A DNA stretch of 64,000 nucleotides from the NCBI GenBank assembly GCA_018398805.1, contig JAGFBZ010000726.1, positions 108,501 through 172,500 of the forward strand, in the 5' to 3' direction. Below the pieces are notes generated by a model. That model saw only the letters and a program-made list of their open reading frames with translations. It was not told where the DNA came from and made no database searches. This DNA is from Hirundichthys speculiger. Its lineage: Eukaryota; Chordata; Actinopteri; Beloniformes; Exocoetidae. Positions 1-64,000 of this stretch are shown one piece after another. The stretch's first letter is position 1. Each line of letters opens with the position of its first letter. The translations under genes were made by a program, and so were the position numbers.

Positions 1-44
1 CAGAATGCATCAGTGTGAAGGTTGTTGTCTCTCCTGGAGATGGT

Positions 45-3000
45 TCAGGTCTGTGGTGGACTCTGCTCCACGTTCATCAGCAGGTTTGGAGGTCTGTGGT
101 TGTCGTCATCATCTGCGTCCATCTGGAGACGCCGGTCCGTCTCAGAGCCATCAGCTCGTCCTCAGACGTCTCCGCGGCGTTGGCGAGGCAGCGCTGGACG
201 ATCTCTGACCGAAGCCTCGCCTGAGTCTCCGTCAGAAACTCGTCCTGTTGGTCACACGGGGACAGAGACAAGACCGGATCATTAAAACACGAAAAGACAG
301 AGACCACAGACCAAAGCGGTGCCACCTGAACCAGAACCTGGAGCATGAACGAGACCCACACCTGAGTCCAAACCAGAGACGGAGAGACCTTCTCTGAAGT
401 TCACCACAGAGGACGAGGTTTTAACCAGACCAACATCAACATGAGTAACCTTCGACCCGTCAACCCTGCAGATACCAGACTGGACCTTTGTCCAGCCAGC
501 CAGGACATCTGGTCCAGGACCTCTAGAGACGGTCCATGACCTTCACAAAGAAGAGAAACTAAACAGCTCCACAGACACACGAACCAGTTCATCAGCTCCA
601 CATTCAGGTCCACCTGCATTTCTAGGACCAGGGACACTCGGGACATGAATGTCCACATGTTGGACAGAAAAGACAGATGGTTTTTAAGTGTAGGAGTTTG
701 ATAGATGAAACTATTAATGTTCATGTCTGACACAAATGCTCCTCCTCCTCTGTCAAACCATCGGTCCTTTATTTTTGTCCTCAGAAGAGTCCCTTGTCCT
801 TAAGATGCAGGTGGACCGGAATCTGGACCTAAATCTGGACCTGTATCTGGACTAAAACTGGACCTGAATCTGGACCTGAAAATGTGGACTGAATGACCTG
901 ATCCTGACTGAACTGGACCTGAATCGGACCTAAATGTGAACCTGATCCTGGACCTGAATCTGGACTAGGGACCTGAAATGTGGACCTGACTGGACCTGAA
1001 TGGACTAATCCTGGACTGAATCTGGACCTGAATGTGAACCTGACCTGATACCTGGAACTGGACTAAATGGACCTGAATCTGGACTGACCTGGATGTGAAC
1101 TGATCCTGGACCTGATCTGGACCTACCTAATGTGGACCTGAATGTGGACCTGATCCTGGACCTGAATCTGGACTAAAACTGGACCTGATCCTGGACCTGA
1201 ATCTGGACCTAAATGTGGACCTGAATGTGGACCTGAATGTGGACCTGATTCTGGACCTGAATCTGGACCTGATCCTGGACCTGAATCTGGACTAAAACTG
1301 GACCTGATCCTGGACCTGAATCTGGATCTGAATGTGGACCTGAATCTGGACATGATCCCGGACCTGAATCTGGACCTGATCCTGGACCTGAATCTGGACC
1401 TAAATCTGGACCTGAATCTGGACCTGAATCTGGACCTGAATGTGGACCTGAATCTGGACCTAAATCTGGACCTGAATCTGGACCTGAATCTGGACCTAAA
1501 TCTGGACCTGAATCTGGACCTGAATCTGGACCTGAATGTGGACCTGAATCTGGACCTAAATCTGGACCTGATTCTGGACCTGAATCTGGACCTAAATCTG
1601 GACCTGAATCTGGACCTGAATCTGGACCTGGTGAGCTGGTCTCCTGTTGCTGGTTGGAGTTGTTCAGTTTAGTTGGTTAACTCAGTGATGGAGGGTCACT
1701 GGAGCTGTGAAGTGAATCCAGGTCCCCAGCAGTGGTTCTGAGGTGGAGAAGGTTCTGGAAGGAAGGAGGAAGTGAATCCAGGTCCCCAGCAGTGGTTCTG
1801 GGGTGGGGGAGAAGGTTATGGAAGGAAGGAGGAGGAAGTGAATCCAGGTCCCAGCAGTGGTTGGGGTGGAGAAGGTTCGGAAGGAAGGAAGGAGGAAGTG
1901 AATCCAGGTCCCAGCAGTGGTTCTGGGGTGGAGAAGGTTCTGGAAGGAAGAGGAAGGAATCCAGGTCCCCAGCAGTGTGGGAAGAGGAGGAGTGAAGGGT
2001 GGAGAAGGTTCTGGAAGGAAGGAGGAAGTGAATCCAGGTCCCCAGCAGTGGTTCTGGGTGGAGAAGGTTCTGGAAGGAAGGAGGAGGAAGAATCCAGGTC
2101 CCCAGCAGTGGTTCGGGGTGGAGAGGTTCTGGAAGGAAGGAGGAAGTGAATCCAGGTCCCCAGCAGTGGTTCTGGGTGGAGAAGGTTTGGAAGGAAGGAG
2201 GAAGTGAATCCAGGTCCCAGCAGTGGTTCGGGGTGGAGAAGGTTCTGGAAGGAAGGAGGAAGTGATCCAGGTCCCAGCATGGTTCTGGGGTGGAAGGGGT
2301 TCTGGAAGGAAGGAGGAAGTGAATCCAGGTCCCCAGCAGTGGTTCTGGGGTGGAGAAGGTTCTGGAAGGAAGGAGGAAGTGAATCCAGGTCCCCAGCAGT
2401 GGTTTGGGGTGGAGTGGAGAAGGTTTGGAAGGAAGGAGGAAGTGATCCAGGCCCAGCAGTGGTTCTGGGGTGGAGAAGCAGAAGTGATCCAGGTCCCAGC
2501 AGTGGTTTGGGTGGAGAAGGAAGGAAGGAGGAGTGAATCCGGTCCCCAGCAGTGGTTCTGGGTGGAAAGGTTCTGGAAGGAAGGAGGAAGTGAATCCAGG
2601 TCCCCAGCAGTGGTTCTGGGGTGGAGAAGGTTCTGGAAGGAAGGAGGAAGTGAATCCAGGTCCCCAGCAGTGGTTCTGGGGTGGAGAAGGTTCTGGAAGG
2701 AAGGAGGAAGTGAATCCAGGTCCCCAGCAGTGGTTCTGGGGTGGAGAAGGTTCTGGAAGGAAGGAGGAAGTGAATCCAGGTCCCCAGCAGTGGTTCTGGG
2801 GTGAAGAAGGTTCTGGAAGGAAGGAGGAACACCTTGAAGAACAGGTCCGGCTCTCTGGATTCACAGAACCTCCTGAATCATCACTTGTTTGTGACGCGGC
2901 TTTAACAGTGAGACTCAACAACCTTTACCAGCTCAACCATCTCTGAAACTGAAACAAACTTCCAGGTTGCTGTCTGACTCCTGCACCCCCTCCCCCCCCC

Positions 3001-6000
3001 CCCCCCCCAGCGGGGGGGCGGCTGCAGCAGAGCAGTTAATAAAGAGATTGATTATCGTCCTGTCAGGAAGTGACAGTTGGACAGAGCTGCTCTGCTTGAA
3101 CAAACACACACACACTGATGCTGCTGCCAACAGAGGGGGGGGTGGGGGGGGGGGGGTGGATGGGGGGGGGGGGGGGGGCATGTGGAGAACACAAAATGTA
3201 AACCTTCTGCTGGTGTAGACGGGTGCGTGAGGCTGGCCGGGTGAACCTGGACCTCCGCTGGCCCCTCTGGCTCCAGGGTCTGGTCCGGTTGGCATCAGCT
3301 GGTCCCTGAGCAGAAGGTGGGGGCGCGACCTCTGACCCCCCCCCCCCCACCCCCCCAACGCTCTCACACATGCATCACTGTTCATGTTTCACTGGGATTT
3401 TATTAACTGAAAACAAATGAATCAAAGCACCACAAGGTGGCAGTATTCCCAGCTTGACCTGCATTGCACCTGGAAATTTCCCCATTGTGGGACAAATAAA
3501 GGATTATCTTATCTTATTGTAAAATTACTGTATTACAACTTATTACACTTAATTTTACAATTAACTTAAGCATTTTTTTAAACTTTACTAACTTAAATCA
3601 CTTAGATGTATTAAACTTAGGGTGAATTCCAATTCCTCTCTTAACCCTCAATTTTTGCCCCTTAATCTCAACCCTCTAAAGTAAGTGTCAGGGTTATCTT
3701 GTGACTTAGAAATGGGACGCCCCTCGAGTGCAGTTACGTCTTCAGACTGAAATGTATCAGAGCCCATGTTGTCTCTGTATTTCCTGAAATGACTCAGGGA
3801 TAACATTGAAAAGAGCGCTGTATATTCTCTAAATAATATTAGCAAATAACACAATAGAGGATACATTATTCAGTCCTCCGTCGCTACACATCAAGGTATA
3901 CAAGTAACGTGAAGGACCGGACCGAGGTCCCGACCGGGACCGCCGGTCCGGCAGCAAACATCGTAAAGTAAAAAAATAAATGTTACGCAACAACGATGTA
4001 AATCCATGAAAAAAGTCTCAAACAAAGACAATAAAATGGTTTCATAACATTTATATCTTAAAGTTTGTAGCTAGCTTTTTTTGTCGCCATCCTTTTCGAA
4101 GATGTCTTGGCTAAATTACCCAGTGCCTTCTGGGTAGCCCTTACTACCAAGGGTGGTGTCGGAAAATCTCAATTTTGAGGGCGATACAGCCTCAAACTGT
4201 CCCTCAACTTGACTTTCTTAGAATCGGGACAGCGCTAGCACTTAGCGGGAACGAACATTTTTGAGATTGAGGGTTAAGGGAGGAATTGGAATTCACCCTT
4301 AGACTCTTCACTTAGTGTAGTGGCAATCTTTCCTTCTACCCCCGGTAGTCCGCTTTTACCACCACTATTAAGCAGTCTCTTGGCAATAAGCTTGACCTTG
4401 AAGAATCTTCCGAGGCAGTAACTCTGTTCCAAAAAACTTTACTTACAACAAAAGCAAAAAACAAAGTTACAAATTCTCCTTTTGGCTCAACTAGGATCAC
4501 GTCAAAAAACTGTCTTGCTCCTTAGGCTGCTTAACCTGATTTGAAAGTTACAATTCTGTGAGGTCACCAGCAGCATCCTTAAAGGGGCAGTTCAACATTT
4601 TAAAAAGGGAAGCTAACAAACTATTATTAACATTAGCAACCTTTGTCATGGCTCGTACACTTAGACTATAGCCCCCCTTTTTAAACAGACAACAAAACAA
4701 CTCAAGACATTTTACTTCCCCTTTTTTTTTTAACTTGTTTACCGTTGTCTTAACTTAGGCTCTATCAATACCAAACACAGCACAAAGTCCGATTTCTCTC
4801 CTAAAATACTCAAACTTCTGCTTTGCTAATGGCCTGGTCCAGATATGTGCCTTCATGTCACCTGTAGGACAGGTGAATTAGTCCATTCTGCACACATTCA
4901 CGGACGTAGTGATAACGAACGTCTACGTGCTTTGTTCTTGAATGATCAACTGGATTCGTTGCTATGGCGGCAGCTCCTCGGTTGTCTCCCAGAACAACAG
5001 TCGTCGTGCCGTTTATTATTCCGAGATCAATGAGCGATCCGTGTCAGCCAGGTACGTCCTCGTGCCGCCTGGCTGAGAGCGACGTATTCAGCTTCAGCCG
5101 TCGACGGTGCGACGGTGTTCGGTTTCTCGCTGAGCTAGCTTACTGCTCCTCCACTCGGTAGGAAGGTCGTCCTGGTCTCCTGCCCAGTCAGCGTCTGAGA
5201 AACCGACTAAAGCTCCAGACTCTGACTGCTGGTACCTGAGAGCGAGGCACCTTTCAGGTAGCGAAGTATTCTGTTGACGGCAGTCATGTGTGCAGTTTTG
5301 GGTTCGGCGTTGAACTTTGACACAGTACTCACTGCTGGTGGCCATTGCTGCGTACAGTTGTCTGGTAGGTACTTGGGTTCACGGGCTTACCGACGCCATC
5401 GTCCTCCTGTAACTTCACGCTTGCATCAGCTGAGGTTGTGGCTGGGTTTATCCATCCCATATTTCTGAAGAACAGCTTCGACGTGATGCTTCTGGTGAAG
5501 GTACACACAGTTGTTTGTCTTTTCTTGAATGACTGAAATGCCCCAGAATGTAAGACGGCTCACCCATGTCCTTCATGTCCTGGCATGGACGCTTCTCGCT
5601 GCTGCTCCGGGACATGTCTCTGCAACGCTGGACGCTCCAGTTTGTGCCGGTTGGTGGTGATCTGCGGTCGGATGTCCACATACTGTCTGCAGGGGGCGGA
5701 TCGGTCCTCTTGCGGCTGGTGGAGACCTGCCGCTGCGGACATGGACGGTGTCGCTGGAGGAGGCCGGTCAGGGAAAGCTAAGCTAAGTAGCCCTGAACTG
5801 CTACCCGCGGCAACCACCGCCACTGGATCCGGGCTGCAGCGTCACGGAGCCGGGACGGGCCCCCGACGTAGCGGCGGCGGCATGCTGCCCCCGTCCAGCT
5901 GTCTACACGCCGGATGGGTCAGCTGACCTGGCAGGGGCCGTCTGGTGACCTGGTGGGGCCCAGCACCGCCGGGGGAGACGACAACGGCCTGGTCCGGTCC

Positions 6001-9000
6001 GCGTGATGAACCGGGCTCTGGGACGGTCGGCTCCGTCGCTCGCCGGACTGAATGGAGCTCAGTCTTCCCAGAGGAGACGGTCTGGTTCATCGGTGTTTCC
6101 TCCTCTGACCTGGAGATATCTCACTGGTCATCATTATGGAGATATACTGGTTCTAACGGCTGTTAACTGTTTTAGCGGCTGTTATCTGGAGTTAGCACTC
6201 GGACCACGGGACCTGGCATGAAAAGGAGCGCTGGACGCTAGCAGCTCCTCTAGTACACCAGATTTTTCCTGGTGTACTGAAACTTGAATTTCCCCCTTGG
6301 GGGATTAATAAAGTATTTTGAATTGAATTCATCTTGTATCTCTTCTTCAGAGCAACTTTCAACTTATTCATGCTCTCCAGGGCCTCATCGACATAAACGG
6401 CTAATATCGCTAGCTCCTGTCGAGCTCTCACGAACACACAGGGGTCCGATGTGCTCTGGTTGGATCCAGTATCCTTCATGAACCCTGTGAAGGTCTTACT
6501 CCAGCAGCAAGGGCACTGCTTAAGGCCGTAGACTGACTTCTTCAGCTTGCTAAGTGCTCTTGGCCCGGTTTGACGTACCGGTCTGGTTCCTCCTCTAGAT
6601 GTCCGTTTAGAAATGTATGAATTGAGCTGAAATGTACTACAGGTGCGAAGGTTTCTTCATAGTCAGTGCCGTACTTCTGCCAGTAGCCCTTAGCAACAAG
6701 TCTGCACCTGTATGTCTCCACTTGTCCATCACTATGGTGCTTGACTTTGAACACCCATCAATCGAACCTATTGGCTTTCGATCTTGTGGCAGTTCCACCA
6801 AGTCCCAGGTCTCGTTTTCAAGCAGGGACTCGTACTCCAAATCAGCCGCTTCCTTCAACTCCTTTGCGTTGGAACTCATTCCTGTTCTAAGACCTTTGCT
6901 GATGTCTTACATGCTTGGCATTGTGTGAACACACCTGAATGCTACAAAGCAGCAAACATCTGGTTTCTGGAGCAGGTCCTCTAAAGGTGTCCAGGATTCT
7001 GTGATTTATAGTTAAATGAATGAAGGGAGCGTCTCAGATCCTGCTGCAGTTCCTCCGTCCTCCTCCAGATGTCCCTGTTGTCCATCTAATAATCGATAGA
7101 CTGAGGAGCTTTTTTCTGTTTGAAGTTCTGCGAAGTCAAACATCCACCAGACCTGCTACAGGACCACCATCAGATCTGCTACAGGACCACCATCAGATCT
7201 GCTACAGGACCACCACCAGACCTGCTACAGACCACCATCAGACCACAGGACCACCATCAGACCTGCTACAGGACCACCATCAGACCTGCTCTACAGGACC
7301 ACCATCAGACCTGCTACAGGACCACCATCAGACCTGCTACAGGACCACCGTCAGACCTGCTACAGGACCACCGTCAGACCTGCTACAGGACCGCCATCAG
7401 ATCTGCTACAGGACCGCCGTCACCCTGCTACAGGACCACCGTCAGACCTCAGCTGCTACAGGACCACCGTCAGACCTGCTACGACACACCATCAGACCTG
7501 CTACAGACCATCAGACCTGCACCATACAGGACCACCATCAGATCCTGCTACAGGACCACCATCAGACCTGCTACAGGACCACCATCAGACCTGCACAGGA
7601 CCTCACTGCTACAGGACCACCATCAGACCTGCTACAGGACCACCATCAGACCTGCTACAGGACCACCCATCAGACCTGCTACAGACCACCATCAGACCTG
7701 CTACAGGACCACCATCAGACCTGCTACAGGACCAACAGGACCACATCAGACCTGCTACAGGACCACCATCAGCCTGCTACAGGACCAACATCAGACCTCT
7801 ACAGACCACCCTGCTACAGGACCACCACAGACCTGCTACAGGACCACCATCGGACCTGCTACAGGACCACCATCAGACCTGCTACAGGACCAACATCAGA
7901 CCTGCTACAGGACCACCATCAGACCTGCTACAGGACCAACATCAGACCTGCTACATGACCACCATCAGACCTGCTACAGGACCACCACCAGACCTGCTAC
8001 AGGACCAACATCAGACCTGCTACAGGACCACCACCAGACCTGCTACAGGACCAACATCAGACCTGCTACAGGACCAACATCAGACTGCTACAGACCAACA
8101 TCACCACAGGACCACATCAGACCTGCTACAGGACCACCCATCAGACCTGCTACAGGACCACCATCAGACCTGCTACAGGACCAAATCAGACCTGCTACAG
8201 GACCACATCAGACCTGCTACAGGACCCAACATCAGACCTGCTACAGGACCACCACCAGACCTGCTACAGGACCACCATCAGACCTGCTACAGGACCACAT
8301 CAGACCTGACAGACCTACCATCAGACCTGCTACAGGACCACCATCAGACCTGCTACAGGACCAACATCAGACCTGCTACAGGACCACATCAGACCTGCTA
8401 CAGACCCCGTCATGCTACAGGACCAACATCAGACCTGCTACAGGACCACCGTCAGACCTGCTACAGGACCACCATCAGACCTGCTACAGGACCACCATCA
8501 GACCTGCTACAGGACCACCGTCAGACCTGCTACAGGACCACCATCAGACCTGCTACAGGACCACCATCAGACCTGCTACAGGACCACCGTCAGACCTGCT
8601 ACAGGACCACCATCAGACCTGCTACAGGACCACCATCAGACCTGCTACAGACCACCATCAGACCTGCTACAGGACCACATCAGACCTGCTACAGGACCAC
8701 AGACTGCAGACCTGACTACAGGACCACCGTCAGACCTGCTACAGGACCAACATCAGACCTGCTACAGGACCACATCCACAGACCCCTCATACCTGCTACA
8801 GGACCACCCATCAGACTGCTACAGGACCACATCAGACCTGCTACAGGACCTCAGCCCTGCTACAGGACCACCATCAGACCTGCTACAGGACCACCCAGAC
8901 CTCACAGGACCACAGACCTGCACAGGACCACCGTCAGACCTGCTACAGGACCAATCAGACCTGCTACAGACCACCACCCATCAGACCTGCTACAGGACCA

Positions 9001-12000
9001 CTATCAGACCTGCTACAGGACCACCATCAGACCTGCTACAGGACCACCACATCAGACCTGCTACAGGACCACCATCAGACCTGCTACAGGACCACCACCA
9101 GACCTGCCTACAGGACCACCATCACCTGCTAACAGGACCACCCAGAACTGCACACAGGACCACCACACAGACCTGCTACAGGACCACCATCAGACCTGCT
9201 ACAGGACCACATCAGACCTGCTACAGGACCACCATGCTACAGGACCACCAGACTCAGGACCTGCTACAGGACCACCGTCAGACCTGCACAGGACCACCTC
9301 AGACCTGCTACAGGACCACCACCTGCTACAGACACCATCAGCTACAGGACCACCACCAGACCTGCTACAGGACCACCATCAAACCTGCTACAGGACCACC
9401 ATCAGACCTGCTACATGGACCACCATCAGACCTGCTACAGGACCACCATCAGACCTGCTACAGGACCACCAGACCTGCTACAGGACCACACATCAGACCT
9501 GCTACAGGACCACCATCAGACCTGCTCAGGACCACCACCAGACCTGCAACAGGACCACCGTCAGACCTGCTACAGGACCACAGTCAGAACCTGCTACAGG
9601 ACCACCATCAGACCTGCTACAGGACCACCACCAGACCTGCTACAGGACCACCATCAGACCTGCTACAGGACCACATCAGACCTGCTCACAGACCACCATC
9701 AGGACCTCAGACTACAGGACCACCACCAGACCTGCTAACAGACCACCGTCAGACCTGCTACAGGACCACCATCAGACCTGCTACAGGACCACCATCAGAC
9801 CTGCTACAGGACCACCGTAAGACCTGCTACAGGACCACCATCAGACCTGGTTTGGTCCCTCAGACCAGATGTGGTCTACAGGTTTCTGGTTTTAGCTCAC
9901 GCGCCCGTCTGAAGCTGACGGCCATTAACGAACGTTCACTCATCAAGTCTGTGGTTCCAGACAGGTGAGGAGACTCACCTGGTTTTTGTCAGTTTCCTTC
10001 AGAGTCCACTAGAGATGCTTCCAGACCTGGAGGTCTGGTAGTCCTCCACCAGTTCAGGGAGTCCTTCATGGACCTCAGTCTCAGCTCCGTCACTGATCTG
10101 TGGTCGTCTGGACGACCGCTCAGCTGTTAATCAGTCAGCTGATTAACCAGCTGGTTCAGGTGAGTCCAGGGTTGGGTTTGGGCCTCTAGGGGTCGGTGCA
10201 GGAACTGCAGCCTCTAGCGGTCGGTGGATGAACTGCAGCCTCTAGCGGTCGGTGGAGGAACCGCAGCCTCTAGCGGTCGGTGGAGGAACCGCAGCCTCTA
10301 GCGGTCGGTGGAGGAACCGGAGCCTTTAGCAGTCGGTGGAGGAACCGCAGCCTCTAGCGGTCGGTGGAGGAACCGGAGCCTTTAGCAGTCGGTGGAGGAA
10401 CCGCAGCCTTTAGCGGTCGGTGGAGGAACCGCAGCCTTTAGCGGTCGGTGGAGGAACCGCAGCCTCTAGCGGTCGGTGGAGGAACCGCAGCCTCTAGCGG
10501 TCGGTGGAGGAACCGGAGCCTTTAGCAGTCGGTGGAGGAACCGGAGCCTTTAGCGGTCGGTGGAGGAACCGGAGCCTTTAGCGGTCGGTGGAGGAACCGC
10601 AGCCTTTAGCGTTCGGTGGAGGAACCGCAGCCTTTAGCGTTCGGTGGAGGAACCGCAGCCTCTAGTGGTCGGTGGAGGAACCGCAGCCTCTAGCGGTCGG
10701 TGGAGGAACCGCAGCCTCTAGCGGTCGGTGGAGGAACCGCAGCCTCTAGCGGTCGGTGGAGGAACCGCAGCCTTTAGCGTTCGGTGGAGGGACCGCAGCC
10801 TCTAGTGGTCGGTGGAGGAACCGCAGCCTCTAGCGGTCGGTGGAGGAACCGCAGCCTCTAGCGGTCGGTGGAGGAACCGCAGCCTCTAGCGGTCGGTGGA
10901 GGAACCGCAGCCTCTAGCGGTCGGTGGAGGAACCGCAGCCTCTAGGGGTCGGTGGAGGAACCGCAGCCTCTCGGGGTCGCTCTGTAAGAGCTTCATGTGA
11001 ACTTCGTATTTTTGGTTCTAAGATGTTGATCAAATTCTGGTTCTGGTCCACTCTGAACCAGAACAGAACTCTCTTTATTTAATGTGTGTAACCTCCCAGA
11101 ATCAAGTTGTGAAGTAGTGGATTAAAGTCACTGGTCTGTTCCAGACCAGTCCAGACTCCCAGGAACCAAACCAGACGGTTCCAGCTGCTGTCTCTCTGGT
11201 CCACAAGCTGAACTGGCAGCTTTATTTTTATTTTCTTTATTTTTTTAATTGGTATTTTAAATAGAATTGTTTTTAACTTGTGACCTAAACCTGGACCTGT
11301 CTGTTCTGGACCTGATGCTTTGCAGTGTGAAGGACATCCAGCATCGTCCTGAAGGTGCAGGAGCCTCGTCTCCAGTTGTCCTCTGTGGACCCCCCCCCCC
11401 CCCCCCCCGACTCTGGGCATCATGGAGGGCAGCTAATTGGATTTGTTGTCACTTCCTGCTGTGGGCGGGGCCACCTGTCTGCTCGGCTCAGCGATGAAGA
11501 CGTCAGCGTGACAGGAACCGGTGGGGGGGACCAGCTGCAGTCCTGGACGCCGTCTTCCGGCCGTGACGCGGTGACCGCGGACAGCTGTTACCTCTGACAC
11601 CTCTCCTCCGGCGACGGGGGGGCGGGGCTTTACCGGAGCAGATGCCCCCCCCCCTCCCCTCCCCCTCCCCCCTCTGCTCTGTGGGAGCGGTCAGACGGAC
11701 TGTCCTCTGTGGCGCCGGAGCTTCTGGACAACAGAACCTGGTGTTGGTCTGGACGTCTGAAGACACAGCTGAGAGGAGGAGACCTGCTGGTGTCCATGAG
11801 ATCTGTGAGACCAAACCTGCTGATGTCCCCGTCTGGTTCCTGAAGACACAGCACACCTGCCCCTCTGAGTCCTTACTGGTTCCTGAAGACAGACAGCACC
11901 TGGACCCCTCTGATGTCCCCGTTGGTTCTGACCCTCTGATGTCCCCGTCTGGTTCTGAAGACACAGCAGCAGACCTGGACGTCCCTCTGATGTCCTTATC

Positions 12001-15000
12001 TGGTTCCTGAAGACAGAGCAGCAGACCTGGACGTCCCTCTGATGTCCCCGTCTGGTTTCTGAAGACACAGCAGCAGACCTGGACGTCCCTCTGATGTCCC
12101 CGTCTGGTTCCTGAAGACACAGCAGCAGACCTGGACGTCCCTCTGATGTCCCCGTCTGGTTCCTGAAGACACAGCAGCAGACCTGGACGTCCCTCTGATG
12201 TCCCCGTCTGGTTCCTGAAGACACAGCAGCAGACCTGGACGTCCCTCTGATGTCCCTATCTGGTTCCTGAAGACGCAGCAGCAGACCTGGATGTCCCTCT
12301 GATGTCCCTGTCTGGTTCCTGAAGACACAGCAGCAGACCTGGACGTCCCTCTGATGTCCCCGTCTGGTTCCTAAAGACACAGCAGCAGACCTGGACGTCC
12401 CTCTGATCTCATTATCTGGTTCCTGAAGACAGAGGAACAGACCTGGACGTCCCTCTGATGTCCCCGTCTGGTTCCTGAAGACACAGCAGCAGACCTGGAC
12501 GTCCCTCTGATCTCATTATCTGGTTCCTGAAGACACAGCAGCAGACCTGGACGTCCCTCTGATGTCCTTATCTGGTTCCTGAAGACACAGCAGCAGACCT
12601 GGACGTCCATCTGATGTCCCCATCTGGTTCGTGAAGACACAGCAGCAGACCTGGACGTCCCTCTGATGTCCTTATCTGGTTCCTGAAGACACAGCAGCAG
12701 ACCTGGACGTCCCTCTGATGTCCTTATCTGGTTCCTGAAGACACAGCAGCAGACCTGGACGTCCCTCTGATCTCCTTATCTGGTTCCTGAAGACAGAGCA
12801 GCAGACCTGGACGTCCCTCTGATGTCCTTATCTGGTTCCTGAAGACACAGCAGCAGACCTGGACGTCCCTCTGATGTCCCCGTCTGGTTCCTGAAGACAC
12901 AGCAGCAGACCTGGACGTCCCTCTGATGTCCCCGTCTGGTTCCTGGACGACCCTCTGATCTCCTTATCTGGTTCCTGAAGACCTTCAAGCGTCTCCAGGA
13001 CGGGGTCTGAACCTGGATCAGCTGTGACGTCAGCAGGATTTAGAGAAACTAACGTTTGGTAGAAAGAGGGCGGGGCTTGAGCGCCACCTGCCGGCGGCCT
13101 GGATTGGGCCGACAGACACCCGGATCTCCACGTGGACGTCACCCCTGAGCTTCTGGAAGGTTCCTCTCTGCGGCGCCGCTGACACGCCTGTCAGCTGGAG
13201 CGTCTGAGCATCCGTGAGGCGGTCTGACGGCGAGGACCGTTTCCTGGGACGTCCCGGTCCAGCGGGTTCCCCCCTCAGACATGGAAGACGCTCGCTCTAA
13301 CAGCTCAGCATAATGGGCCCGACAGCGCCGCTGCTGCAGCCATCCGGCCCGCCGGGCTTCACGGGCTCTATGGAAATGAGGCGCCGCCTCCACGCTCAGA
13401 CGCTCAGGCGTCGCTGCTGCCAGCCGCTCATCTGACTACCATGAAGCCCGGCTCTGCTGCCGCCTCCACCACCGCCGGCCCCTCTGAGGAGGCGGCGCCA
13501 CGTCCTCTGAATATCAGAGCAGAGCTGCAGCTCGTCCTGCTGTCTGCTGGACCCTCCGGGTCCTGGACCAGACGAGACCAGAGACACCTGAACCTCCGAA
13601 CCTCCTGGTTACCTCAGACCGCTCACTTTACCTGCTTTTACCTGGTAACACTCACTTTACCTGGTAAACTGGTACACCTCATTTACTGGTTACCTGTAAC
13701 ACGTTTACCTGGTAACGACGCAGTTACCTGGTACACTTTACCTGGTAACACAGTTTTATCTGGTAACACCTCAGTTACTGGGTAACACTCAGTTTACTGG
13801 TAACAGTTTACCTGGTACACCTGGTAACAGTTTCCTGGTAACAGTTTACCTGGTACCCTCAGTTTATCTGGTAACACCTCAGTTTAACCTGGTAACACCT
13901 CAGTTTATCTGGTAACACCTCAGTTTACCTGGTAACACCTCAGTTTACCTGGTAACACCTCAGTTTACCTGGTAACACCTCAGTTTACCTGGTAATACCT
14001 CAGTTTACCTGGTAATGCCTCAGTTTACCTGGTAACACCTCAGTTTACCTGTTAATACCTCAGTTTATCTGGTTACACCTCATTTAACTTGTAACACCTC
14101 AGTTTATCTGGTAACACCTCAATTTACCTGGTAACACCTCAGTTTACCTGGTAACACCTCAGTTTATCTGTTAACACCTCAGTTTACCTGGTAATACCTC
14201 AGTTTATCTGTTAACACCTCAGTTTACCTGGTAATACCTCAGTTTACCTGGTAATGCCTCAGTTTACCTGGTAAAACCTCAGTTTACCTGGTAACACCTC
14301 AGTTTACCTGGTAACCCTCAGTTTATCTGGTAACACCTCAGTTTACCTGGTAACACCTCAGTTTACCTGTTAATACCTCAGTTTATCTGGTTACACCTCA
14401 TTTAACTTGTAACACCTCAGTTTATCTGGTAACACCTCAATTTACCTGGTAACACCTCAGTTTACCTGGTAACACCTCAGTTTATCTGTTAACACCTCAG
14501 TTTACCTGGTAATACCTCAGTTTACCTGGTAATGCCTCAGTTTACCTGGTAACACCTCAGTTTACCTGGTAACACCTCAGTTTACCTGTTAATACCTCAG
14601 TTTATCTGGTTACACCTCATTTAACTTGTAACACCTCAGTTTCTGTAACACCTTTACCTGGTACACCTCAGTTTACCTGTAACACCTCAGTTTATCGGTA
14701 AACACTCAGTTTACCTGGTAACACCTCAGTTTATCTGTTAACACCTCAGTTTACCTGGTAATACCTCAGTTTACCTGGTAATGCCTCAGTTTACCTGGTA
14801 AAACCTCAGTTTATCTGGTAACACCTCAGTTTACCTGGTAATGCCTCAGTTTATCTGGTAACACCTCAGTTTACCTGGTAACACCTCAGTTTACCTGGTA
14901 ACACCTCAGTTTATCTAGTTACATCTCATTTACCTGGTAACACTGCAGTTTAACTGTTAAAGTCGTCATTTTAAAATCCTCAAAACCTTTTTTAGCGTCA

Positions 15001-18000
15001 GCTGAACAACATTTGAGCTTTTAATTACAAGCTTCTGTTTTTATTTATTCGACTAATTTAATTGGTGCGTTTAACTCTTCTATTACATCACGTCTAGTTG
15101 CTTTTAGCCCTAAACAGGAATCAGAGTAAAGATGGAGCTGGAACAGATGTGGACAGATGTGGTCGACGCTAGCAGTACTTCATTGTACTGACCCAGACCC
15201 AGACCCAGAACCAGAACCAGAACCAGACCCAGACCCAGATGGAAACCTGTTACAGGTGTTTCTGTGTTCTGTTCTGGGTTTACGGGACATTAAACCGGAC
15301 CTTCATGTTGCTGTGGTGCTGATGTCGTTCATCTGGAACCTTCTGCTGGTTCCAGGTTTGACTGGTCAGAACCCTGCAGGCTCTGAGGAGCTCCGGGGTC
15401 TGATGTTGGGACAAATCTGCTGGGACGTCCAACGCTAGAGACACACCTGTCCCCTCCTCTAATCAGAGGACGTCTCTTCTCCACATCATGAGGCTTCCGG
15501 ATCTTTCTCAGCAGTGACTCCGCTGTCCGTGGTCCTGATCCGGACCCCCCCCCCACATTCGAGTGACTCCACCCCAGAGCCACACAGAAGCGCTCACAGG
15601 CGCACGCACACACATGCGCTCAGAGGGGCTAATTAAGGCTTTAATATGCAAATGAGATCTGCAGTAAATTACACAGCTGCTGGCAAATCTGCCTGTTTTT
15701 TCCTGAAAATACATCAGCAGAGAGCAGCGACGAGTGTGTTGCTGCAGTTGTTGTTGTGTTTGCAGAGAGACGGGGGACTGCCCCCCCACCCCCCCCCCCC
15801 CCCGCCCCCCCACCCCCCCCCACCCCCCCCCCCCCACCAGCTCCATCTTCCAGACCAACCACAAGCAGGTCTCAGTGGTCCGTTGGTCCCATCAGCTCCA
15901 GCAGAAAACACACGACCGGTGTTGCTCACAGCTCTGAAGTAGCTAACATCACGACGGCAACGGCTCTGAAGTAGCTAACATCACGACAGCAACGGCTCTG
16001 AAGTAGCTAAATCACGGCAACGGCTCTGAAGTAGCTACATCACGACAGCAACGGCTCTGACTAGCAACGACGGCAATGGCTCTGAAGTAGCTAACATCAC
16101 GACTGCAACGGCTCTGAAGTAGCTAACATCACGACAGCAACGGCTCTGAAGTAGCTAACATCACGACAGCAGCGGCTCTGAAGTAGCTAACATCACGACA
16201 GCAGCGGCTCTGAAGTAGATAACATCACGACAGCAGCGGCTCTGAAGTAGCTAACATCACGACAGCAACGGCTCTGAAGTAGCTAACATCACGACAGCAG
16301 CGGCTCTGAAGTAGCTAACATCAAGACAGCAACGGCTCTGAAGTAGCTAACATCACGACAGCAACGGCTTTGAAGTAGCTAACATCACGACAGCAACGGC
16401 TCTGAAGTACCTAACATCACGACAGCAACGGCTCTGAAGTAGCTAACATCAAGACGGCAGCGGCTCTGAAGTAGCTAACATCACGACGGCAACGGCTCGG
16501 AAGTAGCTAACATCACGACGGCAACAGCTCTGAAGTAGCTAACATCACGACGGCAGCGGCTCTGAAGTAGCTAACATCACGACGGCAACGGCTCTGAAGT
16601 AGCTAACATCAAGACAGCAGCGGCTCTGAAGTAGCTAACATCACGACGGCAACGCTCTGAAGTAGCTAACGGACGCAACGGCTCTGAAGTAGCTAACATC
16701 ACGACGGCAACGGCTAAGTAGCATCACGACGCAGGCTCTGAAGTAGCTAACATCACGACAGCAACGGCTCTGAAGTAGATACGACCATCACGACAGCAGC
16801 GGCTCTGAAGTAGCTAACATCACGACAGCAGTGGCTCTGAAGTAGCTAACATCACGATGGCAACGGCTCTGAAGTAGCTAACATCACGATGGCAACGGCT
16901 CTGAAGTAGCTAACATCACGACAGCAGCGGCTCTGAAGTAGCTAACATCACGACGGCAGCGGCTCTGAAGTAGCTAACATCACGACGGCAACGGCTCTGA
17001 AGTAGCTAACATCACGACATTAACGGCTCTGAAGTAGCTAACATCACGACGGCAGCGGCTCTGAAGTAGCTAACATCACGACATTAACGGCTCTGAAGTA
17101 GCTAACATCACAACAGCAACGGCTCTGAAGTAGCTAACATCACGACAGCAACGGCTCTGAAGTAGCTAACATCACGACGGCAACGGCTCTGAAGTAGCTA
17201 ACATCACGACGGCAGCGGCTCTGAAGTAGCTAACATCACGACAGCAACATCTCGTAAGTAGCTAACATCAAGACAACAGCGGCTCTGAAGTAGCTAACAT
17301 CACGACGGCAACGGCTCTGAAGTAGCTAACATCACGACGGCAGCGGCTCTGAAGTAGCTAACATCACGACAGCAACATCTCGTAAGTAGCTAACATCAAG
17401 ACAACAGCGGCTCTGAAGTAGCTAACATCACGACGGCAACGGCTCTGAAGTAGCTAACATCACGACGGCAACGGCTCTGAAGTAGCTAACATCACGACAG
17501 CAACGTCTCTGAAGTAGCTAACATCACGACGGCAGCGGCTCTGAAGTAGCTAACATCACGACATTAACGGCTTGAAGTAGCTACAACATCAACGGCTCTG
17601 AAGTACGGCAACGGCTCTGAAGTAGCTAAACATCACGACGGCAACGGCTCTGAAGTAGCTAACATCACGACGGCAGCGGCTCTGAAGTAGCTAACATCAC
17701 GACGGCAACATCTCGTAAGTAGCTAACATCAAGACAACAGCGGCTCTGAAGTAAGCTAACATCACGACGGCAACGGCTCTGAAGTAGCTAACATCACGAC
17801 GGCAGCAGCTCTGAAGTAACATCACGACAGCAACATCTCGTAAGTAGCTAACATCAAGACAACAGCGGCTCTGAAGTAGCTAATATCACGACGGCAATGG
17901 CTCTGAAGTAGCTAACATCGCGACAGCAGCGGCTCTGAAGTAGCTAACATCACGACAGCAGCGGCTCTGAAGTTGCTAACATCACGACGGCAACGGCTCT

Positions 18001-21000
18001 GAAGTAGCTAACATCACGACGGCTAACATCACGACGGCAACGGCTCTGAATTAGCTAACATCACGACGGCAACGGCTCTGAAGTAGCTAACATCCGACAG
18101 CAGCGGCTCTGAAGTGGCTAACATCAGACAGCAACGGCTCTGAAGTAGCTAACATCACGACAGCAGCGGCTCTGAAGTAGCTAACATCACGACGGCAACG
18201 GCTCTGAAGTAGCTAACAACACGACGGCAACGGCTCTGAAGTAGCTAACATCACGACAGCAGCGGCTCTGAAGTAGCTAACATCACGACGGCAGCGGCTC
18301 TGAAGTTGCTAACATCAAGACAGCAACGGCTCTGAAGTAGCTAACATCACGACAGCAGCGGCTCTGAAGTAGCTAACATCACGACGGCAACGGCTCTGAA
18401 GTAGCTAACATCACGACGGCAACGTCTCGGAAGTAGCTAACATCACGACGGCAGCGGCTCTGAAGTAGCTAACATCACGACAGCAGCGGCTCTGAAGTAG
18501 CTAACATTACGACAGCAACGGCTCTGAAGTAGCTAACATCACGACAGCAACTGCTCTGAAGTAGCTAACATCACGACAGCAACGGCTCTGAAGTAGCTAA
18601 CATCACGACGGCAACGGCTCTGAAGTAGCTAACATCACGACAGCAACGGCTCTGAAGTAGCTAACATCACGACAGCAACGGCTCTGAAGTAGCTAACATC
18701 ACGACGGTAGCGGCTCACTGTCATCGCCAACAAAAGAGCCGAGGCCAGCTGTCAATCAAACAGCATCAAATGACATCCAGCAATCTGATTGGTCAGCTTC
18801 ATTAATTAACATAAATGTGTCTGATGTGGTGGAAAGACCAACAGAAACCAAAGCGAAGTCCTGGACCGGGCTGTAAACATGGGGGTCAACAGAGACCTGC
18901 TCCGGTCTGGAGGGAACACCTGGTGGTCGGTGGAGGAACTGTTGGTGGGCTGGTCTCCTCTGGGACAAAACGATGGCAGGTATCAGTTGAAATCCACCTC
19001 AGGTGCTCCGTCATCACATCTGAGCCACAAACAGGAAGTTCAGCGCTGCAGACGAGAGCCCAGACTGCCCTCTGGTGGTTGGAGGTGGAGTTACAGAGAC
19101 ACCGGTAGAAACGTCGGTCTCAGAAACTTCCTTGGTTCTGTGGTTCCGGCAGGTGGCGGTCTGATCTGTGAGGGACACGGAGACGCCGTCCCCAGCCGTC
19201 CCCAGATGTCCCCAACCGTCCCCGGCCGTCCCCGGCCGTCCCCTCCAGCTGCGCTCTGCCTGGCTGCGTTTCCCCTGAGCGCCGGCGTCATCGTAGCTGA
19301 AACCCGAGGACATGCGTGGTCGGGCCGCGCCGTCACCTGACCAGCCTGGGAAGGTTTCCCAGAGGCCTCTCTGTCTCACGCTGCTCCTTCAGACGTCTCC
19401 ACGGAGACACTGAGCTCCGTTCAGCTCAACGGTCGGGTTAACGGATCATGTGACGGCCTCGAAGACGTACAGACGAACGTCCCAGGAGCTGACGGGACTG
19501 AAGACTGAAGACGTCCTGTTGGCTGATACGTTCACTTCTAGCATCTGTTAACACAACGCTAACGGTGCAAGAGAAGCATCTGTTACTGTTCCTGGTCTGG
19601 AGTCCAGGCCACATGGTCGTCTGAGCTGGACACGATGTTTGCAGCATCATTAGAGCTGAGGATAGTTTCTGATTCAGACCACATCAGACCAGAAACCACA
19701 TCAGACCAGGTCGCTTAAAGAAAACCACGACAGCTCCGTCTCTAACCATAACGCTAATGCTCAGAGAAAACCCCGACAGCTCCATCTCTAATGCTTACCC
19801 TAATGCTAATGCTAATGCTGAGAGAAAACCCAGACAGCTCCATCTCTAATTCTAAGCCTAATGCTAACGCTAATGCTAATGCTGAGAGAAAACCCCGACA
19901 GCTCCATCTCTAACCCTAACGCTCAGAGAAAACCCCGACAGCTCCATCTCTGATGCTTACCCTAATGCTAATGCTAATGCTGAGAGAAAACCCAGACAGC
20001 TCCATCTCTAATGCTAACGCTAATGCTGAGAGAAAAACCCGACAGCTCCATCTCTAATGCTTACCCTAATGCTAACGCTAATGCTGAGAGAAAACCCAGA
20101 CAGCTCCATCTCTAATGCTAAGCCTAATGCTAACGCTAATGCTGAAAGAAAACCCCGACAGCTCCATCTCTAACACTAACCCTAATGCTAACGCTCAGAG
20201 AAAACCCCGACAGCTCGATCTCTAACCCTATCGCTAACGCTAACCCTAATACTGAGAGAAAACCCCAACAGCTCCATCTCTAATGCTAACCCTAATGCTA
20301 ACGCTAACCCTAATACTGAGAGAAAACCCCAACAGCTCCATCTCTAATGCTAACCCTAATGCTAACGCTAACGCTAATACTGAGAGAAAACCCCAACAGC
20401 TCCATCTCTAATGCTAACCCTAATGCTAACGCTAACCCTAATACTGAGAGAAAACCCAGACAGCTCCATCTCTAATGCTAAGCCTAATGCTAACGCTAAC
20501 GCTAATGCTGAGAGAAAACCCCGACAGCTCCATCTCTAACCCTAACGCTAATGCTGAGAGAAAACCCAGACAGCTCCATCTCTAACGCTAACCCTAATGC
20601 TAACCTTAACGCTCAGAGAAAACCCCGACAACTCCATCTCTAACGCTAACCCTAATGCTGAGAGAAAACCCAGACAGCTCCATCTCTAATGCTAACCCTA
20701 ATGGTAACGCTAACCCTAATACTGAGAGAAAACCCAGACAGCTCCATCTCTAATGCTAACCTTAATGCTAACGCTAACGCTAATACTGAGAGAAAACCCA
20801 GACAGCTCCATCTCAGAGGCTCCAGGCCTCACTTAGCAGTTAGATGTTCAAGTCCAGGACAGAAAACAGGACATGGAAGCAGGACTGAGGTTCATGAACC
20901 TTCTGGAACAACGAGAGCAGCTGACTGGAACACGTTTTTAAAGATGAGAGGATGAATAACATGATTTTAACGGGTTAAAATCATCGCACATGGACTCATA

Positions 21001-24000
21001 ATTATCGTGAGACCTGGACGTGAGGTGGCTGGTTCTGATCAGAACCTTGATTCTACCGTCTGGTCGGGTCCAGAGCTCCTGGAACGTCTACGACCACCTC
21101 GGACCCACTCTCAGGCACGGCGGTGGGCGGGTCATGATCTGGGAGAGCTGGTCTCAGCGGAGGTCTGGGCTGCTGATGATTGGCTGGCCTTCATCCTCGG
21201 ACCCTTCTGGGCCGGACCAGGACCAGAACCAGAACCAGAACAGAAGGTTTCCTGAAGGTGGATCTAGAAGCTGAATAAATGATGATGGTGTTGATCTGAG
21301 ATGTTGCTGCTGCTCTGATCCTCCACGCCGTCGTCCCTCAGATGTTTTTCTGTCTGTAAACACGCCGTTCAAACATGTGAAAACACGCTAATGAAGCTTC
21401 TTTCCGCCGGGTTTCCCCCCCGACGCCCTCAGCCGCGATGATCCCTCCGACGCCGGCTGACTGACGGGCCGTTCAGGAGAGGAGTTATCTCTGAAGTCCT
21501 CTGCCGTCCCACAAATCCTCCGCCAAATATTTAAGCATCAAACAGACAAACAGGCGGCGGGCGAGGCGCCGCGGTTAAGGGGAACTGTGGTTGGTCCCCT
21601 GATAAGGATCCATAAACAGGCTACAGAGAGACGCTGCCCTTCGGAAGGAGGCGGCGCTCCACCCGGGCCGGGCCGCATGAATATTTAAAACCGGTAAATA
21701 ATTAATAATTAACAACAAACAGGCCACTGATCAACTGGAGCAGTGTGGCAGCAGGCGCCAAGGAGCCAAGGAGACAAGGAGCCAAGGAGCCGACTCACCT
21801 CCTCCCTCCGTCCTGGCAGCCATCTTAGGAACCAGCACGTATGAGCGGGATCGGTTGATCTGGACCCCCGCTGCTTCAAGATGGTTCCATCCAGTCCCTA
21901 ACCCAGAACTGTCACTGAAAACTCCCAGAAACCCCTTCAGGACGGTTGACTACCAGAGACTGTCGGTCCTCAGGCCCGGATCACCTGAAAACTCCCAGAA
22001 ACCCCTTCAGGACGGTCGACTACCAGAGACTGTCGGTCCTCAGGACCAACCTCACCTGAAAACTCCCAGAAACCCCTTCAGGACGGTCGACTACCAGAGA
22101 CTGTCGGTCCTCAGGCCCGGATCACCTGAAAACTCCCAGAAGCCCCTTCAGGACGGTCGACTACCAGAGACTGACGGTCCTCAGGCCCGGATCACCTGAA
22201 AACTCCCAGAAACCCCTTCAGGACGGTCGACTACCAGAGACTGTCGGTCCTCAGGACCAACCTCACCTGAAAACTCCCAGAAACCCCTTCAGGACGGTCG
22301 ACTACCAGAGACTGACGGTCCTCAGACCCGGATCACCTGAAAACTCCCAGAAACCCCTTCAGGACGGTCGACTACCAGAGACTGACGGTCCTCAGGACCA
22401 ACCGCACCTGAAAACTCCCAGAAACCCCTTCAGGACGGTCGACTACCAGAGACTGACGGTCCTCAGGCCCGGATCACCTGAAAACTCCCAGAAACCCCTT
22501 CAGGAGGGTCGACTACCAGGGACTGACGGTCCTCAGGCCCGGATCACCTGAAAACTCCCAGAAACCCCTTCAGGACGGTCGACTACCAGAGACTGACGGT
22601 CCTCAGGCCCGGATCACCTGAAAACTCCCAGAAACCCCTTCAGGACGGTCGACTACCAGAGACTGCCGGTCCTCAGGCCCGGATCACCTGAAAACTCCCA
22701 GAAACCCCTTCAGGACGGTCGACTACCAGAGACTGACGGTCCTCAGGCCCGGATCACCTGAAAACTCCCAGAAACCCCTTCAGGACGGTCGACTACCGGA
22801 GACTGACGGTCCTCAGGCCCGGATCACCTGAAAACTCCCAGAAACCCCTTCAGGAAAGTCGACTACCAGAGACTGACGGTCCTCGGGCCCGGATCATCTG
22901 AAAACTCCCAGAAACCCCTTCAGGACGGTCGACTACCGGAGACTGACGGTCCTCGGGCCCGGATCACCTGAAAACTCCCAGAAACCCCTTCAGGAAGGTC
23001 GACTACCAGAGACTGACGGCCCTCAGGCCCGGATCACCTGAAAACTCCCAGAAACCCCTTCAGGAAGGTCGACTACCGGAGACTGACGGTCCTCAGGCCC
23101 GGATCATCTGAAAACTCCCAGAAACCCCTTCAGGACGGTCGACTACCAGAGACTGCCGGTCCTCAGGCCCGGATCACCTGAAAACTCCCAGAAACCCCTT
23201 CAGGAAGGTCGACTACCAGAGACTGACGGCCCTCAGGCCCGGATCACCTGAAAACTCCCAGAAACCCCTTCAGGAAGGTCGACTACCAGAGACTGACGGC
23301 CCTCAGGCCCGGATCACCTGAAAACTCCCAGAAACCCCTTCAGGAAGGTCGACTACCGGAGACTGACGGTCCTCAGGCCCGGATCATCTGAAAACTCCCA
23401 GAAACCCCTTCAGGACGGTCGACTACCAGAGACTGACGGTCCTCAGGCCCGAATCACCTGAAAACTCCCAGAAACCCCTTCAGGACAGTCGACTACCAGA
23501 GACTGCCGGTCCTCAGGACCAACCTCATCTGAAAACTCCCAGAAACCCCTTCAGGACGGTCGACTACCAGAGACTGACGGTCCTCAGGCCCAGATCACCT
23601 CAAAACTCCCAGAAACCCCTTCAGGACGGTCGACTACCAGAGACTGCCGGTCCTCAGGCCCGGATCACCTGAAAACTCCCAGAAACCCCTTCAGGACGGT
23701 CGACTACCAGAGACTGACGGTCCTCAGGCCCGGATCACCTGAAAACTCCCAGAAACCCCTTCAGGACGGTCAACTACCAGAGACCGACGGTCCTCAGACC
23801 CGGATCACCTGAAAACTCCCAGAAACCCCTTCAGGACGGTCGACTACCAGAGACCGACGGTCCTCAGACCCGGATCACCTGAAAACTCCCAGAAACCCCT
23901 TCAGGACGGTCGACTACCAGAGACCGACGGTCCTCAGACCTGGATCTGGCTCCGCCCCGTTTGTGGCCCATACTTCTATTATTGTCACATATATTCAGAT

Positions 24001-27000
24001 ATTAACCGAGTTACAGCAGCACTCATGTTTCAGCTGAAACATCACGACTCTTCAAAGCTGCACATCCTTCAGTCTGACATCAGCCAGAGGACACATTTAA
24101 GACAAAAATCAGTCTCCAGCGCGTAAACATCACAGAGACAAACAAACAAAGACGCTGCGGAGTGAAATAAAACCTCTCTGGAAGCGTTCTGCGGATCGCC
24201 TTCAGAGCTGATTTTAAACTACGCTTTCCCTTCCTCTGAGATTTTAATTAATGCTTTAATATGCAAATAAGCAAGTGGAGATAAAATCACGACAAACAGA
24301 TGGCAAGTGTGGGTAATTATTTTGTGAATCCAGCAGAGGCGTGTATTAAAGTTATAGCATCGTTTTCCTGCAGCCGAGGAGGGAGGGGGAGGGGCCGTTA
24401 GAGCATGACATCATCGACAGACGACAGACGTGACCGTCTGCAAGCGTCCAGACGAGAGACTGTTTGAGACAAACCTCCCTGAGACGTCTCCTGGAGCTTC
24501 CTGAAGGACACTTTTAGGGCCTGGAGAAGACGCTAATGAGCTCAGTTATCAGGGGCTAGCTGTTTTAGCTTAGCTTATGCTAACCTGTAATGCGAGTGTC
24601 ACTGCTGAAACAACATCTGAAACGACTGCTGGCAGAGCTGAAACCAGGACCAACAGACTGCTGTTCCTCTACCGACCACTAGAGGCTGCGGTTCCTCTAC
24701 CGACCACTAGAGGCTGCGGTTCCTTTATTGACCGCTAGAGGCTGCGGTTCCTCTATTGACCGCTAGAGGCTGCAGTTCCTCTATTTACCACTAGAGGCTG
24801 CGGTTCCTCTATTGACCGCTAGAGGCTGCAGTTCCTCTACCGACCACTAGAGGCTGCGGTTCCTCTACCGACCACTAGAGGCTGCGGTTCCTTTATTGAC
24901 CGCTAGAGGCTGCGGTTCCTCTATTGACCGCTAGAGGCTGCAGTTCCTCTATTTACCACTAGAGGCTGCAGTTCCTCTATTGACCACTAGAGGCTGCGGT
25001 TCCTCTATTGACCGCTAGAGGCTGCGGTTCCTCTATTGACCGCTAGAGGCTGCGGTTCCTCTATTGACCGCTAGAGGCTGCGGTTCCTCTATACCACCGC
25101 TAAGCTGCGTTTCTTCTACCGACCGCTAGAGGCTGCTGTTCTTCTACCGACCGCTAGAGGCTGCGGTTCCTCTATTGACCGCTAGAGGCTGCGGTTCCTC
25201 TACCGACCGCTAGAGGCTGCGGTTCCTCTACCGACCGCTAGAGGCTGCTGTTCTTCTACCGACCGCTAGAGGCTGCTGTTCTTCTACCGACCGCTAGAGG
25301 CTGCGGTTCCTCTATTGACCGCTAGAGGCTGCGGTTCCTCTACCGACCGCTAGAGGCTGCGGTTCCTCTACCGACCGCTAGAGGCTGCGGTTCCTCTACC
25401 GACCGCTAGAGGCTGCGGTTCCTCTATTGACCGCTAGAGGCTGCGGTTCCTCTATTTACCGCTAGAGGCTGCGGTTCCTCTATTGACCGCTAGAGGCTGC
25501 GGTTCCTCTATTGACCGCTAGAGGCTGCGGTTCCTCTACCGACCGCTAGAGGCTGCTGTTCTTCTACTGACCGCTAGAGGCTGCTGTTCTTCTACCGACC
25601 GCTAGAGGCTGCGGTTCCTCTGTTGACCGCTAGAGGCTGCGGTTCCTCTACCGACCGCTAGAGGCTGCTGTTCTTCTACCGACCGCTAGAGGCTGCGGTT
25701 CCTCTACCGACCGCTAGAGGCTGCGGTGGCCTCTTACCGACCGCTAGAGGCTGCGGTTCCTCTATTGACCGCTAGAGGCTGCGGTTCCTCTATTGACCGC
25801 TAGAGGATCCGGTTCCTCTATTGAACACTAGAGGATGCGGTTCCTCTACTGACCGCTAGAGGCTGCGGTTCCTCTATTGACCGCTAGAGGCTGCGGTTCC
25901 TCTATTGACCGCTAGAGGATCCGGTTCCTCTATTGAACACTAGAGGATCCGGTTCCTCTATTGAACACTAGAGGATGCGGTTCCTCTACTGACCGCTAGA
26001 GGCTGCGGTTCCTCTATTGACCGCTAGAGGATCCGGTTCCTCTATTGAACACTAGAGGATCCGGTTCCTCTATTGAACACTAGAGGATGCGGTTCCTCTA
26101 CTGACCGCTAGAGGCTGCGGTTCCTCTATTGACCGCTAGAGGATGCGGTTCCTCTACCGACCACTAGAGACCTGCAGTCCCTTTGACGGGCGACTCTGGT
26201 AGGTTTTTTTGGACCTGCTGGTCGTGGTTTCAACCTTCACTGCCGTCGGTTCAGATACTTGAAATGAGGATGTTTGGACAGATTTGATCAGAAAAGTGAT
26301 ATTAATTGGCATCAGCAAAGCCAGTGAAGCTAAAAAGCTAACTGTGATTGACAGGAGGTGGGCGTGTTCCAGTCAGTTTCCAGACCTGCTCATTTTACAA
26401 CACGGTGCCATGCGGGACGAGGAAGAAGAGGCTTCAGATCCAGTCTTCAGAAACCCGTGGATCATCCGTTAACGATATTTGAATCAGACACAGCTAATGA
26501 GACGGTAGCAACAGAAGTCATTTACGAGTCATAAACATCATTTAGCGCCACCTACCTGCTCCTCCTGAGTCACAGCGTCCACCTCCAGGGAAACCAGCGA
26601 CCGGTTGATCCTCAGGGCCAGACTCAGAGCCATCAGGCCTCCGAGCCTCACCGGGTTCTGACGGAGGTCCAGTCTCCGAACGCGACGACTCTCAGCGAGG
26701 AACTCGGCCAGCGCCACGGCACCTGGACCAGAGAACACAGGTGGTTTCAGGAGGTCACGTGACCCTGCGGGGTCGGTTTCAGCTGATCCGTGAAGAAGGA
26801 ACCATCTGATGGTGGCGGGTCTCAGTGGAGCGGGCGCAGGTTCGATTCCCGGCCTGTGAGGCTTCGGTTCACGTGTCCCCTGGTCTCGGTTCTGGTTCCT
26901 GTCTCTGACTGACTGATTAAAGGCCACGAGAGCCAGAAAGATCCGGAACAGAGAGAAGTTCCCGGGCCTCCTTCATGGGAACTAAATCACCTGCTGACGC

Positions 27001-30000
27001 AGAATTAATGACTAATTAAAGCTCATTAATGAGACGTTTCAGTCCTGATTTTACCACATAAAACTAATTTAACATCAAAGAGTTCCAGTTGTGCAAAAGT
27101 CATTATTTGTAACAAAAGGTTGTAATATTAACTTAAAAAGTCACAACTCTGTGAAAGTTGTTTTTTACCAAAAAAAAAAATCTACAATTTAATTCTTACA
27201 ATTTTACAAGAAGTTGAGTTTTTGTCAAAATGTCAAAATTAAAATTCATAATTTGATGTCAAAAAACTGCGATTTTGTGAATTTTCTAATATTCCAACAA
27301 AAATGAGTGATTTTAGAAAACTGTTGATATTTTACTATAAAAAATTATAATTTTTACTTGAAAAGTCAGAATTTTTCAAGTTTACAACAAAAATATTCAA
27401 AGTTGAGATTTGGTTAAATTTGTAAAAAAAAAAAAGTTATGATTTGATGTAAAAAAAAAAAAAAAAAAAAAGTAAATTTGACAAAAATTAGCTTTTTACA
27501 ACAAAGTTGTGATGTTGTGAAATTTTTTATAGTTTTGTGATTTTTAGGCCAACGTCAAAATCTAACACCAAAAAGTTTAATAAGTTAAAAAGGTGAGATT
27601 GTAAAAGTTGCAGTTATATTGTAAATAATGTTTCCAGGCTCAAGCTGTCCAGATGTCCTGCAGAGCTTCAGAGGAGGTTCTGTTGGTACCAGCAGAAACA
27701 TCTGAGCTACTAACCAAACCATCACACCTCCACCACCGTGCCTGACAGTAGGACTGAGATGGTTCTGGGCCTTCAGAACCATGGAGAACATCTCAGTGGT
27801 TCTGGTTCAGGCTCCTTCACAGGTGATGTTTCTCACGTACCTTCACAGGTGATGATGCTCACGTACCTTCACAGGTGATGTTGCTCACGTACCTTCACAG
27901 GTGATGTTGCTCACGTACCTTCACAGGTGATGTTGCTCATGTACCTTCACAGGTGATGTTGGTCACGTACCTTCACAGGTGATGTTGCTCACGTACCTTC
28001 ACAGGTGATGTTGGTCGTGTACCTTCACAGGTGATGTTGCTCACGTACCTTTACAGGTGATGTTGGTCACGTACCTTCACAGGTGATGTTGCTCATGTAC
28101 CTTCACAGGTGATGTTGCTCGTGTACCTTCACAGGTGATGTTGCTCATGTACCTTCACAGGTGATGTTGGTCGTGTACCTTCACAGGTGATGTTGCTCAC
28201 GTACCTTCACAGGTGATGTTGGTCGTGTACCTTCACAGGTGATGTTGGTGGTGTACCTTCACAGGTGATGTTGCTCACGTACCTTCACAGGTGATGTTGC
28301 TCATGTACCTTCACAGGTGATGTTGGTCACGTACCTTCACAGGTGATGTTGCTCACGTACCTTCACAGGTGATGTTGGTCACGTACCTTCACAGGTGATG
28401 TTGTCACGTACCTTCACAGGTGATGTTGGTCACGTACCTTCACAGGTGATGTTGGTCACGTACCTTCACAGGTGATGTTGCTCACGTACCTTCACAGGTG
28501 ATGTTGCTCACGTACCTTCACAGGTGATGTTGCTCGTGTACCTTCACAGGTGATGTTGCTCATGTAACTTCACAGTTGACGTTGGTCACGTACCTTTACA
28601 GGTGATGTTGCTCACGTACCTTCACAGGTGATGTTGCTCGTGTACCTTCACAGGTGATGTTGCTCACGTACCTTCACAGGTGATGCTGGTCTGGACCAGG
28701 CCGAGCTGCAGCAGCGAGCTGTTCACCATCAGCGGCTCCCGGATCACCTGGACACCCTGGTTCCTCAGGAGGTTCTCCCCCAGGTCCAGGACCTGCAGGA
28801 CCTTCAGCGCCGGCTGCAGGACAGGATTCAGGAGAGAAGGGTTGTGGCTCAGAGAGTAGCGGGAAGTTTTAATTAGCACCGCTGAGCAGTCGTCGTTACT
28901 CCGTCTCTCAGAACTTCTGTCGTCTCTCTCCAGAGCCACATTAGCGTTGAAGGTTGATTAGCTGGCGCATGAAGCCGGGGGCGTCTGGGACACGAGGGGC
29001 CGCCGTGGAGCCCGGCGGCCCGAGGAGGAGCCGCCCCACTCCTGGATACCCCCGCCTCGCCTCGCCACCCCCCCGTTAGACTCCTCTGGTCACCGCTCCG
29101 CAGAGGGACGGGGGCGGAAACCAGGCGGATGACAGACCCGGGAGTCCCAGTTAACCCGTTCAGAACCAGAGCGGTTTCTGAGGCTCTAATTAGCTCCTGA
29201 CTCGTTTAAAGTGACTGCATCCCAACAGCTACGAGGCGCATTTACGACATTTATTATAAAAATAACGGTAGCACACGTGAGATTACGTGTAGGTCCCTCC
29301 CCATCTGCGCCCTTCTGCTAATTATGTTTAAGCTAATTATGTTTAAGCGTTATCGTTTCTCCTTTTGTTTGGAGCTGCTGAGATGAAACTGAGGTGAAAC
29401 TGAGGTGAAACTGGTGAAACGACGGCAGCCATTAAAGAGGCGAACAGCGTAGCTGAAAGCCGTCAGACGTGAGGAGGTGTGGTCTCCATCTGAACCAGAA
29501 GCTCTGAAGGACAAAACATCAGCGCCAGGAAAGAGGAAGAGCAGAAGAAACTCCACGTTTGAGTCGGTGGTGACGACATAAACCAGAATAACTGAGATGT
29601 TTAGGATTAAAGGTGGAGATTTAACGAGAGGCAGAAATGGCACATTTCAGAACTAGTTGTGATCTTTTTTTTTCTTTTTTTTTTTTTTTTTTTTTTTTTA
29701 GGATATTTCAATCTTACAAAATTCAGTTTTTGTAGTAAAACTGAATCATCATAAAATTAAAAAAATGTATCATTTTGGGATTTAAATAAAAAATTACAAT
29801 GTATTTGCAGATCACAATTTTCAAATAATTTGAGATTTTATGCAAAAAAATTATAATTTTTACAACAAGAATTTAAAATTCCACAAAAGTTGTAATTTTA
29901 CATGAAAAGTTGCACATTTTGGTGAAAAAGTTGGTTAAAAAATAAAAACAAAGAGTCACAACTTCGCAAAACTTTGACAAAACTTTCGCAAAACAATTTT

Positions 30001-33000
30001 ACAAGAAAAATTTGTGAGTTGAGGAGAAATAGTTACAATTATACAAAGTGGGAAATTTTACAACAAATAATTGTAATTTAAGTCAAACAATTGCAATTTT
30101 ACAAAAGTTGATATTTTACAACAGAGGAATTTGTAACGTTAGGGTTAAAAAGTTTAAATTCTTCAATTTTATTGCAATTTTATAACAAAATGTTGTTTTT
30201 GTAAGAACAAAGTTAACTGAGATACTTTTTCACATGATATAGACTGTAAAGAAAAGAATGAAAAGAAAAAGTGGACTAATTATAAAAAGTTAAGAGGAAA
30301 TGACAATTTCATGTATAAGATATTAATTTCATCCATGTTTGTCTAAATGTGTGTTTTTCTTTTAGAACCTGGTCTAAAGTCCTTTATTCACTTCCTCTGC
30401 TCACCACTAGGGGCTGGCTGCTCAACAGTGAGTCAACTGTACTGGAGGTCAATGCAGATCTGCTCTGTTCTGAACCCCTGGTGGACAGTAGAGGAACTGC
30501 AACAGTTACGGTTACAGTGTAGGTGGATCTACAAGCTCCTGAATCACAGAGAAATAAATTATAATGTTGTTTAAAACGACCCACTACACCCAGAAAGGTC
30601 AGGGATTAGCATCAACGGGCTGCTAACCTTCACTGCTCTGGGTTCATCTACTGAACTCGGGTTTGGGTTCTGACCCAGAAGTGGTTCCTCACCAGAACTT
30701 TGGCCAGGTGCTCCATGCCTCTCTCGGTGATCTGGTTGTTGTTTAGCAGCAGGACCTTCAGACCTTCAGTCTGCCTCCACAAGCCGTCGCAGAGCTCCTC
30801 TAAACCTGGACGGCCACAAACAAAGACAGTTCAGAGGTTCTGCGGATCAGAACATGTAAAGGACACGAGATCCGGTCTGAGCTGGACGTCCATGATCTCT
30901 GATCCCTCAGACGACGTCAATGACTGTCGTGTCAACCTTTGACACCACAGCGCAGAGAGACAGTCACTAATGTTCACCTGTCCAACCTCAATGTCTCCGG
31001 ACTGGGAAGACCACAAGGCTCTGGATGAGGACCTCTGCTGAAGGAGGGAGGAAGGAGGGAATAAGACAAGAAAGGAAGGAAAGGAAATAAAGAAACTAAG
31101 GAAGGGAGGACTGACCAAAGCGCCAAACAAACGAGCAAAGAAGGACAAGCAAGAAAAAAATGACGGAAGGAACCAATGAAGGTTGGGAGAAGGAAGGAAG
31201 GAAGGGAGGGAAAGAAGTGAGGAAAACAACTTTTCTGATCATAAAGAGTGCTGATGTTAACCTCCAGAGGAGACGTCTGGACCATCAGCATGGAAGCATG
31301 GATTAGTCCCACAAGGCTCTGCATGAGGACCTCTGCTTCTTCAGCTCCACACTCCTCCACTCAGCTCCATCTGGTTCATTAATACAAACCTATATGCAGA
31401 CGACACTCTGGTTTATGTTTCTGATCAATATTACGGATCTCTTTAGGAACAAAAGGTCACTTGGTGCCCCAGAGCAACGATGAGAAGGATCGTCCAGGCG
31501 GTTATCATCAGCAGTCCAGAATCCAGGCTCTGTGATGGTCTGGGGTTTTATCTGTGTCCTCAGCAGAGGACCTTCAAGACCACAACGGTCGCAGGGACGT
31601 CCATGGAGAACCACATTCTGGACACATTACTGAGGAAGAAGAGGGTTCAGGTACCAGACTGGATCAAAAATGGAAGAGGAGAAATGAAGCAAAGAAGCAA
31701 GGAGAGAGGAAGGAAGGAAGGAAGGAAGGAAGGAAGGAAGGAAGGAAGGAAGGAAGGGTAGCTGGAGAAATGGGACTAAAGACCTGAAGCTCCTCCAGTT
31801 AGATCCATCAGAGCCAGAACATCTTTAAATGCTGTGTGAATGAATGGAGACATGACAGTGGTGAAACATCTCTGTCCTCTCTGTCGAAGAATGTGTCACA
31901 GGTCTGAAATATAAAATTAAAAAGATGAGCTCATCAATAAATAACAAGGTTCCAACATGTTTTCAGCTCCTTACCAGCATCAGCTATCAGGTTGTTGCTG
32001 ATCTCCAGCATCTGCAGCGTAGAGTTGTATCGCAGCAGCTCCCCCAGCTGAAGAGCATCCTGGAAGCTGTTCAGCTGGTTGTTGGTCAGATGAAGCTCTC
32101 GCAGAGATCTGTTGGTCTTCAGCGCTCCGACTGCAGCCAACGAGACCAGAAACCAAGGTCAACGAGACCAGAAACCAACGTCAACGACACCAGAGACCGA
32201 CGTCAACGACACCAGAGACCGACGTCAACGACACCAGAGACCGACGTCAACGACACCAGAGACCGACGTCAACGACGGCAGAGACCGACATCAACGACAC
32301 CAGAGACCAACGTCAACAACACCAGAGACCGACGTCAACGACGGCAGAGACCGACGTCAACGACACCAGAGACCGACGTCAACGACACCAGAGACCGACG
32401 TCAACGACACCAGAGACCGACGTCAACGACACCAGAGACACCGAGTCAACGACACCAGACGACGTCAACGACACCAGAGACCGACGTCAACGACACCAGA
32501 GACCAACGTCCACGACACCAGAGACTGACGTCAATGACAGCAGAGACCAACGTCAACGACACCAGAGACCAACAACACCAGAGACCAACGTCAACAACAC
32601 TAGAGACCGACGTCAACGACACCAGAGACCGACGTCAACGACACTAGAGACTGACGTCAACGACACCAGAGACCGACGTCAACGACACCAGAGACCGACG
32701 TCAACGACACCAGAGACCGACGTCAACGACACCAGAGACCGACGTCAACGACACCAGAAACCAAGGTCAACGACAACGAGACCAGAGACCAAAGACACCA
32801 GAGACCGACGTCAACGACACCAGAAACCAAGGTCAACGACACCAGATACCAACGACACCAGAGACCAACGTCAACGACACCAGAGACCGACGTCAACGAC
32901 ACCAGAGACCGACGTCAACGACACCAGAGACCAACGTCAACGACACCACAGACCGACGTCAACGACACCAGAGACCGACGTCAACGACATCAGAGACCAA

Positions 33001-36000
33001 CGTCAACGACACCAGAGACAGACGTCGACGACACCAGAGACAGACGTCAACGACACTAGAGACTGACGTCAACGACACCAGAGACAGACGTCGACGACAC
33101 CAGAGACAGACGTCGACGACACCAGAGACTGACGTCAACTACACCAGAGACCAACGTCAACGACATCAGAGACCGACATCAACGACACCAGAGACCGACC
33201 TCAACGACACCAGAGACCGACGTCAACGACACCAGAGACCAACGTCAGCGACACCAGAGACCGACGTCAATGACATCAGAGACCAACGTCAATGACACCA
33301 GAGACCGACGTCAACGACACCAGAGACCGACGTCAACGACACCAGAGACCGACGTCAACGACACCAGAGACCAACGTCAACGACACCAGAGATGGACGTC
33401 AACGACACCAGAGACCGACGTCAACGACACCAGAGACCGACGTCAACGACACCAGAGACCGACGTCAACGACACCAGAGACCGACGTCAACGACACCAGA
33501 GACGGACGTCAACGACACCAGAGACCGACGTCAACGACACCAGAGACGTCAGACACCAGAGACGACGTCAACGACACCAGAGACCACGTCAACGACACCA
33601 GAGACGACGTCAACGACCAGAGACGGACGTCAACGACACCAGAGACGACGTCAACGACACCAGAGACCGACGTCAACGACACCAGAGACCGACGTCAACG
33701 ACGTCAGAGAACGAGACGACGTCAACGACACCAGAGACACGTCAACGACACCAGAGACAGAGACCGACGTCAACGACACCAGAGAGACCGACGTCAACGA
33801 CACCAGAGACGAACGACTCAACGACACCAGAGACACCAGACCGTCAACGACACCAGAGACCGACGTCAACGACACCAGAGACCGACGTCAACGACACACC
33901 GAGAGACACGACCGAACGTCAACGACACCAGAGACCGACGTCAATGACACCAGAGACCGACGTCAACGACACCAGAGACCGACGTCAACGACACCAGAGA
34001 CCGACGTCAACGACACCAGAGACCGACGTCAACGACACCAGAGACCGACGTCAACGACACCAGAGACCGACGTCAACGACACCAGAGACCGACGTCAACG
34101 ACACCAGAGACCGACGTCAACGACACCAGAGACCGACGTCAACGACACCAGAGACCGACGTCAACGACACCAGAGACTGACGTCAACGACACCAGAGACC
34201 AACGTCAACGAGACCAGAGACAGACGTCAACGACACCAGAGACCAACGTCAACGACACCAGAGACCAACGTCAACGACACCAGAGACCGACGTCAACGAC
34301 ACCAGAGACCGACGTCAACGACACCAGAGACCGACGTCAACGACACCAGAGACCGACGTCAACGACACCAGAGACCGACGTCAACGACACCAGAGACCGA
34401 CGTCAACGACACGTCAGACACCAGACCGACGTCAACGACACCAGAGACCGACGTCAACGACACCAGAGAACCGACGTCAACGACACCAGAGACCGAGACG
34501 TCAACGACACCAGAGACCGACGTCAACGACACCAGAGACCGACGACGTCAACGACACCAGAGACCGACGTCAACGACACCAGAGACCGACGTCAACACAC
34601 AGAGACAGACGTCAACGAGACCGACGTCAATGACACCAGAGACCGACGTCAACGACACCAGAGACCGACGTCAATGACACCAGAGACCGACGTCAATGAC
34701 ACCAGAGACCGACGTCAACGACACCAGAGACCGACGTCAACGACACCAGAGACCGACGTCAACGACACCGAGACCGACGTCAACGACACCAGAGACCGAC
34801 GTCAACGACACCAGAGACCGACGTCAACGACACCAGAGACCGACGAACGACCAGAGACCGACGTCAACGACACCAGAGACCGACGTCAACGACACCAGAG
34901 ACCGACGTCAACGACACCAGAGACCGACGTCAACGACACCAGAGACCGACGTCAACGACACCAGAGACCGACGTCGTCAACGACACCAGAGACGACGTCA
35001 ACGACCAGAGACCGACGTCAACGACACCAGAGACCGACGTCAACGACACCAGAGACCGACGTCAACGACACCAGAGACCGACGTCAACGACACCAGAGAC
35101 CGACGTCAACGACACCAGAGACCGACGTCAACGACACCAGAGACCGACGTCAACGACATCAGAGACTGACGTCAACGACACCAGAGACCGACGTCAACGA
35201 CACCAGAGACCGACGTCAACGACATCAGAGACCGACGTCAACGACACCAGAGACCGACGTCAACGACACCAGAGACCGACGTCAACGACACCAGAGACTG
35301 ACGTCAACGACACCAGAGACCGACGTCAACGTTTCTTATGGTTCTCAGCCTGGAAATGGAAATCTTTCTGCTCATTATCAACAGGAACGCGTCTCCTCTA
35401 TTTCGTTGGTGAGTTGGTCCTGAACACCAAACATCGAACCTCATCGGTGGAACCGGGAGGACGTGAGCATGAAAACGTGTCCAGCAGCCGTTGGCACTTC
35501 CTGCCATGATTCCCGTCCAGAAGCGGTCTCTGGTTTCAGGAAAACCCCGTCAGGTTCTGCAGCATCAGTCTGGGAGACGGTCGGCTTTTTCTTTTCCGTT
35601 CTTTGTGTCTTTGTCTGAAGTGTTTGAGCCGCCTGGACGCTCGCCGCCCTCCCGCCCAGATCGATGCTGCAGATGTGATGGCGCCCGTCGGGCCGCGTGC
35701 AGAACGCCAACGTTGTCATCAGGCCCAGCGGGAAGCAAATGGTGGAATCGGTGGGATTGATCCGGCCGACTCCAGCGCCAGCGCCCCAGTCCTGCAATCA
35801 GGCCCCCCCCCCCGATCAAAGGCAATGATCCTCAGCTGGGAGCCCCGCTGGGTGGGGGGTGGGGGGTGAGGGGGGGGGGTGAGCTGGAGCCAGAGATGAT
35901 GGGGGAGGGGGGGCCTTAAATATCAAAGAGATCCAGGAAGTGGCTGAAAACCGTGGAGGTTGGGAGGACCGGGTCGGTTCTGCTCCCACTGATGACATCA

Positions 36001-39000
36001 TCAGCTCAGTTCTCAGGAAGGAAACCGTTTAACTGACGGTCCAGTGATTTATAAAAACTCTGAAGGTTCACCAGGTTTACTGGTCTCCAGTTTAGACGTT
36101 CACGGGTTTGAAACCAGCGCTTTGATCTTCTGGGAGTGTGTTAGTGTGGAGCTAAAGTTGATTATTAAAAGATGATTTCAGTTGAATTATGATTTTGATT
36201 CAATTCTCAGATTCTCATGAATAAATTAGTTTCTTCCACTTTAACACACACCTCTGTTTTTTTTTTTCGTTTTTTTTTCAGATCGTTTATTTGTAACGAC
36301 GGTTAACAAACGATGGTTTCAAACCTCGATTATCGGTTTATTCTGCCTTTGGCTGAATGGAACTTTGTGAAAGTGAAGAAAGAAGTAAAGAAACCGTTTG
36401 TTCGTACATCTCTTCCACCTGCACGACCTGAAGACGTGACTGACAGTTCTGGGCGTCGTCAGTCGTGAGGCCCCACCCCTCACGCTGGACACACCTTTAA
36501 CTCTGAAAAAACACGAGCGCTCAAAGTTTCTAGAAGAATGTTTCAGTGAAAAGTGAAAGTGAATCATTTTGTTCAATTGAATCAAAATCATAATTAAATT
36601 GCTTCAACAATTAAAATTCCAATTTTTTGTGAAAAACTACAACTTTTTTCACATCAAATTGCAACTTTTTCTATTGAAAAATCAACATATTTTGAGGGAA
36701 AATTGTAGCTTTTTTCATTTTTGTACCTTTTTTCAAATATTTTTTTATATTGTAATTTTTTTAGCAGCGTAAACTCACACGGGGGTGGGCGGAGTCAGAA
36801 CTCCCAGCGTTTGTAATTCATATCCACTTATCAGAAGCCTGTGATGACGTCACAGAAGCTTTGTCCAGTTCTCTTTATAGTCACAAGCTTCTAACGGCTC
36901 TGAAGAAAATGTTTGTTCCCGTTAAAACCATTTTCTCCTCAAACGTGTGCCTGTGTGTGTGTGGATGTGTGTGTGCATGGATGTGTGTGTGTGCGTGGAT
37001 GTGTGTGTGTGCGTGGATGTGTGTGTGCGTGTGTGGATGTGTGTGTGTGTGTGGATGTGTGTGTGCGTGGATGTGTGTGTGCGTGTGTGGATGTGTGTGT
37101 GTGTGTGTGGATGTGTGTGTGTGTGTGGATGTGTGTGTGTGTGTGTGCGTGTGTGTGTGTTCTGAGGCCAGCAGGACCAGATTTTGACCCGTGACCGTCT
37201 CTGCAGGTCTGGACCCGGATTACAGCTCTAATCTCTCTCCTGTCACGCTACGCTCTGCTGAACACGTCTGTAAAGACCAACGCCGCCAGGTGAACAGGTG
37301 AACATACACGGACACACACACCTGCTCCTGTCACATGTTCACACACAGGTCAGATCGAATCAAACTGAATGAAACAGAACAGTTCAGTCCGTCCTCTCTG
37401 ACCGTTATCCATCATCATCGCTGCCTCAGTCACATTTTGGGCTTTAAGGAGACGTTACTAATTAAAGATCAATAAGTTCTTGACAAAATAAAAAAAAAAA
37501 CACAACCCTCAATTGAACATCAGGAATCAAATACTGAACAATAAGATCAGTTCCAGTAGCTGTGAGGCTGCAGATCTGGAACCAGTCAGAACGATGACCT
37601 TAACAATTATGGAAGAAGAAGACAAACCTCTGTGATGTCATCAAAGGTTTCTGGAGAATCTGGGACAGTTGACAAGGATTTAAAATCAATCTAAGAACAA
37701 AATGGTTTTGTACGAGACTGTCGGTCAGTAGAGGAACTGCAGCCTCTAGTGGTCGGTAGAGGAACTGCAGCCTCTAGTGGTTCAGTAGAGGAACTGCAGC
37801 CTCTAGTGGTCAGTAGAGGAACTGCAGCCTCTAGTGGTCGGTAGAGGAACTGCAGCCTCTAGTGGTAGGTAGAGGAACTGCAGCCTCTAGTGGTCAGTAG
37901 AGGAACTGCAGCCTCTAGTGGTCGGTAGAGGAACTGCAGCCTCTAGTGGTAGGTAGAGGAACTGCAGCCTCTAGTGGTCGGTAGAGGAACTGCAGCCTCT
38001 AGTGGTCGGTAGAGGAACTGCAGCCTCTAGTGGTTCAGTAGAGGAACTGCAGCCTCTAGTGGTCAGTAGAGGAACTGCAGCCTCTAGTGGTTCAGTAGAG
38101 GAACTGCAGCCCTCTAGAGGGAACTGCAGCCTCTAGTGGTTCAGTAGAGGAACTGCAGCCTCTAGTGGTCGGTAGAGGAACTGCAGCCTCTAGTGGTCAG
38201 TAGAGGAACTGCAGCCTCTAGTGGTCGGTAGAGGAACTGCAGCCTCTAGTGGTCGGTAGAGGAACTGCAGCCTCTAGTGGTCGGTAGAGGAACTGCAGCC
38301 TCTAGTGGTAGGTAGAGGAACTGCCGCCTCTAGTGGTTCAGTAGAGGAACTGCAGCCTCTAGTTGTCGGTAGAGGAACTGCAGCCTCTAGTGGTAGGTAG
38401 AAGAACTGCAGCCTCTAGCGGTCAGTAGAGGAACCGCAGCCTCTAGCGGTCAGTAAAGGAATCGCAGCCTCTAGCGGTCAGTAGAGGAACCGCAGCCTCT
38501 AGCGGTCAGTAGAGGAACCGCAGCCTCTAGTGGTCAGTAGAGGAACCGCAGCCTCTAGTGGTTCAGTAGAGAACCTGCAGCCTCTAGTGGTCGGTAGAGG
38601 AACTGCAGCCTCTAGTGGTCAATAGGGGAACTGCAGCCTCTAGTGGTCAATAAGAGAACTGCAGCCTCTAGTGGTCAATAGGGGAACTGCAGCCTCTAAT
38701 GGTCAATAGGGGAACTGCAGCCTCTAGTGGTCAATAAGGGAACTGCAGCCTCTAGTGGTCAGTAGAGGAACTGCAGCCTCTAGTGGTCAATAAGAGAACT
38801 GCAGCCTCTAGTGGTCAGTAGAGGAACTGCAGCCTCTAGTGGTCAATAAGGGAACTGCAGCTTCTAGTGGTCGGTAGAGGAACTGCAGCCTCTAGTGGTC
38901 AGTAGAGGAACTGCAGCCTCTAGTGGTCAATAGGGGAACTGCAGCCTCTAATGGTCAATAAGGGAACTGCAGCCTCTAGTGGTCGGTAGAGGAACTGCAG

Positions 39001-42000
39001 CCTCTAGTGGTCAGTAGAGGAACTAAAGCCTCTAGTGGTCAATAGAGGAACTGCAGCCTCTAGTGGTCAATAAGGGAACTGCAGCCTCTAGTGGTCGGTA
39101 GAGGAACTGCAGCCTCTAGTGGTCAGTAGAGGAACTGCAGCCTCTAGTGGTCAGTAGAGGAAATGCAGCCTCTAGTGGTCAATTAGGGAACTGCTGCCTC
39201 TAGTGGTCAATAAGGGAACTGCAGCCTCTAGTGGTCAATAAGGGAACTGCCGCCTCTAGTGGTCGGTATAGGAACTGCAGCCTCTAGTGGTCGGTATAGG
39301 AACTGCAGCCTCTAGTGGTCAATAAGGGAAATGCAGCCTCTAGTGGTCAATAAGGGAACTGCCGCCTCTAGTGGTCGGTATAGGAACTGCAGCCTCTAGT
39401 GGTCGGTATAGTAACTGCAGCCTCTAGTGGTCAGTAGAGGAACTGCAGCCTCTAGTGGTCAGTAGAGGAACTGCAGCCTCTAGTGGTCAATATGGGAACT
39501 GCAGCCTCTAGTGGTCAATAAAGGAACTGAAGCCTCTAGTGGTCAGTAGAGGAACTGCAGTCTCTAATGGTCAATAAGGGAACTGCAGCCTCTAGTGGTC
39601 GGTAGAGGAACTGCAGCCTCTAGTGGTCAGTAATGGAACTGCAGCCTCCAGTGGTCTGTAGAGGAACCGCAGTCTCTAGTGGTCAGTAGAGGAACCGCAG
39701 CCTCTAGTGGTCGGTAGAGGAACTGCAGCCTCTAGTGTTCGATAGAGGAACTGCAGCCTCTAGTGGTCATTAGAGGAACTGCAGCCTCTAGCGGTCGGTA
39801 GAGGAACTGAAGCCTCTAGTGGTCATTAGAGGAACTGCAGCCTCTAGCGGTCGGTAGAGGAACCGCAGCCTCTAGTGGTCGGTAGAAGAACTGCAGCCTC
39901 TAGTGGTCTGTAGAGGAACTGCAGACTCTAGTGGTCTGTAGAGGAACTGCAGACTCTAGTGGTCGGTAGAGGAACTGAGAGTGTGTCCTACCCAGTGTGA
40001 ACAGCGGCCTCCCACTCAGCTGAGTGTTTTCCAGGTCCAGTACTGTGATCCGGCTGGCTGTCAGAGCTCTGGACAGAAACTGGACTGGACAGTCAACCAT
40101 GGACACATTAGACAGGTCCAGCCTGGACAGACGTGTGCTCTGAAACACAGTGGAGAGAGACAGGTCAACTAAAACTGGTTCATTAGGATGTCTGAATCAG
40201 ATGGAGTCCTCAGAGGTGGAGCTTGATTTTAGAGGAGCTGAGAAGAGATGATGGGACTGATGTACAAACAAAGAGGTTTCAATTTGCTGCTGCAGTTCCT
40301 CTATTGACCACTTGAGGCTGCAGTTCCTCTATCTACCACTAGAGGCTGCAGTTCCTCTACCGACCGCTAGAGGCTGCGGTTCCTCTACCGACCACTAGAG
40401 GCTGCAGTTCCCCTTTTGACCACTAGAGGCTGCAGTTCCTGTACCGACCACTAGAGGCTTCAGTTCCCTTATTGACCACTAGAGGCTGCAGTTCCCCTAT
40501 TCACCACTAGAGGCTGCAGTTCCCCTTTTGATCACTAGAGGCTGCAGTTCCTCTACCGACCACTAGAGGCTGCAGTTTCTCTACCAACCACTAGAGGCTG
40601 CATTCCTCTACTGACCACTAGAGGCTGCGGTTCCTCTACCGACCACTAGAGGCTGCAGTTCCTCTACCGACCACTAGAGGCTGCAGTTTCTCTACCGACC
40701 ACTAGAGGCTGCAGTTCCCTTATTGACCACTAGAGGCTGCAGTTCCTCTACTGACCACTAGAGGCCGCAGTTCCTCTACTGACCACTAGAGGCTGCAGTT
40801 CCTCTACCGACCATTAGTGACTGCAGTTCCTCTACCGACCGCTAGAGGCTGCAGTTCCTCTACCGACCACTAGAGGCTGCAGTTCCTCTACCGACCACTA
40901 GAGGCTGCAGTTCCTCTACCGACCACTAGAGGCTGCAGTTCCTCTACCGACACTAGAGGCTGCAGTTTCTCTGCTGACCACTAGAGGCTGCAGTTCTTCT
41001 ACCGACCACTAGAGGCTGCAGTTCCCCTTTTGACCACTAGAGGCTGCAGTTCCTCTACTGACCACTAGAGGCTGCATTCCTCTACCGACCACTAGAGGCT
41101 GCAGTTCCTCTACTGACCACTAGAGGCTGCAGTTCCTCTACTGACCACTAGAGGCTGCAGTTAGTCTACCGACCACTAGAGGCTGCAGTTCCTCTACCGA
41201 CCACTAGAGGCTGCAGTTCCTCTACGACCTAGAGGCTGACCCACCACTAGAGGCTGCAGTTCCTACTGACCCACTAGAGGCTGCAGTTCCTCTACCGACC
41301 ACTAGAGGCTGCAGTTCCTCTACCACTAGAGGCTGCAGTTCCTCTACTGACCACTAGAGGCTGCAGTTAGTCTACTGACCACTAGAGGCTGCAGTTCCTC
41401 TACTCTGGTGTGGACGCTGGTTCTGGTTTGTTGGGCCTCACAGTTCAACCTCATGTTAGCTTTTCTTGAATTTCTTCCATAAACTCAGTTTCCAGATGAA
41501 CGTTGTCGTGAACAGAACGCTACATGAACAGATTAGCGCTCCAACCTTTTTCATCAGATGAGCGAGGGCCCTCCAGGCGGCGGCGGTTCTCATCCCGCTG
41601 ATGTCAGACAGGTCCAGATACGCTGTAGATTCGTAGTACAAAATCATTTCCAGCAAGGACGACGCTCCCTGCAACCGAAGTAATACAGAAGGAGAAAAAT
41701 GAAAAAAAAGCAAGCTTTTTAAATTTGACAGGAATGTTATGAAGTTTCTACAGAAGGAAGAAGGAAAAAAAAAATCCTCTAATCTGATCCGAGGAGGGAC
41801 CTGAATATGAAACTGTACTGGAGCTGGGAGACGGAGACGGAGATGAAATAAGTTTCTGCTCATAAAACTCACATTTTCCTCCAGTTGGGCGGCCCGCAGA
41901 TTGATGAAATCAAAGCGCAGGGATTTGAGGACGGCTTCCAGAGCTTCGCAGGAGCGCTGGTCTAATCGCTCACCTTGATGGAAGCAGCAATCAAACAGGA

Positions 42001-45000
42001 GATAATTGGGAGGCGGTTTGCTAACGGGCTTTTTCCTGAAACGAGCATTTCAGAAAAACTATCAGGACAAAACAACTTCCATTCCCAGACGAAGTTTATT
42101 TGCTTTTTCCTTTTAATAAAGTTCTGAGACTCGATCAGAAACACAGACGGAGGAATAATGACGATCGCTCCAGTTATTCATGATTGGACTTCCAAGACGT
42201 GAATCCCATTGATTACAGTCTGCCTGCAGGCGGGAGCGATCAATAATCCCACATTAACAGCAGCGACGCTAACAGCAGCGACGCTAACAGCAGCGACGCT
42301 AACAGCAACGCTAGCAGAAGGCGCCGGACGCTTTTACCTGCACAAACGTCCTCATTTATCCACGAAGGCGGAGAAAACAAACCCAGACAGACGCTGCAGG
42401 TCTGGAGCATTCAGCTCTGTGCTAACACCATGCCAACAGGGAAAGACATCAGCAGTGGATTCAGAGGAGCAGCTCAGGACAGGAAGACCTGGTTCTGGTC
42501 TACGGTACTCTACTGGACCGCACCTTTAAAGACCCTTTAAAGGTCGCAGGTTCGACTCCCGGCCTGGGTTCCTGTCTCTCTCCAGTTCCCAAAGACCAGT
42601 GGAGCCACAGAAACCTTCAGACTAAATGTCCTCCCTGTAATCTGTCTCCTTTTATGTCCGTCTGTTCGGTGAAATCTTGTTCAGGAAATCCATCTGAGAA
42701 GCATAAAACCGACCTGGAGTCGCTCGTTCGTCATTTCGATGCGTCGCGCGGCGGTGAGGTCACTGGAGACGTCCACCTGGAACCAGAAGAGGCGGGACAC
42801 GATGTCCTCTGAATCACTGAGACGTTCACTCACACTGGACCAACCTCACAGACGTCCTGTCAGGTCCCAGATAACAGCCGTCCACCAGTAGGACCACCAT
42901 GGGAATGTCCACCACCATCGTCCTCAGGACGGAGACGGTTCAGAGATGAACAACAGCTGGACAGCTGCTGAAGCTGGTCAGGGAAACCAGTCCTGGACCG
43001 ACATGGACCGAAGGACCAGGAAGAAGACATTACTCCAGAAGAGACAGGACAGAGACAGATTACAGGGACAAAGAGCTTAATTTCTGGAGACATGTCCTGG
43101 TCTGATGGACCTAAAACATCTGGAGGAGAAAGATCTGAGACCAGCATCCAGCTGTGGAGCATGGCTCAGTTCCTGGTTCGGTTTCCTGGTGGGAGTCGAC
43201 CCGGCACCGGGGGGGGGGGGGGGGGGGGGGGTGTTTATCCGGTTCTTCGGTTCTTCTTCTTGTCTTCGCCTGCATCCGTTGCCATGGTGACATGCCCCCC
43301 CCTGAGACTGGAACCAGTAGAAACCTGAAGATGCTTCCTGATAACCAGAAGCTGCCCCGCAGGAACGTCGTTAGCGTTTCGGATCGTCGCTCTCCTCGGC
43401 TCCTCTTGGCTCTGAAGTCCAAATCAAAGCGTGACCGTTGGAATCCATGTGACTTCCCCCGACGCCGCTGATCTCCGCTGGTTAACGCTTATCTCGCAGC
43501 CAAGACGCAGGAACGATAATTACTATCATCATTATTTCCAAAGTGATTTTTTGCCCTTCTGTGTTAACAGTAATCAGTTAAGTGAGCGATGGCAGGAGGA
43601 AGAGCCATCTGAAATCCCATTTCCTCTAATCCGCCCTGCATGTGGAAGATAATGGCAGCGACAACCCGGAGTCAGATGTCATCGGCGCGTGATGGCGGCG
43701 GCGGCGCCCATCACGCCATCAAACAGCTTCACGCTGATTCTGCACCAGCGAGGAGTCAGAACTCAGATAAGTTTAGTTGACGATCTCCACCAGCTTCATC
43801 TGAGTCTGTACGCTCAGTTTCCAGTGAGTTTAACTGGGTACCAGCAGCACATCTGGACCTCCGCTGGGACGGGTCCTGACGGTCCTGATGGTCCTGATGG
43901 TCCTGATGGTCCTGGAGGTCCCTCAGGTTGGACCCCAGGAGGCCTCAGTCACGTTGAAGGTCTCAGCAGAGCTAGCCGGCCCATCAAAGCTGACGACGTG
44001 GTGCCCTGGTCCAGTTTAGCAGCAGTTTGTCTCCGTCCTCGTGTCCTACAGGGACGCCTCGTCTGAGACGCCTGCTTTGCACCATGGTCTACTGGATCTG
44101 CTGCGTGGACCCTGACAGGGTTTAGGGTGGTCCAGCACCAGGGGTCAATGCGTATCTCCAGCAGAGCAGGTCAAAGGTCGCTTCTGGGACGCTTCAAAAC
44201 CTCTCCATGGGGGTTCTGATGGAACCAAAACCATCAAATGACCACAATTAGAAACCGAAGTTTAACAGCCGTTCCACATTCTGCAGAACTTCAGCTTCAG
44301 TCAAAGGGACCAGCAGCTCCAGTAGTTCCAGTAGTTCCAGTAGTTCCAGTAGTTCCAGTAGCTCCAGCAGCGATTCTCTGCTGCATCTTTATTTACATCC
44401 TCGGGAGCAAAACTGACATCTAGATTCCTGAACCCTGAAAACCCCAATTACCCCTAAACTAGTGGTTTTATCAAATTTTGATGAGGGTCATCAAAATGTT
44501 TCAATGTGGGGTCAAATGAGATTGACTCACTTCTGGATCCCTAACCCCCTAACCACTAATCCCTAACCCTCTAACCACTAACCCCCTTACCACTAACCGC
44601 TAACCCAGTAACCACTAACCTCTAATCACTAACTGGTAACCACTAACCACTTACCACTAACTTTTAACCCAGTAACCACTAACCCCATAATCACTAACCC
44701 TAAGCACTAACTGCTAACCACTAACCTCTAACCCAGTAACCACTAACACCTAACTACTAATCCATTAACCATAAACCGCCTAACCACTAACCCCCTAACT
44801 TCTAACCAATAACATCTAAACACCACTAACCCCCTAACCAATAACCCTTTAACCAGTAACCACTAACTACTAACCTCTTGCCACTAACCCCCTAACCAAT
44901 AACCGTTTAACCACTAACCACTAAGGACTAACTACTAACCTCTAACCAATAACCCTTTAACCAGTTACCTCTAACGACTAACTCCCTAACCAATAACCCT

Positions 45001-48000
45001 TTAACCAGTCACCACTAACCACTAACTTCTAACAACTAACCCCCAACCTCCTAACCACAAACCACCTAACCACTAACCCCCTAACTTCTAACCACTAACC
45101 TCTAACCACTTACCACTAACCCTCTAAATAATAACCCTTTAACCAGTAACCAGTAATCACTAATCACTAACTACAAACCTCTAACCACTAACCCCCTAAC
45201 CAATAACCTTTTAACCAGTAACCACTAACCTCTAACCAATAACCCTTTAACCACTAAACCAGTAACCACTAAGCCCCTAACCAATAACCCATTAACCACT
45301 AACCCCCTAACTACTAGACAGTGTTGTTTCATCTCCATTTTTGAACGTTCTTCTTCTTCTCTCTCTCCAGATGTTTTTTGTGTCATGACCCCACATACAC
45401 CGTCCACCAGGGGGCAGTGGTGAGTCACCTCCAGCTCCTCCCAGGTGTTCTGAGAGCTGAACTGGTTCCAGGGTCGTCTCATCGTATAAACGTGGACCGG
45501 TTGCATCGGTGGTTGTGTCACTTTGAAATGATTCATTTTCTCGTGTTTAGTCGGCGTTCCTCACAGCGTCCAGCTGTGTTGCTCCAACGTGGATGTACAG
45601 GTGTTTGATGGGACGTCATTTAATCAAATATCCAAATATCTACGTTGTGTTTGACAGGTGAGTGCGTGCAGGTGTGGCTGTCAGGCTGAAACGAAACTAG
45701 AGTCAGATCTGTGGGTTTCTGGGTGGAGTATGAAGCAGAGAGCTGGACGTCACCTGGACGTCACCTGGACGTCACCTGGACGTCACCTGGAGTCTTCAGT
45801 CGTATCTGTGATGATGGATGGAGGCGCTCAGCTCACCTTTGAGATCCAGACGTTCCACGCTGCCAGGTAGACCCTCCCCCCGCTGTGGAGGAGAGAGGAG
45901 GAGGCGTGAACACACACACATCCACGCCACGCTGTCACGCTCTGATCAGGGAGGCTGAATTATGAATTTCACACAGTTTACGGCGCCGTGGATGGTGACA
46001 CGGCGTCCTAATTAACCAGTGTATAATAATTAGAAACAGCTGGTCATCAGTTGATGTGTTCATTTGGCGAAGCCGCCGTTCCACATACATGTGATCTGAC
46101 TGCATCCATCACCGGAGGAGGCAGGTGGGAGCTCGTTACTGTTCCCTCTCTCTTTAAAAAAAAAAACAGCTTCATCTATTCCTGAATAAACAGGACTGAC
46201 TTTCATCTGTCCATCACACGGATGGATGGATAGATAAACGGATGGATGGATAACCAGACGGATAGATAGCCAGATAGATAACCGGATGGATAGATAACTG
46301 ATGGATAGATAACCAGATAGATAACGGATGGATAGATAACTGATGGATAGATAACCAGATAGATAACTGGATGGATAGATAATGATGATGATAGATTGAC
46401 CAGATAGATAGAATGATAGATAATGATGGAGATAACTGATGATAGATAACTGATGATAGATAACTGGATGGATAGATAACTGATGTATAGATAACCAGAT
46501 AGATAACCGGATGGATAGATAACTGATGGATAGATAACTAGATAGATAACTGACGGATAGATAACTGATGGATAGATGACCAGATAACTGGATGGATAGA
46601 TAACTGATGTATAGATAACCAGATAGATAACTGGATGGATAGATAATATGATAAGATAACCAGATATAGATGATGATGGATAGATAACCAGATAGATAAC
46701 CGATGGATGGATAGATAACTGATGGATAGATAACCAGATAGATATATACTGATATAGATAACCATGATAGATAACCGATAGATAACCGGATGATGGATAG
46801 ATAACCAGATATGATGGATAGATAACCAGATAGATAACTGATGGATAAATAACTGATGGATAGATAACCAGATGGATAGATAACCAGATAGATAACCGGA
46901 TGGATAGATAACTGATGGATAGATAACCAGATAGATAACTGATGGATAGATAACTGATGGATAGATAACTGATGGATAGATAACCAGATGGATAGATAAC
47001 AGATAGATAACCGGATGGATAGATAACTGATGGATAGATAACTGATGGATAGATGACCAGATTCATTAATCATTTATTAATCATCATTGATTAATCAGTC
47101 GTCTCAAACAGATTTCATGATTTTAATTGACAAACCAAACTATCTAAATCTGTTCAGAGAACGTATTTACCTCCTGTGATGGAGGTCCACGACTCTACGA
47201 GGATCCTGAACCTCCTGAAGTCCTCTGGTATCTGTGGTATCAGTGAGGCTCCACAGGGGCGCCAGAGGTTGAGACTGTTTTCAGTTCAGTTGTTTTCCAG
47301 TCAGAGAGACGCATCCAGGCTCCAGATCAGAGGCACCGGTGGAGGGCCAGGGGTCGATGGAGGGCCAGGGGTCCGATGGAGGGCCAGGGGTCCGGGTGGA
47401 GGTCCAGGGGTCCGGTGCAGGTCCAGGGGCCTGGTGGAGGTCCAGGGGTCCGGAGGAGGTCCAGGGGTCCAGTGGAGGTCCAGGGTCCAGGGTCCGGTGG
47501 AGGTCCAGGGGCCAGGAGGAGGTTCAGAGGCACCGGTGGAGGGCCAGGGGTCCGGTGGAGGTCCAGGGGCTGGGTGGAGGTCCAGGGGGGTCCGGTGGAG
47601 GTCCAGGGGTCCCGGTGCAGGTCCAGGGGTCCGGTGCAGGTCCAGGGGTCCAGTGGAGGTCCAGGGGTCCAGGTGGGGTCCAGGGGGTCCAGGGTCGGTG
47701 AGGTCCAGGGTCCAGGGGAGGTCCAGGGGTCCGGTGGTGGAGGTCCAGGGGCCCGGAGGAGGTCCAGGGGTCCGGTGGAGGGCCAAGGGTCCGGTGGAGG
47801 TCCAGGGGCCCGGTGGAGGGCCAAGGGTCCGGTGGAGGGCCAGGGGCATGGTGGAGGTCCAGGGGTCTGGTGCAGGTCCAGGGGCCTGGTGGAGGTCCAG
47901 GGGTCCGGAGGAGGTCCAGGGGTCCAGTGGAGGGCCAGGGGCACCGGTGGAGGTCCAGGGGCCCGGAGGAGGTTCAGAGGCACCGGTGGAGGGCCAGGGG

Positions 48001-51000
48001 TCCGGGGGAGGGCCAGGGGCCGGTGGAGGTCCAGGGGTCCAGGGCCAGTGGAGGTCAGGTCCAGGGGCCAGGTGGCAGGGGCCCAGGGGGGGTCCAGGTG
48101 CCGGTGGAGGGGGTTCCGGTGGAGGTCCAGGGGTCCGGTGGAGTTGGTCCAGGGGTGGCCAGGGGGTGGAGGTCCAGGGGTCCAGGGCCAGGGGTCCGGT
48201 GGGGTCCAGGGGTGGTGGAGGGGGGGGTCCCGGGCCAGGTGCAGGTCCAGGGGTCCAGTGGAGGTCCAGGGGTCCGGTGCAGGTCCAGGGGTCCGGTGGA
48301 GGTCCAGGGGTCCGGTGCAGGTCCAGGGGTCCAGTGGAAGTGGGGTCCGGGGAATGGGGTCCAGGTTTGGTCCAGGGGTCCGGTGAAGGTCCAGGGGTCG
48401 GTCGGAGGGGCCAGGGGTCCGGTGGAGGTCCGGGGGTCCGATGCAGGTCCAGGGGCCTGGTGGAGGTCCAGGGGTCCGGTGGAGGTCCAGGATTCTGGTG
48501 CAGGTCCAGGGGTCCGGTGCAGGTCCAGGGGCCTGGTGGAGGTCAAGGGGTCCGGTGGAGGTCCAGGGGCCTGGTGGAAGTCCATTGGAGGTCCAGGGGT
48601 CCGGTGAAGGTCCAGGGGTCCAGTGGAGGGCCAGGGGTCCGGTGGAGGTCCAGGGGGGGAGGTCCAGGAGGTCCAGGGGGTCCAGGGGTCCGGTGGAGGT
48701 CCAGGGTCCAGTGGAGGGCCAGGGGTCCGGTGGAGGTCCAGGGGTCCAGGGGTAGGGGTCCCAGGGGCCGGTGGAGGTCCAGGGGTCCAGGTCCAGGGGT
48801 CCAGTGGAGGGCCAGGGTCCAGGGTTCTGGTGCAGGTCCAGGGGTCCGGTGGAGGTCCAGGGGTCCGGGGGAGGTCCAGGGGTCCGGAGGTCCAGGATGG
48901 TCCAGGGGGTCCAGTGGAGTCCAGGGGGTGAGTCCAGGGGTCCAGTGGAGGTCCAGGGTTTCCAGGTGCAGGTCCAGGTCCAGGGTCCGGTGGAGGTCAG
49001 GGGTCCAGGTGGGTCCAGGGTTCCTGGTGCAGGTCCAGGGGTCCGGTGGAGGTCCAGGGGTCCGGTGGAGGTCCAGGGGTCCAGGTGGAGGTCCAGGGGT
49101 CCGGTGGAGGTCCAGGGGTCCGGTGGAGGTCCAGGGTCCGGTGGGGTCCAGGGGTCCCGGGGAGGCCAGGGGCAGGGCAGGTCCAGGGTCCGGTGGAGGG
49201 TCCAGGGGTCCAGTCCAGGGTGGAGGTCCGGGGTCCAGGAGGTCCAGGGTCCGGAGTCCAGGGTTGGTGGAGGTCCAGGGGTCCGGTGGAGGTCCAGGGG
49301 TCCGGTGGAGGTCCAGGGGTCTGGTGCAGGTCCAGGGGCCCGGTAGAGGGCCAGGGGTCCAGTGGAGGTCCAGGGGTCTGGTGGAGGTCCAGGGGCCCGG
49401 TAGAGGGCCACAAACCACAAGGTTTCCAAACCCCGACGCTCTTTCATCCACTTCTCCAAAGCCTGTTAATAATCTTCTTCAGATCCGACTCTCAGCTCCA
49501 GAATAATTCTGCATATTAGTGTGTTTTAGTGAGGGGCCACCAGGGGGCCCCAGAAGTTTGCAAATTAAATATGTGGAAGCTGTTTTCAGCTCATTTCTGC
49601 TTTTCACAGGAAAGAAGCTTCATCTGATGAGGTTCTGTTCTGGTTCTGTTATCAGAGCTGTAGAAGGTGAAACAGGGTGTCCATCTCTAACCCTGACCCC
49701 TGACCCCTGACCCTGAGGGCCCTGAAGACCCTCACAGGGGCCCCAAAGGCCCTTCACAGCCAAACTGTGGTCAGACTGGGCTTCACAGCTTCCTGTCAGC
49801 TCACCTGGATGTTTCCTCAGTGAACATGAATCACTGTTGAGAAGGACACGGGGACACAGAGGGTCCTGAGGGTCCTGAGGGTCCTGAGGGTCCGGTTAGT
49901 CCCCAGGGGACCAGATCTAGACCAGAACGGCGGTAACGTCCCGTTGAAGGAACCAAACGATCGATGGGAATTAAACTGTTTACGTGAACGACAGGCTCGT
50001 CTGTAATTTAGCCTTTGACCAGCTTTTCTTTAAATTAATTTCTTTCATTTCATTTTATTTCTAAATTCCTTTCAATTAATGCAAATAATACAATTAATAC
50101 ATTTAATAAGATTAATACATTTAATATATTTAATATTATTAATACAATTAATACATTTAATAAAATTCATACAATTTATATTTAATAAAGTTAATACATT
50201 TAATTGAAGTTATTACAATTAATACATTTAATACATTTTATAAAATAAATACATTTAATTGAAATTAATACAATTAATACATTTAATACAATTAATTATA
50301 ACACTTTTTCAACAGGACAATTAATGATGGTCAGTTTGACCAATTAGTTGCCAGTTAATTAACTGAGTGATCATTTTAGTAACTGGCTCGTATACATTTA
50401 ATGGGTTTGTTTAATAAATACATTTTAAAACCTAAAACATTTCTAAACTTCAAATCACTGAGTGTCTGATAAAGGTTTAATCGGGTCACTTTTCACATTT
50501 AATATTATTATTATTACTTTTATTATTATAATTAACATTATTATTCTTATTATTATTATTATGTTTTTGTTACTATTATTACTACTTTTATTATTATCAT
50601 TAACCTTATTATTATTATTACGTTGTTACTATTATTACTACTTTTATTATTATCATAAACCTTATTATTATTATTAGCATAATTATTATTATTAGCATAT
50701 TTAACAAATAACGAAATAGTATAAACTGCTTTACAATCAAATAAAAATCAGAAGGAAAAAAGGGAGAAAATATTTGAAGAAACAGACCTAAATAACAGTT
50801 TTAAAAAGTAGTTGATTTTGGTAATTATTATTATTATTATTATCAGCCCTGAGCTGTAATTTAATGACGTCAGGAAAATATTTGGATGATTAGTTATTTT
50901 AAACTGGTATATTTAAAATAAAAATCAGGGCAAGATATCAACCAAAAAAAGAGGAAGAAAGAAAAAGCCTCATGAACATCCGTGCGACAGAAACACTGAT

Positions 51001-52758
51001 GTCTGCAGGTAAAAACATTAACATCATCGGAGTTCAATCTGCTGTTTCCTTCAGCGGTGAAAAGACGTGAACGTGGATTACACACAACCACATACACATC
51101 CAGGAGAAGAGCACGTGAGGATCACTGATGGGATCACTGACAGGATCACTGATGGGATCACTGACTGGATCACTGACCGGATCACCGACTGGTTCACTGA
51201 GGATCACTGACTGGATCACTGACCGGATCACTGACCGGATCACTGACTGGATCACTGACGGGATCACTGATGGGATCACTGACTGGATCACTGACGGGAT
51301 CACTGACTGGATCACTGACTGGATCACTGACTGGATCACTGACTGGATCACTGATGGGATCACAGACAGGATCACTGATGGGATCACAGACAGGATCACT
51401 TACAGGATCCCTGACTGGATCACTGAGGATCACTGACTGGATCACTTAAGGGATCACTGGCTGGATCACTAACGGGATCACTGACTGGATCACTTAAGGG
51501 ATCACTGGCTGAATCACTAACGGGATCACTGACTCGATCACCGGGATCACTGACTGGATCACTGACTGGATCACTGACTGGATCACTGATGGGATCACTG
51601 ACTGGATCACTGAGGATCACTGACTGGATCACTAACAGATCACTGACTGGATCACGGGGATAAGTGACTAGATCAATGACTGGATCACTGCCTGGATCAC
51701 TGAGGATCGCTGACTGGATCACTGACGGGATCACTGATGGGATCACTGACTCGACCACTGACAGGATCACAGAGGATCACTGACTGGATCACTGACTGGA
51801 TCGCTGACTGGATCACTGACTGGATCATTGGCTGGATCACTGAGGATCACTGACTGGATCACTGATGGGATCACTGACCGGATCACTGACTGATCACTGA
51901 CGATCACTGACTGGATCACTGACAAGATCACTGACTGGATCACTGAGGGGATCCCTGACTGGATCACTGACTGGATCACTGACAGGATCATTGAGGATCA
52001 CTGACAGGATAACTGACGGGATCACTGATGGGATCACCGACTGGATCACTGACAGGATCACTGATGAGGGGATCACTGACTGGATCACTGATGATCACTG
52101 ACTGGATCACTGACTGGATCACTGAGGATCACTGACTGGATCACTGACGGGATCACTGACAGGATCATTGAGGATCACTGACTAGATCACTGATGATCAC
52201 TGACTGGATCACTGACTGGATCACCGACTGGATCACTTAAGGATCACTGAGGATCACTGTGGACAAACATGGAAATAAACATACCAGGATCATGGTAGTA
52301 TTTGTGAGCCACACTTGTCACACGTGAACATTGTAGCGTCTAATTTAACTTCAGACAGGTTTGGGGTTAGCTAACCATCTGACGGGATCCGGCCTCGTCT
52401 CAAACGGATTTATTTGTAAAACTCAGCGTCGTCTGCTGTTCCAACTTTATCTCCCACTTCGCAAAGATTCACACTGAAACTGCTTCGTTTGTGGCGCCGA
52501 TCCGGAGAAGAACTGACTCCCCGCATCACAGAGAAGCTGCACTTCCTCCTCTCCACGCAGCTGTTTTTTTTTTTTTTTATTTTAACATTAAAAAAAATAA
52601 AAGGAAATCATTTTTTTCATCTTAATGAATTCCTGAACTTGTTCGCTCCCTCTCAGCTCGCTGCTGCCTCGCGGTGAAAGACGCAAACCGAAGGCGCCGG
52701 CTGCCAAATCAGTTGACGTGTCAGGAGGGAAAAAAAAAAAATGAAAAAAAAAGAAAAA

Positions 52759-52795
<37 letters not shown>

Positions 52796-52801
52796 CCGTG
52801 A

Positions 52802-52845
<44 letters not shown>

Positions 52846-53627
52846 ACAAACACTCGAACAGGCGCCAGGAAAAAGGCGGAGAGACGGAGATCTGCTTCAG
52901 CGTCCCACTGAAGTCCTCTCCGGTGGATTATTGTCACTCAGCCGTCCGGAGCTGCTCTGCCTTTGTATTAAAATAAAAATGAGGCACCATTTTCCCTCCC
53001 TGCCCCTTTTAATTAACTGACAGAAACTATAAATAAGTGATACGTATTTGTGCGTATTTGTTATGTGCATTTCAGAGCCGTTCCCACATTTTCCTTTTAG
53101 CATCTTTTTCTGCACGAAAGGATAAATTATTTAAAATAACACCCTTTTTATCTCACACTCTTTGAAGGCGGCAAATTAAAAATGTAAATTGGGAGCTAAT
53201 TAATATGCAAATATATTCATTTGCTGTTAACAATTAGCAATTAAAGCTGCAGTGTCTAGAAAGAGCTCAGACGAAATTAGTAACTTCATCTATCATTTAA
53301 AAAAAAAAGAGAGATCTAAAAAGCGACATCAGATTTTAATTGACTGGTGCGGCGTCTCCTTTGTTCGTCCACGGCGATCTGAGCGTTTAGTGACTTAATC
53401 ACCGCCTCTTTGTGTCAAAGATCCGGTTCCCTCCAACAGCTGATGGCGGGAATCCTGTCGGCCTGGAGGGCCGAGGCGAGCCCTCGTGTTTCTGCGTTTG
53501 TGTTTCAGATTCACTTCAACATCTGACGACATCTGACAACATCAGCTCCCTCAGCGATGGAGAGAAGATGCTGCAGAAGATCCGGGTTCTGGGTCAGGAT
53601 TCAAGTCAATGTTCAACGTTAATGCTG

Positions 53628-53696
<69 letters not shown>

Positions 53697-56600
53697 TATA
53701 TTACAGGATGAACCCTTCACGTCTGAAAGCGTTTAGACTCAGAAGCAGAAGTCTTTTCCGCTGGACTGTCTGTGGACCGTCGGTCTCCTCAGACCTTCAG
53801 TGGCTGGTGTCCAGCGTTGCCCAGCTGAACTGTGGGTAAGGGATCACGGCGGCTGGAGCTAGCCAATGAAATCACACACGATTCAAAACACGTAGCTTTG
53901 TTGTGTCCATGGTCCATGTCGGAGCATTTTATTTCTTTAGTCACATAAATCAGGCTGAACAACAGTCAGTCTGGGTTTGAGGTGGAGTATCTCCACCCAG
54001 TTCCTGGAACTGTTCCCTGAACCTGGACCCAAACCACACGGCTCCATTCACACAGCCAGTCGATTGGTCCTCTGTCGCTCCTTGGTTCTGTGGCTGTACG
54101 ACCTTGGGATGCAGTAACAGAGATGCTGTGTGACGGGGCGAAGGTGAAACAGGGCCACGAGGACGACCTGAGGATGAAATCAGAGCGTCCCTGAGACACG
54201 GCCCTGTGGAGCACCTGGCACCTGGTGGAGCACCTGGCAATGGGATTCAGGTGAGAAACTTGATTTTTTATTCCAGTGTTTTTCAGCAGTCAGTGATCAG
54301 TGTCTTCATCTCCAGACTGCTGGATGACAGTGACTGAGTAACATCTGCTTTTTGTTTTTTTTCCAATAACTGAACATTTTTCCTCGCGATTATGGTTTTT
54401 TTAAATTTCTTTTCCTGCAGTTTTGATGGACGGGCGTCTCTAAAAACAGAATTTACAGGCTCCTTTCACATCTCTTCATTGTTTTCCCTCTGATGTGATG
54501 GAAAACAGCTGCCTGTAAAACTCCTCCACATCCCCCCCATCTGGACCCCGCCCCCATCGCCGCCGCGACGGAGACGTCTCTGAGGGACGGCGGTTCATCT
54601 CCGTCCGCGGCGTCAGGGAGACAAACCCGGATGATTAGCGGATCGTCCACGTGCCGATGCTTTCTTTGAACGTGGTCATCGTGACAGAGCGTCTGCGGGG
54701 GGACACCAGACCTGGGAGGACGTCGTCCTCACAGAGACACTCGTATTACCAGGAAGATCACCCAGGCGTGGAAATTCAATTCAGCCTAATAGTTTCCTCC
54801 CAGCGGCGCCGCACACTTTCACTTTAACTGCAACTGCTCCCGTTTCAATTAGTGGCAGAACGCGTAACGTCGACTCTTTTACACATAGATGAGGTTTATT
54901 CCTTTTACGCCCAACATGCTGTTTCCCTAATGGCATTAAGTCTGTTTTAACCTCTTCCTAACGAGTGTCGTGGTACCAGGACAACAAACGGGTCCAGATC
55001 TCCGGACCAGACGGTAAATGTTTCCAGGTCACATACTCGTCCACATCTGAGGTTTCCTTTGGTTCAGTGTGGTTGTCTAAACCCGACTACCGATCCACCA
55101 CGTTCCAGTTCCTCATTTACTTCGGCCCTTTGATCACTTGGCATCACATAAACTTAGAACTTTGAACTAAATTATGAACTGGATTAGAAATAGGAACGAA
55201 CTGGATTGTTCATGAATTACAGTGAATGGGAACACAGTTTGGATTGAACTGTTTTATTTCACTCCGTAAATTAAACGTGTTCCGTGTTAAGGGTCTTCAG
55301 ACGACCCGGTTGTGGACTGATGTTCACTAAAAACTGAACCGAAACCCAAGTCAAAACTACCTGATGAAATCTGGGTCATATTTGGCTCAAATAACACAAT
55401 CTGAAGTCCAGCTTTGGGACTCATCTGGTCCACGTAGGACTTTACCAGAACTGAGCCATAAGTGGCCCAGATGAGGCCCAATCACGTCTTCAGTCTGGAT
55501 CAGTCGAAGACCCCCAACCCCAAACCGAACCGAAACCAAACCGAAAACCGAACCAAAACACACGTGTCAAACCAAGAGTTGATGTGTTCATGGAGCACAG
55601 TTCGTTGATCCTCAGAAGCAACCAGCTATGGTATGCTACATGCTACCAGCGGCTACATGCTACCAACGCCTACATGCTACCAGCGCTACATGCTACCAGC
55701 AGCTACATGCTACCAGCAGCTACATGCTACCAACAGCTACATGCTACATGCTACCAGCGGCTTCATGCTACCAACAGCTATATGCCACCAACAGCTACAT
55801 GCTACCAACAGCTATATGCTATCAGTAACTACATGCTACCAACAGTCACATGCTACCAGTGGCTACATGCTACCAACAGCTACATGTTACCAGTAATTAC
55901 ATGCTACCAATTGCTACATGCAGCAGCTACATACTACCAGTGGCAACATGCCACCAACAGCTACATGCTACCAGCAGCTACGTGCAACCAGCGGCTACGT
56001 GCTACCAGCAGCTACATGCTACCAACAGCTGCATGCTACCAGCAGCTACGTGCTACCAGCGGCTATGTGCTACCAGCAGCTACATGCTACCAGCAGCTAC
56101 GTGCTACCAGCGGCTACATGCTACCAACAGCTACATGCTACCAGTAGCTACGTGCTACCAGCAGCTACATGCTACCAACAGCTACATGCTACCAGTAGCT
56201 ACGTGCCACCAGCAGCTACGTGCTACCAGCAGCTATGTGCTACCAGTAGCTACGTGCCACCAGCAGCTACATGCTACCAGCAGCTATGTGCTACCAACAG
56301 CTAAAATTTTGCAGGACTTCCTGAGTTTTCGAGCAGTGAAGGATTAGGTTTCTGTTTATATGTAATCCAGTCCAGCTCAATATGGCTTAAATTAATTAAT
56401 TATATTATAACTAAATATAATTATTTGACCTAAATCACATAGACGTGAATTCAGATATCAGTGGCCTTCCTGTCAGAATTACAACCAGTCAGACATGAAA
56501 ACCAGATGAAAACTCCAGTCAGGTCAGGACTATCTAGTGGCGTAGAAACGGGACAGCCCTGGAGCGCAGTTACGTCTTCAGACTGTGGGGGGCGACCTCA

Positions 56601-59600
56601 CGCCAAAGCTACGTCCAGTCTGTCAAGGAGACAGCTTCCATGAAGAAGGAGAAGAAGAAGGAGACTTCTAGACTGTTTAGATTTTTCAGGAGTTATTGTT
56701 TTTTGTCAGACGTCTTCAATGACAATGACAATCAGCATGCCTTTAATTTGAAAGGAAGAAGCCCCTCCCCCTGGTGAATTACAGGAGCGACAGACTTCTG
56801 CGGCGCAACCTCGATGCTAATGAGACGAGCTGAGAGAGCAGCGGTGGTCTGGAAAAGCAGATTTCCTCAGGATGGAGGATCCTCCTCCATCCTGAGGGAT
56901 TCATAACAGAAACATCAGCGGGAACTGGTCCTGAACTGGTCCTGAACTGGTTCCTGAACTGGTCCTGAACTGGTCCTGAACTGGTCCTGACCCTGAGTTT
57001 AGTGGATGTGCGTCAGAACGTGTTTCATGTGTTTTCTCCTCAGCGGCGGAATAAATAATGAAAGTTAAGTTGTGGTAATTGATTTCTCCTCAGTCCACTC
57101 AACTGAATAATCTTCAACGGAAACCACCGCTAAGCTGTTCATTAGAAGATTTGCCAACATGCAACTAATTCCAGGATTATTCTCCAAACATCACAGAAAG
57201 AATACAAACTCACACTTAAAGCCTCCTTCATCTGGAAACTCTTTGTACTTCACATCTGGCAAATACTTGAAGCCTTGATTTAAAGAAATAAATATTGAGT
57301 CGATCCATCAGTTTTCCTGGACAGTGACATCAGTATTCTAGAGATGCTGTTGTTCCTCGTTAATTACTTCCTCGTTATCCTTCCAGACTAAATAAACCTT
57401 TGTATTTATGATGCACCTGACTGGTGGTTTATTGTTGCTCAGATATTAATAACTGGGATCTCAGTCGTTACATTTGTAAACATACCAGCTGCAATTTTGT
57501 TTTAATGTACATTTTTTGTTGAAAAAATGTCAGATTTTGTTGTAAAATCGTGACTTTCGTCCTAAAGTAGCTGCTCTCCTCCCCTCAGTTATCTGGGATT
57601 GCGACGTCAATGCTGACTCAAACGGGAAATCACATAAGCAACTTTTCAAAATTCATTTAAAAAAATTTTAATTTTTGTCACAAAAACTCAAATCTTGCAA
57701 AATTGTCGTCAATACCGATTTAAACGGGCAAACTGCATTAACACCCCTTTAAAACTGAACTGCAGCCTCTAGTGGTCAGTAGAGGAACTGCAGCCTCTAG
57801 TGGTCGGTAGAGGAACTGCAGCCTCTAGTGGTCGGTAGAGGAACTGCAGCCTCTAGTGGTCTGTAGAGGAACCGCAGCCTCTAGTGGTCAGTAGAGGAAC
57901 CAACTCTAGGTCAGCTGCAGTCCAGGTCTGTAGAGGAACCGCAGCCTCTAGTGGTCAGTAGAGGAACTGCAGCCTCTAGTGGTCGGTAGAGGAACCGCAG
58001 CCTCTAGTGGTCAGTAGAGGAACTGCAGCCTCTAGTGGTCGGTAGAGGAACTGCAGCCTCTAGTGGTCGGTAGAGGGAACTGCAGCCTCTAGTGGTCGGT
58101 AGAGGAACTGCAGCTCTAGTGGTCGGTAAAGGAACTGCAGCCTCTAGTGGTCAGTAGAGGAACTGCAGCCTCTAGTGGTCAGTAGAGGAACTGCAGCCTC
58201 TAGTGGTCGGTAGAGGAACCGCAGCCTCTAGTGGTCGGTAGAGGAACCGCAGCCTCTAGTGGTCGGTAGAGGAACTGCAGCCTCTAGTGGTGGGTAGAGG
58301 AACCGCAGCCTCTAGTGGTGGGTAGAGGAACCGCAGCCTCTAGTGGTTGGTAGAGGAACCGCAGCCTCTAGTGGTCGGTAGAGGAACTGCAGCCTCTAGT
58401 GGGTTGGTAGAGGAACTGCAGCCTCTAGTGGTCGGTAGAGGAACCGCAGCCTCTAGTGGTTGGTAGAGGAACCGCAGCCTGCGGTAGTGGTTGTAGAGGA
58501 ACTGCAGCCTCTAGTGGTCGGTAGAGGAACTGCAGCCTGCAGCCTCTAGTGGTCGGTAGAGGAACTGCAGCCTTAGTGGCGGTAGAGGAACTAGAGCCTC
58601 AGATGGTCGGTAGAGGAACTGCAGCCTCTAGTGGTCAGGAGAGTCATATAAATGAAGTATACAAACAGTCAACATTTCCTCTGTGATGTCATCACCGTTC
58701 CACTAAACCACTGACTCTTCTTCTGCTGTGACTCCAACCCGTTAACCTGCTCAGGTGCTCTTCAGTGGTTGTTTCTCATTAGTTCCTGCTGCTCTGGTCT
58801 TCCTGATGACATCTGAGAGTCGTGGACACTTTTATTCTGTTTAAATTCGACCAAAGAAGAAGAAATAAATCTGTTCCTCCCTGACTCCTAATTTGACTCT
58901 GGTTCAGCGTTAGAAACACTCTCCCTCCCTCAAACACACACTATTCCATTTATAATTCATTTTATGTGCACACTTGCTTGAGTTGAACCCTCCGTGTTAA
59001 AGCACCGCACCCCCCCCACCCCCGCACCACTACCCCCCCCCCTACCCGTTCTGCATAAATTTCACTGGAGATCAAGGGGAATTATTTGTGGAAAATTAGA
59101 GTCTTAGCAGTGCTTACATTAGCCAGAGAGCTGCCGTATTATCTCCGAGGTGCTAATGAACCCTAAAAACTACTGTAGGTGGTCCTCCTGGAAGAATCAA
59201 ATATGTACGCTGAAGTATTAGCTAACAGGGGCAATATTTAGACCATGCGGATGAATCCGGAATAATACGATGCAAATCGAGAAGACGCAGCGCCTAAAGA
59301 GCAAATTTATTAAATTAGGTCTGTTAAGGCGAGGGGTGATCCCCGAGGATCAGCGTTGAAGACTATTTAAAGGTTCCTGAAGCACCCGGGGGAGCCGTTG
59401 CTCTGCTTTGAAATGTTATAAGTGGATAAAATGGTGTTGCTCTCGGTGACGTCTTCATAGCAGCAGTAAACAATATTAGTTTTGGAGCCAGAGGAGATGA
59501 AGGCCTCCACGCTTTAACCCTGGTTTCACTGATCAGACTGAGGAGCTGCTGGGAAGATAGATAATTAAGATGATGAAACCAGCTGAGGGACTGAAGGAAC

Positions 59601-62474
59601 TGTGACCATCTGAGGAGCTGATTTAATCACCCAGTTAAAGCTCAAAGCATCACCGAATGAGGGAAAGCTGCAGTTCCTCTATTGACCACTAGAGGTTGCG
59701 GTCCCTCTACCGACCACTAGAGGCTGCATTTTCTCTATTGACCACTACAGGCTGCTGTTCCTCTATTGACCACTAGAGGCTGCTGTTCCTCTATTGACCA
59801 CTAGAGGCTGCAGTTCCTCTACCGACCACTAGAGGCTGCGGTCCCTCTATTGACCACTAGAGGCTGCAGTTCCTCTATTGACCACTAGAGGCTGCTGTTC
59901 TTCTATTGACCACTAGAGGCTGCAGTTCCTCTACTGACCACTAGAGACCCCTGGAGATACAGAGGCAGTTATGACAAAAACTTTACTAAAAAGTAGCTGT
60001 ATTTAATTAGCCTTGCAGTCACCTGATGTCCAGCCCTTTGATGGCAGCCAGAATGATCATGTGAATTAGGAAGAAAAAGACACGGCTCCTGGCTGGCTCG
60101 CCAATCATGTCGTAGCTTAAAAACAACAGGCTTCAAGAACAGGAAAAGGGCCACGTTTATGAAAGTCAGACAAATATATAGAACACAACACACCCCATAG
60201 CCTGCGTCATTATCACCCCATGTCACCTCATCCTCTGGCCAGACTCACTGGGGCCTGATTGTTGGGTCATCCAGGTTGAGGAACCTAAATGACCCAGATG
60301 AGACGACCTAAAACACTCTGAAGTCACAAACATGTCCCAAAAACTGTATATCTCTAGTTTACTAGCGGACAAATCCCCAACACTGGTCAACAGGTTCATG
60401 GACACTTGGGGACATAACAAGACTGAGGATCCATCCACCGACTGTCCTGCCAAAGGGTAACCGCCTTCTACGCACTATTCCACATCCATAAAGACCAATA
60501 AAGACCATGTTGAGACTGATGAATGTAGACCTCAGTTAACCTAACTCAGTTAACTCAGTTAACCTGCTCATGGCCTCTTGTTTGGAGTGGAATGGTGATA
60601 TTGCTCTTCAGCAGCCACCAGATCATATAAATGAAGTATACACACACTCTTAGAGCAACCTCAGAATGTCCACAATAATGTATTCATGTGTTGGAGGCCC
60701 CACAGTTGGTCTTTGTTGAACCGTTTCAGGGCGCCTCAGTTTTAATAAAAGCTGGGGTTGTGCAGCCTGGGCTCATTCCAGGTTATTGTGTTCATATTGA
60801 TCCTGTCTGCAGCGCTGGAAAGTCATTGCATGTTGCAGTTGTGTTATGAGCAGAGTTGCTGACGTTGCTTCGAAAAATATGAAGTTATGCACGTTTCTGT
60901 GAAAGTAATATTTCACTGTTATGGTTTCTTGGAGTTCAGACATCTACAGTCTTTATATAAAAAAAGACAAAAGTCACGTTCAATAAAATGTTATTATGGA
61001 AAATAAATATGAATTTGTGGAGCGCTCACTGGTAAATGTGTAAGAACTGAAAGGAAACAAATTGATTTTTACTCTGACAGTTGTGTTCTTTTCTTTTGTG
61101 TCTCATGGCAGACGTCCCTGGACAAAACGTCTTTTCCGATAAGAACCTGAACCAGTCTGGCTCTGATCAAGGGTATAGATCTAGGTTGGTAGAGAGACAA
61201 GCCTACTTGTGAAGAAAACTGCAGCCTCCAGTGGTCAGGAGAGGAACTGCAGCCTCTAGTGGTCAGTAGAGGAACTGCAGCCTCTAGTGGTTGGTAGAGG
61301 AACTGCAGCCTCTAGTGGTCAATAGAGGGACCGCAGCCTCTAGTGGTCAATAGAGGAACTGCAGCCTCTAGTGGTCTGTAGAGGAACTGCAGCCTCTAGT
61401 GGTCTGTAGAGGAACTGCAGCCTCTAGTGGTCGGTAGAGGAACTGCAGCCTCTAGTGGTCAGTAGAGGAACTGCAGCCTCTAGTGGTCTGTAGAGGAACT
61501 GCAGCCTCTAGTGGTCGGTAGAGGAACTGCAGCCTCTAGTGGTCAGTAGAGGAACTGCAGCCTCTAGTGGTTGGTAGAGGAACTGAAGCCTTTAGTGGTC
61601 GGTAGAGGAACTGCAGCCTCTAGTGGTCGGTAGAGGAACTGCAGCCTCTAGTGGTCGGTAGAGGAACTGCAGCCTCTAGTGGTCGTAGAGGAACTGCAGC
61701 CTCTAGTGGTCGGTAGAGGAACTGCAGCCTCTAGTGGTCGGTAGAGGAACTGCAGCCTCTAGTGGTCAGTAGAGGAACTGCAGCCTCTAGTGGTTGGTAG
61801 AGGAACTGAAGCCTTTAGTGGTCGGTAGAGGAACTGCAGCCTCTAGTGGTCTGTCTCTAGTTGTCGGTAGAGAACTGCAGCCTCTAGTGGTCTGTAGAGG
61901 AACTGCAGCCTCTAGTGGTCGGTAGAGGAACTGCAGCCTCTAGTGGTAGAGGAACTGCAGCCTCTAGTGGTTGGTAGAGGAACTGCACTGCAGCCTCTAG
62001 TGGTCTGTAGAGGAACTGCAGCCTCTAGTGGTTGGTAGAGGAACTGCACTGCAGCCTCTAGTGGTCGGTAGAGGAACTGCAGCCTCCAGTGGTCTGTAGA
62101 GGAACTGCAGCCTCTAGTGGTTGGTAGAGGAGCTGGATGTAGACCCTTGTAAGAAGCAGAAACTTCCACCTTGGATCCAAGGCGCCAGGGGCGCCGCTAG
62201 GGATTTTGGGCCCCATGAAAAGAATCTTTACCGGGCCCCCCAACACAGCGGCGAAATTTGTTGATGCTATTTTTGATCATCATTAGGGGCCTCTCTGGGC
62301 CCCCCTCAATCATGGGCCCCTATAATCCGTATCCTTTACCCCCCCTTTTCGGCGCCCCAGCAAGGCGCCGTACCTGTAGTTGCTCCAGGACTCTGTCTCG
62401 GGGTTGGACCTGGTGTTTGGTGCAGCTCTGCTGGTAGGCCTCCATCACCTCCATCAGGTTGATGCTCCCGGCAG
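45..62474 (-). CDS. ppp1r37-like: PPP1R37-like leucine-rich-repeat gene, ten exons in window, 5' end missing
   Basis: The minus strand reads join(62474..62374, 42776..42714, 41956..41873, 41668..41546, 40139..39992, 32130..31975, 30805..30693, 28813..28672, 26722..26556, 244..77 or 244..45). Every junction has GT/AG ends and matching phase. The roughly 420-residue product follows human PPP1R37 as I recall it, nearly without gaps: a helical lead-in ([11 protein letters not shown]), then ribonuclease-inhibitor-type repeats with LxxLxLxxN cores ([41 protein letters not shown]), then a closing helix ([15 protein letters not shown]). PPP1R37 binds and inhibits protein phosphatase 1. Its PP1-docking motif is N-terminal and would lie right of the window. 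Identity looks like about 40-65% per exon, lower than I would expect for the true fish ortholog, so a divergent paralog is possible. The gene spans over 62 kb because the introns are packed with minisatellites. No disabling change is seen except a doubtful C-terminus. Confidence 0.85.
77..244 (-). CDS. ppp1r37-like: PPP1R37-like, last in-window exon (C-terminal helix; end uncertain)
   Basis: The acceptor is CCAACAG|GACGAG. The exon begins [20 protein letters not shown], which corresponds to VKSFIETQKALLAEIQNGCKRN in PPP1R37, where it follows the last repeat. In the annotated frame it continues [20 protein letters not shown] and stops at TGA 77-79 after a Thr-rich tail. From about base 165 another frame becomes open and reads an acidic, Pro-containing stretch ([20 protein letters not shown]) stopping at 45-47. 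That is more like a PPP1R37 tail. A one- or two-base indel, real or from assembly, is therefore possible. Human PPP1R37 has a much longer acidic C-terminus. Confidence 0.75.
   Translation of the reverse strand, partial: DEFLTETQARLRSEIVQRCLANAAETSEDELMALRRTGVSRWTQMMTTTTDLQTC
245..805. other. Unique intron sequence
   Basis: Intron immediately upstream (gene strand) of the last in-window exon. It has ordinary composition, with no repeat, TE or coding signal that I can support. Confidence 0.5.
806..1641. repeat. 12-bp minisatellite
   Basis: The unit is ctggacctgaat with variants ctggacctaaat and ctggacctgatc. The right part (1330-1641) is clean. The left part (850-1130) has many dropped bases. 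The repeat lacks stops and so produces an artefactual Leu-Asp-Leu-Asn open frame. Confidence 0.95.
1707..2830. repeat. 60-bp minisatellite
   Basis: About 19 copies of a 60-base unit containing gtgaatccaggtccccagca, followed by a purine-rich half ending ggaaggaaggaggaa. The last four copies (2590-2830) are nearly identical and keep exact register. Earlier copies vary by small indels. Long open frames on both strands are repeat by-products. Confidence 0.95.
2831..3470. other. Intron segment with long C and G homopolymers
   Basis: Mostly unique sequence with a 17-base C run near 2992-3008, a G-rich stretch of about 45 bases at 3134-3178 and a further C-rich stretch near 3338-3356. Runs of this kind can form G-quadruplexes on one strand and are prone to length error. 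No coding evidence. Confidence 0.7.
3471..3520 (+). mobile_element. LINE-type 3' tail fragment
   Basis: Contains aatttccccattgtgggac, then an ataaaggattatcttatctt tail. This kind of 3' end is common in teleost non-LTR elements of the L2/CR1-like group. Only the 3' tail is recognisable. Assignment is from general resemblance. Confidence 0.55.
3617..4301. mobile_element. MITE with TTA target duplication (PIF/Harbinger-like)
   Basis: Terminal inverted repeats begin GGGTGAATTCCAATTCCTC at 3620 and end with the complementary GAGGAATTGGAATTCACCC at 4298, allowing one mismatch. The inverted similarity extends inward through TTAACCCTCAA. The flanks are TTA (3617-3619 and 4299-4301). A 3-bp TWA duplication with GGG termini fits PIF/Harbinger, though other superfamilies such as ISL2EU should be checked. 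No transposase is inside the 679 bp, so it is non-autonomous. Confidence 0.8.
4302..4754 (-). mobile_element. Probable 3' non-coding/LTR remnant of the copia relic
   Basis: This segment follows the stop of the copia polyprotein on the minus strand. It contains a polypurine-like stretch (AAAAAAAAAAGGGGAAG near 4711-4727, and AAAAAGGGGGGC near 4673-4684). An LTR would be expected next, but with no second LTR in the window the boundaries cannot be set. The TTA-flanked MITE lies directly beyond it and may have inserted into it. Confidence 0.4.
4755..6890 (-). pseudogene. Degenerate Ty1/copia pol relic (reverse transcriptase and RNase H)
   Basis: Read from right to left, the minus strand shows typical copia pol landmarks in several frames. 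They are [36 protein letters not shown], then YVDE where YVDD is expected, then after an insertion [60 protein letters not shown] and a stop at 4755-4757. The stretch between the conserved APVV motif and FLNG is shortened and lacks the first catalytic Asp region. Frameshifts are frequent. The element is dead. The GalEa clade is the copia group known from fishes and is a plausible source, but that is inference. Confidence 0.85.
5572..6332 (+). mobile_element. 751-bp non-LTR-like insertion inside the copia relic
   Basis: Copia homology breaks exactly between YKM and KDMG, and the intervening DNA is flanked by TTCAT (5572-5576 and 6328-6332). The plus-strand 3' end carries gaatttcccccttgggggat, followed by taataaagtattttgaattg, a tail typical of teleost non-LTR retrotransposons or SINEs. 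The body is GC-rich, without recognisable reverse transcriptase. It is a 5'-truncated LINE, or a long SINE-like element whose family I do not recognise. Confidence 0.65.
7146..9850. repeat. 23-bp minisatellite, 2.7 kb
   Basis: About 117 copies of a 23-base unit containing accaccatcagacctgctac. Because 23 is not a multiple of three and the unit has no stop in any forward frame, overlapping open frames of 518-621 codons appear. They cycle through the same 23-residue pattern and are not evidence of a gene. Many copies between 7420 and 9720 carry short deletions. Confidence 0.95.
9851..10181. other. Unique intron sequence
   Basis: Spacer between two arrays. No coding, RNA or TE signal recognised. 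Confidence 0.4.
10182..10982 (+). repeat. 28-bp minisatellite family A, array 1 (+)
   Basis: About 28 copies of a 28-base unit with core gcagcctctagcggtcggtg followed by gaggaacc. The same unit, with small fixed differences (agtggtcggtagaggaact), occurs in six other arrays in this gene. Here the copies have the GC-richer form with ggtgg in place of ggtag, so this array has diverged as a block. Confidence 0.95.
10983..11817. other. Intron sequence with C19 run
   Basis: Mostly unique. A 19-base C run lies at 11390-11408 and a further C-rich stretch at 11643-11670. The right end shades into degenerate copies of the 52-bp array that follows. No gene seen. Confidence 0.5.
11818..12985. repeat. 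52-bp minisatellite
   Basis: About 21 copies of a 52-base unit containing gacctggacgtccctctgat, then ccgtctggttcctgaagaca. Variants alternate between gtccccgtctgg, gtccttatctgg and ctcattatctgg, so sub-blocks have been duplicated together. Open minus-strand frames up to 229 codons here are repeat artefacts. Confidence 0.95.
12986..13631. other. GC-rich unique intron segment
   Basis: Non-repetitive GC-rich sequence between arrays. Minus-strand frames are open for 84-104 codons but show no recognisable domain, and have no family match in my reading. I see no splice-supported exon of the PPP1R37-like gene here, and none is needed. Confidence 0.4.
13632..14960. repeat. 20-bp minisatellite with higher-order duplications
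   Basis: About 66 copies of acacctcagtttacctggta. A distinctive run of variants (cctgttaatacctcag, then ggttacacctcatttaac, then ttgtaacacctcag) recurs near 14043, 14361 and 14580. This shows duplication of blocks of about 220-320 bp on top of single-unit change. Confidence 0.95.
14961..15925. other. Unique intron segment, possible conserved non-coding element, poly-C tract
   Basis: Includes a short ccagac/ccagaa repeat at 15189-15240 and a C-rich tract at 15780-15838. An AT-rich segment at 15628-15715 carries TTAA, TAATTAAG and the POU octamer ATGCAAAT, the look of a developmental enhancer. Conservation cannot be tested here. Confidence 0.45.
15930..18716. repeat. 32-bp minisatellite, 2.8 kb
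   Basis: About 87 copies of a 32-base unit containing ggctctgaagtagctaacat followed by cacgacggcaac. A variant with ctcgtaagtagctaacatca recurs near 17246, 17373, 17705 and 17832, pairs of which are spaced 127-128 bases apart. A four-unit block has therefore been duplicated. Indels concentrate at 16650-16800, 17570-17830 and near 18010-18110. Confidence 0.95.
18717..19738. other. Unique intron segment with a CTCF-like site
   Basis: Non-repetitive except for tandem gtccccagccgtccccagat-like triplication at 19190-19245. The sequence ctgccctctggtgg at 19065-19078 is a perfect reverse-strand match to the CTCF core. No coding exon seen. Confidence 0.5.
19065..19078 (-). promoter_or_regulatory. 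CTCF-like core motif
   Basis: On the minus strand this reads CCACCAGAGGGCAG, which fits all 14 positions of the consensus CCASYAGRKGGCRS. Occupancy is unknown. A single motif match in 64 kb is not proof of a site. Confidence 0.5.
19739..20815. repeat. Compound minisatellite with embedded 6-bp repeats
   Basis: A constant part (gagagaaaacccagacagct followed by ccatctctaa) alternates with a variable number of six-base elements of the type gctaat, gctaac and ccctaa. Unit length therefore varies from about 40 to 65 bases. The six-base part resembles but is not vertebrate telomere repeat. Confidence 0.93.
20816..21894. other. Unique intron segment with Tc1-like relic
   Basis: Apart from the Tc1-like relic at 21030-21200, this holds a GC-rich block at 21390-21720. 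That block includes caaatatttaagcatcaaac and gaatatttaaaaccggtaaa motifs and may be regulatory. No exon recognised. Confidence 0.4.
21030..21200 (+). mobile_element. Tc1/mariner-like transposase relic
   Basis: The plus strand encodes [16 protein letters not shown], which resembles the Tc1 transposase motif PTVKHGGGSIMLWG. Only this short block is recognisable and the reading frame decays on both sides. No terminal inverted repeats were found. Confidence 0.5.
21895..23945. repeat. 70-bp minisatellite
   Basis: About 29 copies of a 70-base unit containing cctgaaaactcccagaaacc, ccttcaggacggtcgactac and cagagactgacggtcctcag. Copies are unusually uniform and in exact register over 2 kb. Two linker types alternate (gcccggatcacctg and gaccaacctcacctg). 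Most copies carry a GTCGAC (SalI) site. Confidence 0.96.
23946..24660. other. Unique segment, candidate conserved non-coding element
   Basis: The block 24225-24370 is AT-rich with attttaattaatgctttaat, ATGCAAAT and gtgggtaattattttgtgaa, plus a homopurine stretch. The combination of homeodomain and octamer motifs with balanced, non-repetitive sequence is typical of vertebrate developmental enhancers, but conservation has not been tested. Confidence 0.45.
24661..26178 (-). repeat. 28-bp minisatellite family A, array 2 (-)
   Basis: About 54 copies of the family A unit in reverse orientation (ggttcctctattgaccgcta, then gaggctgc). Variants atccggttcc and ctgttcttct form local runs between 25790 and 26110, evidence of block amplification. 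The array ends about 380 bases downstream, on the gene strand, of the exon at 26556. Confidence 0.95.
26179..26555. other. Unique intron sequence downstream of exon
   Basis: Unique. No repeat or TE signal recognised. Contains the start of the intron after the exon ending at 26556. Confidence 0.4.
26556..26722 (-). CDS. ppp1r37-like: PPP1R37-like exon (167 bases, last LRRs)
   Basis: A phase 1-0 exon from TGGTCCAG|GTGCCG to GAGCAG|GTAGGT. It encodes [20 protein letters not shown], then [20 protein letters not shown], then [15 protein letters not shown]. This is the best-conserved part: PPP1R37 has [48 protein letters not shown]. The strength of this match is the main reason for the family call. 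Confidence 0.93.
26795..26940 (+). mobile_element. tRNA-derived SINE fragment
   Basis: Contains a perfect RNA polymerase III B box, GGTTCGATTCC, at 26839-26849, in the context gcaggttcgattcccggcct that is common in teleost SINEs. There is no complete cloverleaf, so it is not a tRNA gene. A second fragment with the same context lies near 42545. Confidence 0.6.
27060..27600. repeat. AT-rich degenerate repeat (acaaaaagttgtaatttt type)
   Basis: Short, imperfect elements such as aaaagtcacaa, ttttacaacaaa and gttgtgattt recur with A-runs of 10-21 bases at 27171-27180, 27425-27435 and 27451-27472. Very similar sequence reappears at 29700-30200, 36590-36770 and 57480-57720. It is a dispersed low-complexity family of unknown origin. 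Confidence 0.6.
27640..27791 (-). mobile_element. Tc1/mariner-like transposase relic
   Basis: The minus strand encodes [20 protein letters not shown], matching the Tc1 transposase signature PTVKHGGGSIMLWG. The flanking sequence decays quickly. It is the same kind of relic as at 21.1 kb, on the opposite strand. Confidence 0.55.
27808..28671 (-). repeat. 26-bp minisatellite of duplicated exon end plus 5' splice site
   Basis: About 33 copies of a 26-base unit. On the gene strand each contains ATCACCTGTGAAGGTACGTG, which is the last 13 or so bases of the exon at 28672-28813 followed by the start of its intron. The array abuts the exon with no spacer. Common variants change GTACGTGAGC to GTACATGAGC, GTACACGAGC, GTACGTGACC or GTACACGACC. 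Nearly all keep the AAG|GTA donor core. Confidence 0.97.
28672..28813 (-). CDS. ppp1r37-like: PPP1R37-like exon (142 bases); its 3' end seeds a minisatellite
   Basis: A phase 0-1 exon from CTGCAG|CCGGCG to TGTGAAG|GTACGTGAG. It encodes [20 protein letters not shown], then [20 protein letters not shown], then [14 protein letters not shown] corresponds to KLTCEG of PPP1R37. The last 15 or so exonic bases and the first 10 intronic bases are the unit of the adjacent 26-bp array. Reading through the authentic donor meets an in-frame TGA within the first 8 intron bases. Confidence 0.92.
28814..30692. other. Intron with unique, poly-T and AT-rich degenerate parts
   Basis: From 28930 to 29350 the sequence is unique and GC-rich, then has taattagctcctgactcg and gctaattatgtttaa duplicates (29317 and 29334). 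A T tract lies at 29668-29699. From 29700 to 30200 it is the AT-rich acaaaagttgtaatttt type. At 30400-30500 there is a degenerate relic of a family A-like unit (cagtagaggaactgc, ccactaggggctgg). Confidence 0.5.
30693..30805 (-). CDS. ppp1r37-like: PPP1R37-like exon (113 bases)
   Basis: A phase 1-0 exon from GTCCAG|GTTTAG to GTTCTG|GTGAGG. It reads [20 protein letters not shown], then [17 protein letters not shown]. The counterpart in PPP1R37 is LAYICEGLKEQRKGLVTLVLWNNQLTHTGMAFLGMTL, so spacing is preserved and the LxxLxLxNNQ repeat core is intact. Confidence 0.9.
30806..31974. other. Intron with duplicated segment, purine tracts and transposon relic
   Basis: A segment containing ccacaaggctctg and atgaggacctctgct occurs at 31009-31038 and again at 31309-31338. 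Purine-rich aaggaagg sequence fills 31035-31220 and 31690-31760. The 31500-31620 part resembles a Tc/mariner-type transposase block. No exon recognised. Confidence 0.5.
31500..31625 (+). mobile_element. IS630/Tc-mariner-like transposase relic
   Basis: One plus-strand frame reads [10 protein letters not shown], close to the conserved block of Tc-type transposases in which VMVWG precedes the second catalytic Asp region. The frame is otherwise broken and no terminal repeats are visible. Confidence 0.4.
31975..32130 (-). CDS. ppp1r37-like: PPP1R37-like exon (156 bases), acceptor fused to 22-bp array
   Basis: A phase 1-1 exon from GGCTGCAG|TCGGAG to GATGCTG|GTAAGG. It encodes [19 protein letters not shown], then [19 protein letters not shown], then [14 protein letters not shown]. 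About half the residues match PPP1R37 (LRELYLADNKLNGLQD, QLGNLLKFN, LQILDLRNN). It carries two ribonuclease-inhibitor-type repeats. The intron upstream of the acceptor turns into a 3.2-kb, 22-bp-unit minisatellite within about 7 bases of the exon. Confidence 0.92.
32137..35330. repeat. 22-bp minisatellite fused to a 3' splice site
   Basis: About 145 copies of a 22-base unit containing cgacaccagagaccgacgtc. The array starts within seven bases of the exon acceptor at 32130. The proximal copies (caacgagaccagaaaccaag) look like the ancestral intron end. On the gene strand the common unit has no AG dinucleotide. Copies are clean at both edges, but full of indels at 33540-33910 and 34410-35000. Open frames of 225-461 codons are artefacts. 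Confidence 0.97.
35331..36943. other. Unique intron sequence with AT-rich part
   Basis: The section 35340-36560 is unique, with a small G/C-rich run near 35806-35930. At 36590-36770 is another piece of the AT-rich aaaaattgtagcttttt type. No exon or TE recognised. Confidence 0.4.
36944..37161. repeat. GTGTGTGTGGAT compound microsatellite
   Basis: (GT)n interrupted at intervals by gga and gc, giving units such as gtgtgtgtgcgtggat. It lacks plus-strand stops and so yields Cys/Val open frames, which are not genes. Confidence 0.95.
37722..39978 (+). repeat. 28-bp minisatellite family A, array 3 (+), touching a 5' splice site
   Basis: About 80 copies of the unit gcagcctctagtggtcggta plus gaggaact. 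It ends about 14 bases from the donor of the exon at 39992. Variants cluster: agcggtcagtagaggaaccg at 38400-38530, and ggtcaataagggaact at 38640-39370. This shows local block duplication. Confidence 0.97.
39992..40139 (-). CDS. ppp1r37-like: PPP1R37-like exon (148 bases) enclosed by inverted minisatellites
   Basis: The exon runs from TTTCAG|AGCACACG to CTGG|GTAGGA, phase 0 to 1. It encodes [20 protein letters not shown], then [20 protein letters not shown], then LSGRPLFTL. The segment [11 protein letters not shown] matches LENASLSGRPL of PPP1R37 almost exactly. The 28-bp array on the left reaches to about intron base +14. An array of the same unit in the opposite orientation begins 148 bases upstream of the exon on the gene strand. 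Confidence 0.9.
40290..41404 (-). repeat. 28-bp minisatellite family A, array 4 (-)
   Basis: About 40 copies in the reverse orientation (gcagttcctctaccgaccac, then tagaggct). Together with array 3 it encloses the 148-base exon at 39992-40139, so the two intronic arrays are complementary in the transcript. Confidence 0.97.
41546..41668 (-). CDS. ppp1r37-like: PPP1R37-like exon (123 bases, first LRR)
   Basis: A phase 0-0 exon from TTGCAG|GGAGCG to AAAAAG|GTTGGA, 41 residues. It begins [20 protein letters not shown] and ends AHLMKK. The family counterpart is GASALFDMIEYYESATHLNIS...AAHMMRK, which is strong residue-by-residue agreement. The donor GTTGGA is non-optimal. A minus-orientation 28-bp minisatellite starts about 140 bases into the following intron. 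Confidence 0.88.
41873..41956 (-). CDS. ppp1r37-like: PPP1R37-like exon (84 bases)
   Basis: A phase 0-0 exon. The acceptor is taken as GACCAG|CGCTCC, and the donor AAT|GTGAGT is strong. The 28 residues read [20 protein letters not shown]... and end LEEN. Human PPP1R37 has TCEALEEVFKRLQFKVVDLEQTNLDED here, so similarity is clear. The 5' boundary is the least certain point: AG dinucleotides 6 and 16 bases upstream are alternative acceptors. The next exon downstream is only about 200 bases away, the shortest intron in the window. Confidence 0.8.
42245..42310. repeat. 15-bp short tandem repeat
   Basis: Four copies of aacagcagcgacgct, the last shortened. Surrounding sequence is unique. Confidence 0.85.
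42480..42605 (+). mobile_element. tRNA-derived SINE fragment
   Basis: B box GGTTCGACTCC at 42549-42559 in the context gcaggttcgactcccggcct, matching the fragment at 26.8 kb apart from the single B-box base. No cloverleaf and no complete SINE body. Confidence 0.55.
42714..42776 (-). CDS. ppp1r37-like: PPP1R37-like exon (63 bases, start of LRR domain)
   Basis: A small phase 0-0 exon with acceptor TTCCAG|GTGGAC and donor CTCCAG|GTCGGT. It encodes 21 residues, [21 protein letters not shown] minus its last residue in quotation (ends NERLQ). The other two frames contain stops. Joined to its neighbours it supplies exactly the number of residues found in human PPP1R37 between RQLQ and CEALEEV. The donor is weaker than consensus. 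A donor four bases further on with a different downstream acceptor would also keep the frame, but fits the family length less well. Confidence 0.7.
42777..44519. other. Unique intron segment, candidate conserved non-coding element
   Basis: Contains a 23-base G run at 43209-43231 and a 9-bp ggtcctgat repeat at 43873-43912. Also present is an agtagttcc repeat at 44321-44361. The stretch 43480-43740 (including cgataattactatcatcatt and gtaatcagttaagtgagcga) has the look of a developmental enhancer. No exon recognised. Confidence 0.45.
44520..45318. repeat. Degenerate ctaaccacta repeat
   Basis: Irregular 6- to 9-base elements of the form ctaacc, actaac, ccctaacc and ccagtaacc fill 0.8 kb with no fixed period. 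It resembles telomeric sequence only loosely, so an interstitial telomere is unlikely. Confidence 0.85.
45319..46221. other. Unique intron segment with CTCF-like site
   Basis: Includes four copies of the 11-mer ctggacgtcac at 45741-45790 and an AT-rich stretch near 46005-46060 with ctaattaaccagtgtataat. No exon seen. Confidence 0.4.
45404..45417 (+). promoter_or_regulatory. CTCF-like core motif
   Basis: Reads CCACCAGGGGGCAG, which fits all 14 positions of the CTCF consensus core. A near-match (CCACCAGGGGGCCC) lies at 49537-49550. Binding is untested. Confidence 0.5.
46222..47062. repeat. GATA-type compound repeat
   Basis: gatggatagataactgatgg and gatagataaccagatagata alternate over 0.84 kb. 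The middle (46380-46830) has many dropped bases. The stop-free minus-strand frame of up to 337 codons (Tyr-Leu-Ser-Ile patterns) is an artefact. Confidence 0.95.
47336..49412. repeat. 19-bp G-rich minisatellite, 2.1 kb
   Basis: About 108 copies of ggtccaggggtccggtgga, with frequent variants ccggtgcag, cctggtggagg and ccagtggaggg. The plus strand has repeated GG and GGGG runs with short loops, so G-quadruplexes are possible on the non-template strand. Open frames of 776 and 710 codons on opposite strands come from a stop-free unit. Indels are dense at 48040-49260. Confidence 0.96.
49413..51118. other. Intron, AT-rich with ATT/TTA microsatellites
   Basis: Unique to about 50030, with a gagggtcct repeat at 49862-49890. 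Then degenerate aatacatttaataa repeats run 50060-50300 and TTA/ATT microsatellites 50500-50690. No exon recognised. Confidence 0.5.
51119..52258. repeat. 12-bp minisatellite ggatcactgact
   Basis: About 95 copies of ggatcactgact with variants ggatcactgacg, ggatcactgatg and shortened gaggatcactga. Each copy contains GATC. Confidence 0.95.
52259..53628. other. Unique intron with adjacent poly-A and poly-C, candidate conserved element
   Basis: A run of 34 A at 52761-52794 is followed after ten bases by a run of 41 C at 52805-52845. The block 53165-53270 is AT-rich and non-repetitive (gggagctaattaatatgcaa, caattagcaattaaagctgc), with overlapping homeodomain and octamer-like motifs. No exon seen. 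Confidence 0.5.
53629..53694. repeat. (TA)33 microsatellite
   Basis: Uninterrupted TA dinucleotides up to a single tagata at the end. Such tracts can extrude cruciforms and are length-unstable. Confidence 0.97.
53695..55626. other. Unique intron sequence
   Basis: No tandem array and no certain TE. Minus-strand frames of up to 96 codons near 54.1 kb have no recognisable domain. The 54770-54960 block is AT-rich, with gtttcaattagtggcagaac and aaattcaattcagcctaata, and could be regulatory. No exon supported. Confidence 0.4.
55627..56303. repeat. 17-bp minisatellite
   Basis: About 40 copies of agctacatgctaccaac, with variants agctacgtgctaccagc. Every unit carries one TACATGC or TACGTGC. Stop-free forward frames give false ORFs. 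Confidence 0.95.
56304..57755. other. Unique intron with dispersed-repeat copy and candidate conserved element
   Basis: At 56536-56585 is sequence shared with the interior of the TTA MITE at 3.7 kb. An 11-bp ggtcctgaact repeat lies at 56925-56990. At 57040-57330 is a unique AT-rich block (gtggtaattgatttctcctc, gttcattagaagatttgcca) resembling a conserved non-coding element. The AT-rich aaaatgtcagattttgttgt type is at 57480-57720. Confidence 0.45.
56536..56585 (+). mobile_element. Copy related to the interior of the 3.6-kb MITE
   Basis: Shares gcagttacgtcttcagactg exactly with 3729-3748, and upstream a similar tagaaacgggac versus tagaaatgggac. It is a fragment, since no terminal repeats are seen nearby. 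Confidence 0.65.
57756..58643 (+). repeat. 28-bp minisatellite family A, array 5 (+)
   Basis: About 31 copies of gcagcctctagtggtcggta plus gaggaact. Indel-bearing copies lie at 57900-57940 and 58470-58600. Confidence 0.95.
58644..59667. other. Unique segment, strongest candidate conserved non-coding element
   Basis: The block 59050-59330 is non-repetitive and moderately AT-rich, with cagtgcttacattagccaga, cgaggtgctaatgaacccta and gatgcaaatcgag. It has no open frame or TE similarity and reads like a vertebrate conserved non-coding element. This needs alignment to other fish genomes. Confidence 0.45.
59668..59947 (-). repeat. 28-bp minisatellite family A, array 6 (-)
   Basis: Ten copies in reverse orientation (gcagttcctctattgaccac, then tagaggct), the shortest array of the family and possibly the youngest or a remnant. 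Confidence 0.95.
59948..61217. other. Unique intron sequence
   Basis: Minus-strand frames of 85 and 76 codons at 59969-60453 are open but match no family I know and lack coding context. The sequence tcatataaatgaagtatac at 60625-60643 also occurs at 58646-58664, suggesting a dispersed repeat. No exon recognised. Confidence 0.4.
61218..62132 (+). repeat. 28-bp minisatellite family A, array 7 (+)
   Basis: About 33 copies of the family A unit, ending shortly before the hAT MITE and the exon at 62374. Several copies have an extra ctgcactgcag motif. Confidence 0.95.
62178..62368. mobile_element. hAT-type MITE with 8-bp target duplication
   Basis: The element at 62186-62360 (175 bp) begins CAGGGGCGCCG and ends CGGCGCCCCAG, inverted repeats with one mismatch at the penultimate base. 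It is flanked by a perfect CAAGGCGC duplication (62178-62185 and 62361-62368). An 8-bp duplication and CAGGG terminus are hallmarks of hAT. No coding capacity. On the gene strand it begins 13 bases after the exon, so only intron bases 1-5 before the target duplication are original. Confidence 0.9.
62374..62474 (-). CDS. ppp1r37-like: PPP1R37-like, first in-window exon (helical lead-in)
   Basis: This 101-base exon starts after a TTTCAG acceptor with two bases of a split codon and ends at CTACAG|GTACGG in phase 0. It reads [17 protein letters not shown]... and ends RVLEQLQ, matching the PPP1R37 stretch around DEVIGAYKQACQK...LLRQLQ that precedes the leucine-rich repeats. Earlier exons, including the PP1-docking motif and the start codon, are not in the window. 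A hAT MITE sits only 13 bases downstream of this exon, and a 13-bp minisatellite begins about 90 bases upstream of its acceptor. Confidence 0.85.
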
Positions 62475-62564
62475 CTGAAACAGAAGGATGTTTTTCAGTT
62501 TAGAGTCTCTGCAATCCAGGTGTTCATCAACAATTTATAGGCTCAGAAAGGCAACGATTTCTAG

Positions 62565-64000
62565 CAGGTGATTATAGCAGGTGTTTTTACAGGTTTTTAC
62601 AACCAGTGTTTATAACAGGTTTCTATAAGAGGTGTTTATAGCAGGTGTTTGTAGCAGATGTGTATAACAGGTGTTTATAGCAGGTTTTTATGATAGGTGT
62701 TAATAACAAGTGTTTATAACAGGTGTTTATAGCAGGTGTTTATAACAGGTGTTTATAACAGATTTCTATAACAGGTGTTTATAACAGGTGTTTATAGCAG
62801 GTGTTTGTAGCAGGTGTTTATAACAGGTGTTTATAACAGGTGTTTTTACAGGTTTTTATAACAGATTTCTATAACAGGTGTTTATAACAGGTGTTTATAA
62901 CAGGTGTTTATAGCAGGTGTTTATAGCAGGTGTTTGTAGCAGGTGTTTATAACAGGTGTTTATAGCAGGTGTTTTTACAGGTTTTTATAACAGGTGTTTA
63001 TAACAGGTTTCTATAAGAGGTGTTTATAACAGGTGTTTATAGCAGGTTTTTATGATAGGTGTTAATAACAAGTGTTTATAACAGGTGTTTATAGCAGATG
63101 TTTATAACAGATTTCTATAACAGGTGTTTATAACAGGTGTTTTTAGCAGATGTATATAGCAGGTGTTTTTACAGGTTTTTATAACAGGTGTTTATAACAG
63201 GTGTATGTAGCAGGTGTTTGTAGCAGGTGTTTATAACAGGTGTTTATAACAGGTGTTTGTAGCAGGTGTTTATAACAGGTGTTTATAGCAGGTTTTTATA
63301 ATAGGTGTTTATAACAAGTGTTTATAACAGGTGTTTATAGCAGGTGTTTATAACAGGTGTTTATAACAGATTTCTATAACAGGTGTTTATAACAGGTGTT
63401 TAAAGCAGGTGTTTATAGCAGGTGTTTTTACAGGTTTTTATAACAGGTGTTTATAACAGGTGTTTGTAGCAGGTGTTTATAACAGGTGTTTGTTTATAAC
63501 GGGTGTTTATAGCAGGTTTTTATAATAGGTGTTTATAGCAGGTGTTTATAACAGGTGTTTATAACAGGTGTTTATAGCAGGTTTTTACAATAGGTGTTTA
63601 TAACAGGTGTTTACAACAGGTGTTTATAGCAGGTGTTTATAACAGGTTTTTTTATAACAGGTGTTTACAACAGGTGTTTATAGCAGGTGTTTATAACAGG
63701 TTTTTTATAACAGGTGTTTATAACATGTGTTTATAGCAGGTTTTTATAATAGGTGTTTATAACAGGTGTTTATAACAGGTGTTTATATCAGGTGTTTATA
63801 GCAGGTTTTTATAATAGGTGTTTATAACAGGTTTTTTATAACAGGTGTTTATAACAGGTGTTTATAACAGGTGTTTATAACAGATTTCTATAACAGGTGT
63901 TTATAACAGGTGTTTGTAGCAGGTGTTTATAATAGGTGTTTATATCAGGTGTTTATAACAGGTGTTTATAACAGGTTTTTATAACAGGTGTTAGCTGGTC
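62565..64000. repeat. 13-bp minisatellite, continues past the window
   Basis: About 110 copies of acaggtgtttata, with variants gcaggtgtttata, acagatttctata and acaggtttttata. The compound acagatttctataacaggtg recurs at intervals, showing block duplication. It lies just upstream of the acceptor of the first in-window exon. Confidence 0.96.

Follow-up and report, generated by a model that had tools for sequence, protein, structure and literature searches.

To our knowledge, choice among identical neighbouring splice donors has mostly been studied with two or few sites, in engineered constructs. In human IFI6 (6-16, G1P3), the repeat unit at the donor is 12 bp long, extra units add in-frame residues to the protein (forms of 130, 134 and 138 aa) and the predominant form comes from the first donor. 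A splice-donor minisatellite is not without precedent, as IFI6 is described as having one (Turri 1995, as cited in PMC4526556); the citing article states that two repeat units further downstream also serve as donors, so that three mRNAs arise, with the 130-aa form predominating (PMC4526556). In two further articles, intron 4 of DOK7 is described as having two competing donors 11 nt apart, one of them frameshifting (PMC5585400), and intron gain by tandem duplication is described at AGGT (PMC4974935). A search of titles and abstract openings in the open-licence literature, with other papers outside its scope, returned no splice-donor minisatellite from a fish.

The ppp1r37 locus described here resembles IFI6 in that both arrays start at the exon end and consist of units bearing a donor-like site. 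The two differ in that the IFI6 unit of 12 bp is in frame, whereas the ppp1r37 unit is 26 bp, not a multiple of three, and brings in an in-frame TGA, so that the protein could not tolerate another unit. The founder segment of the ppp1r37 array can also be named, unlike that of IFI6. DOK7 likewise has neighbouring donors among which the wrong choice causes a frameshift, but it has two donors rather than a repeat array, and its canonical protein comes from the intron-proximal donor, whereas in ppp1r37 only the intron-distal (exon-side) donor can produce it. AGGT intron gain shares with ppp1r37 the tandem AG|GT segments, each a possible donor and formally also an acceptor; at ppp1r37, in contrast, no new intron has arisen, the original junction is kept and the copies lie inside an existing intron.

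The array may be regarded as a naturally occurring series of donors whose predicted strengths are graded, in which a fixed stop would report every wrong choice: the spliceosome would face many near-copies of the correct site, and a wrong choice is expected to break the protein. It is in addition a minisatellite that can be traced back to an identified segment spanning a splice junction, and its copies apparently preserve a codon older than the one now present in the exon. The analysis is based on the sequence of one assembly, with the outcome of using each downstream junction followed in silico, and the length of the array is likely to vary between individuals.

Gene identity and exon structure

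By sequence homology, the minus-strand gene across the window (the whole stretch of DNA analysed, 64,000 bp) is teleost ppp1r37. The first exon matches were obtained by tblastn with the human protein as query, which gave eight collinear exon matches; with the Xenentodon cancila protein P0001 together with P0002, tblastn added e2 and supported e10. The exons, all on the minus strand, comprise e1 (62374-62474), the first ppp1r37 exon found in the window, e3 (41873-41973), e4 (41546-41668), e5 (39992-40139), e7 (30693-30805), which precedes e8, and e9 (26556-26722; 167 nt, donor CAG|GTAGGT), each placed by tblastn together with splice sites and frame. Exon e8 (28672-28813; 142 nt) was placed by tblastn, AG/GT boundaries and frame, and starts in phase 0 and ends in phase 1 (...ITCE G). 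Of the remainder, e2 (45837-45882; 46 nt) was placed by tblastn with fish homologues, e6 (31975-32130), the acceptor of which is abutted by a 22-bp array, by splice sites and frame, and e10 (150-244), the 3' end of which is arbitrary, by tblastn. When joined, e1-e9 encode 365 aa with zero stops and consistent phases.

The joined exons e3-e9 (316 aa) served as the query for a protein search; of the 7990 candidates scored, 266 were homologues at E ≤ 0.001, and 120 of these are listed. The listed homologues are teleost ppp1r37, in line with the fish presumed in the earlier note. The best listed homologue is ppp1r37 of the beloniform Xenentodon cancila, at 82% identity across the full 316-aa query, and among the homologues listed the gene product is a leucine-rich-repeat protein nearest to annotated ppp1r37. 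Consistent with this, Pfam LRR_4, LRR_6 and LRR_1 score above cut-off in the product. Searches of the PDB returned only general leucine-rich-repeat matches for exon 8, among the matches listed (48 sequences, E ≤ 10), and no match for the e3 piece. The amino-terminal part of ppp1r37 was not found within the 64-kb window.

The exon 8 donor and the adjoining array

The earlier note placed the exon end ...ATCACCTGTGAAG at 28672 and the intron start GTACGTGAGC at 28671, as is read directly in the sequence, and took 28672-28813 for an internal coding exon, an assignment that stands because homology, the joined frame and the neighbouring exons all fit. Residues 315-362 of X. cancila P0001 match e8 at 83% (tblastn), and the e8/e9 junction is gapless, with these residues ending on e8 and residues 362-417 starting on e9, which opens GT GCC GTG and so completes the Gly of CEG. 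A different exon end, which the same note had raised as an objection to its reading, finds no support, the end being fixed by homology and phase.

The authentic 5' splice site lies at 28663-28671 on the minus strand, as placed by sequence and frame, with intron bases 1-9 reading GTACGTGAG and an in-frame TGA at bases 6-8 of intron 8 (28666-28664). Under an approximate matrix, this donor scores 9.1, compared with 4.2 to 10.0 for seven other ppp1r37 donors (e2 and e10 left out), and by the same approximate matrix it scores at least as high as 99.7% of the 5065 gene-strand GT sites in the window. U1 duplex energies are -7.2 for the authentic donor and the full copies, -5.6 for the weakened copies and -5.4 to -12.9 for the seven other donors of the gene. 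The authentic e8 donor is therefore unexceptional in strength within its gene. Folding revealed no special accessibility of the first donor (mean unpaired 0.35, against 0.18-0.67 across all 34 junctions). Unusual RNA structure at 28700-28412, which spans the exon end and ten units, was considered and rejected, as 195 of 200 shuffles fold as well or better (z 1.74).

The array itself occupies 27815-28671 on the minus strand, with a gap of 0 bp to the end of e8, and was resolved by TRF and direct unit reading into 33 units with the consensus GTACGTGAGCAACATCACCTGTGAAG. Thirty-two of these are 26 bp long, with a mean identity to the consensus of 95.4%, and one is 25 bp long; as a head-to-tail repeat of many near-identical copies, with a unit within 10-100 bp, the array is a minisatellite. 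The TRF call covers 27814-28685 (period 26, 33.6 copies, 93% matches) and reaches 14 bp into e8. The claim that the junction is repeated about 33 times holds for the count and for the absence of a spacer, but near-identity to AAG|GTACGTGAG does not extend to every unit start: GTACGT is found at 21 of the 33 (13 with GTACGTGAG, eight with GTACGTGAC), and the others read GTACAC (seven), GTACAT (four) or TTACAT (one), so that GT is kept in 32. Since the first of the 21 GTACGT starts is the authentic donor, the supposed 33 or so decoy donors are corrected to 32 unit starts, of which 20 have the full GTACGT, 11 lack the +5 G and one lacks GT; GT is also missing at the junction where the last unit ends (AAG|GAGCCT).

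The authentic donor's 9-mer is carried by 20 of the 32 downstream unit starts. By the approximate matrix, full copies score the same as the authentic donor and weakened copies 4.0-5.3. Of the first six downstream junctions, counted from the exon, the second, third and sixth are strong, the first and fifth weak and the fourth dead. Variation among units is concentrated at positions 5, 6 and 9, with the change at position 5, CG to CA, being one that would fit CpG decay. Thirteen unit types are present, the 25-bp unit included, several of them interspersed and some variants found only near both array ends. When blocks of 3 to 6 units are compared, AFHA (with its parts AFH and FHA) is the only one to recur, and recent expansion by blocks is therefore not clearly indicated.

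Origin of the array

A birth of the minisatellite at the splice junction, as proposed in the earlier note, agrees with the finding that exon end and 5' splice site together account for the unit. Matching against rotated copies delimits a 26-bp founder segment at 28666-28691 on the minus strand, made up of 20 exon and 6 intron bases. Across 32 rotated copies, 25 of the 26 bases agree with this segment in five, 24 in 16, 23 in two, 22 in eight and 21 in one. Similarity to the array stops 20 bases into e8; the last 20 bases of the exon match the array at 19 of 20 positions, and 19 other exon-edge 20-mers (from ten exons with two edges each, one being the 3' edge of e10, which is arbitrary) do no better than 15 of 20 against any merged array. 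For 60 random exon 20-mers compared with other arrays, the mean is 13.8 and the maximum 17. A scan of both strands of the window, allowing up to five errors, found no copy of the 26-mer beyond this locus.

The exon half of the founder segment is evidently the older part. Across the 120 listed of the 266 homologues, which are the ones covered by these counts (the other 146 are not listed), the exon-end ITCEG is exact in 102, conservative in 12, gapped in five and other in one. This conservation in the listed homologues indicates that the array grew from the junction. One codon departs from the exon: e8 reads TSITCE, and 27 of the 32 full-length units read TNITCE or SNITCE in the exon frame. Asn followed by ITCE or ITCK replaces the exon Ser in 30 of the 32, the remaining two having NVNCE and Ile. 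At this position the 120 listed homologues have Asn in 53, Ser in 23 and Gly in 23, and Asn is present in both beloniform proteins examined (P0001 and P0071). The simplest account would be that the array retains the older Asn codon and the exon changed afterwards; alternatively, a mutation in the founder copy of the array could explain the difference.

The opposite order of events, in which a pre-existing minisatellite was captured as the exon end, might draw on the 14 bp of exon end that TRF assigns to the array. It is rejected because the protein sequence at the exon end is conserved, with [ILMV][TS]CEG in 114 of the 120 listed homologues; the similarity also ends 20 bases into the exon, and the chance of such an origin seems negligible. 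It is also very improbable that the copy number reflects an artefact of assembly or sequencing. Tandem arrays are often mis-sized in assemblies, but the 13 unit types, some interspersed, the single 25-bp unit and the end-specific variants argue against this.

Predicted splicing outcomes

That only the first donor keeps the frame was borne out in silico: all 33 read-throughs, with 1 to 33 units retained, stop at one and the same TGA in the first unit, and the normal junction contains no stop (the junctions after units 4 and 33 are without GT). Frame-keeping extra units of the IFI6 type were not found among them. In these in-silico transcripts the stop lies 18 to 849 nt from the next junction, and as e9 is 167 nt long, the e9/e10 junction falls at least 185 nt beyond the stop. 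The usual rule for nonsense-mediated decay (NMD) requires 50-55 nt between a stop and a downstream junction. With the e9/e10 junction at this distance, leaked mRNAs would be expected to be NMD substrates.

Given the observed anatomy, founder, growth direction and in-silico stop, it is probable that a founder duplication expanded into the intron and left a functional exon-side donor, with leakage to downstream copies and NMD of the leaked mRNAs. The 26-bp segment straddling the junction of exon 8 and intron 8 would have been duplicated in tandem, and the copies would then have multiplied into a minisatellite within the intron, with the coding side of the first junction left where it was. The resulting transcript would present the authentic donor, followed by 32 unit starts, 31 with GT and 20 with the authentic hexamer. 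As to donor choice, leakage and decay, we infer that the exon-side donor would yield functional mRNA through exon definition (by the acceptor and enhancers of exon 8), that some splicing would leak to the strong copies closest to the exon, and that translation of the leaked mRNAs would end at the TGA eight bases inside the intron, making them subject to NMD. Because the first downstream copy is without the +5 G, leakage is expected at +52 and +78 nt, not at +26. The exon-side donor is favoured because the gene looks intact and because one protein form predominates in IFI6. However, when two strong donors are equal, the intron-proximal one is often preferred; on that basis the downstream copies would be used, to harmful effect, which counts against this account. 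The published rules cut both ways here, since SRSF1 shifts the choice towards intron-proximal donors and hnRNP A1 towards intron-distal ones (PMC5585400).

A splicing-neutral passenger of the same origin, the downstream copies of which are hardly ever used and leave expression unaffected, is a serious contender, with somewhat under an even chance of being correct. Arrays are common here, half of the window being minisatellite, and the gene is apparently intact across e1-e9. Yet the 20 of 32 downstream starts that share the authentic 9-mer score at least as high as 99.7% of GT sites, and with so many copies as strong as the authentic donor, neutrality requires a strong positional bias. Were the decoys instead a form of unproductive splicing, diverting transcripts to NMD and more so in longer alleles, the array would control dosage through its copy number. 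The early stop shared by all 33 downstream outcomes in silico and the e9/e10 junction downstream of it are consistent with this, but the donor is weaker or gone at 12 of the 32 unit starts downstream and there is no sign of decoy maintenance, and such control is unlikely. More doubtful still is a platform for U1, in which many binding sites would reinforce exon definition or, in a gene exceeding 62 kb, protect against premature polyadenylation. The 20 downstream copies with the authentic hexamer could serve as such sites, and ATTAAA hexamers occur past the array within intron 8, at 27581 and 27193; against this, ATTAAA is expected by chance in AT-rich DNA and AATAAA is absent from intron 8.

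Other arrays in the window

Tandem arrays with at least 5 copies, a period of 6 or more and a score of 200 or more, merged if within 30 bp of each other, cover 31,923 of the 64,000 bp (about 50%) as 26 merged arrays; the introns from e1 to e10, 61,133 bp in all, contain 30,481 bp of them. Two more of them, both in the intron between e5 and e6, lie close to exons of the same gene: a 22-bp minisatellite of about 145 copies (32138-35331, minus strand; TRF), unrelated to the 26-bp array, ends 7 bp before e6, and a 28-bp minisatellite (37723-39977, minus strand; TRF) starts 14 bp after e5. Arrays are held by six of the nine introns, giving 12 end gaps, three of which measure 14 bp or less (0, 7 and 14 bp). 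Three or more such gaps arose in 15 of 20,000 random placements, a figure to be read with the 14-bp cut having been set after the data were seen.

On the gene strand, the 3194 bp of the 22-bp array contain 13 AG dinucleotides and 131 branch-point-like TTGAC motifs, compared with an AG density of about 75 per kb for all introns, a figure that includes this array. Its A content is 169 of 3194 and composition predicts about 59 AG; the A-poor composition therefore accounts for most, not all, of the AG deficit. The last AG ahead of the e6 acceptor AG is 396 nt upstream, and in the 200 nt examined before e6, branch-point-like YTNAY sites occur at -29, -51, -73 and every 22 bases to -183. Pyrimidines make up 64% of the 22 bases that precede the terminal trinucleotide of the e6 acceptor, the lowest share among nine acceptors and one equalled by e9 and e10. 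With the array only 7 bp from e6, the nearest branch-point-like and pyrimidine signals lie inside repeats; the array covers the branch-point region of this acceptor and most of its pyrimidine region. It would be a speculative and rather unlikely generalization that splice sites seed minisatellites in this genome, that donor and acceptor sites alike are spliced by way of signals carried in repeats and that allele length tunes output via decoys and NMD.

By eye, a 28-bp family (CTGCAGTTCCTCTA..GACC..CTAGAGG and variants) is present in both orientations, as if the repeat were mobile, at 10182-10979, 24658-26169, 37723-39977, 40289-41404, 57757-58643, 59667-59946 and 61217-62135. A remnant on the minus strand at 6192-6656 matches the Pfam reverse transcriptase RVT_2 (E 5.8e-12), and a degenerate telomere-like CCCTAAC array lies at 44537-45316, within the intron between e2 and e3. 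About 90 bp upstream of e1, at 62565-63992, is a 13-bp array (CAGGTGTTTATAA), the unit of which reads TTATAAACACCTG on the gene strand, a TATA-like run.
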